Source of the DNA: a virus
DNA: 49,640 nt
Virus record (IMG/VR): IMGVR_UViG_3300042507_006513
Coordinates: 1 to 49,640 of that record
Reading direction: 5' to 3' (one strand)
The position numbers were made by a program, and so were the translations under genes. The notes beneath the pieces were generated by a model, which was given only the letters and a program-made list of their open reading frames with translations, was not told the origin of the DNA and ran no database searches. Below are positions 1 through 49,640 of the stretch, one piece after another. Position 1 is the first letter of the stretch. Every line of letters begins with the position of its first letter.

Positions 1-192
1 GGATTGATATATGCATCTGCTGGACAAATGGTTAATTTCCAGCCAAGAGGTACGGATACTGTACCAGCAATGCTGACGCCTGGAGAATTTGTTGTTAATC
101 GCAAAGCTACCCAAGCTAATTTACCATTACTACAATCCATTAATAATGGTTATGCCAACGGAGGCAAAGTCTCTTATTATGCTGCCGGAGGC
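1..192 (+). repeat. Tape-measure cassette, copy 1
   Basis: The order is a GLIYAS-like entry, the 20-residue core PRGTDTVPAMLTPGEFVVNR, a KATQ-NLPLLQSINNG helix and a Gly-rich exit followed by a YY-AAGG stretch. It is cut at its first residue by the window edge. Confidence 0.85.
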
Positions 193-3100
193 TTCATTAC
201 AAATTATGGAGATCGTGATAAAACACTAGGAGCCGGTCAGACTTTAGAAAAACCAATTCTTAAAGACGTAGATTCTAATAAAATAGCATGGGATATTGCC
301 ACATCTCCATTATTTGCACTGCCCGATGTTTATACATCTACCTATAAAATGATGGCCTCAGCAATTCCTGGAAAAGAGGGGTATGGGTTAGATTCTCCAA
401 ATATTATTCCTGGTCCACCAGTTCCAGGATATACTCCAGATATTGTAAGAAATGATTATGAATATAGTTACAAACACAATAATGCTTTAATGAATAGAGC
501 TAGTGCTCTGAGCCCAGCAAAACCAGACGACAGGTTATATTTCCAAGATCCTGCTTTAGAAACAATTGATAAGCTTTCTAAAAACGACGCAGAAAAAAAA
601 GCCGAAAGTATCAAAACAAAATTTGCTGGAATCGAAACAGTTACTCTACCTATTGCTACGATAGATGCATCTAATTTTGGAGATCCTTTGAAAGAAGGAG
701 ATGTTTTTAGTCAAACAACTAATAAAATTACAACAAGTAAACAAGGTAAATCTGCTGGAGTATTCTATAAAACAGGTCGTTCTCCAGTTATGGCCGGAGA
801 AGTACCTATTGATAGTCAAGAGCTTTCTGGTAGACCCGCTCTTGGGGTTTATACACAGGATACATATGCCATGTATCTGGGTGCTGGTAAACCACATGCT
901 GTGGCATCGGCCACAAAAGCAAAAACTAATCTTCAATTTTTACCTGAAAGTCCATATTTTGGTAAAGACTATTCTGGAGACTGGAATATTGTGGGAACAA
1001 ATGTTCTTAAATATCCAGAATTAGCAACAGGACAAGGTTTAGATTTAATTTTAGCTGATAAAATAGCAGAAACTAATGTGGAAAATGCAAAGCTTAATGA
1101 ATTACTAATTAATACTAGAGAATTCTTAAAAGGAAATCTTAATTATACAGAAGAGGGCAGTAAACTACAAGAGATATTATTTGGATTATTTAGTAATACA
1201 ATTCCAAGCGCAACTCTTACAAATGATAGTATTGGTACAAATTTATCTATATTCGACGGACTACAAAATGTCAGCGCTATTACTGTTGCACAAAAAAGCA
1301 TGGAAGCAGACTTTATTAAAGGACTTGAATTAGCAAGAAGTAATAAGGCTAAAGCTTCAAAGGAGAAAGTTAAATTCGGTATTCCTGGTTTAGCAGGACC
1401 ATTGGATGAGTTTACATTAGCTGAAGGTTTTAAGATTACAGATACTATTAACGGAGGAGAAACGGAACTACCTTTTATGGTAAATGGCGCCATAGATACA
1501 TATTTAGGCAAAGGATTTGCAGAAAGGGCTTCTAAACAAACATTAGATGATCTTATAAATAAGAGCGGAATAAAAACTAGTACTATAACAGATCCAATTA
1601 AATTAGATTTACCTGCCAATATTCGAGATGTTTTACCTGTAGGTATGGGTCAAGGAATCGACATACCCGTACAATATACTCAGTATACTGGTAAATTATT
1701 TGATGGTGCCAAAAAAGAATTTGTTGGAGCACCCTTTACATATTTATTACCTGATAAGATTGATAAAACACTGTTCCAACAACTGGATACAGAGAGATCT
1801 AGATTATTTACAAATAAAAAATATACAGGAGCAGATATTTTAGCTAATTCTAATTTAGCTGATCCAAATGTGGGTACTGCAATTGCAGATTTATTAAAAG
1901 CGCAACTAAATAAAGATCCAGATTATGCCGCTAAACAACAAGCGGTAAAGGATTTAGTTAGATTAAGTTTTAAAGGTGGTCCAGTAGGTTTGTTAAAAGC
2001 CCTAGATGTGCCGGGTGGGGCTGGTACAGCAGGCAGAGATATTTTTGCTGGTTTTAGTGATAATGCTATCAGTGTTCCCATAGGGGACTTTTTTGTAGAT
2101 AAACTACAGAGCCTACAAACTATGATGGCAGGGGCCGCAGCCAAAGTAGACAATTCCGCAATAACTAAAGGCAAGGTTTTTTCTGATAAAGAAAATACAC
2201 AAGCAACTTTACTTATGATTCGTGGAGCAATGCAGTTATTTAATAATTTAGGCGGGTTGCCAACAGGATGGGTTGCTAATTACGGTGGTACTCAAGCCAT
2301 GAGAGTAGCTGCTCTTGGAAATTATAAAGATGCATCATCTTATATGAGCGGATTATTTAATCAAGCTGGTGGCTATATTAGCCAAGCACTAATGCCAAAA
2401 GCTAATAGTCCACAAGCTGCTAATATGTTAAATAATGCATACCTAATGATAGGTGGAGCAGCTGGTGCTTTTGCTGATATAGCTCAAGGCAATACGTCTT
2501 TATTAAAACAATTTTATGATCAGAAAGCAAATATAGCTGATGTATTCAGAAGCTATGGTACTTCAGCTAGATTCGGCAAGGTTGGATCGATGGCTCTTAG
2601 CGGAGATTGGCAAAACCTAATAAGTACACAACTTCAAGGAACTAAGATCCAGACCGTTGGACGAGACGGCAAACTAGCAGCTAGTGACTTATCTGTTGCA
2701 TTACCAGAAAATGCCAATGTTAATGATCTTGTTAAACTGATTTTTAACCCGTATAATGAATTTCCACAAACTAGTACCAGAAAAGATTTAATACAAAAAT
2801 TTGGAAATGACTTGTTTAATTTAAGGGCAGAAAATAGTACTATGCCATATTTTGATCCTATGACTCTTAGTTGGATAGGAGATGGATTAACAAGATTGAT
2901 GAATTGGTATGGTGGAATTGGTGATTGGGTTGGCCAAGACTATTTCTTTGATACTAAAGCACAGCCGGACAATGCTGCTAGAATGGCAGAATTTATAGAC
3001 AGCTATAATAAAGCTGGTCAAGATATATATCAAAAAGCCCAAGAAGCACAGGTATTATTTGGTTTAGCTAATAATCTCGGCCCATTACCAAGTTTGAATT

Positions 3101-6100
3101 GGTTTACTTCTCGTGCTGCCGCTATGGGTTTGGAAAAACCACAACCTTTAGCTACGGGTGGAGTAGTCTATGCTAGTACTGGTAAACTGATTAATTTTCA
3201 GCCTCGTGGAACAGATACTGTTCCTGCCATGTTAACTCCGGGAGAGTTTGTAGTAAATAGATCCGCCACACAAAAACATTTACCCTTATTACAATCTATT
3301 AATAGCGGATCAACTCCCAATCAATATAGTCAAGGAGGAGTTGTTTATCTTGCAGAGGGTTCCAAACAACCCGTTGCAGCATCAGACAGCCTAAAAAATA
3401 GTATCAATAAGGCTATAGAAGTTACTATGGAATCTCCGCAACCAGAAGGTGTGCAACCAGATAATTTGAAACAGGCTTTAATTAATGATATTTTGAAGGA
3501 TTTATCTGAAGCAGGGTCTTCGTCAATGGCACAGGTGGAGACTCAAGAGGGGATAAGAATCCAGAAAGATCTTTTACCGGGAGGTAAGCTGTCTAGTAAT
3601 AAAATTCCTAGGGTGCAACAATTTTCTACAGATATTCAAACATTAATCGGCCTAAAAAAACAGTTTGGTAGAGCCGATGCTATGCTTGCTGGTCTCAATG
3701 TTGCTGGCGGGGCCGACAGCCCTATAGATTCTATAGACCTTACAAATATTCTGTCTAAAGACCTGCAAACCTTATCTATCATCAATCCCTATCTGGATGA
3801 TTCGTGGTGGATAGGAGAAAATATTAAAGAATTATTTAGTTGGGCTGGTACCACAAATGATAGAAAAGAATTTCAAACCGATGCATCAGATCAAGTACGT
3901 TCTTTGGGACCAAAATTGGATATATGGCACGATATTTTGTCTAAAAGAACTGATCTAAAAGGCATAGATCAAAGAATAAAAGATTTGCGTCAAGAACATG
4001 AAAACCTTCCTCGTTGGACACCAGCAAAAACTACCAAGCCCATCACCGACGAAATAGCGTATCTAATAAATAACAAACCGAAATGGAAAGCCAAACAACC
4101 AGAATACCAACAAAGAAAATCTTTGTTAGAAGATCTTATCTCTCTAAGAAATATAGCTGGTAGTGGAAGTACTGCTGCTTTAGAGGGATTAATAGATATG
4201 AATCTTGGCGTACAGTCCACCTCGGCAAAAGAATTATCTGAATTATCTCAATTAGGTATGTTACCAGAAGATATTAGAGATGAAGGCCTTAGAAAAGGAT
4301 CGCAAATAGGATTAAGAAATCTTTTATTAACTGCTGCTGTAGCTGCCGCAGCCCCAATAGCTTTACCAGCCGCTGCTGTTGGAGCGACTGCTGCTGCTCT
4401 AGGAACTGCTGGTATTACTATTGCTGGTAGCGTTGGTGGAATTATGGCTGCTTCTGCTGCTGATGAATTAATTAAAACAGAAAAAGAAAAACTATTAGAG
4501 AAACAAGCTGGTTATAAGTCTTCGGCAGGAACCGCAGAAATGTTATTTGATATTGCGGATGTTGCGCTCGGAGGAGGAGCATTAGCAGCAGGCCCAGCGG
4601 GCAGACTTATTAGTAAAACCAAAATTGGTAAACTATTAAAAGATGGTCGGGCCAAAATATTAACTAGAAAAGGTGCTACAGAGACAGTAGAACAAACAGC
4701 AAAAGCAGCAGATGAAGTAGGCACTCCGGCCAAAACACAGGTTGTGGACCCTATGCAACAACAGTCTAAAATGGCTGCCGATAAAATTAAAGCATTTGTA
4801 GATGAAAGAAAAACATTATCAGAAAGTATTATTCGCAGAGAAAGCGATCCAGACTTTACTTATCCTGTCGATGGAAACGGAAATAATTTTGCTCCTATCG
4901 ATTATGCGAACGCAAGACTAAAAGCTTTGAATCAAAGAATTAAAGATGGGTCTTTAGATACAATCTCTGATGTTGATATAAAAACTGCCGCTGAAGCAGA
5001 TTTTATCTCTCGTGGAGGATGGAATAGTGTACCACCCAATAGGCTTTCTATAGAAAGAATACAAGGCCAGGCTGATGAGATTATTGCAGGAAGAAAGTCT
5101 GGGGGCAAAGGTGGTGGTGGGTCTTATACACAAGAAGCTAAAGCACGATTAATAGAACTCGATGAACAGCTTGTTCGTAGAGGAGATGCGGCACAAGCTA
5201 AAAAAGCAGCTGATAGACTAAGACGTAATTCCCAAGATACGCTTGATAAAATCAAAGCGGAACGAGCTGCTGCTAAAACCGCAGATGATGCTACTGCTAA
5301 AGCCGCAGACGATGCTGGCGTGAAACCATTAGACGATACTGCTACAACAGTAAAAGGTCCAGAAACATATTATACTAAAGGAATGTTTGCTGGTAGGAGA
5401 GCTCAAAAATTTACTGAAGCAGTTAAAAATGCTAGAGAGATTTATGAAGCGTCTACAAAAAAGATTGGTAACGAAGTGGTTGATTTATTTTACCAGAGCG
5501 GATCGGGTTCTGCTCTAAAAGATGCCGCTACTAAAAACTTAGCAGATCTAAAGAATAATACTGTTTTTGACCAAGCTTTTAAAGATGCCATAGGAAAAGG
5601 TGCTAATGAAACAAGCGCCATACAAAAAGCTTTAGGCGAAGTTCCAGACACAACAATTCAGGACACATTAACCAAGATTAAAAATAATGGTTTTGATATT
5701 GATAGCAGTGGTAATCTTGTGCTTAATGATCAAGCCACCAAAATAATGATGGATGACTCTTTAGGTAAACAGCTTTACGATACCAAAGTAGCAGCTATGA
5801 GACAACGAGTTTTGGATGATATGGCTAATAAAGCAGGAGCTAAAAAACCATCAGCAGACTATGATAATTTAGTTAAGGGTTTTGATGATTCCGATTTTCC
5901 TGGCTTTAAGCCAAGATCTTGGCCACAATTTGTTAAAGATAATGCTATTGCATTTCGATCAAATAAGAAATCGAGACTTAGTACGGGATTAACTATACTT
6001 GCTGGAATATTAGCCGTATGGCAGTTAATGAAACAGGCTCAAGAAATTCAAGATGCTGGGCGGGATAGGCCCATGACCAGAGAACCAATACCACCCCCGG

Positions 6101-8868
6101 AAGAAGGTAAAGTCCCCCCTGGCGGGCCCGATATTGGTCAACCAGAACAAGAAGCACCACGCCCGGAAGACTTCAAAGAAGAAGCCAAGGTGCAAGCCGA
6201 GGCTAAAAAAGCAATAGAAAGACCAAACTATTATGATGAATTAACCTATAAAGAATTTGCTAGTCAGCAGATTGTCGCTGGTAATATGCCACCAGCGCCT
6301 GATAAAAATTTATTTACCACAACAGCATTTTATTCTAAAGATAAACAAGGATCATATCGTACAACCGCATATGATCAAAGAAGCACTATGGTTGATCAAT
6401 CAGTTAGAGGAAATGCTCTTGGACAAGCAAAAGGAGAAGCTGCTACACGAACAGCAGCATCTCAGGTGCATACCAGAACAGCAGCATTTGCTCCTGGCGG
6501 AGCGCCAATGGATATGAGAGATGTAGAAGATCAAGAAGCAGTAGGATTTGCACAAGAAGCTGGAAAAGCCAGAAGGCGCGGAGAAGCAGCACCAGAAGCA
6601 GAGGGTTTTACTCCTGTAGCTAAATTCGGACAACCATCTGGCAAAGAAGAAGATATGAGAGATCGTAACTGGGCGATAAGAGCACAAGCGGAAAGAGGTG
6701 GTAGAAAAATTACAGGAGGTAAGTCTCCTCAAAGTCAATATAAAAGTTCTTATGGTTGGTGGAGAAATCGCTTAGGAGAATTTACATATTATAGTACTAA
6801 AAACGATAAAATTAGAGACAGATGGAGACAAGGATATAATATAAAAACCAGTAGTAGAGGTAATACCAGTCAATTACAAGTAGATCCCGAACAGCTTAGT
6901 AGTGGCGGAGTTGTATATGCAAATACTGGTATGTTGATCCCATATCAACCAAGAGGCACGGACACCGTACCAGCGATGTTAACTCCTGGGGAATTTGTGG
7001 TCAATCGTGCCGCTACACAAAAACATTTGCCGTTGCTCAAAGCTATCAATAGTGGACAAAGAGCAATGAGTAAAGGCGGAGTGGTTTATTTGCAAGATGG
7101 AGGTATTCCAAATCTTGATTCTGTGGCTTCGGCTTTTGATGCCATAGGAGCTGTTCAAGGAGAAGATTTGGCTAAACTAAAAGAACAAGGAGACAGAGCA
7201 GCAAGAGCCAGAGCAGATGCAGAATCGAATAGACAAGGATTTTATCAATGTGTTGCAGAGAAAAAATCTCGTCTGGAAAGAGATGCACAAAGCGAGAGAG
7301 CAGCTGTTAGAGCAGAAGAAGAAGCTAAGATGAATCCAGACGATGAAGATAGAGCAAAAAATGCTCGTCAAATTAGAATGGATTATTCTAGTAGATTACG
7401 AGAAATAATGGACGGTTTTAGAAAAACATCCTTAGCAAGAGAAGACGAAGCTATGCAGTCTTCCGGTTTGGGTCGTAAAGAGCTTTTAGAAGCATCTCCA
7501 AGATTTAAAATAGAAAATGAATTTCGTAGAGAAAAAGGAGATATAAATACTATACAAGCAGATAGTCCATTAATTGATGCTTTTAAGAATGCTGTTACAA
7601 CTCTTTTAAATGCTACTAATGGCGGTGCAGACGCACAAAATAATCTACCGAATATGTATGCGGTAACTGTCCCCGGTATGGATATATTTTATCGCAATGC
7701 TGGTGTTAGTCAGACATATTTGGATCGTGAGAAAAGATCAACTAAATTTGTTAAACTGGATCAAGAAGAACAAATTGCAAGATTTGAAGATAAAAAAACC
7801 AAAGAGAGAGAATTAGATGCACAAATTAGGGCCGAGTGTGCTGGTGATGATCCTGTTCTAAAAGACTTAGCAAACAAACAAGCAGCGGCTTTTCAGAAAG
7901 GCGCTGAGAGAAGAATAGCAGACAGAGCCGCACGAGCACAGAATAAAGCTTTTGGCGGATTAATTTATGCTAGTACTGGAACATTGGTTAACTATCAACC
8001 ACGAGGTACTGATACTGTTCCAGCTATGTTGACTCCCGGTGAATTTGTTGTTAATCGTAAAGCTACGCAAAAAAATCTAGGTTTATTAAGATCTATTAAC
8101 AGTAATAGTTATAGTGGTGGTGGTACTGTATATCTTAAAAAAGGGGGGCAGGCATATGAAGACGAAATGGCTAGCAGAAGACAATCTTATAAGGACCAGA
8201 TGAAAGAAAGAAAAGACTCTTATGAGGCGGAAATGCAACGCAGAAGAGACGCATATTCAAGCTCCAAAACCAAAGGTGTTTCATATCAACAAGCATATGC
8301 TGAACAACAACAAGCTAATCCCAATGCTCGTGAACAAGCCATGATGGGGCAGCAGGCTCAAGGCGGCGGTCCTGGTGGAGCGCCAGCAATTTCTCCACAA
8401 GTACAACAAGCTGTTGGCCAAGCGTCACAAGCAGCTTTTGATCCTAGTTCTTATGGTGATGTTAATAAACAAATGGTTATATTTGGAACGTTATTAACTG
8501 GTGTTAATCAAGTTTTAGTACAATATGGAGCAACAATCACACAGCTAAATCAAGCATTAGCAGGAGGAGGCGGTGGCGGTGTAAATGGTAATGGTGAAGC
8601 TGCTCAGGGCGCAGGAGGTGCTCAGGGTGGTTTGGCCGGTTTGGCGACATTTGCTCAAAAATTTGATACATTTGTTCAACAACTACAACAGTTAAATATT
8701 CCTCCGGAAGTTAATGTTAATTTGGTACAAAATAAGCCTTGGGATATTAATGTTAATGGTGCTGATGCTCTCAAAGCATTAATAGAAGGTCCGCTAGGTA
8801 ATATTGTACAAGATGCGATACGTCAATGGGAGAATAGTAATAAAGATTCTAAAGAAGGCCAACAATAA
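1..8868 (+). CDS. Giant tape-measure-like tail protein, 5' end outside window
   Basis: The frame is open to the left edge: the codon at 1-3 (Gly) already belongs to a conserved cassette, so the true start lies upstream and the TTG at 4 is not a start. At least 2955 residues are visible. Four copies of a 65-70-residue cassette with core PRGTDTVPAMLTPGEFVVNR sit at 1-192, 3157-3363, 6904-7104 and 7954-8148; that core is recurrent in phage tape-measure proteins (family knowledge). The segments between them are Ala/Lys/Asp-rich, partly coiled-coil-like, with a long Ala/Gly hydrophobic stretch near 4320-4465 and a second short one near 5990-6030, as expected for a tape measure that may insert in membranes. 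The C-terminus is Gln/Gly-rich and ends with a compact domain. It is the first of the + strand late genes. A fusion of several tail-core proteins is the main alternative. Confidence 0.7.
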   Translation, partial: GLIYASAGQMVNFQPRGTDTVPAMLTPGEFVVNRKATQANLPLLQSINNGYANGGKVSYYAAGGFITNYGDRDKTLGAGQTLEKPILKDVDSNKIAWDIATSPLFALPDVYTSTYKMMASAIPGKEGYGLDSPNIIPGPPVPGYTPDIVRNDYEYSYKHNNALMNRASALSPAKPDDRLYFQDPALETIDKLSKNDAEKKAESIKTKFAGIETVTLPIATIDASNFGDPLKEGDVFSQTTNKITTSKQGKSAGVFYKTGRSPVMAGEVPIDSQELSGRPALGVYTQDTYAMYLGAGKPHAVASATKAKTNLQFLPESPYFGKDYSGDWNIVGTNVLKYPELATGQGLDLILADKIAETNVENAKLNELLINTREFLKGNLNYTEEGSKLQEILFGLFSNTIPSATLTNDSIGTNLSIFDGLQNVSAITVAQKSMEADFIKGLELARSNKAKASKEKVKFGIPGLAGPLDEFTLAEGFKITDTINGGETELPFMVNGAIDTYLGKGFAERASKQTLDDLINKSGIKTSTITDPIKLDLPANIRDVLPVGMGQGIDIPVQYTQYTGKLFDGAKKEFVGAPFTYLLPDKIDKTLFQQLDTERSRLFTNKKYTGADILANSNLADPNVGTAIADLLKAQLNKDPDYAAKQQAVKDLVRLSFKGGPVGLLKALDVPGGAGTAGRDIFAGFSDNAISVPIGDFFVDKLQSLQTMMAGAAAKVDNSAITKGKVFSDKENTQATLLMIRGAMQLFNNLGGLPTGWVANYGGTQAMRVAALGNYKDASSYMSGLFNQAGGYISQALMPKANSPQAANMLNNAYLMIGGAAGAFADIAQGNTSLLKQFYDQKANIADVFRSYGTSARFGKVGSMALSGDWQNLISTQLQGTKIQTVGRDGKLAASDLSVALPENANVNDLVKLIFNPYNEFPQTSTRKDLIQKFGNDLFNLRAENSTMPYFDPMTLSWIGDGLTRLMNWYGGIGDWVGQDYFFDTKAQPDNAARMAEFIDSYNKAGQDIYQKAQEAQVLFGLANNLGPLPSLNWFTSRAAAMGLEKPQPLATGGVVYASTGKLINFQPRGTDTVPAMLTPGEFVVNRSATQKHLPLLQSINSGSTPNQYSQGGVVYLAEGSKQPVAASDSLKNSINKAIEVTMESPQPEGVQPDNLKQALINDILKDLSEAGSSSMAQVETQEGIRIQKDLLPGGKLSSNKIPRVQQFSTDIQTLIGLKKQFGRADAMLAGLNVAGGADSPIDSIDLTNILSKDLQTLSIINPYLDDSWWIGENIKELFSWAGTTNDRKEFQTDASDQVRSLGPKLDIWHDILSKRTDLKGIDQRIKDLRQEHENLPRWTPAKTTKPITDEIAYLINNKPKWKAKQPEYQQRKSLLEDLISLRNIAGSGSTAALEGLIDMNLGVQSTSAKELSELSQLGMLPEDIRDEGLRKGSQIGLRNLLLTAAVAAAAPIALPAAAVGATAAALGTAGITIAGSVGGIMAASAADELIKTEKEKLLEKQAGYKSSAGTAEMLFDIADVALGGGALAAGPAGRLISKTKIGKLLKDGRAKILTRKGATETVEQTAKAADEVGTPAKTQVVDPMQQQSKMAADKIKAFVDERKTLSESIIRRESDPDFTYPVDGNGNNFAPIDYANARLKALNQRIKDGSLDTISDVDIKTAAEADFISRGGWNSVPPNRLSIERIQGQADEIIAGRKSGGKGGGGSYTQEAKARLIELDEQLVRRGDAAQAKKAADRLRRNSQDTLDKIKAERAAAKTADDATAKAADDAGVKPLDDTATTVKGPETYYTKGMFAGRRAQKFTEAVKNAREIYEASTKKIGNEVVDLFYQSGSGSALKDAATKNLADLKNNTVFDQAFKDAIGKGANETSAIQKALGEVPDTTIQDTLTKIKNNGFDIDSSGNLVLNDQATKIMMDDSLGKQLYDTKVAAMRQRVLDDMANKAGAKKPSADYDNLVKGFDDSDFPGFKPRSWPQFVKDNAIAFRSNKKSRLSTGLTILAGILAVWQLMKQAQEIQDAGRDRPMTREPIPPPEEGKVPPGGPDIGQPEQEAPRPEDFKEEAKVQAEAKKAIERPNYYDELTYKEFASQQIVAGNMPPAPDKNLFTTTAFYSKDKQGSYRTTAYDQRSTMVDQSVRGNALGQAKGEAATRTAASQVHTRTAAFAPGGAPMDMRDVEDQEAVGFAQEAGKARRRGEAAPEAEGFTPVAKFGQPSGKEEDMRDRNWAIRAQAERGGRKITGGKSPQSQYKSSYGWWRNRLGEFTYYSTKNDKIRDRWRQGYNIKTSSRGNTSQLQVDPEQLSSGGVVYANTGMLIPYQPRGTDTVPAMLTPGEFVVNRAATQKHLPLLKAINSGQRAMSKGGVVYLQDGGIPNLDSVASAFDAIGAVQGEDLAKLKEQGDRAARARADAESNRQGFYQCVAEKKSRLERDAQSERAAVRAEEEAKMNPDDEDRAKNARQIRMDYSSRLREIMDGFRKTSLAREDEAMQSSGLGRKELLEASPRFKIENEFRREKGDINTIQADSPLIDAFKNAVTTLLNATNGGADAQNNLPNMYAVTVPGMDIFYRNAGVSQTYLDREKRSTKFVKLDQEEQIARFEDKKTKERELDAQIRAECAGDDPVLKDLANKQAAAFQKGAERRIADRAARAQNKAFGGLIYASTGTLVNYQPRGTDTVPAMLTPGEFVVNRKATQKNLGLLRSINSNSYSGGGTVYLKKGGQAYEDEMASRRQSYKDQMKERKDSYEAEMQRRRDAYSSSKTKGVSYQQAYAEQQQANPNAREQAMMGQQAQGGGPGGAPAISPQVQQAVGQASQAAFDPSSYGDVNKQMVIFGTLLTGVNQVLVQYGATITQLNQALAGGGGGGVNGNGEAAQGAGGAQGGLAGLATFAQKFDTFVQQLQQLNIPPEVNVNLVQNKPWDINVNGADALKALIEGPLGNIVQDAIRQWENSNKDSKEGQQ
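3157..3363 (+). repeat. Tape-measure cassette, copy 2
   Basis: It begins GGVVYASTGKLINFQ, has the identical 20-residue core, then SATQKHLPLLQSINSG and the exit QGGVVYLAEGS. At DNA level it differs from the other copies at most third codon positions. Confidence 0.9.
6904..7104 (+). repeat. Tape-measure cassette, copy 3
   Basis: It begins GGVVYANTGMLIPYQ, has the identical core, then AATQKHLPLLKAINSG and the exit KGGVVYLQDGG. It follows a Ser/Arg-rich linker and precedes an Arg/Glu/Ala-rich coiled-coil-like segment. Confidence 0.9.
7954..8148 (+). repeat. Tape-measure cassette, copy 4
   Basis: It begins GGLIYASTGTLVNYQ, has the identical core, then KATQKNLGLLRSINS and the exit GGGTVYLKKGG. 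The 11-residue repeats follow within 3 nt of its end. Confidence 0.9.
8152..8250 (+). repeat. Three tandem 11-residue charged repeats
   Basis: Three successive units fit [A/S]Y-x3-M-x2-R-[R/K]-x: AYEDEMASRRQ, SYKDQMKERKD and SYEAEMQRRRD, at 8152-8184, 8185-8217 and 8218-8250. A fourth, decayed unit starts AYSSS. An 11-residue (hendecad) period suits a right-handed coiled coil. Confidence 0.75.
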
Positions 8869-8883
8869 TAGAAAGAAAACAAA

Positions 8884-11800
8884 ATGTCTAATGTTATATC
8901 AGGTACTTTAAATATTGGTTCTGGTACTCCATATGATATCATTTTATCAGAATCATCTGGTTTAGCTACTGTTTTTAATAATAGAGCATTAGATATTGAT
9001 TTTGCAGTTTCCGGCACTGGAGTCGGAAAGTTTTTATATTATGATGCTTCAACTGGTAGACTAGGTATTAATGTTAATGATCCAGATAGTGCTTTGCATG
9101 TTGTAGCGCCTTGCTCTAGCGATGGACTTAAAATAGAAAGCATAACTAATTGTGCTACTGGAGTTAGAGTATTATTACTGCACAATCCTGGAACAGCAGC
9201 ATCGACTGGTAGTTTTCCTGCTACTATTGATTTGGCTGGTAAAAATACTAACGATCAAACTATTTACTATGGTCAAATCAAATCACGCATACTTAATCCC
9301 GCAACATCTCAAACAAGTGGTGAAATCTTATTTTATGTTGATCATACTGGCACATCGTCTGAAATTTTTAAAGCCAACACCAATAGCGTAGTTCTTGGTG
9401 GATTAAATGTTATTACTGGATATTCATATAATATTATTGGTGGATCTAATAATTTATCTGGTTTAGTTTATGTTAATGTTGGTTCTAAGAATAGTGGAAC
9501 TGTAACTTCTGGTTTATTATTAGGCAATAATATTTCTTTAAATTCTACAGAAGTGATATGTGTATCTAATTTAGCAATTGTTAGTGGTAATAATATAGTT
9601 TTATTTGGAAACGATATTGTTAGTACCGGAAATGATTCTATACTTATAGCTAATGATGCTAGACTAAATAGCAGTAATAGTATTATTCTTGGCAATAGTA
9701 TCACAACTAATTCTGGATCACATTACAATTTATTGATTGCCAACAATGCTTCTGTTAGCGGAGCATCCGGAATAGGATTTGGTTCAATAGCTAGCATCAC
9801 AGGAGATGGTAATTTATTTATAGGAAATACTGTTAGAGTTATAGGTTCAAATAATTCATCGATAGGATCTAATACCTCCGTTACTGGTAATAATAATATT
9901 ATTTATGGCAGTGCCACAAAAGCTAGCGGTTCCAATATTGTTTCTGTTGGTAATACTAATATCATTAGCAATGTAAATAGTGGATTATTTATTGGTAATA
10001 GTATGAGTTTGGTAAATAGCGATAAAACAATTATCATGGGGCTAAATAATCAGGTTATTAATGAGCTTGACTCTAGTGTTCTTATTGGCATTGATAATAA
10101 TACGTCGGCTGGTAGTGCGACCGGCTTGGTTATGGTGGGACAAACTAATATAGCTTCGGATATTGTTAACTCTCTAGTATTAGGTAGTAAAAATAATCTA
10201 AGTGGTACTGTCAAAAATAATGTTGTATTAGGTCCAGATAATTATGCTGCATTAACTAGTAATAATAATATTATTGTGGGCGGATTAAATAATAACAGCG
10301 GTTTAGGTATCAATAGTCAGGGCGAAGTTTCGGGAACCTCTTCCGGGGTTTTTGGAACTCTGAATAACACCATAATTGTTGGTGTTAATAATTTTGGATA
10401 TACTATTACTAATGGATCTATATTTGGTAATAAAAACTATGTGTCTGGTAATAATCTTAATGTTCTTGGTTCTTTTAATAATATAAAAAACGCTTCGTAC
10501 GTTCAAAATATTGGCAATAGTAATTTTGTAAATGGTAATTATAACAATATATTTGGTGGACGATCAACGGTTGTTGGTACAGCATCTATAGTTAATAATC
10601 CTTCAAAAAGAGACGTTTACTCATTTGGTAGCGGCAATATTTTATTTGGAGATAATGAAATTGTTGTTAGCGGTATTTGTGTTGGAGACAACAATGATTT
10701 ATATGGTACAAAAAATCTTGTATATGGTTCTAATAATATTATTGGATCAACAAGACATATCGGAACTGTAGACGGCACAACTTTAACTATAAATGGAGAC
10801 GTTAGAGCATACTATCAAGCTGGTCAAAGAATTCTAGTGGTAGTCTATAATCCCATAGCGGCTTCTTATGTCTATAATAGACTAATTGTTACTCCAGATG
10901 GTGGAGTAGCTGTTGATTATATCACCACAGGATTTGGCGCATATACAACCATTAATCTTGGTGAAGGCATAACTACAGATGGACTTAGATATGGGATTAA
11001 AAATAATTTCGACGACCCTCTTGCTGAATTAAGCTCAACTGTTACTGTTATAGTTTTTCCATATGAAATTACAGAAACAGATAGTGATAGTGTCACTAGA
11101 ACCAAAAACTATGGTACAAATAATATCGTCGTAGGATCAAATAATAGATACTACCATCACGGAGGTATGATTCTAGGCAATAGAAATAATATTACTGGTA
11201 TTAATAATGTTATTATTGGATATAACATTAGCGGCACATTTAATAATACATTACAAATTGGTACTAGCAATAGTAATAAAATTTATTTAGATAATTCACG
11301 CATAATATTTAATACTGGTCTTCAACAAGATCAAGTCATTTTTAAGAGTAGGTCTGGTGGTACCACAACCGTTATTGATATGAATAATAATCGAGTTGGC
11401 GTTAACAACTCTAGTCCTAGTTCTTCTGTTGATGTTAGTGGAACTATTACTACCAGTGGTTTAAGAGTTGGATTAAGTACGGTATCTGGTTATAGTTTAA
11501 TTGCTGATGCCAACGGCAACGCATCGTGGCAATTTCCGGTCAATTTATCGGGTACTAATGCTGGTATATTATTCAAAGTTAATGACAAGGTTGGAAGCGG
11601 TTCCGATGTATTTTCTTTGACTAATGCTAGTAAGCATGTGAATTATATATATACTCTACCAGCCATTGGAGGAGGAACTAACTCGTTTGAGGGCTTTACA
11701 TTAACTCCTAGTGGGTTATATATTAACGAAACATCAGACGATGAAACCGTATATAATGTAAGAATTAATGGCTCTGGTATTGGTGATTTAGCAGATCTTA

Positions 11801-13419
11801 ATATTTATCAAGACGATGGTTCAAGAATAGTACTATTTAAAACTTTACCACAGTATAATGCCGTTCAAGTATTTAATATTACTGGTGTTTCTGGACATCT
11901 CTATAGGCATACAGTTACTCAACAAATTAATCTACCTACTTCTTTAACAGGAACATTTTTATCAGTACGAGCCGGGGATGGATTATTGTCTTCGACTACA
12001 ACCCCGCCAAATGTTATATTGTTTGGAAACAGATTGGCTGCTCAATCGGGTAGCAATGATCTAAAGTTCTTTTCTGCTGCGTCTGTAATGACAATAGGTG
12101 CTACAGGAGGCTTATCAGCATCACAAGCCGCTGAATTTCAGGGTATAGGAATTGATAGAAGCAGTGATATTATCTTAAGCTGCTCTTCTAATCACGGTAC
12201 AGTATTTAATAATGCTGGGCGTAGCGATAAATTATTTTCTATCTATAACTCTGGCTCATCGAGTAATGGTCTTGGATTCCATTATTATCCAAAGTCTGGT
12301 AGTTTAGCTGTTGGTGTAGAAACAACGCAAACATTCCAAAAAACTATTGATGGTGTTCTTACAGATTGGAAAGAACACAATATTAAACTATTTGTAAATG
12401 GTACTGCTAGAGTCCATGGCTTACAATTTGTTGAAAATAATGGATTTAGCTCTAGTATTACTAATACATATTTAAGAGTGAATCCTAATAACGGCCAGGT
12501 TTATCGTGGCGCTCTTGATTTAAGCACTGTGTATAGTGGAATATGGCCTGTATATATCAATACAGATATTTCTAGTCGTGTTGATATCGGTCTTAGTCAA
12601 TCAGCAACTCCTGGTGGTACTGCTATGGGCGCTGCTGGTAATGGAGCAATGCTGGTTTACAACGGCGGCGGATGGGTAACAAATGCTAAAGGGTTATATT
12701 TATACCAACCATCATTTGGTAATGATAATCCTAATGCAGTTCCCGGTGCTATCATCGGACCAAATTCTGCTGGACGCTTAAATACCGCTCGTAACAGCCT
12801 AACCTTTGCTGGCACACCATTTAATGGCACTGCTTATACCAGCTATAGAGGATCTAATCAATCAACTATCCATATGCTCAAAGGTAGAACCACAAATGCT
12901 TCATCTACTGAGCTACGTACAGATTTTGTTAAAGAATCCGCTGGTACTGTTACCAAACAGAATACTATATCCATTGATACATTATTTGATCCTTTAGAAG
13001 CCGGTAATGAACTATCACGAAGTGGTATTCTTGGGGTGTGGAATTATACAATTACTTACTGTGGACTTATTAGTCCTGTTGTTAGTAATACAGAGCTTGG
13101 TCCATCTAGCGATGGCTGGAATGCTGTTGCTGGTAAATTAGAAGGAGCGGTATTATTTTATCGTAATGATAGTAATGCATATCAAGCTATTAAACTTGGT
13201 TCAGAGAGTCAATCATTCAGAACTTCATCTTCCTATAGTAGCTCGTGGACTTCTGGTCTTACTCCCCCGCTATCTGTGTCATTTGTGACAGGTGTTGCGC
13301 CCCAAAGAATGCAAATCAATGCTTTGGGTGTTGGCGATGCTAATATTTTATGGAATTGTACTGTGGACATTCATCAATTAAATCACCCAGATAGCACCGC
13401 AGTTTCTGGGTCACTTTAA
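8884..13419 (+). CDS. Tail fibre / adhesin with YadA-head-like repeats
   Basis: This 1511-aa protein is very rich in Asn, Gly and Ser. Residues about 170-620 consist of short repeats such as NNIIYGS, NSIILGN and NNIIVGG, the pattern of trimeric autotransporter head (YadA/Hep_Hag) beta-rolls. The series resumes near nt 11110-11290 after an insert without repeats. Two GxxGIG-type peptides common in phage fibres are visible: GRLGINVNDPDSALHV near the N-terminus and NRVGVNNSSPSSSVDVSG near nt 11385. A module from the N-terminus (DIILS-x-SS...TVFNN...) recurs near 12150-12330. No C-terminal chaperone or peptidase motif is evident. The start ATG at 8884 lies 15 nt after the tape-measure stop, behind a purine-rich AGAAAG stretch. 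Role: host attachment or tail decoration (inference). Confidence 0.65.
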   Translation: MSNVISGTLNIGSGTPYDIILSESSGLATVFNNRALDIDFAVSGTGVGKFLYYDASTGRLGINVNDPDSALHVVAPCSSDGLKIESITNCATGVRVLLLHNPGTAASTGSFPATIDLAGKNTNDQTIYYGQIKSRILNPATSQTSGEILFYVDHTGTSSEIFKANTNSVVLGGLNVITGYSYNIIGGSNNLSGLVYVNVGSKNSGTVTSGLLLGNNISLNSTEVICVSNLAIVSGNNIVLFGNDIVSTGNDSILIANDARLNSSNSIILGNSITTNSGSHYNLLIANNASVSGASGIGFGSIASITGDGNLFIGNTVRVIGSNNSSIGSNTSVTGNNNIIYGSATKASGSNIVSVGNTNIISNVNSGLFIGNSMSLVNSDKTIIMGLNNQVINELDSSVLIGIDNNTSAGSATGLVMVGQTNIASDIVNSLVLGSKNNLSGTVKNNVVLGPDNYAALTSNNNIIVGGLNNNSGLGINSQGEVSGTSSGVFGTLNNTIIVGVNNFGYTITNGSIFGNKNYVSGNNLNVLGSFNNIKNASYVQNIGNSNFVNGNYNNIFGGRSTVVGTASIVNNPSKRDVYSFGSGNILFGDNEIVVSGICVGDNNDLYGTKNLVYGSNNIIGSTRHIGTVDGTTLTINGDVRAYYQAGQRILVVVYNPIAASYVYNRLIVTPDGGVAVDYITTGFGAYTTINLGEGITTDGLRYGIKNNFDDPLAELSSTVTVIVFPYEITETDSDSVTRTKNYGTNNIVVGSNNRYYHHGGMILGNRNNITGINNVIIGYNISGTFNNTLQIGTSNSNKIYLDNSRIIFNTGLQQDQVIFKSRSGGTTTVIDMNNNRVGVNNSSPSSSVDVSGTITTSGLRVGLSTVSGYSLIADANGNASWQFPVNLSGTNAGILFKVNDKVGSGSDVFSLTNASKHVNYIYTLPAIGGGTNSFEGFTLTPSGLYINETSDDETVYNVRINGSGIGDLADLNIYQDDGSRIVLFKTLPQYNAVQVFNITGVSGHLYRHTVTQQINLPTSLTGTFLSVRAGDGLLSSTTTPPNVILFGNRLAAQSGSNDLKFFSAASVMTIGATGGLSASQAAEFQGIGIDRSSDIILSCSSNHGTVFNNAGRSDKLFSIYNSGSSSNGLGFHYYPKSGSLAVGVETTQTFQKTIDGVLTDWKEHNIKLFVNGTARVHGLQFVENNGFSSSITNTYLRVNPNNGQVYRGALDLSTVYSGIWPVYINTDISSRVDIGLSQSATPGGTAMGAAGNGAMLVYNGGGWVTNAKGLYLYQPSFGNDNPNAVPGAIIGPNSAGRLNTARNSLTFAGTPFNGTAYTSYRGSNQSTIHMLKGRTTNASSTELRTDFVKESAGTVTKQNTISIDTLFDPLEAGNELSRSGILGVWNYTITYCGLISPVVSNTELGPSSDGWNAVAGKLEGAVLFYRNDSNAYQAIKLGSESQSFRTSSSYSSSWTSGLTPPLSVSFVTGVAPQRMQINALGVGDANILWNCTVDIHQLNHPDSTAVSGSL
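9394..10760 (+). repeat. Degenerate NN/GN beta-roll repeat array
   Basis: The encoded protein alternates hydrophobic strands with small turns at roughly 12-16-residue spacing. Examples are NNIVLFGND, NSIILGNS, NLFIGNT, NNIIYGS, SGLFIGNS, NSLVLGSKNN and NNVVLGPDN. The unit resembles the YadA head repeat. It is recognisable in protein but not in DNA, so the array is old. Confidence 0.6.
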
Positions 13420-13443
13420 TGATGATTTATAAGGATTATAATT

Positions 13444-14982
13444 ATGGCGACAGTACTAACATACGGAACATATAGTTTTATACCTGTTCCTGATATTGCT
13501 ATTAGTACAGAGATACAACGTAGTGATGCTGGCTATGGAGTAGGCACAGTTGACAAAATAACTCTTAACGGTGTTTTGTATGCTGCTGGTTCTGAAATTA
13601 ATCAGAGCGGGACTCCTAAAAATAAAAGCAGTATCAATAATTTGATGGTTCAGCTATCAGGATTACAAGCAGCTGTACAACAAGACTATCAACAGCTTTG
13701 GTTACGATGTAGTACGGATATTTACAGAAGCGAAAAAGGAAAAACAATAGTTGATAGTTTTTCTTTTGAAAATAGTTCGGACGAACAATGGCTACAAGTT
13801 ATTAATTATACAATTAATTTATCAGTATATTCTACTGGTTTTATTAACTATATAACTGATAGTGGATATCTAGTATCTAATTTCACTAATACATATAATA
13901 TTTCTACAAACGATGATAATGCTTACTATAATGGTTCTCAATTTAGACCTATTGGTTTAGATTTTCCTTCATATACAATAACTAGAGAAGTTTCTGCTCA
14001 AGGAATACAAACCGAAACCGTTTCGGCTTTAGAAAATGCTGTGAAATGTGTTTCTGGGTTAACTGCCAATAGTAATATTGCATTCTCAAGTATATTAAGT
14101 GGTTTATATATCTATGATAGATCAACAGAAATTTCTAAAGACCCTATTAATGGTTCGTATTCTATCAGAGATACTTTTGCAGCATATTCTGGATCTAGTG
14201 GCTGGATAGACACATATACTATTACCAGTACTATAGATAATAGTTTACGTAGAACAGTTGAAATTGCTGGGCAAGTACAAGGGTTTGCGTCTTATCCATT
14301 GTCTACTAGTCTTTATACAAAGACTATCGACGATAGTTTTTCTACCGATACTACTTCGCAAGGCTATGGTTCAACAAAATGGCTTGCAGCAAGCGGAGGA
14401 TTCTTTAATCATGTAAAACCCAATATCTTTAATAGAGTATTATCTTCATGGATAGGCAATACTGGTTTATATAAAGCTATTATTAGTTCTGGAAGATATC
14501 TTTTTCATACCGGTATTAATCCACTCCCGGCTAGTATATCTGTGGATCATGATATTGTTCAAGGATCGATATCGTATAATTATAGCTACAATTCACGACC
14601 GTTGGCTATGATTAGTGGAGCTATTAATGAGTCTATTGACATGAATGATAATTATGCTTTGAGAACGTATAATTTCCCAGATATTTTTTATAGAATGCCA
14701 TTAGCTCAAGATCAAGGCACTTATTCAAATTCTAAAAGATCAGTCACATATAGTGCTACATTTCCTAGGCCGTTTTCTCCTACTGGCATTACAGCCACTT
14801 TGAAAACAAGAATTAATCAAGTTATGGGAGAATTTGACCCAAGTGGTCTGGCTCTTGCAAACAACAATCCTAGAGGTCCAAAATACTTTAGTTGGATTAC
14901 AGAAAATAATGAAAGTTTTGATGTTTTGGGCGGGAAATATAGTAAAACAATTTCGTGGGAATACCAAAAAGGATATATATGA
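13444..14982 (+). CDS. Tail structural protein, paralogue A
   Basis: A 512-aa protein of unknown family, without catalytic motifs, signal peptide or membrane segment. It is Ser/Thr/Asn/Tyr-rich, as virion beta-structure proteins often are. It aligns with the next gene at both ends. The N-terminus has YGTYSFIPVPDI then a KITLNGVLYAAG strand; the C-terminus has SYNYSYNSRPLAMISGAINE and an ISWEY-like end. A clear ribosome site (AAGGA, 13433-13437) precedes ATG 13444. Its TGA stop overlaps the next start in an ATGA. Context points to a baseplate or tail-tube component (inference). Confidence 0.6.
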   Translation: MATVLTYGTYSFIPVPDIAISTEIQRSDAGYGVGTVDKITLNGVLYAAGSEINQSGTPKNKSSINNLMVQLSGLQAAVQQDYQQLWLRCSTDIYRSEKGKTIVDSFSFENSSDEQWLQVINYTINLSVYSTGFINYITDSGYLVSNFTNTYNISTNDDNAYYNGSQFRPIGLDFPSYTITREVSAQGIQTETVSALENAVKCVSGLTANSNIAFSSILSGLYIYDRSTEISKDPINGSYSIRDTFAAYSGSSGWIDTYTITSTIDNSLRRTVEIAGQVQGFASYPLSTSLYTKTIDDSFSTDTTSQGYGSTKWLAASGGFFNHVKPNIFNRVLSSWIGNTGLYKAIISSGRYLFHTGINPLPASISVDHDIVQGSISYNYSYNSRPLAMISGAINESIDMNDNYALRTYNFPDIFYRMPLAQDQGTYSNSKRSVTYSATFPRPFSPTGITATLKTRINQVMGEFDPSGLALANNNPRGPKYFSWITENNESFDVLGGKYSKTISWEYQKGYI

Positions 14983-16487
14983 ATACTTATCTAGAATTTG
15001 GTAACTATATATTTTCTCCCGCAAGCGGATTTCCTATTCCAAAACTCACAACATCAATATCTAAAAATAGAACATCATCTCAACAATATCTTGGTAGCAA
15101 ACAAACCATAGAACTCAATGGAGTTATAGTAGGTTCCGGGGTCAATGACCTATTACAAAAAGCCATATCATTACAAACCGGGGTTGTGTCTTCAAACCCA
15201 GAAAGATTTATATTCGGATTAAAAGAAGGGTCTACGGCAAACCCTGTTATTAGCGGCACCGGATATGTTACAAAATTACAATTTGATACTAATAAAAATC
15301 ATGCCGCTAATCTTATAGAGTATCAAATATCTATAGATTTTGATGCTACTACTACTGGTAGTCCTATTAATAATATAGCCAATGTTTATCGTGTAGAAAG
15401 TGTTGATGATAATGTTAGTATTTCTGTTTCTTCAGAAAATTACATGATTGGTTATACAACTTATCCATTATATGATATTACTCGTACTACTAGTGCTAAA
15501 GGTAGCAGATATTTTGCATCAAGTGGTGCCATTGTAGAAGCACTAAGATGGATTAATGATCGTAAAGCATTATTCCCTTTAACTGGTATATTACCTACAG
15601 GCAAATTTCCTCTTTTTAATCATACTAGAACTTTGGACGTTAATGAACTAGAAGGCAACATTAGTATTACAGATAAGTTTATATCTAAACCGATATTGCC
15701 CAATGACCCATGGACTCATAAATATACCGTATCAACACAGATCAGAGAAGATTTTACAGAAGAACTTTCTATTAAAGGCAATATAATTGGATTAGCTCCG
15801 GCAACAGGCATAAATATTTTAGAAACACCGCTTTCACCATCTGTGCATAAATCAGGTATAAGTATCATTTCGCCATTTGGTGTGCCAAATATTATTAACA
15901 GTGGCACTAAATATAATAGTGCTATGAGTGGCTATAAAGGTATTACAGGATTATTTACTGGCATAATATCTCAACATTATAATTTAGTGTCTTCATTAAA
16001 TACAGATTATTCTTTTCCTTATCCTTCTTGGTCAAAACCTCCTTTGAATTTAACTCCAATAAATTTTGTTGAAACATTTAATCCTCATAATGGAGAAATC
16101 ACATATAATTTCACTTTTGATAATAGGCCAAATAGTTATATTAGTGGAGCTATTTCTGAAACATTAACAGTTAATGAAAATAGCCCAGTCCCTCGTCATA
16201 CAACAATTCCCGTATTAGGAAGAAGACTTGGTCCGGTGGTGTATTTTTATACAGCGTCTTCAGGACTAGGAAATAGATCGGTTTCATATGAGGGAGTGTT
16301 TGCTCCACCATCAGGATTTAGTAATATAAGAGTAGATATGCAAATATTAAGAGCAATTGATAATTTAGTTAATTCTTTAGGACCTAGCTTGCCTTATTCT
16401 GGATATGTAACAGCTGATGATCAAAAAATTAATATTGGAGAAAATAGAATAACAAGAAATAAAACATGGTCTTATACTAAAAATTAA
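14979..16487 (+). CDS. Tail structural protein, paralogue B
   Basis: 502 residues from ATG 14979. I chose this start because it overlaps the previous TGA as ATGA and has AAAAGG 7-8 nt upstream; an in-frame GTG at 14955 would add eight residues and lacks such a site. It is paralogous to the preceding protein: FGNYIFSPASGFPIP and TIELNGVIVGSG at the N-terminus, TYNFTFDNRPNSYISGAISE and a TWSYTKN end at the C-terminus. No enzyme motif is visible. Translational coupling suggests that the two subunits are made in equal amounts and may form a heteromeric ring or assembly (inference). Confidence 0.6.
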   Translation: MNTYLEFGNYIFSPASGFPIPKLTTSISKNRTSSQQYLGSKQTIELNGVIVGSGVNDLLQKAISLQTGVVSSNPERFIFGLKEGSTANPVISGTGYVTKLQFDTNKNHAANLIEYQISIDFDATTTGSPINNIANVYRVESVDDNVSISVSSENYMIGYTTYPLYDITRTTSAKGSRYFASSGAIVEALRWINDRKALFPLTGILPTGKFPLFNHTRTLDVNELEGNISITDKFISKPILPNDPWTHKYTVSTQIREDFTEELSIKGNIIGLAPATGINILETPLSPSVHKSGISIISPFGVPNIINSGTKYNSAMSGYKGITGLFTGIISQHYNLVSSLNTDYSFPYPSWSKPPLNLTPINFVETFNPHNGEITYNFTFDNRPNSYISGAISETLTVNENSPVPRHTTIPVLGRRLGPVVYFYTASSGLGNRSVSYEGVFAPPSGFSNIRVDMQILRAIDNLVNSLGPSLPYSGYVTADDQKINIGENRITRNKTWSYTKN

Positions 16488-16502
16488 TAGGAAAAATTTA
16501 AT

Positions 16503-19500
16503 ATGGTAGCCAACTATAGGGCGGTAGGCCCACATGCTCAAACAATATTTTTAGGATGTAGTGTTACAGAAGCCAGCATGACTTTGGCTTGGGGTTCTGA
16601 GGCTTCAACCTGTGAAGTTAAACTGGTTAATGATTATGTGGCACACCATCGTTCACGAGACTATAATGGTTTAAATACTGCTATAGACAGTATTCATAGC
16701 ACATTAGACAACACTACTCCATCAACGGCTTTAGCCGCATCAGCACAAGCACAACAATATCTTAAACCGATTATTAATTATGAAAAGAATAAAAAAGATT
16801 TTAATACAAATATAGAAGGTGGTTCTTCTTATCCGATAGTAATACGAGATTTAGGAAAAAAATGCTGGAATGCCCATAATTATGATGCTAATCCTTATCA
16901 TTGGGTTAGCGCTGATCCTGGATTTTTAGGAGATAAATATTCAATAGTTGGTGCTCCTTGTTATTTTAGATTTGAAGATTTGGTTTTTGCTGGTTTTGTT
17001 AATAGATGGACATATGATAACGGCGTTTACAGCGTTAGCCTTACCGGTCCTGGAAGCTTATTAAAAGGATGTAAATTAATTATCAATGACTATTATGGTA
17101 GTGTTAGCACATTAATGCCATTCACTAATGATCAAGGAAGACCTATAGCAGTTCCGTACAACGACCCAACCGTTGCTGGGTCTTTTGGGGCAGAAATTGC
17201 TTACGGCAATATACCAAATTTGATCAATGTTTTTGGTTGGCTACAATACCAATCAAATGCTACTCCTCCTAGATATGGATTTGCTCGGGTTTCGGACTAT
17301 GGAATTAGTGCCGCTCAAGTTTATGACACTTTGTTAGTTTTATTAGGAGGAGGAGAATGGGATAATTTTGTAGATAGCGATGGAAATCCTGTTTTAATTG
17401 ATTCAAATGGAATCACACGTAATAAATTTTCTCCTTATGGTGGAATAGTTAGTAGAAGTCCTTTGTCTATAAGTCCAGACGGAGAGGTATTAATAGACAC
17501 CCTTGGAACAACAATATCGTCGCAAGGAGGAGAATCCTCTACAGATTTAACAAAACTTGGACTATTAAGAACAGTTACTGCTGTTGATAATTTACCAAGA
17601 CCAATTTTTAGAGTTGATTTTAGTAATGTTCCTCGTCCTGATCCAAATCTATTTTTACCATTATCATCATCAATGCCTCTTGATGAATTTATAGATTTTT
17701 GCTGTAAAGGAGCTGGTTATGATTGGAATTGTACACTGGTACCAGCACCAACATCGAGCCAATATACCGCTGCAATTGTTATTAACACATATTCTAGAAG
17801 GGTTCAATATCCTCCAAAGGTTCTGCGTGATTTTATTACAAGTTTTCAAGCCGGTGATAATGTTGTATCATATGATTTGGGAGAAGAATATAAGGATCAA
17901 AATGTAAGAAAAGTAGTAATGGGAGGAAAACAGGAACGACTAGCTCAGTTTATGACTCACACTCTTTCAAAGTATAGAAACTCTAGAATATATAATCCAT
18001 TACTTGATACTTTTATGCCTGTTAGAAATGATATGAGTATTAATAATTTAAGAAATGGTAGTTATCATAATATTTATAGAGAACCAATAGCCGATGCTCA
18101 ACGAATGTGGAGTAGTCCCCCCAATCCGTACATAATGATAAACGGAGGAATTACTGCTCAACGTAATAGTTCGGCATGGGCAACATTTAATCTGGGTGCC
18201 ACAGCAACATCTGTACCATTAGGCGGCTATGCAACATCGCAGATATCTCTAACAAGCATAAACGATCCATTGGCAAATACTAATTTACCAGGATCAGCTG
18301 CATATCCTATTCATTTTGATCTTATAAGCCCTTATTTTGGTATAGGTTCTGATGGTTATCCAAGAAGAGTTTTTTATGATCGTAAATTAAGACAACTTAA
18401 AGTTAATATACCCATTAGTGATATAGCAAATTTTTTCCCAGTATACACAGCAGATTCGGGCTATTTGACTATTATGGAAAACGAGATCCGTGCCGCTAAA
18501 GCAAGTTTTGATAGCTGGATCGCCTATTTATTTGATTCTTTGTCTTTTGATGTTTGGAAACCATCCGCTAGGCTCATATATACTGCTATATCTTCCGCTC
18601 TTGGTCCAGCAGTTGCTAATTCTCTTAGGTTAAGAGGTTTTGGTATTACTAAAAGCCTTGGAAAACAAAAAAGTCCATATGGATATTATCATACAGGCAA
18701 TCCTGTTAGTCCTTCACAAGCAGTTTTGTTTTCTAACAGAGTTATGCCAATGTTACAAAATTTACATTCTTATATTTCCGATGAACTTGGTCAACATTAT
18801 GGTAAAGACTATTTAGTTAGAATGCCAACAGTAAACAGTTCTGTTGGCGCAGACGGAGTTAGACGATATGATTATGAGATTACCGATTCTGGTTGGGAAG
18901 AACCAGGAAATGCTCTAGATGATACATTGGTTATTGGTAGCACAACGGCCGATTTATTGGCTCAAGATAATGGAAAATTTGGTCCAATTTTAGGATGGAA
19001 TAATTCTGCTGAACAAGAATACTCTTTTGTTAGGCCTCCTAGCACTATTGGCGGAGCTGCCGTCAGCAACTCTATGGGTCGCGCCATGGCAACGTTAGGT
19101 AAAATAGGGGCGAGTAATGCATGGTATTATCCATTGAGAACCGACGGGGATTTTATAGGGGTACCATATACTGGTATCAGAGAGTCTAATTTTACATCCG
19201 CTAATCCGGGACTAACCGATTCTTTTGGAGTATCTGTTCCGAACGATAGGTTATACAAAATTTATCAAAAAGCTTCTATACCAGAAAAAACATTAATTTT
19301 TGATAATACGATAGGTGTTCAATATGCTATGATTAGCGCATCTTCTCCTGTTTTTATTCATGATGCTGATAATTTACAAAAAACTATTCTTCTTGATTGT
19401 GCCTTATCTTATAAAGAAGGAGAAGAAACCGCATCATATAGCTCTGTTCCTAATCTAAGATATATGCAAAATCGGTTTTTAGATAGTGTTGCTGGCAATA

Positions 19501-21755
19501 GTACAGCAGCTTATTTGATGATGACATTAGCTATGGCCGATTGGGCTCTATTTCAAACAAACGGAGGTACCGTTACGGTCAATAATGAAACCAATATGCC
19601 AATACATGAAAGAGCAGCGATGCCATGTTTTGCCGCTATACCTGTAAAGTATAATATGAGTTTATATGGTCCGTGGTCAACAAGCCCTGGCGAAATTGCT
19701 GATGCTATTTTTCCTAATACTATTAATAATCTAACATGGGTAGATAATGTGGTTGGAGGCGTTGATTTAGATATAAATTCTCAGTATGTTCCATGGGAGT
19801 ACGGCGGAATGGACGCCCTAGATACTGCTGTATTGACAATGTTAGGCGATAGCAATGAATACCAGCAAATTGAAGAAGCTGGTCGATTAACACTAGCTGG
19901 CATTATGTTGAATAATACTAATATGGGTAGTAAAATTTTTGATAATGGACCATTATGTAATTCTATAGGATTAACTTTTGGTAACGACGGAATTAGAACA
20001 ACATACCATTTTCGTACTTTTAGTCGTAAATTAGGATATTTTAATAAAGAAAATGCAGACAATATACAAAAATTTGGTAAACAGTCAATGCAATTTAGAT
20101 CTCAATTAGCAGAAAACATTAATAAAACTAGAGCGGAAATAAAAGCACAAACACAAAAAATGTCTAGAAGTTATTCTATATCAAAAGCTGGTAATTTTAG
20201 TCCTGTTAGTGTTTTAGTTGGAGCGGCGTACCCATTCTTGCATAAGAATAGCACAGTGAATAATTTTGCTACACAGTGTCAATTTGATCCCGGTTGGCCC
20301 AATAAGCCTATTATTCCAAATAGTGTACCATGCGACGTTAAAGCGCCGAAACACATTTCTGCCGTTAGTCTTTATGATCCAGCAGAAATGGATAAAGCTT
20401 TGTTTGAAGATGGTGAATCATATTCTAGAAAATCAGTAATGAGTTTAGACGGTATTTTTTCACCCATATCTTTATATCCAACACCATATTTTTCAACATT
20501 TCCAATTACAAAATACCGTAGATCTGTTTGTCCACAATGTATGGGTGTTGGTGATTATACTTATAATGAATTATTAGAATCCACTGTAACTAATGCTGAT
20601 AATATTTCTGATATTATGTCAGCAAATACGCAAAAAACTATTCCTTGTCCTTTTTGTTTGCCCGATACCCAAATCACAGAAATAAAGAAGATAAGCGCTC
20701 AGCCCGCAGAATTAACGCCTCCTTATCTTATTGGTAGTGGTACTGATAGAACAATTATTAATGATAGAGCAACTGCCGTACAGTTCCAGGCGTCTATAAT
20801 TAATAACTATACATTAAATCCTATAGTATTATCTGCCACCGGTGCTGATTTTAATTGTTTGGCTCATAAACAAGCAAATGATAGATGTGGATACTCTATT
20901 GATGTTTTAGCTTTTGGAAATGTTATTCCTTCTGGAGATGACGCTTTACGATCAGCATTATCGGAAAAACCAGATAATAACTATAATGATTTGGATCTTA
21001 ATGCAAATGACCCTAGATTTACACAAAACTATAGATTTTTTGGATTACGTGGACCGCTAATGTTACATTCGTGGGGATATGATCTAGAAGGATATCCCGT
21101 ACCAAATGCTTCTGGTGAATATTTGTTGACAGCGAATGGAATTCCAGTAGTTGATAGCAGTGGTAATAAGATTGGAAAAAATCAACAACTACAATCCGAT
21201 GGATCATACACTTCACCATATAAAGAAAGATCTTTTATGAAAGGCTGGGCTCAACAACCCGGAGCATGGCCAGTAGGACCAATTGATTTGAGATGGGATG
21301 ATATTGGTAGAGTATGGACGATTGGGGCTAATTATAAACCAGTATGGGTTGTTGTGGAGCAAGATTTAGTTAATGATACACCAGCCAGAGGTATTGTGAT
21401 TGAATCTAGTTATACTAATAATCCATTGCCTAGCGGATTAAGAAAACTAGTTTTTGTTAAAGATAATCTGGGTATGTTTTCTGCCCCTAGAGGAGCTGCT
21501 CTTTATTGTAAATATGATTCTGTCAATGGTTTTTATGAACCTATTTATAATCGTCCATTAGTAACGACAGGATTGATGCTTGGCGGTAATAGTGCTACAA
21601 TATATACCGCATATACTCCATCTTCTGTGTCTGGAGATATTGTATCTAGTTATACCGCTGTATTTGATAATCCTTTAAATATTGGTATTAGTTCTAATAC
21701 TATAGGATTATTCACGTTCTTGAATGGGAAATGGATTCTTCAAGCCTCTACATAA
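16503..21755 (+). CDS. Large tail hub/tip-like structural protein with CxxC pairs
   Basis: A 1750-aa protein behind an AGGAAAA ribosome site. The N-terminal 250 residues include FEDLVFAGFVNRWTYDNGVYSVSLTGP and LLKGCKLIINDYYG (nt about 16970-17100). That layout recalls baseplate-hub proteins of large phages (family resemblance from memory, weak). Near residues 1340-1385 a CPQC/CPFC pair (nt about 20527-20660) looks like a zinc ribbon, unusual for a tail protein. The C-terminal third contains FGLRGPLMLHSWGYDLEGYP and WPVGPIDLRWDD (nt about 21035-21300), a Trp-rich compact domain. No protease, lysozyme or glycosidase motif is certain. It lies between the paralogue pair and the cysteine-rich giant. 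Confidence 0.5.
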   Translation: MVANYRAVGPHAQTIFLGCSVTEASMTLAWGSEASTCEVKLVNDYVAHHRSRDYNGLNTAIDSIHSTLDNTTPSTALAASAQAQQYLKPIINYEKNKKDFNTNIEGGSSYPIVIRDLGKKCWNAHNYDANPYHWVSADPGFLGDKYSIVGAPCYFRFEDLVFAGFVNRWTYDNGVYSVSLTGPGSLLKGCKLIINDYYGSVSTLMPFTNDQGRPIAVPYNDPTVAGSFGAEIAYGNIPNLINVFGWLQYQSNATPPRYGFARVSDYGISAAQVYDTLLVLLGGGEWDNFVDSDGNPVLIDSNGITRNKFSPYGGIVSRSPLSISPDGEVLIDTLGTTISSQGGESSTDLTKLGLLRTVTAVDNLPRPIFRVDFSNVPRPDPNLFLPLSSSMPLDEFIDFCCKGAGYDWNCTLVPAPTSSQYTAAIVINTYSRRVQYPPKVLRDFITSFQAGDNVVSYDLGEEYKDQNVRKVVMGGKQERLAQFMTHTLSKYRNSRIYNPLLDTFMPVRNDMSINNLRNGSYHNIYREPIADAQRMWSSPPNPYIMINGGITAQRNSSAWATFNLGATATSVPLGGYATSQISLTSINDPLANTNLPGSAAYPIHFDLISPYFGIGSDGYPRRVFYDRKLRQLKVNIPISDIANFFPVYTADSGYLTIMENEIRAAKASFDSWIAYLFDSLSFDVWKPSARLIYTAISSALGPAVANSLRLRGFGITKSLGKQKSPYGYYHTGNPVSPSQAVLFSNRVMPMLQNLHSYISDELGQHYGKDYLVRMPTVNSSVGADGVRRYDYEITDSGWEEPGNALDDTLVIGSTTADLLAQDNGKFGPILGWNNSAEQEYSFVRPPSTIGGAAVSNSMGRAMATLGKIGASNAWYYPLRTDGDFIGVPYTGIRESNFTSANPGLTDSFGVSVPNDRLYKIYQKASIPEKTLIFDNTIGVQYAMISASSPVFIHDADNLQKTILLDCALSYKEGEETASYSSVPNLRYMQNRFLDSVAGNSTAAYLMMTLAMADWALFQTNGGTVTVNNETNMPIHERAAMPCFAAIPVKYNMSLYGPWSTSPGEIADAIFPNTINNLTWVDNVVGGVDLDINSQYVPWEYGGMDALDTAVLTMLGDSNEYQQIEEAGRLTLAGIMLNNTNMGSKIFDNGPLCNSIGLTFGNDGIRTTYHFRTFSRKLGYFNKENADNIQKFGKQSMQFRSQLAENINKTRAEIKAQTQKMSRSYSISKAGNFSPVSVLVGAAYPFLHKNSTVNNFATQCQFDPGWPNKPIIPNSVPCDVKAPKHISAVSLYDPAEMDKALFEDGESYSRKSVMSLDGIFSPISLYPTPYFSTFPITKYRRSVCPQCMGVGDYTYNELLESTVTNADNISDIMSANTQKTIPCPFCLPDTQITEIKKISAQPAELTPPYLIGSGTDRTIINDRATAVQFQASIINNYTLNPIVLSATGADFNCLAHKQANDRCGYSIDVLAFGNVIPSGDDALRSALSEKPDNNYNDLDLNANDPRFTQNYRFFGLRGPLMLHSWGYDLEGYPVPNASGEYLLTANGIPVVDSSGNKIGKNQQLQSDGSYTSPYKERSFMKGWAQQPGAWPVGPIDLRWDDIGRVWTIGANYKPVWVVVEQDLVNDTPARGIVIESSYTNNPLPSGLRKLVFVKDNLGMFSAPRGAALYCKYDSVNGFYEPIYNRPLVTTGLMLGGNSATIYTAYTPSSVSGDIVSSYTAVFDNPLNIGISSNTIGLFTFLNGKWILQAST

Positions 21756-21761
21756 TTATTT

Positions 21762-24700
21762 ATGAGCTGCAATATTTTTAAAAAATCATTGTCTTCAGAT
21801 ATTTCTAATATTAATAGTATTAGTTTTAATATAAATTGGTTATCTGGATTAATTCCGGCATATGACGCTAATTTATCTGGTATTTGGCAACCTGTTTGGG
21901 TTTCAGACACCAGAAGTCAAACATCTGGCGTAGAGCTGCTATATCCTGCACGAAACAAAGCGTCTCGATCTTTTAGTCCTTGTAATTGTCAAGATAGCCA
22001 AATTAATCCAGATGCTCTGTATCAAGAAGAATCCTCTTTAGGACTATGCTCTTATTGTGGAAATCCTCCTACTGGCACCAAATGGAGACTTTATGACAAC
22101 AATAGCAATGCTTCTCCAAGACAGTACGATACTTCTTGCTGTTCTGGCGGTTGCGATACTATGCTTAAAGTTGATGATTATATTCCAAAAATTCCATATT
22201 TAAATTATGCATATATTACAGGATTAGCCGACTGGAAACACAAGTTACAATTTCCGGCATGTAATAATAAGTCTCTTGGTTGTGAAAGTTTTGCTGAAGC
22301 GTTAACATTAAGAACAATAAATGGAGTCTCTTTAAGAGTAGATTGGAGAATACAAGAAACCATATCAGAAGTTCCATATAATTTATTAACTAGTCAGCAT
22401 GATACAAAACATATGCATGAGATATCATATGATAAAAGTAAAAAAATAAGCTCGACTTGCGGCAATTTTATTATGACATCTATGCCATCAGATGCTATTA
22501 GTGGTAATTTTTATTCTAATAATTATCCAATATTAACCGGATTAATTTCTACAACTATCGTTGGTGAGACACCAAATAAAAATATCCCTTCAATTACTGA
22601 ATTTACAAAACTTCCTTATGGATTTGATCAAGAAACATATAAAAATATTTTTATTAACAATCAAAAATTGGGATCATATTGGAAATGGAATTATAGTTCT
22701 GGTATATTATGCTGGTATAGATATTACAACACTGGGATTCCAAATGACGCAAGGCCACTTCCCGGAGTAGATTTATATATTTCTCCTGGAGACTTCTTTT
22801 ACGCTAAAAATGATGGCCCAGAACCAGCAACCGATCTTAATAATCCAACTGGTATGGTCGGATCTATTCAATCTTGTCCTTCTGGATTAAAAATACTTCA
22901 GGGATCAGAACTGACTTGTATAATTCCAAGTGGATCTCAATTTGCATATATTTCAGCCAATATTTATGAAAGATTCCATAATCTGTATTATAAGCTTTTA
23001 GAAATTTTACCAACAGGAAATGATATTGCAAAAAGATCTTTTGAGACCGCAGCAATACTATCGACTGCGCCACGATATGATGAGATTATTGTGGATTTAT
23101 TAAAACGAAATAATACTTTTGATTATGGTATCAATAATTATGGTCAAATAGATCTTTTAAATAAATATATGCAATCAGGAACAGACTTTGATTCTGTTTC
23201 AAGATTAAATTATATTAGTAATTCTCAAGAACTTTTTGACACACTGGTCAATAAGTACGGAGCTTATTTGTGGGTGCCTCCTAATTCTAGTAAAAATATA
23301 ACCTTTGCTTCTTCTGTAAATAGTAGTTTTGCTGTGGATATGAATTTTAATCTTAGTTTACAAACAAGCGATACGTTATTTAGTTCGGCCACTTGTAGAC
23401 CGATGACTAATTGTAATAGTAGATCAATCAATAAAAATTTTTCTTATGCTCAAAACATAGGATATTCTTTAGGCAAGGTATATACAGCAACAAATGAAAA
23501 TGCTAGATACGCAACATCTTGTGTAAGCGGTAATATTACTCCCAATAATTTTGGATTATATTCTAATATATACTATAATGAATCTAAAATTAAATCAGTA
23601 TTTACATCAAATGGATGTAGTGTATTGTCTGGCATATATCCAAGAATATCTGAAAGCAATAATACTAAGTTTTGTAGAGATTGTGATCCGTATAGTTCTT
23701 TTTATTTAATACCCAATGCTGAAACAACAGAGTGTGGCAATTATAATGCTGCTAATAGTTTTTGTTATGCTACTCTTGCTAGAAGATTTAATAATTCTCC
23801 TCCGCAATTTTCTGGTGATCAACAAAACAGATTAGAAAGATCAATATCAGATGGCACCAAAAGATTTGTTAGATCGTATCCTGCTTTATTTTTTAATCCG
23901 TACATAGACAGCGTAGCTTTTCATCAAAATAATGGTGTTTTTATTAATAGTCCACCATTTAAATTAGATGCATTTGCAGCATTTGAGTTCAATACAACCA
24001 GCGCTGGTTCTGCGTCAAATATTTATATACAATTTGATACTAATAATGTTGGAATTAAAATTTATAATATATCAGCGGAATATTTACAAACATCATCATC
24101 ATCAACCTATTCATGCAAAAGATTCCCTGTTAGTGGTACTTGTAAATGCTTGCCTATTATATCTGTCGATACTATTAGTAGACCCACAGATTGTGATAAT
24201 CCTAACCCTAATCAAATCTCTAGTTCTAATATATTTACTCCTGGATTATCTACTCGGTATTCTCCTCGTTTAAAACAATATGGAGGATTTTCACAAGATT
24301 ATTTAAATTCTATTTTTGGCTCTGGAATTGTTATTGGTGGTGGTATTATACCAGTGTTATCTTCATATACAAATCCAAGAACACCATTTGGGTGCAATAG
24401 TACAGCATCGATTACTCTACATAATTATACCAATACCATATGGAATCTAAGTGTTCAAGGCAAAAATCCCAATGCTGATTTATATGTTACGGTAAATGAA
24501 GATGTGGACTTATCTGGTCCTAGATACAATTTTGTTATATATCAAGTAGGGGGTGGTGATGGTCAGATTACCGATTATTACACGATGTATCAACCTATCA
24601 TTAAATCTAAAAGATTTGCTACTAAAGTCACTATTAATAGTAGCACAGTATTATATGGCGGCCAAACAGCTCCAATTACTGATGGCGCAACATCATTTAC

Positions 24701-27700
24701 TGTACAACTACAAAATCCGTTTTTAGCTGCTGCCATGTCCGCTAGAGGAGGAAATGCTGAATCTGTTCTTTATCCTCCGTCTGGTAATTTACAAAACACC
24801 TATATTTTTTCTAATAATGGAACTACAAAGATTGGAGATCCTCAACGAGGAGATGAAACAGCTGCTGTTACTCTAAATTTTACTCAAAAATTTAATTCAC
24901 ATAAGCTATTATTTAAAATACCACCATTACAATCCATGGGCACTTTAACGGAAGGGTTCTTTGACCCGAATAAGGGCTTGATTGGTTCTGCAAACGGTAA
25001 AAGTCCTATTAGTGGAAATATTCTTTATACCAATGAATTAACAAATGCTGATTTTCCTACTGGCAAAGTTTTTTATGGCAACATTAATAATAGAGTTATA
25101 AATGTTATAAATAGTTTAAATGAATTTGATTATCATAAAAAATTAAGATTATATATTCAATCTAATAATAAATGGTATAAATATACTGGTTCTAATATAG
25201 GTTGCTTTCTTGTTAATAATATAAAATATCCCGGATCTCCTTCTTTTTTTGAATATAATACAGAAATTAATACAAAAAACTTGCCTGGATTATTATTAAC
25301 TCCTGTTCGTAAACATATCAACTTTAGTTTTATCAAAAATTCAAATTGGAACAATTCATTTCCGTTGTATGACGAACAAACGCCGTTTCCTTTTTCAAAA
25401 AATATTTGTAAAGTAGATCCATCCTCAGATTATGAGATTCGCATACCTGGGATAAGAGCATACTTTTTGATTCCGGAACAAGACCCAGCTATTCAGACTA
25501 ATTTAGCGTCAATGGACGATATATCTCTTTTTGTAGCCCCCAGTAATTTTAGTTATGGAACCACTATTGTTTTTAATGATAATACACACTGGATATGCAT
25601 TAAACCGACACAACCAACATTAAGATCGTCTTATATATATTCAGAATTTTCTTATTTAGATCATTATTTTAGCGATACGCATATTGCGTTTGATAAAATT
25701 AATAGACAAGGATATGTATATAATACTAAAAAATCCTGTTCATATCCTATTACATTATATTCAGATACCACCTTAATTAGTAGTTCTAATACGATTTTAG
25801 AAAAAAGCATATATGTTTCTTATAAAAACAAAAACGGTAGTCAAGTTAAAAATTTTAACACAGACGACGTATATATGCAACCGTACACGCTTTTCAAACT
25901 ACAAAATTCTGTTCCACAAAATGTTAGAGTATATAATATCTTTCCCACAACAGGAACATCGTTAGTACTGGGACAAATAAGTGCCCCAATAGCAGAAAAC
26001 AATCCACTACTCAATAATAGTTATATTCCTGGAAAATGGGGAGATGTGATTAACTATAATGGAAGACTAGTTGATGCAATTGTAGACGCTCAATATCCTA
26101 TAGAGGATATATATCCAAAGTCTACGTATAACAATTTATTCCAGCAAATGATTATTAATAATCATTCTAAAAAACATATATATAAAATTACTGATGCTGC
26201 TAATACTGTTTCACTGGTGACAGGCACCAGAGACAATGGGCCAGAAAATATATATTATAGTATATTACATAAATATGGTATAGGCGATAATTCTAAAACC
26301 TACACGATAGATTCTGATAAGTATCATAACTTTATACCTTTAATAGATCTTAATTTACTTAATATTTCTGTACCAACAGATCCTTCTTTGCCTAATAGTG
26401 GAACTATTAATGTTAGTAATGTTACATATACTTCTAAGCCGGACGAAGGATATGAGCCTTATGGAGATGGTAAGTTCTGGATAGATTTTCCTTCTGGCGC
26501 TTCTATGGAAGGAACATTTGTACCAGCATCAGATTTTTATACAGAAACTCTCCGTATAGATCAGCCAACATTTTGGCTTAATAGTACAACACAGTCTACT
26601 AGAGAACTGACTCCAAATGTTACATATAGACGAAGATTTTCTCCTAATAATATTACTAATTATAATGCTAGTAGTAGTGCTGCTGTTTTTGATAACTCTT
26701 CGTCTTACGTTATGACTAATGTAAATAGAAGACAACCGTTTTGGGTCTACCCTATTTATGGAGATCGTGACGATGGTACTTGTGACAACACTGGATGTTT
26801 TGGATCTAATGATCATGGCTTAGCTAAAGCTGCTAATTTAGAATTAAAAGCAAATTATAGAATTGCTTCAAACTCTACACAGACTATTGGTGGTGGTTCT
26901 ATTAATTATGCGTTGGCATACGATGCTGGTATCTATAATATAATAGGTAATGATTCATTAGTAGAGATCAAAAGATTTTCTTTAACAACCAATAATAGTA
27001 TTGATAATGTATCTGATTCATGTTCTTCTGCTTTTATTTTACCCTCAAATTATAGATTAAATTCTTCTTCTCCTGTATTCCAAAGTACAATTCTAGACAC
27101 TAATGTTAGCACTCCATTATCTTATCCTATAGATAGTGTTGCTAATGAAATGTTATTTAGAATTTTATATGGACAAGCACAGTACGTAAATAAACAAATG
27201 TATTTTATTGATAATTTAATATATAATAAACAAGATATTATTAATTATACTGATCCTAGAATAACAGCAGAAGATATATATTCTCAAATTTTATATAATT
27301 ATGATAAAGCAGCTACTTCTAATTTTAATTTAAATGGATCTTTTACTATAAACGGGGTTGCTTCTATTGGATCAACCACAACACTATCTATAGATGATTT
27401 AACCATTACCATTGTTATAGAAAATCGTTCTGGTAATATTTATGCTGTCGCTACAAGCAGTATATCTATACCATATTTTGGTAATAAGTTAGAAGTTCTA
27501 CTATACTCTGGTGTAACCACCTCCTCTTCTTATGTTATATTGAATGTGGCTCCAGACGCAGACCCGCCACCACCTGCTCCACCAGATAATAATACTAGTA
27601 TAGTTTATCAAGGAGAATGTCTATATTATGATAGTTATCAATATTATCAACTAGCCTTTGCTTATGACTCATCGAGTCCGCCTAATCTGCAAAATATAGT

Positions 27701-29828
27701 GTCTTCTTCTACTAGCTGCGGAATTGGTTGGGGTAATGCTTATGGAGAGGCGGGTGCTGGACAACCAGGAGATTGTTGTTGTGGTCCAGCCGGTCCGTGT
27801 GGCGGAGGATGCGTTGCTCTTAGTGTGACCAGCTGGGGCCCAAATCATCTTAGACAATGTGTTTGTGGTCAACCACAAGTTGGTTCTGTTGGATTTATGG
27901 CTCCTTTCACAACGCAAAGAACGCCTCCGTGTAATGGATTAGGGTATTCATACGGTATAGGTTCTGGACCATGCACATCATTTGATGTTGGTTATTGTAG
28001 AAAAAATAATTGTCAAACATGTGATGAAACGCTTCAAGAAGAAACATCTGTCAATTTTGAATATGACTGGCAGTATTGTAGAACTAATTTTAATTTATTT
28101 GGACATATCTATAGGCAAGTTCATCAATTCGATGGTTCTCCAATTATAGTACAACCAAGACCACCCGATTGTTATACTAACTTTTTTGATACTGGATATG
28201 ATCAATGTGGTAATGTTGAGCCAGGAACAACGGTTGTACGAACAGAAACAGCAAATTGTACAACATATCCTGTTATGGGCCTTACAAGAGATCAACTAGA
28301 TAATTTAAGAAAAAATAATATGTTACTTGGTGTTACTCAAGCAGTTGGTTATGTTTGTTCAGATCAAACGAATGGTTATGTTCCACCAACACCAACCACC
28401 GTATGTATTCCTGTAGCTGGAGCAGGGGGTGAGTGCCAGGACGGTTATAAAGGATGTGTGTTTATAGGTTGTCCAACCCCATTTAGTAGCCTTAATTCAT
28501 CAGGGGGTTGTTCGACAGGAGACTGTGATTTTTGTTATACTCCAGAATCTTCTTATACAGCCCCGTGCGACGATATTGATAGTGGGTTTGAATATCCTTC
28601 TGGTAAATGTGATGAATATTGTCATTTTTGTGGGGTTGGCCGTACTGGTAGTCATAATATTTTATCAAAAAATAGACTATATTTATCAACAACAACCACA
28701 ACTAATTCTCCGTATAATCCTTTGTGCGCTAGTTCATTATGTACGATCTCTTATAGTAGTTCGGCTATCACATTGACCATTGGCGGAAAAAGTATGTGTT
28801 TTAGTCGAACACTATTAAGATGTCCAAGAATTAGCATTAATTCTACGATGTCGCAGCTATCTTTAATAGACAATATTGAGAGCAGTTGTGATCAGTGCTT
28901 ATCATCTGCTCTAAAAGTTTTTGTTCCTGAACAAAGACAGGCATTTGTCACCAAAACCGAATCTCGCAGATGTTTATTAGCAACATTTACTTCTTGTAGC
29001 GTCAATAATCCAGGTGTGGTAGGTGGTGGGTGGCAATCTTTTTACAATCATGCTTCTTGGGCTCATCAATGCGGAGGAGGAGAGGTTGAATATGGGTGTG
29101 GTCAGCTTGGTAGTTTAATGTATGGAAACGACGATCTATTATTCAACGTGGTCTATGAGTGTTTAAAAGGCTTATCCTGTAGTATGAGTAGTACGATTGC
29201 TGGCTATGAAGTACCAGAAACACAGTGGCGTCTTGCAAATCAGATGAGAAGCCGATACCAATACTTGGCTAAGGGAAGTAGCCATATTCCTACTGAAGAT
29301 ATTATAGAAGGCGTAATCCCTGGTTCTGTTAGTGATGTGATAACAGAAAGCTTTAATAGTGGAGGAGCAAGCATAACCAGAACCGGTAATATTGTTAATG
29401 ATGTTTCTACAACACATGCTTTCTATTTTACATATAGCTATATTAGACCGGTAACAATACAAGATATAATGCGTAATGACAATAATATTATATGCACTGC
29501 TGATAATCTTTACGTTAGTAGTAATAATACCTCTCATCATTGTTCAAATGTACCATTTCCTAGTGCGTATGCTTCTAATTTAGCCCCATATCAAGCTTAT
29601 CTATTTACTGTGAATCGAACGGGTAATATTGAAGGAGCCTCATATACTCATACGCATCCCACATATTATCAGGCATCTAATTGCGATGGTGGTATTTCTT
29701 GTTATTATAGACATAAGGTATTTATTTGTGGCAGCGCAGATTTTTGTTGTATGTCTGATTTAGGCGTAACAAGAAATGAAGGTATTGATCTTTCCTGTAG
29801 TACTATTAATGCTCCTTTTTCATCATAG
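21762..29828 (+). CDS. Giant cysteine-rich virion protein, function unknown
   Basis: A 2688-aa protein starting 6 nt after the previous stop, with no good ribosome site, so translation may depend on coupling. Cysteines cluster at both ends. The N-terminus has CNCQ, CSYCGNP and CCSGGC (nt about 21980-22155). The last 800 residues have many pairs, for example DCCCGPAGPCGGGC, CVCGQP, CRKNNCQTCDE and CHFCGVG (nt about 27600-29100). A short Pro run (DADPPPPAPPD, nt about 27555-27590) marks the border of the C-terminal cysteine-rich part. The middle is Asn/Ser/Tyr-rich beta-structure-like sequence. No signal peptide or enzyme motif is seen. Its position and size suggest a tail-tip, fibre or baseplate component; the cysteines could bind metal or, after release, form disulfides (inference). 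Confidence 0.5.
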   Translation: MSCNIFKKSLSSDISNINSISFNINWLSGLIPAYDANLSGIWQPVWVSDTRSQTSGVELLYPARNKASRSFSPCNCQDSQINPDALYQEESSLGLCSYCGNPPTGTKWRLYDNNSNASPRQYDTSCCSGGCDTMLKVDDYIPKIPYLNYAYITGLADWKHKLQFPACNNKSLGCESFAEALTLRTINGVSLRVDWRIQETISEVPYNLLTSQHDTKHMHEISYDKSKKISSTCGNFIMTSMPSDAISGNFYSNNYPILTGLISTTIVGETPNKNIPSITEFTKLPYGFDQETYKNIFINNQKLGSYWKWNYSSGILCWYRYYNTGIPNDARPLPGVDLYISPGDFFYAKNDGPEPATDLNNPTGMVGSIQSCPSGLKILQGSELTCIIPSGSQFAYISANIYERFHNLYYKLLEILPTGNDIAKRSFETAAILSTAPRYDEIIVDLLKRNNTFDYGINNYGQIDLLNKYMQSGTDFDSVSRLNYISNSQELFDTLVNKYGAYLWVPPNSSKNITFASSVNSSFAVDMNFNLSLQTSDTLFSSATCRPMTNCNSRSINKNFSYAQNIGYSLGKVYTATNENARYATSCVSGNITPNNFGLYSNIYYNESKIKSVFTSNGCSVLSGIYPRISESNNTKFCRDCDPYSSFYLIPNAETTECGNYNAANSFCYATLARRFNNSPPQFSGDQQNRLERSISDGTKRFVRSYPALFFNPYIDSVAFHQNNGVFINSPPFKLDAFAAFEFNTTSAGSASNIYIQFDTNNVGIKIYNISAEYLQTSSSSTYSCKRFPVSGTCKCLPIISVDTISRPTDCDNPNPNQISSSNIFTPGLSTRYSPRLKQYGGFSQDYLNSIFGSGIVIGGGIIPVLSSYTNPRTPFGCNSTASITLHNYTNTIWNLSVQGKNPNADLYVTVNEDVDLSGPRYNFVIYQVGGGDGQITDYYTMYQPIIKSKRFATKVTINSSTVLYGGQTAPITDGATSFTVQLQNPFLAAAMSARGGNAESVLYPPSGNLQNTYIFSNNGTTKIGDPQRGDETAAVTLNFTQKFNSHKLLFKIPPLQSMGTLTEGFFDPNKGLIGSANGKSPISGNILYTNELTNADFPTGKVFYGNINNRVINVINSLNEFDYHKKLRLYIQSNNKWYKYTGSNIGCFLVNNIKYPGSPSFFEYNTEINTKNLPGLLLTPVRKHINFSFIKNSNWNNSFPLYDEQTPFPFSKNICKVDPSSDYEIRIPGIRAYFLIPEQDPAIQTNLASMDDISLFVAPSNFSYGTTIVFNDNTHWICIKPTQPTLRSSYIYSEFSYLDHYFSDTHIAFDKINRQGYVYNTKKSCSYPITLYSDTTLISSSNTILEKSIYVSYKNKNGSQVKNFNTDDVYMQPYTLFKLQNSVPQNVRVYNIFPTTGTSLVLGQISAPIAENNPLLNNSYIPGKWGDVINYNGRLVDAIVDAQYPIEDIYPKSTYNNLFQQMIINNHSKKHIYKITDAANTVSLVTGTRDNGPENIYYSILHKYGIGDNSKTYTIDSDKYHNFIPLIDLNLLNISVPTDPSLPNSGTINVSNVTYTSKPDEGYEPYGDGKFWIDFPSGASMEGTFVPASDFYTETLRIDQPTFWLNSTTQSTRELTPNVTYRRRFSPNNITNYNASSSAAVFDNSSSYVMTNVNRRQPFWVYPIYGDRDDGTCDNTGCFGSNDHGLAKAANLELKANYRIASNSTQTIGGGSINYALAYDAGIYNIIGNDSLVEIKRFSLTTNNSIDNVSDSCSSAFILPSNYRLNSSSPVFQSTILDTNVSTPLSYPIDSVANEMLFRILYGQAQYVNKQMYFIDNLIYNKQDIINYTDPRITAEDIYSQILYNYDKAATSNFNLNGSFTINGVASIGSTTTLSIDDLTITIVIENRSGNIYAVATSSISIPYFGNKLEVLLYSGVTTSSSYVILNVAPDADPPPPAPPDNNTSIVYQGECLYYDSYQYYQLAFAYDSSSPPNLQNIVSSSTSCGIGWGNAYGEAGAGQPGDCCCGPAGPCGGGCVALSVTSWGPNHLRQCVCGQPQVGSVGFMAPFTTQRTPPCNGLGYSYGIGSGPCTSFDVGYCRKNNCQTCDETLQEETSVNFEYDWQYCRTNFNLFGHIYRQVHQFDGSPIIVQPRPPDCYTNFFDTGYDQCGNVEPGTTVVRTETANCTTYPVMGLTRDQLDNLRKNNMLLGVTQAVGYVCSDQTNGYVPPTPTTVCIPVAGAGGECQDGYKGCVFIGCPTPFSSLNSSGGCSTGDCDFCYTPESSYTAPCDDIDSGFEYPSGKCDEYCHFCGVGRTGSHNILSKNRLYLSTTTTTNSPYNPLCASSLCTISYSSSAITLTIGGKSMCFSRTLLRCPRISINSTMSQLSLIDNIESSCDQCLSSALKVFVPEQRQAFVTKTESRRCLLATFTSCSVNNPGVVGGGWQSFYNHASWAHQCGGGEVEYGCGQLGSLMYGNDDLLFNVVYECLKGLSCSMSSTIAGYEVPETQWRLANQMRSRYQYLAKGSSHIPTEDIIEGVIPGSVSDVITESFNSGGASITRTGNIVNDVSTTHAFYFTYSYIRPVTIQDIMRNDNNIICTADNLYVSSNNTSHHCSNVPFPSAYASNLAPYQAYLFTVNRTGNIEGASYTHTHPTYYQASNCDGGISCYYRHKVFICGSADFCCMSDLGVTRNEGIDLSCSTINAPFSS

Positions 29829-29836
29829 GATTAATT

Positions 29837-30340
29837 ATGAGTTTATCATTTTGTAATTTTGAGGATACCGGTAAAATATTTCGTGATAAAAAAATTTATA
29901 AATGCTCGTATTGTGGATCTCAATTAGCTTTAGAAGATCCTACAATTAATATCATATGTTTTAAAAAACATAATGAAGTAATGACACAAATTGAAAACGA
30001 AATATTACCTAAACAACATAAAGTTTTAAATCTTCATGCTGAATCAGAAGCACAATTTAAAGCATTGGTCTCTCAACAAGTAGATCTCGAAAGACAACCA
30101 ATCCCAGATATGCAGAACATGCCCACACCAACAGAACCATCTGATATTATGTGCAGCAAAGAACAGATAGATGAAAGATTAGATATTTGTCATAAGTGCG
30201 AACATTTTAAAGATAGTTCTTGCTTATTGTGTGGGTGTGTAGTTGTTAGAGATAAAAACTTTAATAATAAACTAGCACATAAGAGACACGCCTGTCCAAT
30301 CAATAAGTGGGGTCCTATTATAGATAGTCCTAGTAACTAA
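29837..30340 (+). CDS. Zinc-ribbon protein at the end of the late operon
   Basis: 167 residues with an AGGA ribosome site 8 nt before ATG. There are two metal-site candidates: YKCSYCGSQL at residues about 20-30, and a C-terminal array CHKCEHF-x-CLLCGC...CPINKW (residues about 114-159). The second matches a small zinc-knuckle pattern common in phage structural regions (C-x2-C, C-x2-C-x-C, CP-x2-KW). The middle is a Glu/Gln-rich helix. It follows the cysteine-rich giant directly, so it may help assemble it or be a virion part (inference). Its end overlaps the convergent gene by 11 nt. Confidence 0.6.
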   Translation: MSLSFCNFEDTGKIFRDKKIYKCSYCGSQLALEDPTINIICFKKHNEVMTQIENEILPKQHKVLNLHAESEAQFKALVSQQVDLERQPIPDMQNMPTPTEPSDIMCSKEQIDERLDICHKCEHFKDSSCLLCGCVVVRDKNFNNKLAHKRHACPINKWGPIIDSPSN

Positions 30341-31349
30341 ATCTTGTTACTTCTTGTACGCTATTACCTATTATGGCAACTACATTAAAAGTTTCTATAT
30401 GGTCTCCGTTTTTCACCCTAACTAAAACAGGTACTTGTCTATTTCCTGTCCAAGATCTGAAAAAATGAATTCCCACCATAAAAGAACCCCTAGGATAGGA
30501 TTTATGTGGCCAAAATATATTTTCTACTGGTTGATTTACTAAAGCAGTATTATTGGCATTCATATCCACGTCCAGCATACCACCACCGGTACCAATTCGT
30601 CGTGTCCAATTAATTATATCTAAATGACCATTAGTATTTACTATCACATGTAAATCTATATCATCTATAGTGTCCCAGGCTATAGATATTTGAATGTCTC
30701 CTGTTTGAGCACCAGCCTCCGTTAGTCTTTGGGAGATTCCAGTTCCTGCTCTGTTTATAGGTCCAGAGCGACCACGAAACATATTAGCAGTTTTATTTTG
30801 TGCCAATAGTCCAGCAGAGGTTGTTTTGATTAGATCCTCTAAAACATTGGTTTGTGTTTCTTGCGCCGGCGCGTCTGTTTCTTTATCGATACTTGCCGTC
30901 AAAGAACTATTGACAATAGCAGTTAGACTTTCTATGGGAATACTTTCAGATAATAATTTTCGATTATCTATATTCTCTGGATTATCAAGACTGATGGTTT
31001 CTAAATCAACAGCGGTGTTGTTTATAGCCTCTACTATAATAGAAGACGATTCTATAGGATCGTGGTTTTCTGGTACAGATTCAGCAGAAAAGCTTGATAT
31101 ATCTACTATAGTAGCTTCTAAATTTGGCTCGATAAGATCTTCGCTGGAACTAAAAGATAAACTAACAAGAATGGGCTTATCTGTAACAGGAATTTCATAT
31201 ATTAAAGACAAAAACAATAAGAAAAAAGTATGAAAAACCAAACTGGTTATAAAAGAATGTAATTCTATTTTTTCTTCTTTTGTAAATTGTCGATTTTCTG
31301 TTACTTTTTCTTTTTGTTGTTTTCTGTTTCTTGTTGCTGAGGAGCCCAT
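30330..31349 (-). CDS. Membrane-anchored protein with planctomycete-type C-terminal domain
   Basis: 339 residues from ATG 31349, preferred over an in-frame TTG at 31376 because AAAGG lies 9 nt upstream. A Lys/Arg-rich N-terminus is followed by one membrane segment (SLVFHTFFLLFLSLIY, residues about 35-50), an acidic Ser/Ile-rich linker and a C-terminal domain of about 125 residues. That domain contains SIAWDTIDDIDLHVI, GTGGGMLDVDMNAN and PVENIFWPHKSYPRGSFMVG. From memory this DLHV / GG-x-LDxDxN / PVENIxWP signature is frequent in Planctomycetota proteins and related to the YfaP/DUF2135 group; the N-terminal layout is also planctomycete-like. Probably host-derived and placed at the cell surface or envelope; its role in infection is unknown. 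It overlaps the upstream zinc-ribbon gene by 49 nt and the convergent late gene by 11 nt. Confidence 0.6.
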   Translation of the reverse strand: MGSSATRNRKQQKEKVTENRQFTKEEKIELHSFITSLVFHTFFLLFLSLIYEIPVTDKPILVSLSFSSSEDLIEPNLEATIVDISSFSAESVPENHDPIESSSIIVEAINNTAVDLETISLDNPENIDNRKLLSESIPIESLTAIVNSSLTASIDKETDAPAQETQTNVLEDLIKTTSAGLLAQNKTANMFRGRSGPINRAGTGISQRLTEAGAQTGDIQISIAWDTIDDIDLHVIVNTNGHLDIINWTRRIGTGGGMLDVDMNANNTALVNQPVENIFWPHKSYPRGSFMVGIHFFRSWTGNRQVPVLVRVKNGDHIETFNVVAIIGNSVQEVTRFSY

Positions 31350-31651
31350 TTGTGCCAACCTTTGTTTGGTAACCAATTGCCTTCATCGTCCTTTCTTTTT
31401 GGAAACAAAGTTCCACCTTTTTTGTGTTGTCCAAATGCGAGTAGTGCTCCGCAATCAACACATCTTAATTCATAATAGTCGTTGCCTTCTACATTCCTAA
31501 CCACAAACCGAAGATTATTACTACCACATAGTCCACATTTTTCTTCAGCAAAAATTTCTTGGATGATAGCTAATTCTTTAAAAATTTCTTTTTGACCGGC
31601 GCCTTCAAGTTCGAATTCTAATTTATCGCCTACTTTATATTTTACTTTCAT
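31301..31651 (-). CDS. Small zinc-ribbon protein
   Basis: 116 residues; ATG 31651 has GGAAA 7 nt upstream, and the previous stop lies 2 nt before the start. The N-terminus is helical and charged. A four-cysteine ribbon follows: CGLCGS at about 39-44 and CVDCGALLAFGQ at about 64-75. Next comes a basic stretch KGGTLFPKRKD and a Trp-containing tail with a Lys-rich end. From memory such proteins sit beside phage recombination or SSB-like genes. A nucleic-acid-binding accessory of recombination or replication is the likeliest role (inference). The putative promoter at 31762-31790 would transcribe this gene. Confidence 0.55.
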   Translation of the reverse strand: MKVKYKVGDKLEFELEGAGQKEIFKELAIIQEIFAEEKCGLCGSNNLRFVVRNVEGNDYYELRCVDCGALLAFGQHKKGGTLFPKRKDDEGNWLPNKGWHKWAPQQQETENNKKKK

Positions 31652-31653
31652 GG

Positions 31654-32373
31654 CTATTTCCAGGTGTCCTGGTATCCTATTAGTTGCTCTGGTATATTGG
31701 ACATATTTTGCTGATAGTGGTTCAGTTTTTGAACGGACGAAACAGCGTGTTCATGCTTAATATTATATATCGAATCATAGGTAATGTCAAGCTCATCAAA
31801 AAGTTTGGTTACATTAATATTTAATCTTTTAGCAATAACATCTATAAAATTAATTTGATTAGAGCTAATTTTTGTAACCGTTAATCCGTCAACATTGTCT
31901 TCTACAGATTCTGCCAGTTCTTCAGCCGCAACAACTTTCTTAAGTCTTAATGCTCTTCTCAAAGCTCTTCCTTCTGCTCTGGTTTCTGCAACGGCGACGG
32001 GATGATTACGGAAAATCTTATCACAATTGCCCCAATACACATCCGCTGAGCCGTCTACAGTCAATAGATTTAAACCTTCTGGGTCGGCTATACCAGGATT
32101 TAAACGAAATGTTAGAGAATGACAAACCGTTGCTCTTTTTTCGTTCTCTGGAGACGGAGATTGAACGATTTGAGAGGTTGATGATATTATTCTAGCCTCC
32201 ATAGCCAGCTCAAATACTCGTCTTAAACCATCGGTTGTAGGATTTCCCATTATTTTTTCATCATCGGATAAAAGACCTAGTACATAATCTGTCCACTCCA
32301 AATCAGTAATCTTTGGATTAGAAGTAGTTTTCATATCTTGTGTTTCTATTTCCGACTTATCCTTTTTAGCCAT
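31654..32373 (-). CDS. Probable single-strand annealing recombination protein
   Basis: 239 residues with a strong AGAGGA ribosome site before ATG 32373. Residues about 80-120 form a beta-rich segment (RATVCHSLTFRL ... VDGSADVYWGNC). It is followed by the helix AVAETRAEGRALRRALRL (residues 127-144) and AAEELAES. This VAETRAEGRALR-KALRL type of helix occurs in phage Rad52/ERF-like annealing proteins (family knowledge; I cannot run a profile search). The C-terminal 75 residues form a small helical domain ending IPEQLIGYQDTWK. It lies between a nuclease and a zinc-ribbon gene, with SSB further upstream, which fits a recombination module. A perfect sigma70-type promoter is embedded in its 3' third. 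Confidence 0.55.
   Translation of the reverse strand: MAKKDKSEIETQDMKTTSNPKITDLEWTDYVLGLLSDDEKIMGNPTTDGLRRVFELAMEARIISSTSQIVQSPSPENEKRATVCHSLTFRLNPGIADPEGLNLLTVDGSADVYWGNCDKIFRNHPVAVAETRAEGRALRRALRLKKVVAAEELAESVEDNVDGLTVTKISSNQINFIDVIAKRLNINVTKLFDELDITYDSIYNIKHEHAVSSVQKLNHYQQNMSNIPEQLIGYQDTWK
31762..31790 (-). promoter_or_regulatory. Consensus sigma70-type promoter inside the recombinase gene
   Basis: On the - strand, TTGACA (31785-31790), a 17-nt spacer and TATAAT (31762-31767) match the sigma70 consensus at all 12 positions. Transcription would start near 31755, about 100 nt upstream of the zinc-ribbon gene, and would cover it and the planctomycete-like gene. The site lies in coding sequence, so amino-acid constraint could have produced it by chance. 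Confidence 0.55.
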
Positions 32374-32374
32374 T

Positions 32375-33157
32375 TTAATCCTCTATTTCTAGAATGTTCG
32401 AATTAGCGAAAGCCTGTTTATTATCTAATAGTAGTTTTAAAGACATATATACTTGATGTGCTCTAGCATTTGAAAAATCATGTATCTGTTTTATTCTTAT
32501 TAATTTTAGTCCTTTTCCAATGATCAAACCAGATTTTTTTCTATCATACTTTTGATTTTTTGCTAACGATTCTTCTCCCCAAACTGGAAGAAAATGAGAA
32601 GGTCCATCGATCTCTATCGCAATATTCATAGTAGGCAGAAACAGGTCAAGTTGCAACTTGGTGTTTGATAAAATCTGTTCTTTGTGAAATTCAACTTTAT
32701 AGTTATCATTAATTAGACATTTTAATAAATAGTGTTCTAGTTTAGATCCTGTTTTGCTTGTTGTTCGAACCGCTTGATTAGCAGCAATTAGTCTTTCTTG
32801 TTTTTCATCTTCGCTAAGGCTATTCCATAAGTGTTTTGCTTTTTCTTTTCTCGTTTTTTTGGTTCCATCATCCATATTCTCCCACTGTTGAATAATGCTT
32901 TGTCCAATTTTTGTTTTTGTGGATTCAGATCTTTTTGTTCCTTTGGTTGGATGTTTGTGTTTTCCTGTTTTTAATGCGTTTTTTTGTGCTAGGCTTTTAT
33001 CTCTAATTTGTATTTTAAATTTAATAGCGTCTCTTCTAATTTTATTAGGATATGTATGATATAGCTCAGCAATTTCTTGAAAGCTTTTATTTTCTTGCAA
33101 ATAAAGCTTTTGTAATAATTTTTTTTTGCCACTTTCGTCATATTCGTTGTATAACAT
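32375..33157 (-). CDS. NUMOD3/Vsr-like PD-(D/E)XK endonuclease
   Basis: 260 residues; AAGAGG lies 7 nt before ATG 33157, inside the upstream gene (20-nt overlap). An N-terminal helix-turn-helix-like part (FQEIAELYHTYPNKIRRDAI) is followed by a NUMOD3-like basic motif (KGTKRSESTKTKIGQSI, residues about 73-89). The C-terminal nuclease core has an early Glu (GSKLEHYLLKCL), LQLDLFLPTMNIAIEIDGPS (Asp and Glu of the fold) and a Lys-rich YDRKKSGLIIGKGLKLIRIK. This DNA-binding-plus-Vsr-like layout is typical of free-standing homing endonucleases and of phage DNA-repair nucleases. Its place between the glycan cluster and the recombinase would suit either. Catalytic residues appear intact. Confidence 0.6.
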   Translation of the reverse strand: MLYNEYDESGKKKLLQKLYLQENKSFQEIAELYHTYPNKIRRDAIKFKIQIRDKSLAQKNALKTGKHKHPTKGTKRSESTKTKIGQSIIQQWENMDDGTKKTRKEKAKHLWNSLSEDEKQERLIAANQAVRTTSKTGSKLEHYLLKCLINDNYKVEFHKEQILSNTKLQLDLFLPTMNIAIEIDGPSHFLPVWGEESLAKNQKYDRKKSGLIIGKGLKLIRIKQIHDFSNARAHQVYMSLKLLLDNKQAFANSNILEIED

Positions 33158-33605
33158 TATTAACCTCTTTATAATTAAATTTATCTATTTTGGCTAGAGG
33201 TGGTTTCCAGCAAATATCGAGCAACTTAGCAATATCATCATTTCCTGCTAATGTTTCAAATTTATTATTTAAGTATATATTATGCCACATCATATACGGA
33301 ACATTTGAACGCTCCGCCCACTCAGGTGTTTGCATATATAAAATCTGTTTATCTGGACCAGGAAAAGTTTGAGTCAAAAACGCGCTTTGTGTATCAAACA
33401 AGAATAAAATACCTCTAAAGTATTTTGCATGATTGGCTGATAATATATAATATTTTTTATTTGAATCCAGAAGCTGGAAATAATTATTAAATATTACAAT
33501 ATGATCATATGGTCTCAATTCACATAGTTTATTAATATTCTCAACAATATATCTGTGTTCCTCAATTTGTTGATTAATATTTGGTAGATAAAATCCTATA
33601 TTCAT
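33138..33605 (-). CDS. Hypothetical protein of the glycan cluster
   Basis: 155 residues with an AGGAC ribosome site before ATG 33605. I do not recognise a family with certainty. The N-terminal 60 residues (NIGFYLPNINQQIEEHR ... YDHIVIFNNY) look like a Rossmann-type beta-alpha-beta start seen in glycosyltransferase-like proteins. The middle has FRGILFLFDTQSA and PEWAERSNVPYMMWHNIYL. The short length would allow only one GT-B half. It is the last gene of the glycan cluster and overlaps the nuclease gene by 20 nt. Confidence 0.4.
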   Translation of the reverse strand: MNIGFYLPNINQQIEEHRYIVENINKLCELRPYDHIVIFNNYFQLLDSNKKYYILSANHAKYFRGILFLFDTQSAFLTQTFPGPDKQILYMQTPEWAERSNVPYMMWHNIYLNNKFETLAGNDDIAKLLDICWKPPLAKIDKFNYKEVNNVIQRI

Positions 33606-33606
33606 A

Positions 33607-34383
33607 TTATAGTCCTAGGTATGGTATAAGTTGTTCTTTCATAAAATTAGAAACACGATATTTTTCATGTGTTTTTGTAAACTGATTGGATATCTGATTA
33701 TGCTTGATTTGTTCAATAAAATCATGGTTTCCGTCTAACCATAAAGTATTAGTAGCGGCTGTTTCTAATTCAAATTCACGATCAATATCAACAAAATAAG
33801 AATAAGTATTGAGCACATAATTTAAATCCTGTTCGTTATATATACCTATATTTTGCGGATGTTTAAATTCTGGATTATTAAATAATACTATTGGATATTC
33901 ACATTCATTTGGATATATGTAGGACTCTAGTATGGTTTTATTTTTTGTATTATCATTAGATAAAGAGACTGCAACTTTATTATTTTTTATAATATCTGGG
34001 ATCATATAGTATATGGTATCATCATATAAATAATCAAATGTCAGAGCCTTGCTGTTGAATTGTGTTGTATTGTTTTTGACAACGAAAGAGCAGTTTGTTT
34101 GTGAAAGATAAGAAACAAGATTGGGATTTTCTATGATAAGATCTATATATAATATAATTTTATGTTTATTATGATAATTTTCCACATAGTTATGAATTTC
34201 TTGAGTATACTCTATAAAAGGATACAACAAAATATCTGGTTTAAAAACATAAGTAGTATCAAATATATTATTATGTAGATTGCTAATCTGTACAGAAATA
34301 GATTCGCTCTGTAGTAGAGATAAGTGCCTTATTAAAGACCTGTACTGTCTATTGCCGTTGGAATGTACTAATATTTTTTGCAT
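33607..34383 (-). CDS. Glycosyltransferase-like half-domain protein
   Basis: 258 residues. The N-terminus KILVHSNGNRQYRSLIRHLSLL is a Rossmann-type opening. It is followed by FKPDILLYPFIEY, resembling the phrase 'KPDIV...' in GT-B N-terminal domains, and by strands such as KIILYIDLII and CSFVVKNN. The C-terminal part (GIYNEQDLNYVLNTYSYFVDIDREFELETAATNTLWLDG) resembles the end of GT-B proteins, but no nucleotide-sugar motif (E-x7-E) is clear. It is probably a degenerate or divergent transferase. A start 8 nt after the upstream stop, with AAGAG before it, keeps it in the operon. Confidence 0.4.
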   Translation of the reverse strand: MQKILVHSNGNRQYRSLIRHLSLLQSESISVQISNLHNNIFDTTYVFKPDILLYPFIEYTQEIHNYVENYHNKHKIILYIDLIIENPNLVSYLSQTNCSFVVKNNTTQFNSKALTFDYLYDDTIYYMIPDIIKNNKVAVSLSNDNTKNKTILESYIYPNECEYPIVLFNNPEFKHPQNIGIYNEQDLNYVLNTYSYFVDIDREFELETAATNTLWLDGNHDFIEQIKHNQISNQFTKTHEKYRVSNFMKEQLIPYLGL

Positions 34384-34391
34384 ATAAACTC

Positions 34392-35096
34392 TTATCTAAT
34401 TTTATGTTTATCTTTTAATCCAGTAATTTTAATAATATTACTTGTTTTATTATTATATATAGCTTTAATATTTAATAGTTGTTTTTCAATTGTGGTATTG
34501 ATAATCTCAAATAAAAACATATTATCATAATACAAAAGATCCATCTGTGAATACATTTTTTTAAGATCATCTATAGTAAAATAAACAGCTTCCGCCCAAT
34601 ATTTATCTCCTAAATCATAAAACAAATGTTGAACATAATTGTCTTCATCTATAAAACAACCAATATTATATCTGGGTGTTTTGATTTTTTTATCAATCAA
34701 TATCCATGATTCTTTTGTCGAATAGGTTGGCAGTTTTTTTATAATACTGTTACTATTAAAGAATAAAACACCGTTTATGTTGTGATTGTTTTGTAGAATT
34801 TTTGTTAATGCCAGTTTAAAAGCATAGCCTTGATTTTTTTCTATATACTCTATATTGCTTATAGTATTATCTTCTGTTATTAGATTATATTCTTTAATTT
34901 TTTTAATAAGCTTATCTTCTTCAAAGCCCAATAGAACAAAGATATTTTTACTATGTATTGCTCCTTTTATATATTTAACACAATAATATATAAGCTCCTT
35001 GGTTTTGTTGCTCGATTTCAATAGGCCAATAGATCCATAAGATTTCATGCCTTTTGTTATTTCGTGTGCAAAAATACAACAAGCTATTTTTGTCAT
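34392..35096 (-). CDS. Sugar-nucleotidyltransferase-like protein
   Basis: 234 residues; ATG overlaps the upstream TGA (ATGA). The order of elements fits a GT-A / NTP-transferase fold: SYGSIGLLKSSNKTKELIYY at residues about 18-38 (position of the GxGTR/LP loop and 'ELI' helix), NIFVLLGFEEDKLIKKIKEY, IEYIEKNQGYAFKLALTKIL (the 'N-x-G-x-A-x-L' step) and GVLFFNSNSII where such enzymes usually carry a catalytic GD-x-x-F. The Gly-rich NTP loop is poorly kept and the expected Asp is replaced by Asn. It may be inactive or may bind sugar nucleotides without catalysis (inference). Confidence 0.45.
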   Translation of the reverse strand: MTKIACCIFAHEITKGMKSYGSIGLLKSSNKTKELIYYCVKYIKGAIHSKNIFVLLGFEEDKLIKKIKEYNLITEDNTISNIEYIEKNQGYAFKLALTKILQNNHNINGVLFFNSNSIIKKLPTYSTKESWILIDKKIKTPRYNIGCFIDEDNYVQHLFYDLGDKYWAEAVYFTIDDLKKMYSQMDLLYYDNMFLFEIINTTIEKQLLNIKAIYNNKTSNIIKITGLKDKHKIR

Positions 35097-35506
35097 AGTG
35101 TTTTTGTTACAGTAATTACTGTATATATGTGTTCAATGTAATTTTTTTGTACTACTATATTTGGAAAAGATGAAAAAGCTTCTACGATCAGAGATTCTGT
35201 CCATAAAGAATTTATATCTTTAATAATATCCGATATTTTTTTTGCATCTATCTCATTTTTCAGAATACGACTGGATAGCATTGTAGCATTAATACATTTA
35301 AATGTAGCCGTACCATCAAAGGCTAGTTTTGACAAAATAGCCTTAAACACATCTAGTCTTTGCGCAAATTCTATCTTATCAAGACATTCACAAATAATAT
35401 TATTAACAAATCCATTAATGACATTATTTAGGTCTTGAATTTTTATATTTTGGTAGCCTTCTATAGATCCGCTATCGTCTATGATTAAATTAATATTCCT
35501 ATTCAT
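35093..35506 (-). CDS. Truncated methyltransferase-like protein
   Basis: 137 residues, with ATGA overlaps at both ends. The segment NIICECLDKIEFAQRLDVFKAILSKLAFDGTATFKCI (residues about 36-72) resembles the second half of class I SAM methyltransferases, which read '...LDH...R..FL..i...LkpGG...i'. The Gly-rich SAM-binding motif I that should precede it is missing. The N-terminus NRNINLIIDDSGSIEG contains only a degenerate strand. Either this is a relic or a partner protein uses the half-fold. Alternatives are open; confidence in the fold is low. Confidence 0.35.
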   Translation of the reverse strand: MNRNINLIIDDSGSIEGYQNIKIQDLNNVINGFVNNIICECLDKIEFAQRLDVFKAILSKLAFDGTATFKCINATMLSSRILKNEIDAKKISDIIKDINSLWTESLIVEAFSSFPNIVVQKNYIEHIYTVITVTKTL

Positions 35507-36405
35507 TTGGTATATACCTCGTGGCTAATATCGTTAATAATTTGTTTTAGAGTTTGTTTAAATGGTTCAAAGGGATATTTTTCTTTTACATATTCAACTT
35601 GTTCTTTAACGTCCGGCTTAGAAGAAGACAATTCTTTAATCGTTGATATAATATTATCATTAAGATCAATATGATTTATAAAAGGCGATATTACCGGATT
35701 ATTTTTTGTTGTAATGGTTCTACATCCGCAACATAAAGCCGACATTAGATTAACTAGATAATTATCTGATATGTCTAAACATATTTTATGTCGGTTAAAA
35801 AGATAGTTAAGTGTTTCTAAATTAATTTTTGTATTTATTAATGTGCAAGACATTCCGTTTTGTTCTAGCGCAAACTTTAATTGTTGTGTTACTGATCCGT
35901 AATCAAATATAGCAATGTCTTTTCTTTGTTCGAAGTCAGATGATGACTGAAAATGTTCTACAGGTATTCCAATTTTTGTTAGAATAGATTTATGATTAGA
36001 CTTAAAAGACTGGAATGAGTTTTCATTAAGATATAATTTAGTATGATTATTTAATTTTTGCTGTATAATATGTTTATCTTCTTTTTTGTAGGCTTTAACT
36101 TGATCTATTATAAATAGAATAGGAATGTGCATACCAGCAGATATAGTATCATTGATATGTTTTTCAATATTATGAGTCATTAAAAAATGGTAATTATATA
36201 ATCCAATATGATTATTTGGTAGATTAATTACATTATCAACATTAGTAGCATAAGTATTATTTTCTAAGATAAAATAATTGTCATCTGTTAAATATAAAAA
36301 ATTATCCAATAAACTATTCTTAGGCTCGTACACAATATTTTTTTGTAATACTTTTGTTGATGTCGTACGAAATACCGTGTTGTCTATCATGAAGCTTAAC
36401 TGCAT
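35503..36405 (-). CDS. Divergent GT-B glycosyltransferase-like protein
   Basis: 300 residues. The best clue is the C-terminal half: RKDIAIFDYGSVTQQLKFAL, HKICLDISDNYLVNLMSALCCGCRTITTKNN and FINHIDL (residues about 165-250). It follows the GT-B pattern in which an 'E-A-x-A-x-G-x-P-V' helix binds the nucleotide sugar; here the Glu is replaced by Ser/Ala (LMSALCCG), so activity is doubtful. The N-terminal half has no clear donor motif. It overlaps the upstream transferase by 10 nt and the next gene by an ATGA. Confidence 0.45.
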   Translation of the reverse strand: MQLSFMIDNTVFRTTSTKVLQKNIVYEPKNSLLDNFLYLTDDNYFILENNTYATNVDNVINLPNNHIGLYNYHFLMTHNIEKHINDTISAGMHIPILFIIDQVKAYKKEDKHIIQQKLNNHTKLYLNENSFQSFKSNHKSILTKIGIPVEHFQSSSDFEQRKDIAIFDYGSVTQQLKFALEQNGMSCTLINTKINLETLNYLFNRHKICLDISDNYLVNLMSALCCGCRTITTKNNPVISPFINHIDLNDNIISTIKELSSSKPDVKEQVEYVKEKYPFEPFKQTLKQIINDISHEVYTK

Positions 36406-37535
36406 AATTGTTGTCCTACGTTCGAATAGGAATATTGATTAATTTGATTTGAACCAAAGTTCTGTTTTTCCTGGTACATTTTTCTATCGTTCTTGTACAT
36501 ATTATAAACCTTTTGCATGGTTTCTATAAGACTACTGATTATTGGAGTTCTCCATGAGTATTTTGCATTGAATAAATCGTAGTCTTCTGGTAGTGGTGGC
36601 TTACCAAGAACCACTGGCGAATTTTCTGATTTAACAATAAATCCACCCTTTTCTCCTCCAACTAAATAATCTAAGCCAGTATTTTGTAATACAATTGGTG
36701 TTTTGCCAAGATACGATGCTATCAAAGTTTCTTGATCAAAATTAGAACCGCTATTAATATTAACAAAACAATCACAACTATTATGTATACCAATGATTGT
36801 ATCTTGATTAAAATTATCTGTAAAAACTATTTCATTTTTAAATACTTTATTGGTATGTAAGCTACTTTTAATCTGTTGTGCAAGTTTTTCTATATTGTTT
36901 TTTATGGTAGATGATTGGTTTGAAGCATCAGAACTTGGAGCTATAATTAAAGACACCCTATCTAATTCCGAAAAAGCTAAATGAAAAGCAGTAATTAATA
37001 AGTGCAAATTAGATCGCTCATCATGATTAGATCTAGAATAAAACTTAAAAGATGAATCTATGGCAGAAGGAAATTTTATCAAGTTAGATTTTTGCAATGG
37101 TGGTATTTTTTCTAAATCCATGGGTTTTGGTATAACTTTTACGGGCTTGGTTATACCACCATTAGTTAGAGCTTTTTTTTCTGGTTCTGTAGACACATAA
37201 ATTTCATCTAGTCTATTAAGTATTAAATTGTTATATACTGACTCGCCTTTACTAAATTCAACGTTAACAATTCCGATATTTTTCTTTGCTTTTTGACTAT
37301 TATGAAAAGAAGAGGTCAGACCGTACTGTAAAAGAACGTCATATTCATCGTATGTTGAGTGTTCGCATTTTAAAATGTCATTATCAATATTGGTTTCCAC
37401 CATATTCGTATAGTATATTGGTCTAGTAGACAAAGCTATATTTGAATTTGTTAACATAGCTTTTATATAGTCTCTAGCTTCACGACCCCAAGAATCTTGT
37501 TGACGATAGGTTCCTATAAATAATACTTTTTTCAT
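36396..37535 (-). CDS. GT-B glycosyltransferase (family 4/1-like)
   Basis: 379 residues. The N-terminus KKVLFIGTYRQQDSWGREAR is a typical GT-B opening with Gly loop. The middle has VKVIPKPMDLEKIPP and FKFYSRSNHDERSNLHLLITAF, where GT4 enzymes keep 'vg.....KN...li.Af'. The donor-binding region is HNSCDCFVNINSGSNFDQETLIASYLGKTPIVLQ (residues about 250-283), with Glu in QETLIA and Gly-Lys-Thr-Pro in place of G-x-P. It is coupled to the 560-aa transferase upstream by an ATGA overlap. The substrate is unknown; virion glycan, host surface or modified DNA are all possible. Confidence 0.6.
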   Translation of the reverse strand: MKKVLFIGTYRQQDSWGREARDYIKAMLTNSNIALSTRPIYYTNMVETNIDNDILKCEHSTYDEYDVLLQYGLTSSFHNSQKAKKNIGIVNVEFSKGESVYNNLILNRLDEIYVSTEPEKKALTNGGITKPVKVIPKPMDLEKIPPLQKSNLIKFPSAIDSSFKFYSRSNHDERSNLHLLITAFHLAFSELDRVSLIIAPSSDASNQSSTIKNNIEKLAQQIKSSLHTNKVFKNEIVFTDNFNQDTIIGIHNSCDCFVNINSGSNFDQETLIASYLGKTPIVLQNTGLDYLVGGEKGGFIVKSENSPVVLGKPPLPEDYDLFNAKYSWRTPIISSLIETMQKVYNMYKNDRKMYQEKQNFGSNQINQYSYSNVGQQLCS

Positions 37536-39214
37536 TTTAAATTCTCTTTCATAGCTGCATAGCTAATAAAATCTTCTTTAGAAATTTTATCTTCATTAGC
37601 TAAAGCTGTCATAGCTATATTATGATTTTTTATCAAATTATTAACAGTATTAATAACATGTTCTAGATTGTACGGTTGTGTTTGTATACCATTGATAGTA
37701 AATCCATAAACACTATCTTTAATCATATTTAGTAACATGGTTGAGGTCATTAGTGGATGATTACCCATTTTACGAGACACAATAGACATAATCTGTTCTG
37801 ACGGAGCAAGATCTTTAAATTGATCCAGTTCTTGAGGATTGATTTCCGCTATTTGTGGTAAAATCTGATCCCACTTTCCTTGAAGATTAGATAGTTTAAC
37901 TGAGTCTAAATACTTTTCCCATTTCTTAGCAATATCATCCCAGTTGTATCTTGCTTCTGTCAATTTGCGGGTCTCATGTCTTTTTTGTTCTTGTAAAAAT
38001 TCTGGTAATTCTATAAAGTTTTTTAATATTTCTAACAACGACTCATTATCAGGATAGACTCTAATAGCTTTTGTTTCTAGTTCTCTAAAAAATTGATTAA
38101 CTTTTATTGGATATGCTTTTAAATATTGTACAATATCTTCCATAGCGCTATAGTTAACAGAAGCTATGGGAACACCAGCAGCACCAGCTTCTACTTGGGG
38201 CATACCAAACCCTTCACAAATGGCATATTGAGTATAAATATCCATAACATTATATATAGTATTTAGTTCTTGTTGACTAATACCATTACTAACATTTGGC
38301 ATACTCATAGACATTTGTCCGCATCGGGGGCATAATGCTAATGGATGCTGATAGAGAGAAGGCTTATAGAATTTGCAGTTTTTGCAAGAATACGTGAATA
38401 GGACCTTATTTCCAATCTCGTATTCTTTAAGAAAAAGAGGAAGATCCCATCCAGCATCCGGATAGCTTGTGTGTAGATAAAGAAAAGTTTTATCGGCTTT
38501 GGGATGATTAGTCTCTTTTAGGTACTTAATAAATTCTTTGAGAGCAACAAAAAGTTCTGGTATGAGTTTGCGTTTTTGGTTTCTCATCACCGAACCTATA
38601 ACAAAGGCTTCTGGATCGATACCAAAAAATTGTCTTAGTTGTTGTCTGGATTCTTTGGGTAAATATTGAAAGTTTTGTAGAGACACACCCGGAGATGTGG
38701 TGTCTATATATTTAATAGAATTATTACTCTGACGAAGAAGCGTATCTCTTCCAAAGTCAGAATATGTAAAAATAGCATCGGTATGAACAAACGTATCGAT
38801 CCATTCTTCTTGTTGAGGAGCAGAGTCAACCGTTGGCATTAGGATCCAATGAAAATATGGTCTTAAGGGAGAAAACTGTTGATAAGCACTCATCCAGTAG
38901 TCTCTAACATCTATAACAATATCTGGCTTAAAGTCAATTAGAACCCTCTCAAATCTCCACTTACCAAACTGATTTTCCATCGAGCTATTATATTCTTGAC
39001 TGCGAGGATCATTTCCTTCTACAGCATTAGCATAGTATTTCCAGTCTATCTCGATATCTTTTGGATCATTAACTTTACCATAACAGGCAAATTCTGCGAT
39101 TTCATATTTGCCAGTTTGATGTAATCTAGACAGAATCTCTTTAGTATATGTTCCAAATCCAGAACTAAGAAAACTAGCTTCAGAAACCATTAATACTTTA
39201 AGTTTTTTACTCAT
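37532..39214 (-). CDS. GT4-like glycosyltransferase with inserted zinc ribbon
   Basis: 560 residues from ATG 39214 (MSKKLKVLMVSEASF). An in-frame start 23 codons upstream at 39283 is rejected because it lies inside the ssb terminator hairpin and adds a non-homologous leader. The N-terminal GT-B domain has SSGFGTYTKEILSRLH and FKPDIVIDVRDYW. The C-terminal domain has FVIGSVMRNQKRKLIPELF and AICEGFGMPQVEAGAAGVPIASV (residues about 331-353), the nucleotide-sugar site with EGFG and E-A-x-A-x-G-P. Between them CKNC...CPRCGQ (about 280-298) forms a zinc ribbon. From memory this full arrangement is a recurring phage glycosyltransferase type. A helical C-terminal domain follows. It heads the glycan cluster. 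Confidence 0.7.
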   Translation of the reverse strand: MSKKLKVLMVSEASFLSSGFGTYTKEILSRLHQTGKYEIAEFACYGKVNDPKDIEIDWKYYANAVEGNDPRSQEYNSSMENQFGKWRFERVLIDFKPDIVIDVRDYWMSAYQQFSPLRPYFHWILMPTVDSAPQQEEWIDTFVHTDAIFTYSDFGRDTLLRQSNNSIKYIDTTSPGVSLQNFQYLPKESRQQLRQFFGIDPEAFVIGSVMRNQKRKLIPELFVALKEFIKYLKETNHPKADKTFLYLHTSYPDAGWDLPLFLKEYEIGNKVLFTYSCKNCKFYKPSLYQHPLALCPRCGQMSMSMPNVSNGISQQELNTIYNVMDIYTQYAICEGFGMPQVEAGAAGVPIASVNYSAMEDIVQYLKAYPIKVNQFFRELETKAIRVYPDNESLLEILKNFIELPEFLQEQKRHETRKLTEARYNWDDIAKKWEKYLDSVKLSNLQGKWDQILPQIAEINPQELDQFKDLAPSEQIMSIVSRKMGNHPLMTSTMLLNMIKDSVYGFTINGIQTQPYNLEHVINTVNNLIKNHNIAMTALANEDKISKEDFISYAAMKENLK

Positions 39215-39236
39215 TATAATCTTTATATTAGAAGAA

Positions 39237-39277
39237 ATTATCACAGGTGGCCTTATAGGAAGACCACCCGTGATAAT
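39237..39277 (-). terminator. Intrinsic terminator hairpin after ssb
   Basis: Arms 39237-39254 and 39260-39277 form an 18-bp stem with a 5-nt loop, 8 nt after the ssb stop. In - strand RNA all 18 pairs form, two of them G-U. In + strand RNA the same two positions are A-C mismatches, so the fold was selected for leftward transcripts. A U-rich tail (UUCUUCU) follows. The next gene starts 22 nt beyond. Confidence 0.75.
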
Positions 39278-39285
39278 CACCATTA

Positions 39286-39651
39286 TTAGAACGCTACAGG
39301 CTGACTTTCCTCTGCCTTGCTTGATAGCTTGGTTATCTTTGAAAAGTTATTAACTCTAACCTTCAAAGAATTATGCTTAACTCCATCCTTCTCCCATGAA
39401 TCATTTCTGAGAGATCCTTCGACCATCACCAGATCACCCTTCTTGAATGAACGACCAATAATCTCAGCACCAGAATCCCATGCTTCACATGGAACAAAGG
39501 TTGTTATCTTATCCTTTTCTCCATTTGCCTTTGTATATTCGCGCGAAACAGCAATAGTAAAGTTGACCACCGAAGTGCTCTTACCATTAGTGTTGACACT
39601 ACGAACTTCTGGATCACGAGCTAGATTACCGCGTAATATATTTATATTCAT
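39286..39651 (-). CDS. ssb: Single-stranded DNA-binding protein
   Basis: 121 residues with the OB-fold of bacterial/phage SSB: NINILRGNLARDPEVRSV, then VVNFTIAVSREY (about 28-39), TTFVPCEAWDSGAEIIGRSF (about 50-69) and KKGDLVMVEGSLRNDSWEKD. The C-terminal tail is short and ends PVAF rather than the usual acidic DDDIPF tip, so partner recruitment may differ. It coats ssDNA in replication and recombination. The start is fixed by AGGAG 6-7 nt before ATG 39651 and a leader of about 38 nt after the predicted transcription start. It has its own promoter and terminator while its neighbours are overlapping genes, so it is likely made in high amounts from a separate transcript. Confidence 0.92.
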   Translation of the reverse strand: MNINILRGNLARDPEVRSVNTNGKSTSVVNFTIAVSREYTKANGEKDKITTFVPCEAWDSGAEIIGRSFKKGDLVMVEGSLRNDSWEKDGVKHNSLKVRVNNFSKITKLSSKAEESQPVAF

Positions 39652-39696
39652 ACTGATCTCCTATTGTTAGTTACAAACCAAAACCAAACACAATAT

Positions 39697-39725
39697 ATAA
39701 TACCATAGCTGAGACAAAATGTCAA
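39697..39725 (-). promoter_or_regulatory. Sigma70-type promoter of ssb
   Basis: On the - strand, TTGACA (39720-39725), a 17-nt spacer and TATTAT (39697-39702) match at 11 of 12 positions. The -35 box contains the TGA stop of the upstream polymerase gene; the rest is intergenic. The start would be near 39690, leaving a leader of about 38 nt with an AGGAG ribosome site. Confidence 0.7.
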
Positions 39726-41347
39726 GTCCTTGGTATATAAGCCTTTTCAACAATCAAGCTGTCGCCTGTGTTGTTTTTTTTACCTTTGACAATAATTACA
39801 TTATTATCAAATAAAATATTTCGATGTGTTTTATATGCGTCAGGAAAAAAGATTACACTATCAATACATCCATAACTATCAGATATTGAGACAAACGCCA
39901 TTTCTGAACCAGGACTTTTTCCTGTTTTGGTTTTGGTTACACTGATACTTTCAATTTCTCCACATACAATTATATTATCCTTATTAAGAGTTGTTTTAAA
40001 TTCTTTACAATTACAGTTAGTCATTGTAATATCATACATATCTACTTTGGAGCAAGTGATGCTACACCCCAATACCTCTTCTTCTGCATCAGATATCCAC
40101 TCTGGATTGTCGTCCATAGAATACGGAGGAGAAAGAATTGCATGTAGAAAACTATTTAAAACATCTAGTCTTTTTTTTGTGATGCGTTCTTTATTTTTTA
40201 ATAGGCTAATAATATCATATAAATTGAGCGTTAAATCTATTTTAGAACTTATATAATCTAATTCTGTTTTTGTAAGAGAACTAGCGATATCATATTCAAA
40301 CATCATACTGCTTCTGGTCTTTTTTAAGAAAGATAATCCTCCGCTTTTTATTAAAGCTTTAGCAGACATAGAGTTAATTTTTAATAAAACACCAAAAAGT
40401 ATTTGCGGCCAAGACATTGTATTAAGATCTATATTATTATTTTGAACAATATCAGTTAGTTTCTTAAATACAGAATCCCCGAAACCCTTGATATCTGTTA
40501 AACCAAAATGTATACAATTATTTTTTAGAATAAAAAATCTGTTAAGATTTCTTAAGTCCGGGACGCAAACGGATATATCCATTTCACTAGCGTTTTGTAC
40601 TAATTCTTTAATTTCGGATTTCGGATCTATTTTGTCTTTAGCAAATCTCAGATATGAAGCAAAAAATATTTTAGGAAAATGAGCTTTAGCAAAAGCAGAG
40701 AGGTAAGCATTAACGGCATAGGATACCGCATGGCTCTTATTAAAAGAGTATCTTTGACTTTTTTCTATCCAGCTAAAAATTTCTTCGGATTGTTTGTCAT
40801 CTACAATATTAAGCTTTTTGGCGCCTTGTATAAATTTTTGTTTTAATTTAGACATCTCTTCTGGCTTCTTTTTACCGATGGCTTTGCGAAGATTATCGGC
40901 TTCTTGAAGATCGAATCCGGCTATAGTTTTAGCAATTTCCATAGCCTGTTCTTGATAAATCATTTCTCCATATGTTTTTTCTAATATTGATTCTAAACAC
41001 TTATGATAATAATCTATAGATTCCTGTCCATTCTTTTTGTCAATATAGTGATTGCTTACACTTTTACCATCTCTAATAGCTTCTAAGCATCCCGGTCTTA
41101 AGATACTAATTAAAGCCGATAGTTGTTCTATATTTGTTGGCTTTAATTTTTTTGCCATTGATCTACCTAGGCGACTTTCCAATTGAAAGCAGCCCTTAGT
41201 ATTGCCATCAGAAATCAGATCCCAGGTTTTATGGCAATCAAAATTGATATCGTGATTAATAGGATCAAAATCTATTAATGGTTGATCTTTATTTTCGCCA
41301 ATGACACTAAATGAACATCCACAAGAATACTTAAACTGTTTACTCAT
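39722..41347 (-). CDS. dnaE: DNA polymerase III alpha, C-terminal fragment
   Basis: 541 residues, the second half of a split C-family polymerase. It opens with about 35 residues not found in normal DnaE (KYSCGCSFSVIGENKDQPLI). It then enters the family at FDCHKTWDLISDGNTKGCFQ, corresponding to 'TYxLLxxGxTxGVFQLES'. Fingers motifs follow: LRPGCLEAIRDG, YGEMIYQEQAMEIA, ADNLRKAIGKKKPEEM and RYSFNKSHAVSYA (residues about 197-210). The last 90 residues form an OB-like domain (IIVCGEIESISVTKTKTGK). The PHP and catalytic-aspartate parts are in 42212-44092. It is coupled by ATGA to the exonuclease gene. No intein residues are seen. Confidence 0.85.
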   Translation of the reverse strand: MSKQFKYSCGCSFSVIGENKDQPLIDFDPINHDINFDCHKTWDLISDGNTKGCFQLESRLGRSMAKKLKPTNIEQLSALISILRPGCLEAIRDGKSVSNHYIDKKNGQESIDYYHKCLESILEKTYGEMIYQEQAMEIAKTIAGFDLQEADNLRKAIGKKKPEEMSKLKQKFIQGAKKLNIVDDKQSEEIFSWIEKSQRYSFNKSHAVSYAVNAYLSAFAKAHFPKIFFASYLRFAKDKIDPKSEIKELVQNASEMDISVCVPDLRNLNRFFILKNNCIHFGLTDIKGFGDSVFKKLTDIVQNNNIDLNTMSWPQILFGVLLKINSMSAKALIKSGGLSFLKKTRSSMMFEYDIASSLTKTELDYISSKIDLTLNLYDIISLLKNKERITKKRLDVLNSFLHAILSPPYSMDDNPEWISDAEEEVLGCSITCSKVDMYDITMTNCNCKEFKTTLNKDNIIVCGEIESISVTKTKTGKSPGSEMAFVSISDSYGCIDSVIFFPDAYKTHRNILFDNNVIIVKGKKNNTGDSLIVEKAYIPRT

Positions 41348-42036
41348 TTTTGATTAAAAGAATCCTTAAATTTTACTTTAGACCCCAAACTACGATGCAG
41401 CTTCATGAATCGAATCAAAACCTCAGCACAATCCTTAACATCTTTTAGAGCATCGTGCGCTCCCTCTTTGGATATTCCTAAATAATCTCTAAGATTATCC
41501 ATAGAATAACTTTTTAGATCATTATTGTGCTCAAACCAATAAAATACTAGATTCATTACGTCTATAACATCTCTATTAAAAAATATATTGCTACATCTCT
41601 CTTTATCGATATTTCCATATTTCTTGCTTAGTCTGTCTATAATTTTAAGATCGAATCTATGAATATTATAGCCAGCAGCGATAGGTGCGCTAAATGCACT
41701 TTTTTTACTTGATCTACTATGATATTTAAGTAAATATTCTGTAAACATTTTCCATGATTGTTGTTGTGGGGGATACTTCTTCCACAAATCTAAAACATCT
41801 TGTTTTGCACAGCCCTTTACTTTCGCATGAAAGTCTAGAATATCTGTTTGGTATTCATAGCTATCATTATTGGATAAAACTTCTGGTTTAAAGTTTATAT
41901 TGAATTCCGAGTCTGGAACGACCTCCAGAGAAATTGGGTCAATGATTATTGCAGCAATTTGTACTGGGCTACACTCTGTTGGATCGGATCCATCTGTTTC
42001 AAAGTCAAAAACACAAATCTTATTATAGTTAATCAT
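41344..42036 (-). CDS. DnaQ-like 3'-5' exonuclease (proofreading)
   Basis: 230 residues of the DEDDh exonuclease family. Exo I is VFDFETDGSDP (Asp11, Glu13), Exo II is GYNIHRFDLKII (residues about 118-129), and Exo III is AHDALKDVKDCAEVL with His and Asp four to five apart (about 192-206). All catalytic positions are present. Phage C-family polymerases usually get proofreading from such a separate epsilon-type subunit, or from the PHP domain. Its position between the two halves of alpha, with ATGA overlaps on both sides, suggests a stoichiometric complex. A long insert (about 50-110) between Exo I and Exo II may mediate contacts (inference). Confidence 0.85.
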   Translation of the reverse strand: MINYNKICVFDFETDGSDPTECSPVQIAAIIIDPISLEVVPDSEFNINFKPEVLSNNDSYEYQTDILDFHAKVKGCAKQDVLDLWKKYPPQQQSWKMFTEYLLKYHSRSSKKSAFSAPIAAGYNIHRFDLKIIDRLSKKYGNIDKERCSNIFFNRDVIDVMNLVFYWFEHNNDLKSYSMDNLRDYLGISKEGAHDALKDVKDCAEVLIRFMKLHRSLGSKVKFKDSFNQK

Positions 42037-42209
42037 GAATTTTCTACTACATTAACCTCTGTTATAGGAACTACCATAATTTTTTCATTAGTTGATTTAT
42101 TAATAGCGTTAAGAACCTTGCAGCAACTAACTCTTTCGTCGGTGATACGTTCATGTTCTATATTGTCTAGTACAAATTTATCACCAACTTTAAGTTCGTG
42201 AAATTTCAT
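42033..42209 (-). CDS. 58-aa conserved-type small protein
   Basis: The ORF reads MKFHELKVGDKFVLDNIEHE at its start and ends VVPITEVNVVENS, 58 residues. Support: an AGGAG ribosome site (within the end of the upstream polymerase gene) 7 nt before ATG 42209, a 4-nt ATGA overlap with the exonuclease start, and no room for another gene. The opening 'MKF-x-ELKVGDKF' is, from memory, common in tiny phage proteins of unknown role. A compact beta fold is likely. It may be an accessory of the split polymerase (inference). Confidence 0.7.
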   Translation of the reverse strand: MKFHELKVGDKFVLDNIEHERITDERVSCCKVLNAINKSTNEKIMVVPITEVNVVENS

Positions 42210-42211
42210 AT

Positions 42212-44092
42212 TTATGCTCCTGTTTTTAGAAGTTGTTGAATAGTCATAATTTTATCTAACATAGCAACACCTAGAATATCAAACTTAATAATTCCAATAG
42301 ATTCCAAGTCCTGCATCTCCATACCGGCTATCATTTGATCGTTTTTAGAATCATACACCATAGGACATATGTCTTTTAATGGATCGGAACTGATGGCAAT
42401 ACCAGCCGCATGTTTTGATTGATTAGACTTTGTACCCTCTAATCTAATAGCCTGCTCAAAACGCTTGGCAAGTGGACCTTGTAACTCATCATTATCATCA
42501 ATCCAACACCATTCTTTTAGCTTATCCGAATTATTCTCTAGTGACCAGCGTATAATCGATGCTTCTCCTGTTTCTTCTTTCATTTCTTGTAATTCATCGG
42601 CAATCTTTGCTTCATCTGGTATGTGTTTTGTAATTTGGTTCATTTCATCAAAAGAAATATGACCATATACTCTTAAGACATCTTTTAATGCGCCTCTACC
42701 TTTGATAGTATTAAACGTTATCATTTGAGAAACTTTATTATTACCATATTTATCTTTAATATATTGAATAACTTGTTCTCTCTTATCTATTGGAACGTCA
42801 ACATCAATATCTGGCATAGATATGTGATTAGCACTATTACGACCAGCATTATAAAATCTATCAAACATTAGATTATATTTAATAGGATCAATATTAGTAA
42901 TCCCAATAAGATAAGATACTAAACATCCAGCAGCACTTCCTCTTCCGGGACCAGGAAGCCAAGCATGATTTCTAACATGGTTTACAATATCTTGAACAAT
43001 TAAAAAATAACTAGACAAATTAGCGCCCTGTAATACGCTCAATTCATATTTTATACGATCCACATAAATAGACTGATCGTTTTCTGATATATGATTTGCG
43101 ATTTTATTTTTCCATCCATCACGACACAGTTGTCTCAGGTATTCTGCATCTGTGTATCCAGCTGGACAACTAAACGGAGGCAGATGAGGTTTACTAAGAA
43201 TATCATATTCTTCGCACATAGAATCTACATAATTGGTATTCTCTATCTCTTCTGCACTATGTAAATTAGCAATTTCTTCTTGTGATAATATATGAAAATT
43301 ATCTGACATAAAAAATGCGCTTAACGGAACTTCCTGATTGTTAGCTATTTTTCTATTTATTTCTGGAAATGTAGTTTTAAGATTATTACACAATAGTATT
43401 CTTTGATCAACAGCATCGGACTTACGACAATAGTGAGCGTCTGGAGTACAGATAACCTTAGTGTTAGTTATTTTTCCTAGTTGTCTAATGCAATCAGACA
43501 GTTCTACTTGTAGTGGGATATTATCTTTGTCCATTAATTGTGATTCTAAGAAAAAATTATCTTTACCAAAAATATCGTGAAAAGTATTGATATACTGTTT
43601 TCCAATATTACTCCAGTCTCCCACTATTTTATCATTATCAACTAATTTATCTGCTAGAGTAGATCCTAAATGACCACATATGCCAATAATATTACCGTCA
43701 ATAAGATTTTTAAGTCTTTTAAGATCAAGTCTAGGCTTATGATAATAAAACTCAGGACGATTTGATTCGGAAACTATTTGTATTAGATTTTTCCACCCCT
43801 TAAGATTTTTTGCTAATACCAAAAGATGACTAAGAGACTTATTGGTTTTTTCTTGAATACTTGCGTCTTCATTACATATATATAGTTCACAACCCAGAAT
43901 GGGTTTAATACCATTTTTTTTCATTTCGGTATAAAACTTGATAGATCCAGCGATATTACCATGATCTGTTAAAGCACAAGATTTAACATTAATTTCTTTA
44001 CATCGATCTGCGATTTGACTGGGCTTTGATAGACCGTCCAAAAGAGAATACATTGAGTGAACATGTAATGGTATATATGATGGCATGGTCAT
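42212..44092 (-). CDS. dnaE: DNA polymerase III alpha, N-terminal fragment
   Basis: 626 residues with a PHP domain (PLHVHSMYSLLDG at about 8-20, ALTDHGN at 40-46, GCELYI at 67-72, CTPDAHY near 220) and the palm. The palm has GPGRGSAAGCLVSYLIGIT near 375-395, MPDIDVDVPIDKREQ near 422-436 with the two catalytic Asp, and IIKFDILGVAMLDKI near 598-612 with the third. The gene ends right after this helix with TGA codon context KTGA-stop; fingers and tau/OB parts are in 39722-41347. The PHP His/Asp residues look largely kept, so it may retain metal-dependent nuclease activity. ATG 44092 overlaps the previous TGA. Confidence 0.87.
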   Translation of the reverse strand: MTMPSYIPLHVHSMYSLLDGLSKPSQIADRCKEINVKSCALTDHGNIAGSIKFYTEMKKNGIKPILGCELYICNEDASIQEKTNKSLSHLLVLAKNLKGWKNLIQIVSESNRPEFYYHKPRLDLKRLKNLIDGNIIGICGHLGSTLADKLVDNDKIVGDWSNIGKQYINTFHDIFGKDNFFLESQLMDKDNIPLQVELSDCIRQLGKITNTKVICTPDAHYCRKSDAVDQRILLCNNLKTTFPEINRKIANNQEVPLSAFFMSDNFHILSQEEIANLHSAEEIENTNYVDSMCEEYDILSKPHLPPFSCPAGYTDAEYLRQLCRDGWKNKIANHISENDQSIYVDRIKYELSVLQGANLSSYFLIVQDIVNHVRNHAWLPGPGRGSAAGCLVSYLIGITNIDPIKYNLMFDRFYNAGRNSANHISMPDIDVDVPIDKREQVIQYIKDKYGNNKVSQMITFNTIKGRGALKDVLRVYGHISFDEMNQITKHIPDEAKIADELQEMKEETGEASIIRWSLENNSDKLKEWCWIDDNDELQGPLAKRFEQAIRLEGTKSNQSKHAAGIAISSDPLKDICPMVYDSKNDQMIAGMEMQDLESIGIIKFDILGVAMLDKIMTIQQLLKTGA

Positions 44093-45126
44093 GCGCTTCC
44101 TGGTGCTTTGTATTGTCCTACACTATATCCTGCTTTTGTATATTCGTCAACCACCGTATTAAAACCTTTAACATCAATATCATGATGTATTTGTTCACAT
44201 TTTGTCATGAAGCGACCCTTTTGAGTAACTTGATGATCTCTATATTCTATAATCGGTAAATATTCGGTATTCTCAAAAGTTGTTTTTCCAAAGTGACATA
44301 ATTTACCACATTTCCATGATTTATTTTGTTCTGGATTATATGTGTTTTTTATGGTTTCAAATTTATGTCGTAGCATCATTTCAACATCATATATTTGGGG
44401 TCTGTCAAAACACACAGAGAATACTCCGCCGTCGTTAATAAAATTAATAGAAATAATAATGTGTTCTATATCAGGATATAAGTGGTGCGTAGCATAAAAA
44501 TATATCATTAATTGAGCATCTCTATGTAGTTTACTGAGAGTCTTTTCTTCTCCAGTGGCCCAATCTAATCTTCTTCCGGTTTTCCAGTCTATTATTTCAA
44601 TAGTGTTATCGTTTACTTTAGTCATTAAGTCTATGGTTCCTTTGATCGCTAAGTTTCCAGCAATAAAACCATCTGTTGTTTTATAATTATAAGCAGCCCA
44701 ATCTTTTTTTATCTCTATATCAAAATGTTGTTCAGAACTAACTATTTCTCTATTTCTAGGATCAAACATTCCATCGTTATATTCTAAGGCTTTATAAACC
44801 CACTTTCTACAATCTCTAAGATCTAGGCTCGTCCACTCATGATGAGTAAAACGAGATGTATAGTAATCATAAACTTGATCAATGATTTTTTCTAAATCAT
44901 AGTCAGCAATACTTACTTGGTTCATTATATCGTCATAAAAATATGGCCTACCAAATTGAGTATTTAATTTAATTTCTGCAAGTATTTCGAAAACTTTGTG
45001 ACATATTGTTCCTTTATCTGCTTTTTTATTGGACGGTGATTTATGTCCTAAATTATATTCAATAAAGTATTGCATTGGACACATAGAATGTGTACCATAC
45101 GAACTACTGCGAAGATATGTAATTAT
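44089..45126 (-). CDS. RecB/Cas4-like PD-(D/E)XK nuclease, probable ATA start
   Basis: Nuclease core: His in KGTICHKVFEIL, Asp in GTIDLMTKV, Asp-x-Lys in EIIDWKTGRR and the QLMIYFY motif. One N-terminal Cys (MCPMQYF) and C-terminal CGKLC plus a further KC suggest a Cas4/AddB-like Fe-S cluster (inference). The first ATG in frame is 45084 (331 aa), but it has no ribosome site and cuts into the family's opening. The frame is open upstream and encodes ITYLRSSSYGTHSMCPMQYF, as expected for this family. Starting at ATA 45126 (345 aa) gives a 4-nt ATAA overlap with the upstream stop, parallel to the ATGA junctions elsewhere; AAAGGA lies 11 nt upstream. ATT 45129 is an alternative. Role: processing of DNA ends in replication or recombination. 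Confidence 0.72.
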   Translation of the reverse strand: MITYLRSSSYGTHSMCPMQYFIEYNLGHKSPSNKKADKGTICHKVFEILAEIKLNTQFGRPYFYDDIMNQVSIADYDLEKIIDQVYDYYTSRFTHHEWTSLDLRDCRKWVYKALEYNDGMFDPRNREIVSSEQHFDIEIKKDWAAYNYKTTDGFIAGNLAIKGTIDLMTKVNDNTIEIIDWKTGRRLDWATGEEKTLSKLHRDAQLMIYFYATHHLYPDIEHIIISINFINDGGVFSVCFDRPQIYDVEMMLRHKFETIKNTYNPEQNKSWKCGKLCHFGKTTFENTEYLPIIEYRDHQVTQKGRFMTKCEQIHHDIDVKGFNTVVDEYTKAGYSVGQYKAPGSA

Positions 45127-45713
45127 AATGGTAGTATTCCTTTGTTTGTAAGAAATTCATAAATTAATTTATTTTGTTCATTGACCGATAGTGTTTGATT
45201 ATTTATAACAAGATCAAAATTTGATTGGTCGTATAAGTTTTCATCAAGAGCTACTTCACTAGCATGATCGGAATTATATGGATTTCTATTTAGCTTAATT
45301 ACGACACCATCACACGCTTTCACAGCATCAACTTCATTAGGAAATCGACAGTCAGCAATCAAAGCGAGCGTTGGTTTATCACGTAATATTTTTCTGATCG
45401 TTGCCTCTGACCAAACATTTTTTTGCATGTTCCTGAACATATCGGTACCAACCATTTGCATAACTTCTCTGGCAGACAATTGTTTATTATCCCAATAACA
45501 ATTAACTAATTCATTCTTCTGGTCATCTGTACCATAGCACTGTTCTTTGGTCAAACCTAATATGTTCATACAAACATCTTGTTTCAAAGGGTCGGCAAAA
45601 TTGTAAATCTTTACAGAATTAAAAGGCTTTAGTATACCATTAGCATAATTTTGTATAAATTCACACGAAGTTGTTTTTCCAGATTGTTTTCTTCCAGCAA
45701 AAGCTATAATCAT
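45123..45713 (-). CDS. dNMP-kinase-like P-loop protein
   Basis: 196 residues. Walker A is FAGRKQSGKTTSCEF at residues 5-19. A nucleoside-monophosphate-kinase-like middle follows (YNFADPLKQDVCMNILGL, then SAREVMQMVGTDMFR near 80-94), then ALIADCRFPNEVDAVK (Walker B / DR-FxNE motif, near 118-133). This order matches the deoxynucleoside monophosphate kinases of T4-like and T5-like phages. It would phosphorylate dNMPs from host DNA breakdown to supply dNTPs in the cytoplasm. ATG overlaps the primase stop (ATGA). Confidence 0.75.
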   Translation of the reverse strand: MIIAFAGRKQSGKTTSCEFIQNYANGILKPFNSVKIYNFADPLKQDVCMNILGLTKEQCYGTDDQKNELVNCYWDNKQLSAREVMQMVGTDMFRNMQKNVWSEATIRKILRDKPTLALIADCRFPNEVDAVKACDGVVIKLNRNPYNSDHASEVALDENLYDQSNFDLVINNQTLSVNEQNKLIYEFLTNKGILPL

Positions 45714-46888
45714 AGTATTTTATCCAGTATAGGTTTAATTTCTTTATGAATCTCTTCTATAGACATTTCGCCAATATCATTTTTTGATATAGATGGCCTG
45801 ATTATCCTATAGGTGTTTTTACATTTTTGATCTATTTGTTCAGCCGCTTTTTGGCCAGCTTCGTCATTATCGGTCAATATAACTATAGACATTGCTCCAG
45901 AAGAATCAAGAATAATTTTTTGTCTATCGCTTAGAGTACAGCCAAACATAGCGACACTGCTATGAATTCCTGCTTCTTCTAGTCTCCACACATTGCCTGG
46001 ACTTTCTACTAAAATAACACAACCAGATTTTTCAATATGATCCCTAGCATACCAAATATTATATAGGGCATTCTGGCTTTTAAAGTTTAGGCTATGCTTC
46101 CACTTAGAATATAAATATCGTTCGTGTGGAGCCGGACAAGAGCGTTCAGAGCTGTGAAAAGACTGACAGGCATCACACTTAGAATATAGGCTTCTACCTG
46201 TACATCCAATCATATGTTGATGATTTTGATCATATATTGGAACAACAATCCTATTAGACATTTCTTTATTGGGCTTATCACACAACCCCACATCATACTT
46301 GTCGAGTATTTCTTTAGAGTATCCTCTGTCTAAGTAATATTTAGCCGGTATTACCAGATTAGATCTTATAGTTGGTCTAGTCACTAAATTTTGTATTGGG
46401 GATTCATTGTTTTTTAGATTGTTTATAGTTGTCGAAAATTTTTGTTTATCTTTTTCTGTTTTAGAAATATGTATATCTTTAAGATTTTTCTTGAGAAAAC
46501 CCGTGACAAAATCTATGGTCTCATTGAACGAAACCACATCATCTCCGTCTTTGGACCATCCGTGTTCATGGTGAGATAAAATGCCTCTTATAAATCCTAT
46601 AATAGAACCTTTGAATGTTTTTTCACAATTATGGGTTCTGCATTTCCAGTTGCCTCTATAAGAATCTCCTTGCACATATAAATTAATAGCGCCAGTATTA
46701 TCTCCTCCGTGTATAGGACAACACATAGAGATCATTTTTTCATTAGATCTATATTCTAAGTGAAAATAGTCTAATAGCTCTTCTATATGATCACATAAGT
46801 CATCGCATAGAACCTTTAATTTTGACTGATCAATTGAACGGGATGTCTTGATTGATTTCTTCATTGTTTTCATCGATAATAAATCCAT
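45710..46888 (-). CDS. DnaG-type primase (zinc finger plus TOPRIM)
   Basis: 392 residues. A CHC2-like zinc finger (CCPIHGGDNTGAINLY ... WKCRTHNC, about 53-88) recognises template. A middle part contains an extra cysteine cluster CDACQSF...CPAPHE near 245-265. The TOPRIM domain has VILVESPGNVWRLEEAGI (Glu, about 296-313) and VILTDNDEAGQKAA (Asp-x-Asp, about 340-353). It is shorter than cellular DnaG and lacks a clear helicase-binding tail. The start is unsure: ATG 46888, 46873 and 46864 are in frame, none with a strong ribosome site, and all lie inside the helicase gene (59-nt overlap from 46888). Confidence 0.85.
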   Translation of the reverse strand: MDLLSMKTMKKSIKTSRSIDQSKLKVLCDDLCDHIEELLDYFHLEYRSNEKMISMCCPIHGGDNTGAINLYVQGDSYRGNWKCRTHNCEKTFKGSIIGFIRGILSHHEHGWSKDGDDVVSFNETIDFVTGFLKKNLKDIHISKTEKDKQKFSTTINNLKNNESPIQNLVTRPTIRSNLVIPAKYYLDRGYSKEILDKYDVGLCDKPNKEMSNRIVVPIYDQNHQHMIGCTGRSLYSKCDACQSFHSSERSCPAPHERYLYSKWKHSLNFKSQNALYNIWYARDHIEKSGCVILVESPGNVWRLEEAGIHSSVAMFGCTLSDRQKIILDSSGAMSIVILTDNDEAGQKAAEQIDQKCKNTYRIIRPSISKNDIGEMSIEEIHKEIKPILDKIL

Positions 46889-48296
46889 CTGAATGTTTAG
46901 ATGTGTTGTTAACCAATTCTAGTCTAGTTTTTCCTTCTACAATCTTAGCACACCAGCCTTGCATATAACAATTAATATAATCATTATCGTCTAATCCTCC
47001 GCCATGTCTGCTAACTAATGGCACCAATTTTCTATTACCGTTTTCTGGTCCATCTTCTGATATTTCTTCTGGTGTTTTACGCTTAAAAATACTGAAATTA
47101 CTACATAGCCATATAATTCTATCAGAACCACTCGCTGTATCTGTGCTTTCTTTTGTTATGCCGTCTCTATTAAGCTGAACAAAAGCTACCACAGGAACTT
47201 TATACTTGGAAGCAAAATTATGAAGAGCAGTCATCATAAACCCAAGAACTTGATATTCTTTAAGATCTTGGGTCATACCCTGCGTATCCATTAGCTTTAG
47301 GTAGTCATAGAATATAACACAGTCCTTTGCTGTGCCGTCTGCATTTAGTCCTACTTCTTTTACTATCCATCTTCTCATAATAGACAACTGATCTTCAAAT
47401 GGTTTACCAGCAATAGATTTATAATAAAGCGGTGTTTCTTTTAACGACGCTACCGCATCCTTTACTTTCGACACCTTGCTTGGCGAATCTTGAAATTTTC
47501 CTGTTTCGATGTCATTAATTTCGATCTCTGTCATCATAGCTATTACTCGATTAATATGATCTTCCTTGGTCATTTCTGTATCCATATTTAATACAGGAAT
47601 TTTGAGTTTATTTGCTATGTGAAATCCCATATTATCGGATAAAAGAGTTTTTCCGGTTTTGGGTCGAGCCGCTATAACATTAATTGTGCTTTTTCTTAAG
47701 CCTCCACCAATAGCTTGGTCGTAAACTGGAAATCCTGTAGGTATGCCAACTTGATCAATTGGACTATTAATAAGTTGATCTATATATTCCTCTAGTTTGT
47801 CTCCAATGGTTGCTGGGTTATTGTCTGTGTCATTTAACAAAGAGGAGAAGTCGAAAATAGCCTCTTCTGCTATACCCAGAATAGAACCGATAGTCTCTGA
47901 TCCTGTAACTTCCAATAATTTATCTTGTGCTTTATCTAGTTGTTGTCTTAATAGTCTCGCTATTTCTAACTTACGTATTCTTGCTGCAAATTTTCTTACA
48001 TTTTCTAAATGTACAGGAAATTCTAAAACCGCTCTTAGGTGTTGTGTTTCTTCTTTTTTTGCAAATACGTTAGCTAATCCAAGTTCTTCTGCCGTGGAAA
48101 AAATAATAGCAACATCGATGGACTGCGTTTGTTCTTGCTCAAATATTCTTTTTAAGCATTTATATATAATCTTATTACTATCTATGGTAAATGTAGATTC
48201 TTGAATCAGATCTGTTATTTCTAAATATGCAGTGTCCCCATATTTGCAGACACCGGCTAATACTGCTCGTTCTGCTGCGGTATCAGATAAAATCAT
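46830..48296 (-). CDS. dnaB: DnaB-type replicative helicase
   Basis: 488 residues. The N-terminal helical domain (MILSDTAAERAVLAGVCKYG) matches the DnaB start. The RecA-like core has GIPTGFPVYDQAIGGGL, Walker A VIAARPKTGKTLLSDN (about 208-223), NMDTEM (for SLEM), Walker B CVIFYDYLKLM (about 317-327) and VVAFVQLNRD (about 363-372). All helicase motifs are present. It unwinds DNA ahead of the split polymerase and pairs with the primase encoded next. ATG overlaps the previous TGA. No loader gene is recognised, but the two small genes upstream are candidates. Confidence 0.9.
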   Translation of the reverse strand: MILSDTAAERAVLAGVCKYGDTAYLEITDLIQESTFTIDSNKIIYKCLKRIFEQEQTQSIDVAIIFSTAEELGLANVFAKKEETQHLRAVLEFPVHLENVRKFAARIRKLEIARLLRQQLDKAQDKLLEVTGSETIGSILGIAEEAIFDFSSLLNDTDNNPATIGDKLEEYIDQLINSPIDQVGIPTGFPVYDQAIGGGLRKSTINVIAARPKTGKTLLSDNMGFHIANKLKIPVLNMDTEMTKEDHINRVIAMMTEIEINDIETGKFQDSPSKVSKVKDAVASLKETPLYYKSIAGKPFEDQLSIMRRWIVKEVGLNADGTAKDCVIFYDYLKLMDTQGMTQDLKEYQVLGFMMTALHNFASKYKVPVVAFVQLNRDGITKESTDTASGSDRIIWLCSNFSIFKRKTPEEISEDGPENGNRKLVPLVSRHGGGLDDNDYINCYMQGWCAKIVEGKTRLELVNNTSKHSDGFIIDENNEEINQDIPFN

Positions 48297-48688
48297 CCTG
48301 GGCTCCTAGCGCAACTATTACACTTATATCTACTTGGAGAATCCGACAACATAGACGGATTAACAGAATCTTTTCTTCCACATACTCTACATACTACATT
48401 TATTGGATCAAAAGATCTTCTGTTTCTTGGGGTTGGAGAATGTACAGATAATGCTTGATCTATAGCCCTATCTTCTTGATGTAGTTTAGACTCCATCATC
48501 TCATCGAATCTATTGACGAGGTTTCCAGTTTTATTAACTTGTCTTGGAGAAACAGTTTTAATTATATTCGTTTGTTGTTGAGTGGATTGTGCGGGCTCAT
48601 CATTTGGCTCAGATATAGTATCCTTTGTAAGCATAGCCTGCAACATACTAATCATCTGTTTGATCTGATCTGGAGATAAATTATCCAT
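48293..48688 (-). CDS. Small zinc-ribbon protein next to helicase
   Basis: 131 residues. The N-terminal helix is DNLSPDQIKQMISMLQAML. A disordered Gln/Thr/Asn-rich linker follows (about 25-60), then charged RFDEMMESKLHQEDRAIDQAL. The C-terminal four-cysteine ribbon is CRVCGRK...YKCNSCARS (about 100-128). The family is not recognised by name. Its location directly before dnaB with an ATGA overlap makes a helicase-loading or primosome accessory role plausible (inference only). Confidence 0.55.
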   Translation of the reverse strand: MDNLSPDQIKQMISMLQAMLTKDTISEPNDEPAQSTQQQTNIIKTVSPRQVNKTGNLVNRFDEMMESKLHQEDRAIDQALSVHSPTPRNRRSFDPINVVCRVCGRKDSVNPSMLSDSPSRYKCNSCARSPG

Positions 48689-49172
48689 GTTTCATACCCT
48701 TAAGTCTTATAATAGAAAGTAAAATATCTGATAAGTTTTTAACTGACGAAGCTATATATGTTAACCTGTCGGATCTTTGTTTAGCATATTTCTTTATTTT
48801 TTGCAAAGAAGCTGCTTTGTCATTGTGTTTGATAGCCTGTGAAGATTTTTCCACATAACCATATCCCTTATAGTTATTAATATCGTCAGCAATAATTTCT
48901 TTAATTGTTTCCTCTGCCCAATTAAATCTTGCCGTTTCTCTATTAATAGTACGCTGTATATGGAAAGCAAATTGGCCCAATCGATACGCTATTTGTCCGC
49001 AGTCTTCAACAGTTAATTTTTCTAAAGAGTCTCGTGACATCGTAAGATAGTCATTAAGCTCGGATTCCGGCATAGAATCTGATACATATTTTGGCATACC
49101 GACAGAGGTTTCGTATTCGTCCAGAATTTTATCCCATTCTGATACTTCTTCTTTACTGGTTTTTGTATTCAT
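48681..49172 (-). CDS. Helical hypothetical protein upstream of helicase
   Basis: 163 residues, predominantly helical and charged. The order is DYLTMSRDSLEKLTVEDCGQ, then FAFHIQRTINRETARFNWAE, then a Lys/Ser-rich segment with repeated Tyr and a final amphipathic helix (LTYIASSVKNLSDILLSIIRL). There are no cysteine clusters, P-loop or catalytic motifs. From memory similar proteins sit beside helicase genes in large phages, without assigned function. It overlaps its neighbours by 20 nt upstream and 8 nt downstream. Confidence 0.5.
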   Translation of the reverse strand: MNTKTSKEEVSEWDKILDEYETSVGMPKYVSDSMPESELNDYLTMSRDSLEKLTVEDCGQIAYRLGQFAFHIQRTINRETARFNWAEETIKEIIADDINNYKGYGYVEKSSQAIKHNDKAASLQKIKKYAKQRSDRLTYIASSVKNLSDILLSIIRLKGMKHG

Positions 49173-49575
49173 TTGTTATTATTTCTTTCCATTCTTCAAT
49201 AGTTTTGTCAAAAGGCAGTTCTATGTATTCAATATTATTTATTTCACACCACTCCTGTTTTTCTTTGTCTCTTTTTTTATGTTTAGCAAATCCCATCATA
49301 TTAACATGGTAAAATGCCGTAAATTTATAGTGTTGAGATCCATGTACTTCTATGCATTTTTTAAGTAGAGGTAAATAAAAATCTAGATATAATGTTTCCG
49401 ATTTTCTGAGCGGTATTGGAAGTTCTTCCAAAATCTGAAAAGTTGGAAAACATTCTTTTAATAGTCCACGAGCTTTTAAATGCAGATCGGACTTATTATT
49501 CATTTTACCATGAGCTATGCCTCCTGTCAAGCTCCAATTTTGAGTATTACCATCTAGATCAATTACTTGCTGCAT
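49153..49575 (-). CDS. PD-(D/E)XK endonuclease (Vsr-like)
   Basis: 140 residues. The nuclease fold shows in ETLYLDFYLPLLKKCIEVHG (Asp about 76, Glu about 87), followed by SQHYKFTAFYH and KHKKRDKEKQEWCEINNIEY. The catalytic D...E-x-x-G-x-x-H arrangement is kept. It is likely a DNA-processing or Holliday-junction-type nuclease of the replication module. ATG 49575 gives 24 residues before MNNKSDLHLKARGLL; an alternative start at ATG 49503 would begin exactly where the family-like part begins, so the first 24 residues are uncertain. A consensus promoter lies within this 5' region. Confidence 0.65.
   Translation of the reverse strand: MQQVIDLDGNTQNWSLTGGIAHGKMNNKSDLHLKARGLLKECFPTFQILEELPIPLRKSETLYLDFYLPLLKKCIEVHGSQHYKFTAFYHVNMMGFAKHKKRDKEKQEWCEINNIEYIELPFDKTIEEWKEIITNEYKNQ
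49502..49530 (-). promoter_or_regulatory. Sigma70-type promoter candidate near the 5' end of the nuclease gene
   Basis: On the - strand, TTGACA (49525-49530), a 17-nt spacer and TAAAAT (49502-49507) match at 11 of 12 positions. An AGGAGG stretch lies within the spacer. Transcription from here would feed the helicase-primase-polymerase operon. It is inside coding sequence if the nuclease starts at 49575. Confidence 0.4.
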
Positions 49576-49640
49576 TTGATGCCCATAGTTTCATATAGTG
49601 CTTCTGATAAGCTTTTAAATACCTCTGGATTATCATAGAT
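49563..49640 (-). CDS. 3' end of an unidentified gene, cut by window edge
   Basis: An open frame enters from the right edge and encodes a 25-residue end ('...YDNPEVFKSLSEALYETMGI' then IKCSK-like tail), stopping at TAA 49563-49565. It overlaps the nuclease start by 13 nt, as tightly packed neighbours here do. A second open frame ends nearby at 49559, so the assignment is tentative. Nothing can be said about function. Confidence 0.35.
   Translation of the reverse strand: MYDNPEVFKSLSEALYETMGIKCSK

Follow-up and report, generated by a model that had tools for sequence, protein, structure and literature searches.

TonB binds ExbB, and TolA binds TolQ, through the SHLS motif, of which Ser-x3-His is the first half (PMC12215075). 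Two boxes of these proteins correspond in placement to the one described below: TonB has a D-box (QPISVTMVTPAD) that is similarly placed and contacts ExbD through strand pairing (PMC10907165), and the TolA 'motor box' is found at a comparable position (PMC12204202). SHLS-anchored transducers with a vWA head have been described in Planctomycetes as well; the published ones are encoded beside tolQR-like genes (PMC12204202). The phage protein analyzed here joins a Ser-x3-His (SxxxH) anchor to a DUF2135-type domain. Both the domain and this class of anchor are already known; neither the anchored DUF2135 combination nor a phage-borne example of it was found in the literature searched.

The DNA analyzed, referred to as the window, is a virus record of 49,640 bases, probably a fragment. 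The relatives of its polymerase are found on IMG/VR contigs of 5 to 230 kb, so the window is likely part of a large phage. The ORF is present as initially annotated, with an ATG start at 31349 (a TTG at 31376 is a possible alternative), and is the terminal gene of a minus-strand replication operon encoding a polymerase, exonucleases, a primase, a DnaB helicase, and SSB. It overlaps its upstream neighbor by 49 bp and the convergent plus-strand gene by 11 bp (Table 1). The replication operon converges on a structural operon of the plus strand, in which the first large ORF encodes the tape-measure protein. Full-length homologues are present in 19 of the 45 related phage records and on 31 phage contigs, every one from the same phage group, and in all 31 phages the gene is flanked by the Zn-ribbon gene on one side and by the convergent Cys-rich gene on the other. 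With this number of homologues and the constant position, the target is not a chance ORF. The phages that carry it form an undescribed group, which is large-genomed, aquatic, and widespread.

Table 1. Coordinates of the target gene, its protein segments, and the adjoining genes in the window.
Feature	Position	Strand	Evidence
Membrane-anchored DUF2135-type protein, 339 aa	30330..31349	-	ORF, homologues, AF2
N-terminal membrane helix, aa 24-50, basic N-terminus	31200..31280	-	AF2, hydropathy
Ser36-x3-His40 motif in the membrane helix	31230..31244	-	
KPILVSLSF, aa 58-66, alternating beta-strand-like box	31152..31178	-	
Disordered acidic Ser/Thr-rich linker, aa 67-200	30750..31151	-	pLDDT mostly <50
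Nine-strand beta domain, aa 205-339, DUF2135/YfaP-type	30333..30737	-	profile, AF2
Zn-ribbon-like protein, fixed upstream neighbor	31301..31651	-	69-90% identity in target-carrying relatives
Cys-rich protein (weak DUF6171), convergent, fixed neighbor on the other side	29837..30340	+	

Several other features of the window deserve a description. The structural ORFs at 4-29828 (+) are very long, with a tape measure of more than 2950 aa and ORFs of 1511, 1750, and 2688 aa; the last is Cys-rich, and among the long structural ORFs only the tape measure has a PHROGs match. Two homing/HNH-type endonuclease-like genes are located at 32375-33157 (-) and 49153-49575 (-). The former is among the best-conserved neighbors (54-67%) and is found in all relatives, which is unusual for a selfish endonuclease. 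The DnaE-type DNA polymerase III alpha subunit (39722-44092, minus strand) is split into two ORFs, a PHP and palm half (42212-44092) and a finger half (39722-41347); an ORF for an RNase_T exonuclease separates them. The profile runs on without interruption across the junction (615/614), with no extra intein-like sequence there in either half, and the split is kept in all relatives of sufficient length, at identities as low as 50% (L013-L060).

The target protein has one hydrophobic segment only. In the AlphaFold model, calculated with 25 homologues, the membrane helix (residues 24-50) is followed by a mostly disordered region up to residue ~200, which includes an acidic linker of ~150 residues, and by a beta domain (residues 219-338) with pLDDT above 90. 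Folded alone, the C-terminal domain shows nine strands with a mean pLDDT of 95.6. No Pfam family matches the target, including DUF2135 (PF09906) at the curated cut-off; this family is matched by 16 of the 33 aligned domain relatives, the best at 6.5e-7, thus the membership of the target, and its likeness to E. coli YfaP, is by relay only. One homologue, from a Vibrio phage, carries the annotation YfaP. The PDB, searched by sequence and by fold, gave nothing below 0.001 and no significantly similar solved structure, and the viral fold library gave one significant match only, an uncharacterized 713-aa protein of a Cellulophaga phage. Single-sequence scans of the viral and genome collections returned no match, and alignments were required.

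The membrane helix carries the motif that relates the protein to TonB and TolA. All 24 distinct phage homologues have the serine of SxxxH and 22 have the histidine (Asn in the other two), while the background frequency is 1 in 175 N-terminal hydrophobic segments (taken from ORFs of cellular loci). In respect to the complete SHLS motif, the Ser, the His, and the Leu (His+7) are present in the target and the last Ser is replaced by Tyr. An alternating hydrophobic box starts ~20 residues past the His in the phage members, and most of the anchored planctomycete proteins have such a box as well; in the target its sequence, KPILVSLSF, appears to resemble the TonB D-box and the TolA motor box. ExbB and ExbD Pfam families were found in 7/7 planctomycete genomes tested, versus 0/18 phage records. 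Pfam detects no TonB or TolA C-terminal domain in the relatives, and DUF2135 is found instead.

Since the Ser-x3-His motif together with the strand-like box resembles the motor-docking signature of TonB and TolA, we propose a force-transducer-like protein acting on the ExbBD or TolQR of the host. To the reading of the target as a phage copy of a planctomycete transducer-like envelope protein, which docks on a motor and changes the envelope of the infected cell, we give an even chance. Such a copy of an inner-membrane protein would consist of the SxxxH helix, the strand box, a flexible linker spanning the periplasm, and the DUF2135 head. The helix would dock on the ExbB/TolQ-type proton motor of the host as TonB and TolA do, the strand box would pair with ExbD or TolR, and the DUF2135 domain would then engage a partner in the outer envelope. 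During infection, the transducer of the host may face competition from the phage copy or be replaced by it, which would alter the envelope, and the most likely effect would be that other phages using that envelope route are shut out. This exclusion is our preferred guess for the benefit, although taken by itself it is a rather unlikely one. The complete version, in which a phage lineage possesses its own planctomycete-derived, proton-motor-coupled TonB/TolA-like transducer with a DUF2135 head and blocks or redirects envelope traffic via the host ExbBD or TolQR, is doubtful and is put forward tentatively.

The same features allow a reading without a motor, in which the SxxxH helix is merely an inherited anchor and the DUF2135 domain has a passive periplasmic role; it might be a shield, adhesin, or scaffold, masking a receptor or stabilizing the envelope in a long infection. 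Most cellular DUF2135 homologues have other anchors or none, the strand box is a sequence pattern that the AF2 monomer leaves unstructured and without a strand, and no motor gene was found beside the anchored planctomycete genes in the neighborhoods examined, all of which speak for a passive role. A passive anchor, however, needs no such motif, and Ser-x3-His is near-invariant in a protein with an average column identity of 35%. We consider the motor-free role possible, with the chances clearly against it.

The cellular relatives of the target were searched with profiles in ~85,000 species genomes, from which 80 loci were kept. The best match (54%) is a protein of a Planctomycetaceae MAG and the second (46%) is one of a Planctomycetia MAG, both anchored and chromosomal; the next best, at 39%, come from several phyla and are without the anchor. 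The kinship with planctomycete envelope proteins suggested in the initial annotation is thus supported, as the closest cellular relatives share the architecture and, in the trees described below, the phage proteins are placed among them. Four of the 80 loci have the same anchor, all from Planctomycetota: L158, L159, L204, and L212, in the last of which Asn replaces His. The SxxxH helix, acidic linker, and DUF2135-type domain align full-length with the planctomycete proteins (L158, L159, L257-L260, L204), which are sister to the phage proteins or nested with them. These relatives, for which no published name was found, are chromosomal genes of GC-rich bacteria with cellular neighbors, whereas the target belongs to a phage operon of 34% GC. 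L158 is accompanied by an RND pump, an aminosugar-phosphate gene, and a TIM-barrel isomerase, L204 adjoins RecQ, and L212 adjoins TruB (all names at these three loci, except for the isomerase, were assigned by reading). Two further members have PSCyt2/PSD1 and DUF1501 genes as neighbors, with FHA and kinase genes in the vicinity.

At E<=1e-20, the domain is present in 50 of 398 Planctomycetia genomes, several of them with the SxxxH anchor, and in 8 of the 72 genomes of the nearest planctomycete family. With another profile at the same threshold, a phylum-wide Planctomycetota sample gave 5/392, so the gene is patchy. The Verrucomicrobiota sample contained one matching genome in 289, in which the anchor is not aligned.

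Two trees were calculated, one of the domain (119 rows) and one of the full-length proteins with Planctomycetota outgroups. In the domain tree, five Planctomycetota proteins join the phage proteins in a single clade (SH-aLRT 98), and in both trees the target branches with planctomycete proteins and not with the other phage or cellular DUF2135 domains (98 and 99/98). In the full-length tree, L158 is located inside the phage group (99/95), and outside it come L257-L259, then L159, and, further out, L204, L260, and L212. The nested position of L158, with 0% of bootstraps explained by only one label change, indicates that at least two transfers of the gene took place between planctomycetes and phages. 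Sequence comparison thus shows common descent with planctomycete chromosomal genes. The simplest reading is a host-to-phage transfer first, followed by a phage-to-host transfer for L158, with the root, hence the direction of the first transfer, resting on the chosen outgroup and L158 forming a long branch. The target would then have been captured from a planctomycete. L158 itself (CAIWZS010000364.1) is a chromosomal gene with 69% GC on a 17.8-kb Planctomycetaceae contig inside the phage clade, and likely represents a phage-to-host transfer.

The opposite direction would make the target an old phage gene, donated several times to planctomycete chromosomes and serving there as a prophage-like immunity gene. 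The nesting of L158 and the patchiness in the nearest planctomycete family are consistent with such donations. Against them stand the planctomycete proteins that branch outside the phages, the wider distribution of SxxxH-anchored versions in Planctomycetia, and the sister phages with an empty site, and we regard this direction as improbable.

The insertion site (compared at L025:18069-19702 and L312-L315) was inspected in the related records. Among those of at least 50 kb, the target is present in 17/17 with a polymerase identity of ~74% or more and in 0/6 with 71% or less. In three of these sister records (<=71%) the site is empty, with the convergent structural-side gene within ~10 bases after the Zn-ribbon gene, as expected for an inserted gene, and in a fourth it is occupied by another gene, of 181 aa. 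In a 34.8-kb record with 75% polymerase identity, two glycosyltransferase-like genes replace the target. Envelope-related genes may be added at this site, a possible hotspot at the operon boundary. The identity of the target among the relatives is 30-41%, versus 57-90% for the three upstream neighbors, and such faster evolution is as expected at a host interface. Capture of a host-type envelope gene at the operon boundary, as first proposed, is still the best reading, and the architecture, the trees, and the empty sister sites agree with it. A lysis function, as an inner-membrane protein of the spanin type, would suit a single N-terminal membrane helix with a periplasmic domain in a phage; the target, however, ends a replication operon and is not in a lysis cassette, and its C-terminal part, a DUF2135 domain that has counterparts on planctomycete chromosomes, is not a coiled coil, hence by position and fold this function is rejected as very improbable.

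The initial annotation had suggested the planctomycete link from three C-terminal strings and the single N-terminal membrane segment. The strings are in place: DDIDLHV (residues 229-235), GGGMLDVDMN (255-264), and PVENIFWP (274-281). They are not diagnostic alone, because DLH, LDVDMN, and PVEN are conserved as well in phrog_1735, a family of ~670-aa proteins from hundreds of other, unrelated phages. It is the whole architecture, unlike the motifs alone, that points to Planctomycetota. The family phrog_1735 is the best PHROG for the target (1.6e-15), covering profile positions 409-526 of 673 only. The phage collection contained 395 matching records, and those examined among them are explained by phrog_1735; they range over Ackermannviridae, Vequintavirinae, Schitoviridae, and phiCbK-like, Microcystis, and Brevibacillus phages, and the family also includes proteins of Enterobacteriaceae and Caulobacter phages. 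The C-terminal DUF2135-type domain is all that the target has in common with it (roughly 29-36% identity), and phrog_1735 differs by ~400 additional N-terminal residues, the lack of a membrane anchor, a clade of its own in the domain tree (99), apart from the target and the planctomycetes, and, usually, a ~135-aa partner. In nearly all records examined (L001-L012) the ~135-aa gene follows phrog_1735, so that the two form a widespread unit without known role. An ordinary phage DUF2135 domain, truncated or recombined from phrog_1735 and without a planctomycete link, would explain the PHROG match and the shared motifs but, unless the tree is artefactual, is rejected by tree and architecture as extremely improbable.

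The gene was also taken at first as a clue to the host. No spacer link was found: 19.3 kb of the window (30341-49640), searched against the 72 genomes of the nearest planctomycete family, gave no convincing match, only partial ones of 18-47 bases at noise level (best E 0.026). A polymerase search detected no phage contigs in 328 Planctomycetia genomes, and the listed matches are cellular DnaE proteins of 37% identity or less. The neighbor at 31654-32373 has no match in the 72 genomes either, an empty answer which shows little. The composition gives no link, with 30-35% GC in the phage group versus 43-72% around the anchored planctomycete genes. With no spacer-like match, no phage contig, and this GC gap, a planctomycete host is a lead and not a result, and the functions first suggested (surface remodelling, superinfection exclusion, or lysis) are proposals; judged from the sequences, the kinship shows that these phages and planctomycetes have exchanged the gene and is not proof of what the phages infect. 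To our knowledge, few planctomycete phages are described, and no large tailed one of this kind was found in the literature searched. A gene in common with planctomycete chromosomes is therefore a concrete host lead for widespread large aquatic phages.

If the proposed motor docking is correct, the target raises a direct question: do phages seize the envelope motors of the cell? The protein would add a phage-borne member to the class of SxxxH-anchored periplasmic proteins, of which the published kinds found are TonB, TolA, and the vWA transducers. With TonB and TolA it shares a three-part plan in which the membrane helix contains Ser-x3-His and is closely followed by what appears to be a similar beta-strand box (PMC12215075, PMC10907165), but its C-terminal domain is folded differently, its SHLS motif lacks the final Ser, and the phages have no motor genes. 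The vWA force transducers, also found in Planctomycetes, have the same type of anchor, a disordered linker, and a non-TonB C-terminal domain (PMC12204202), whereas the target is borne by a phage and its head is a nine-strand all-beta domain of the DUF2135 type.
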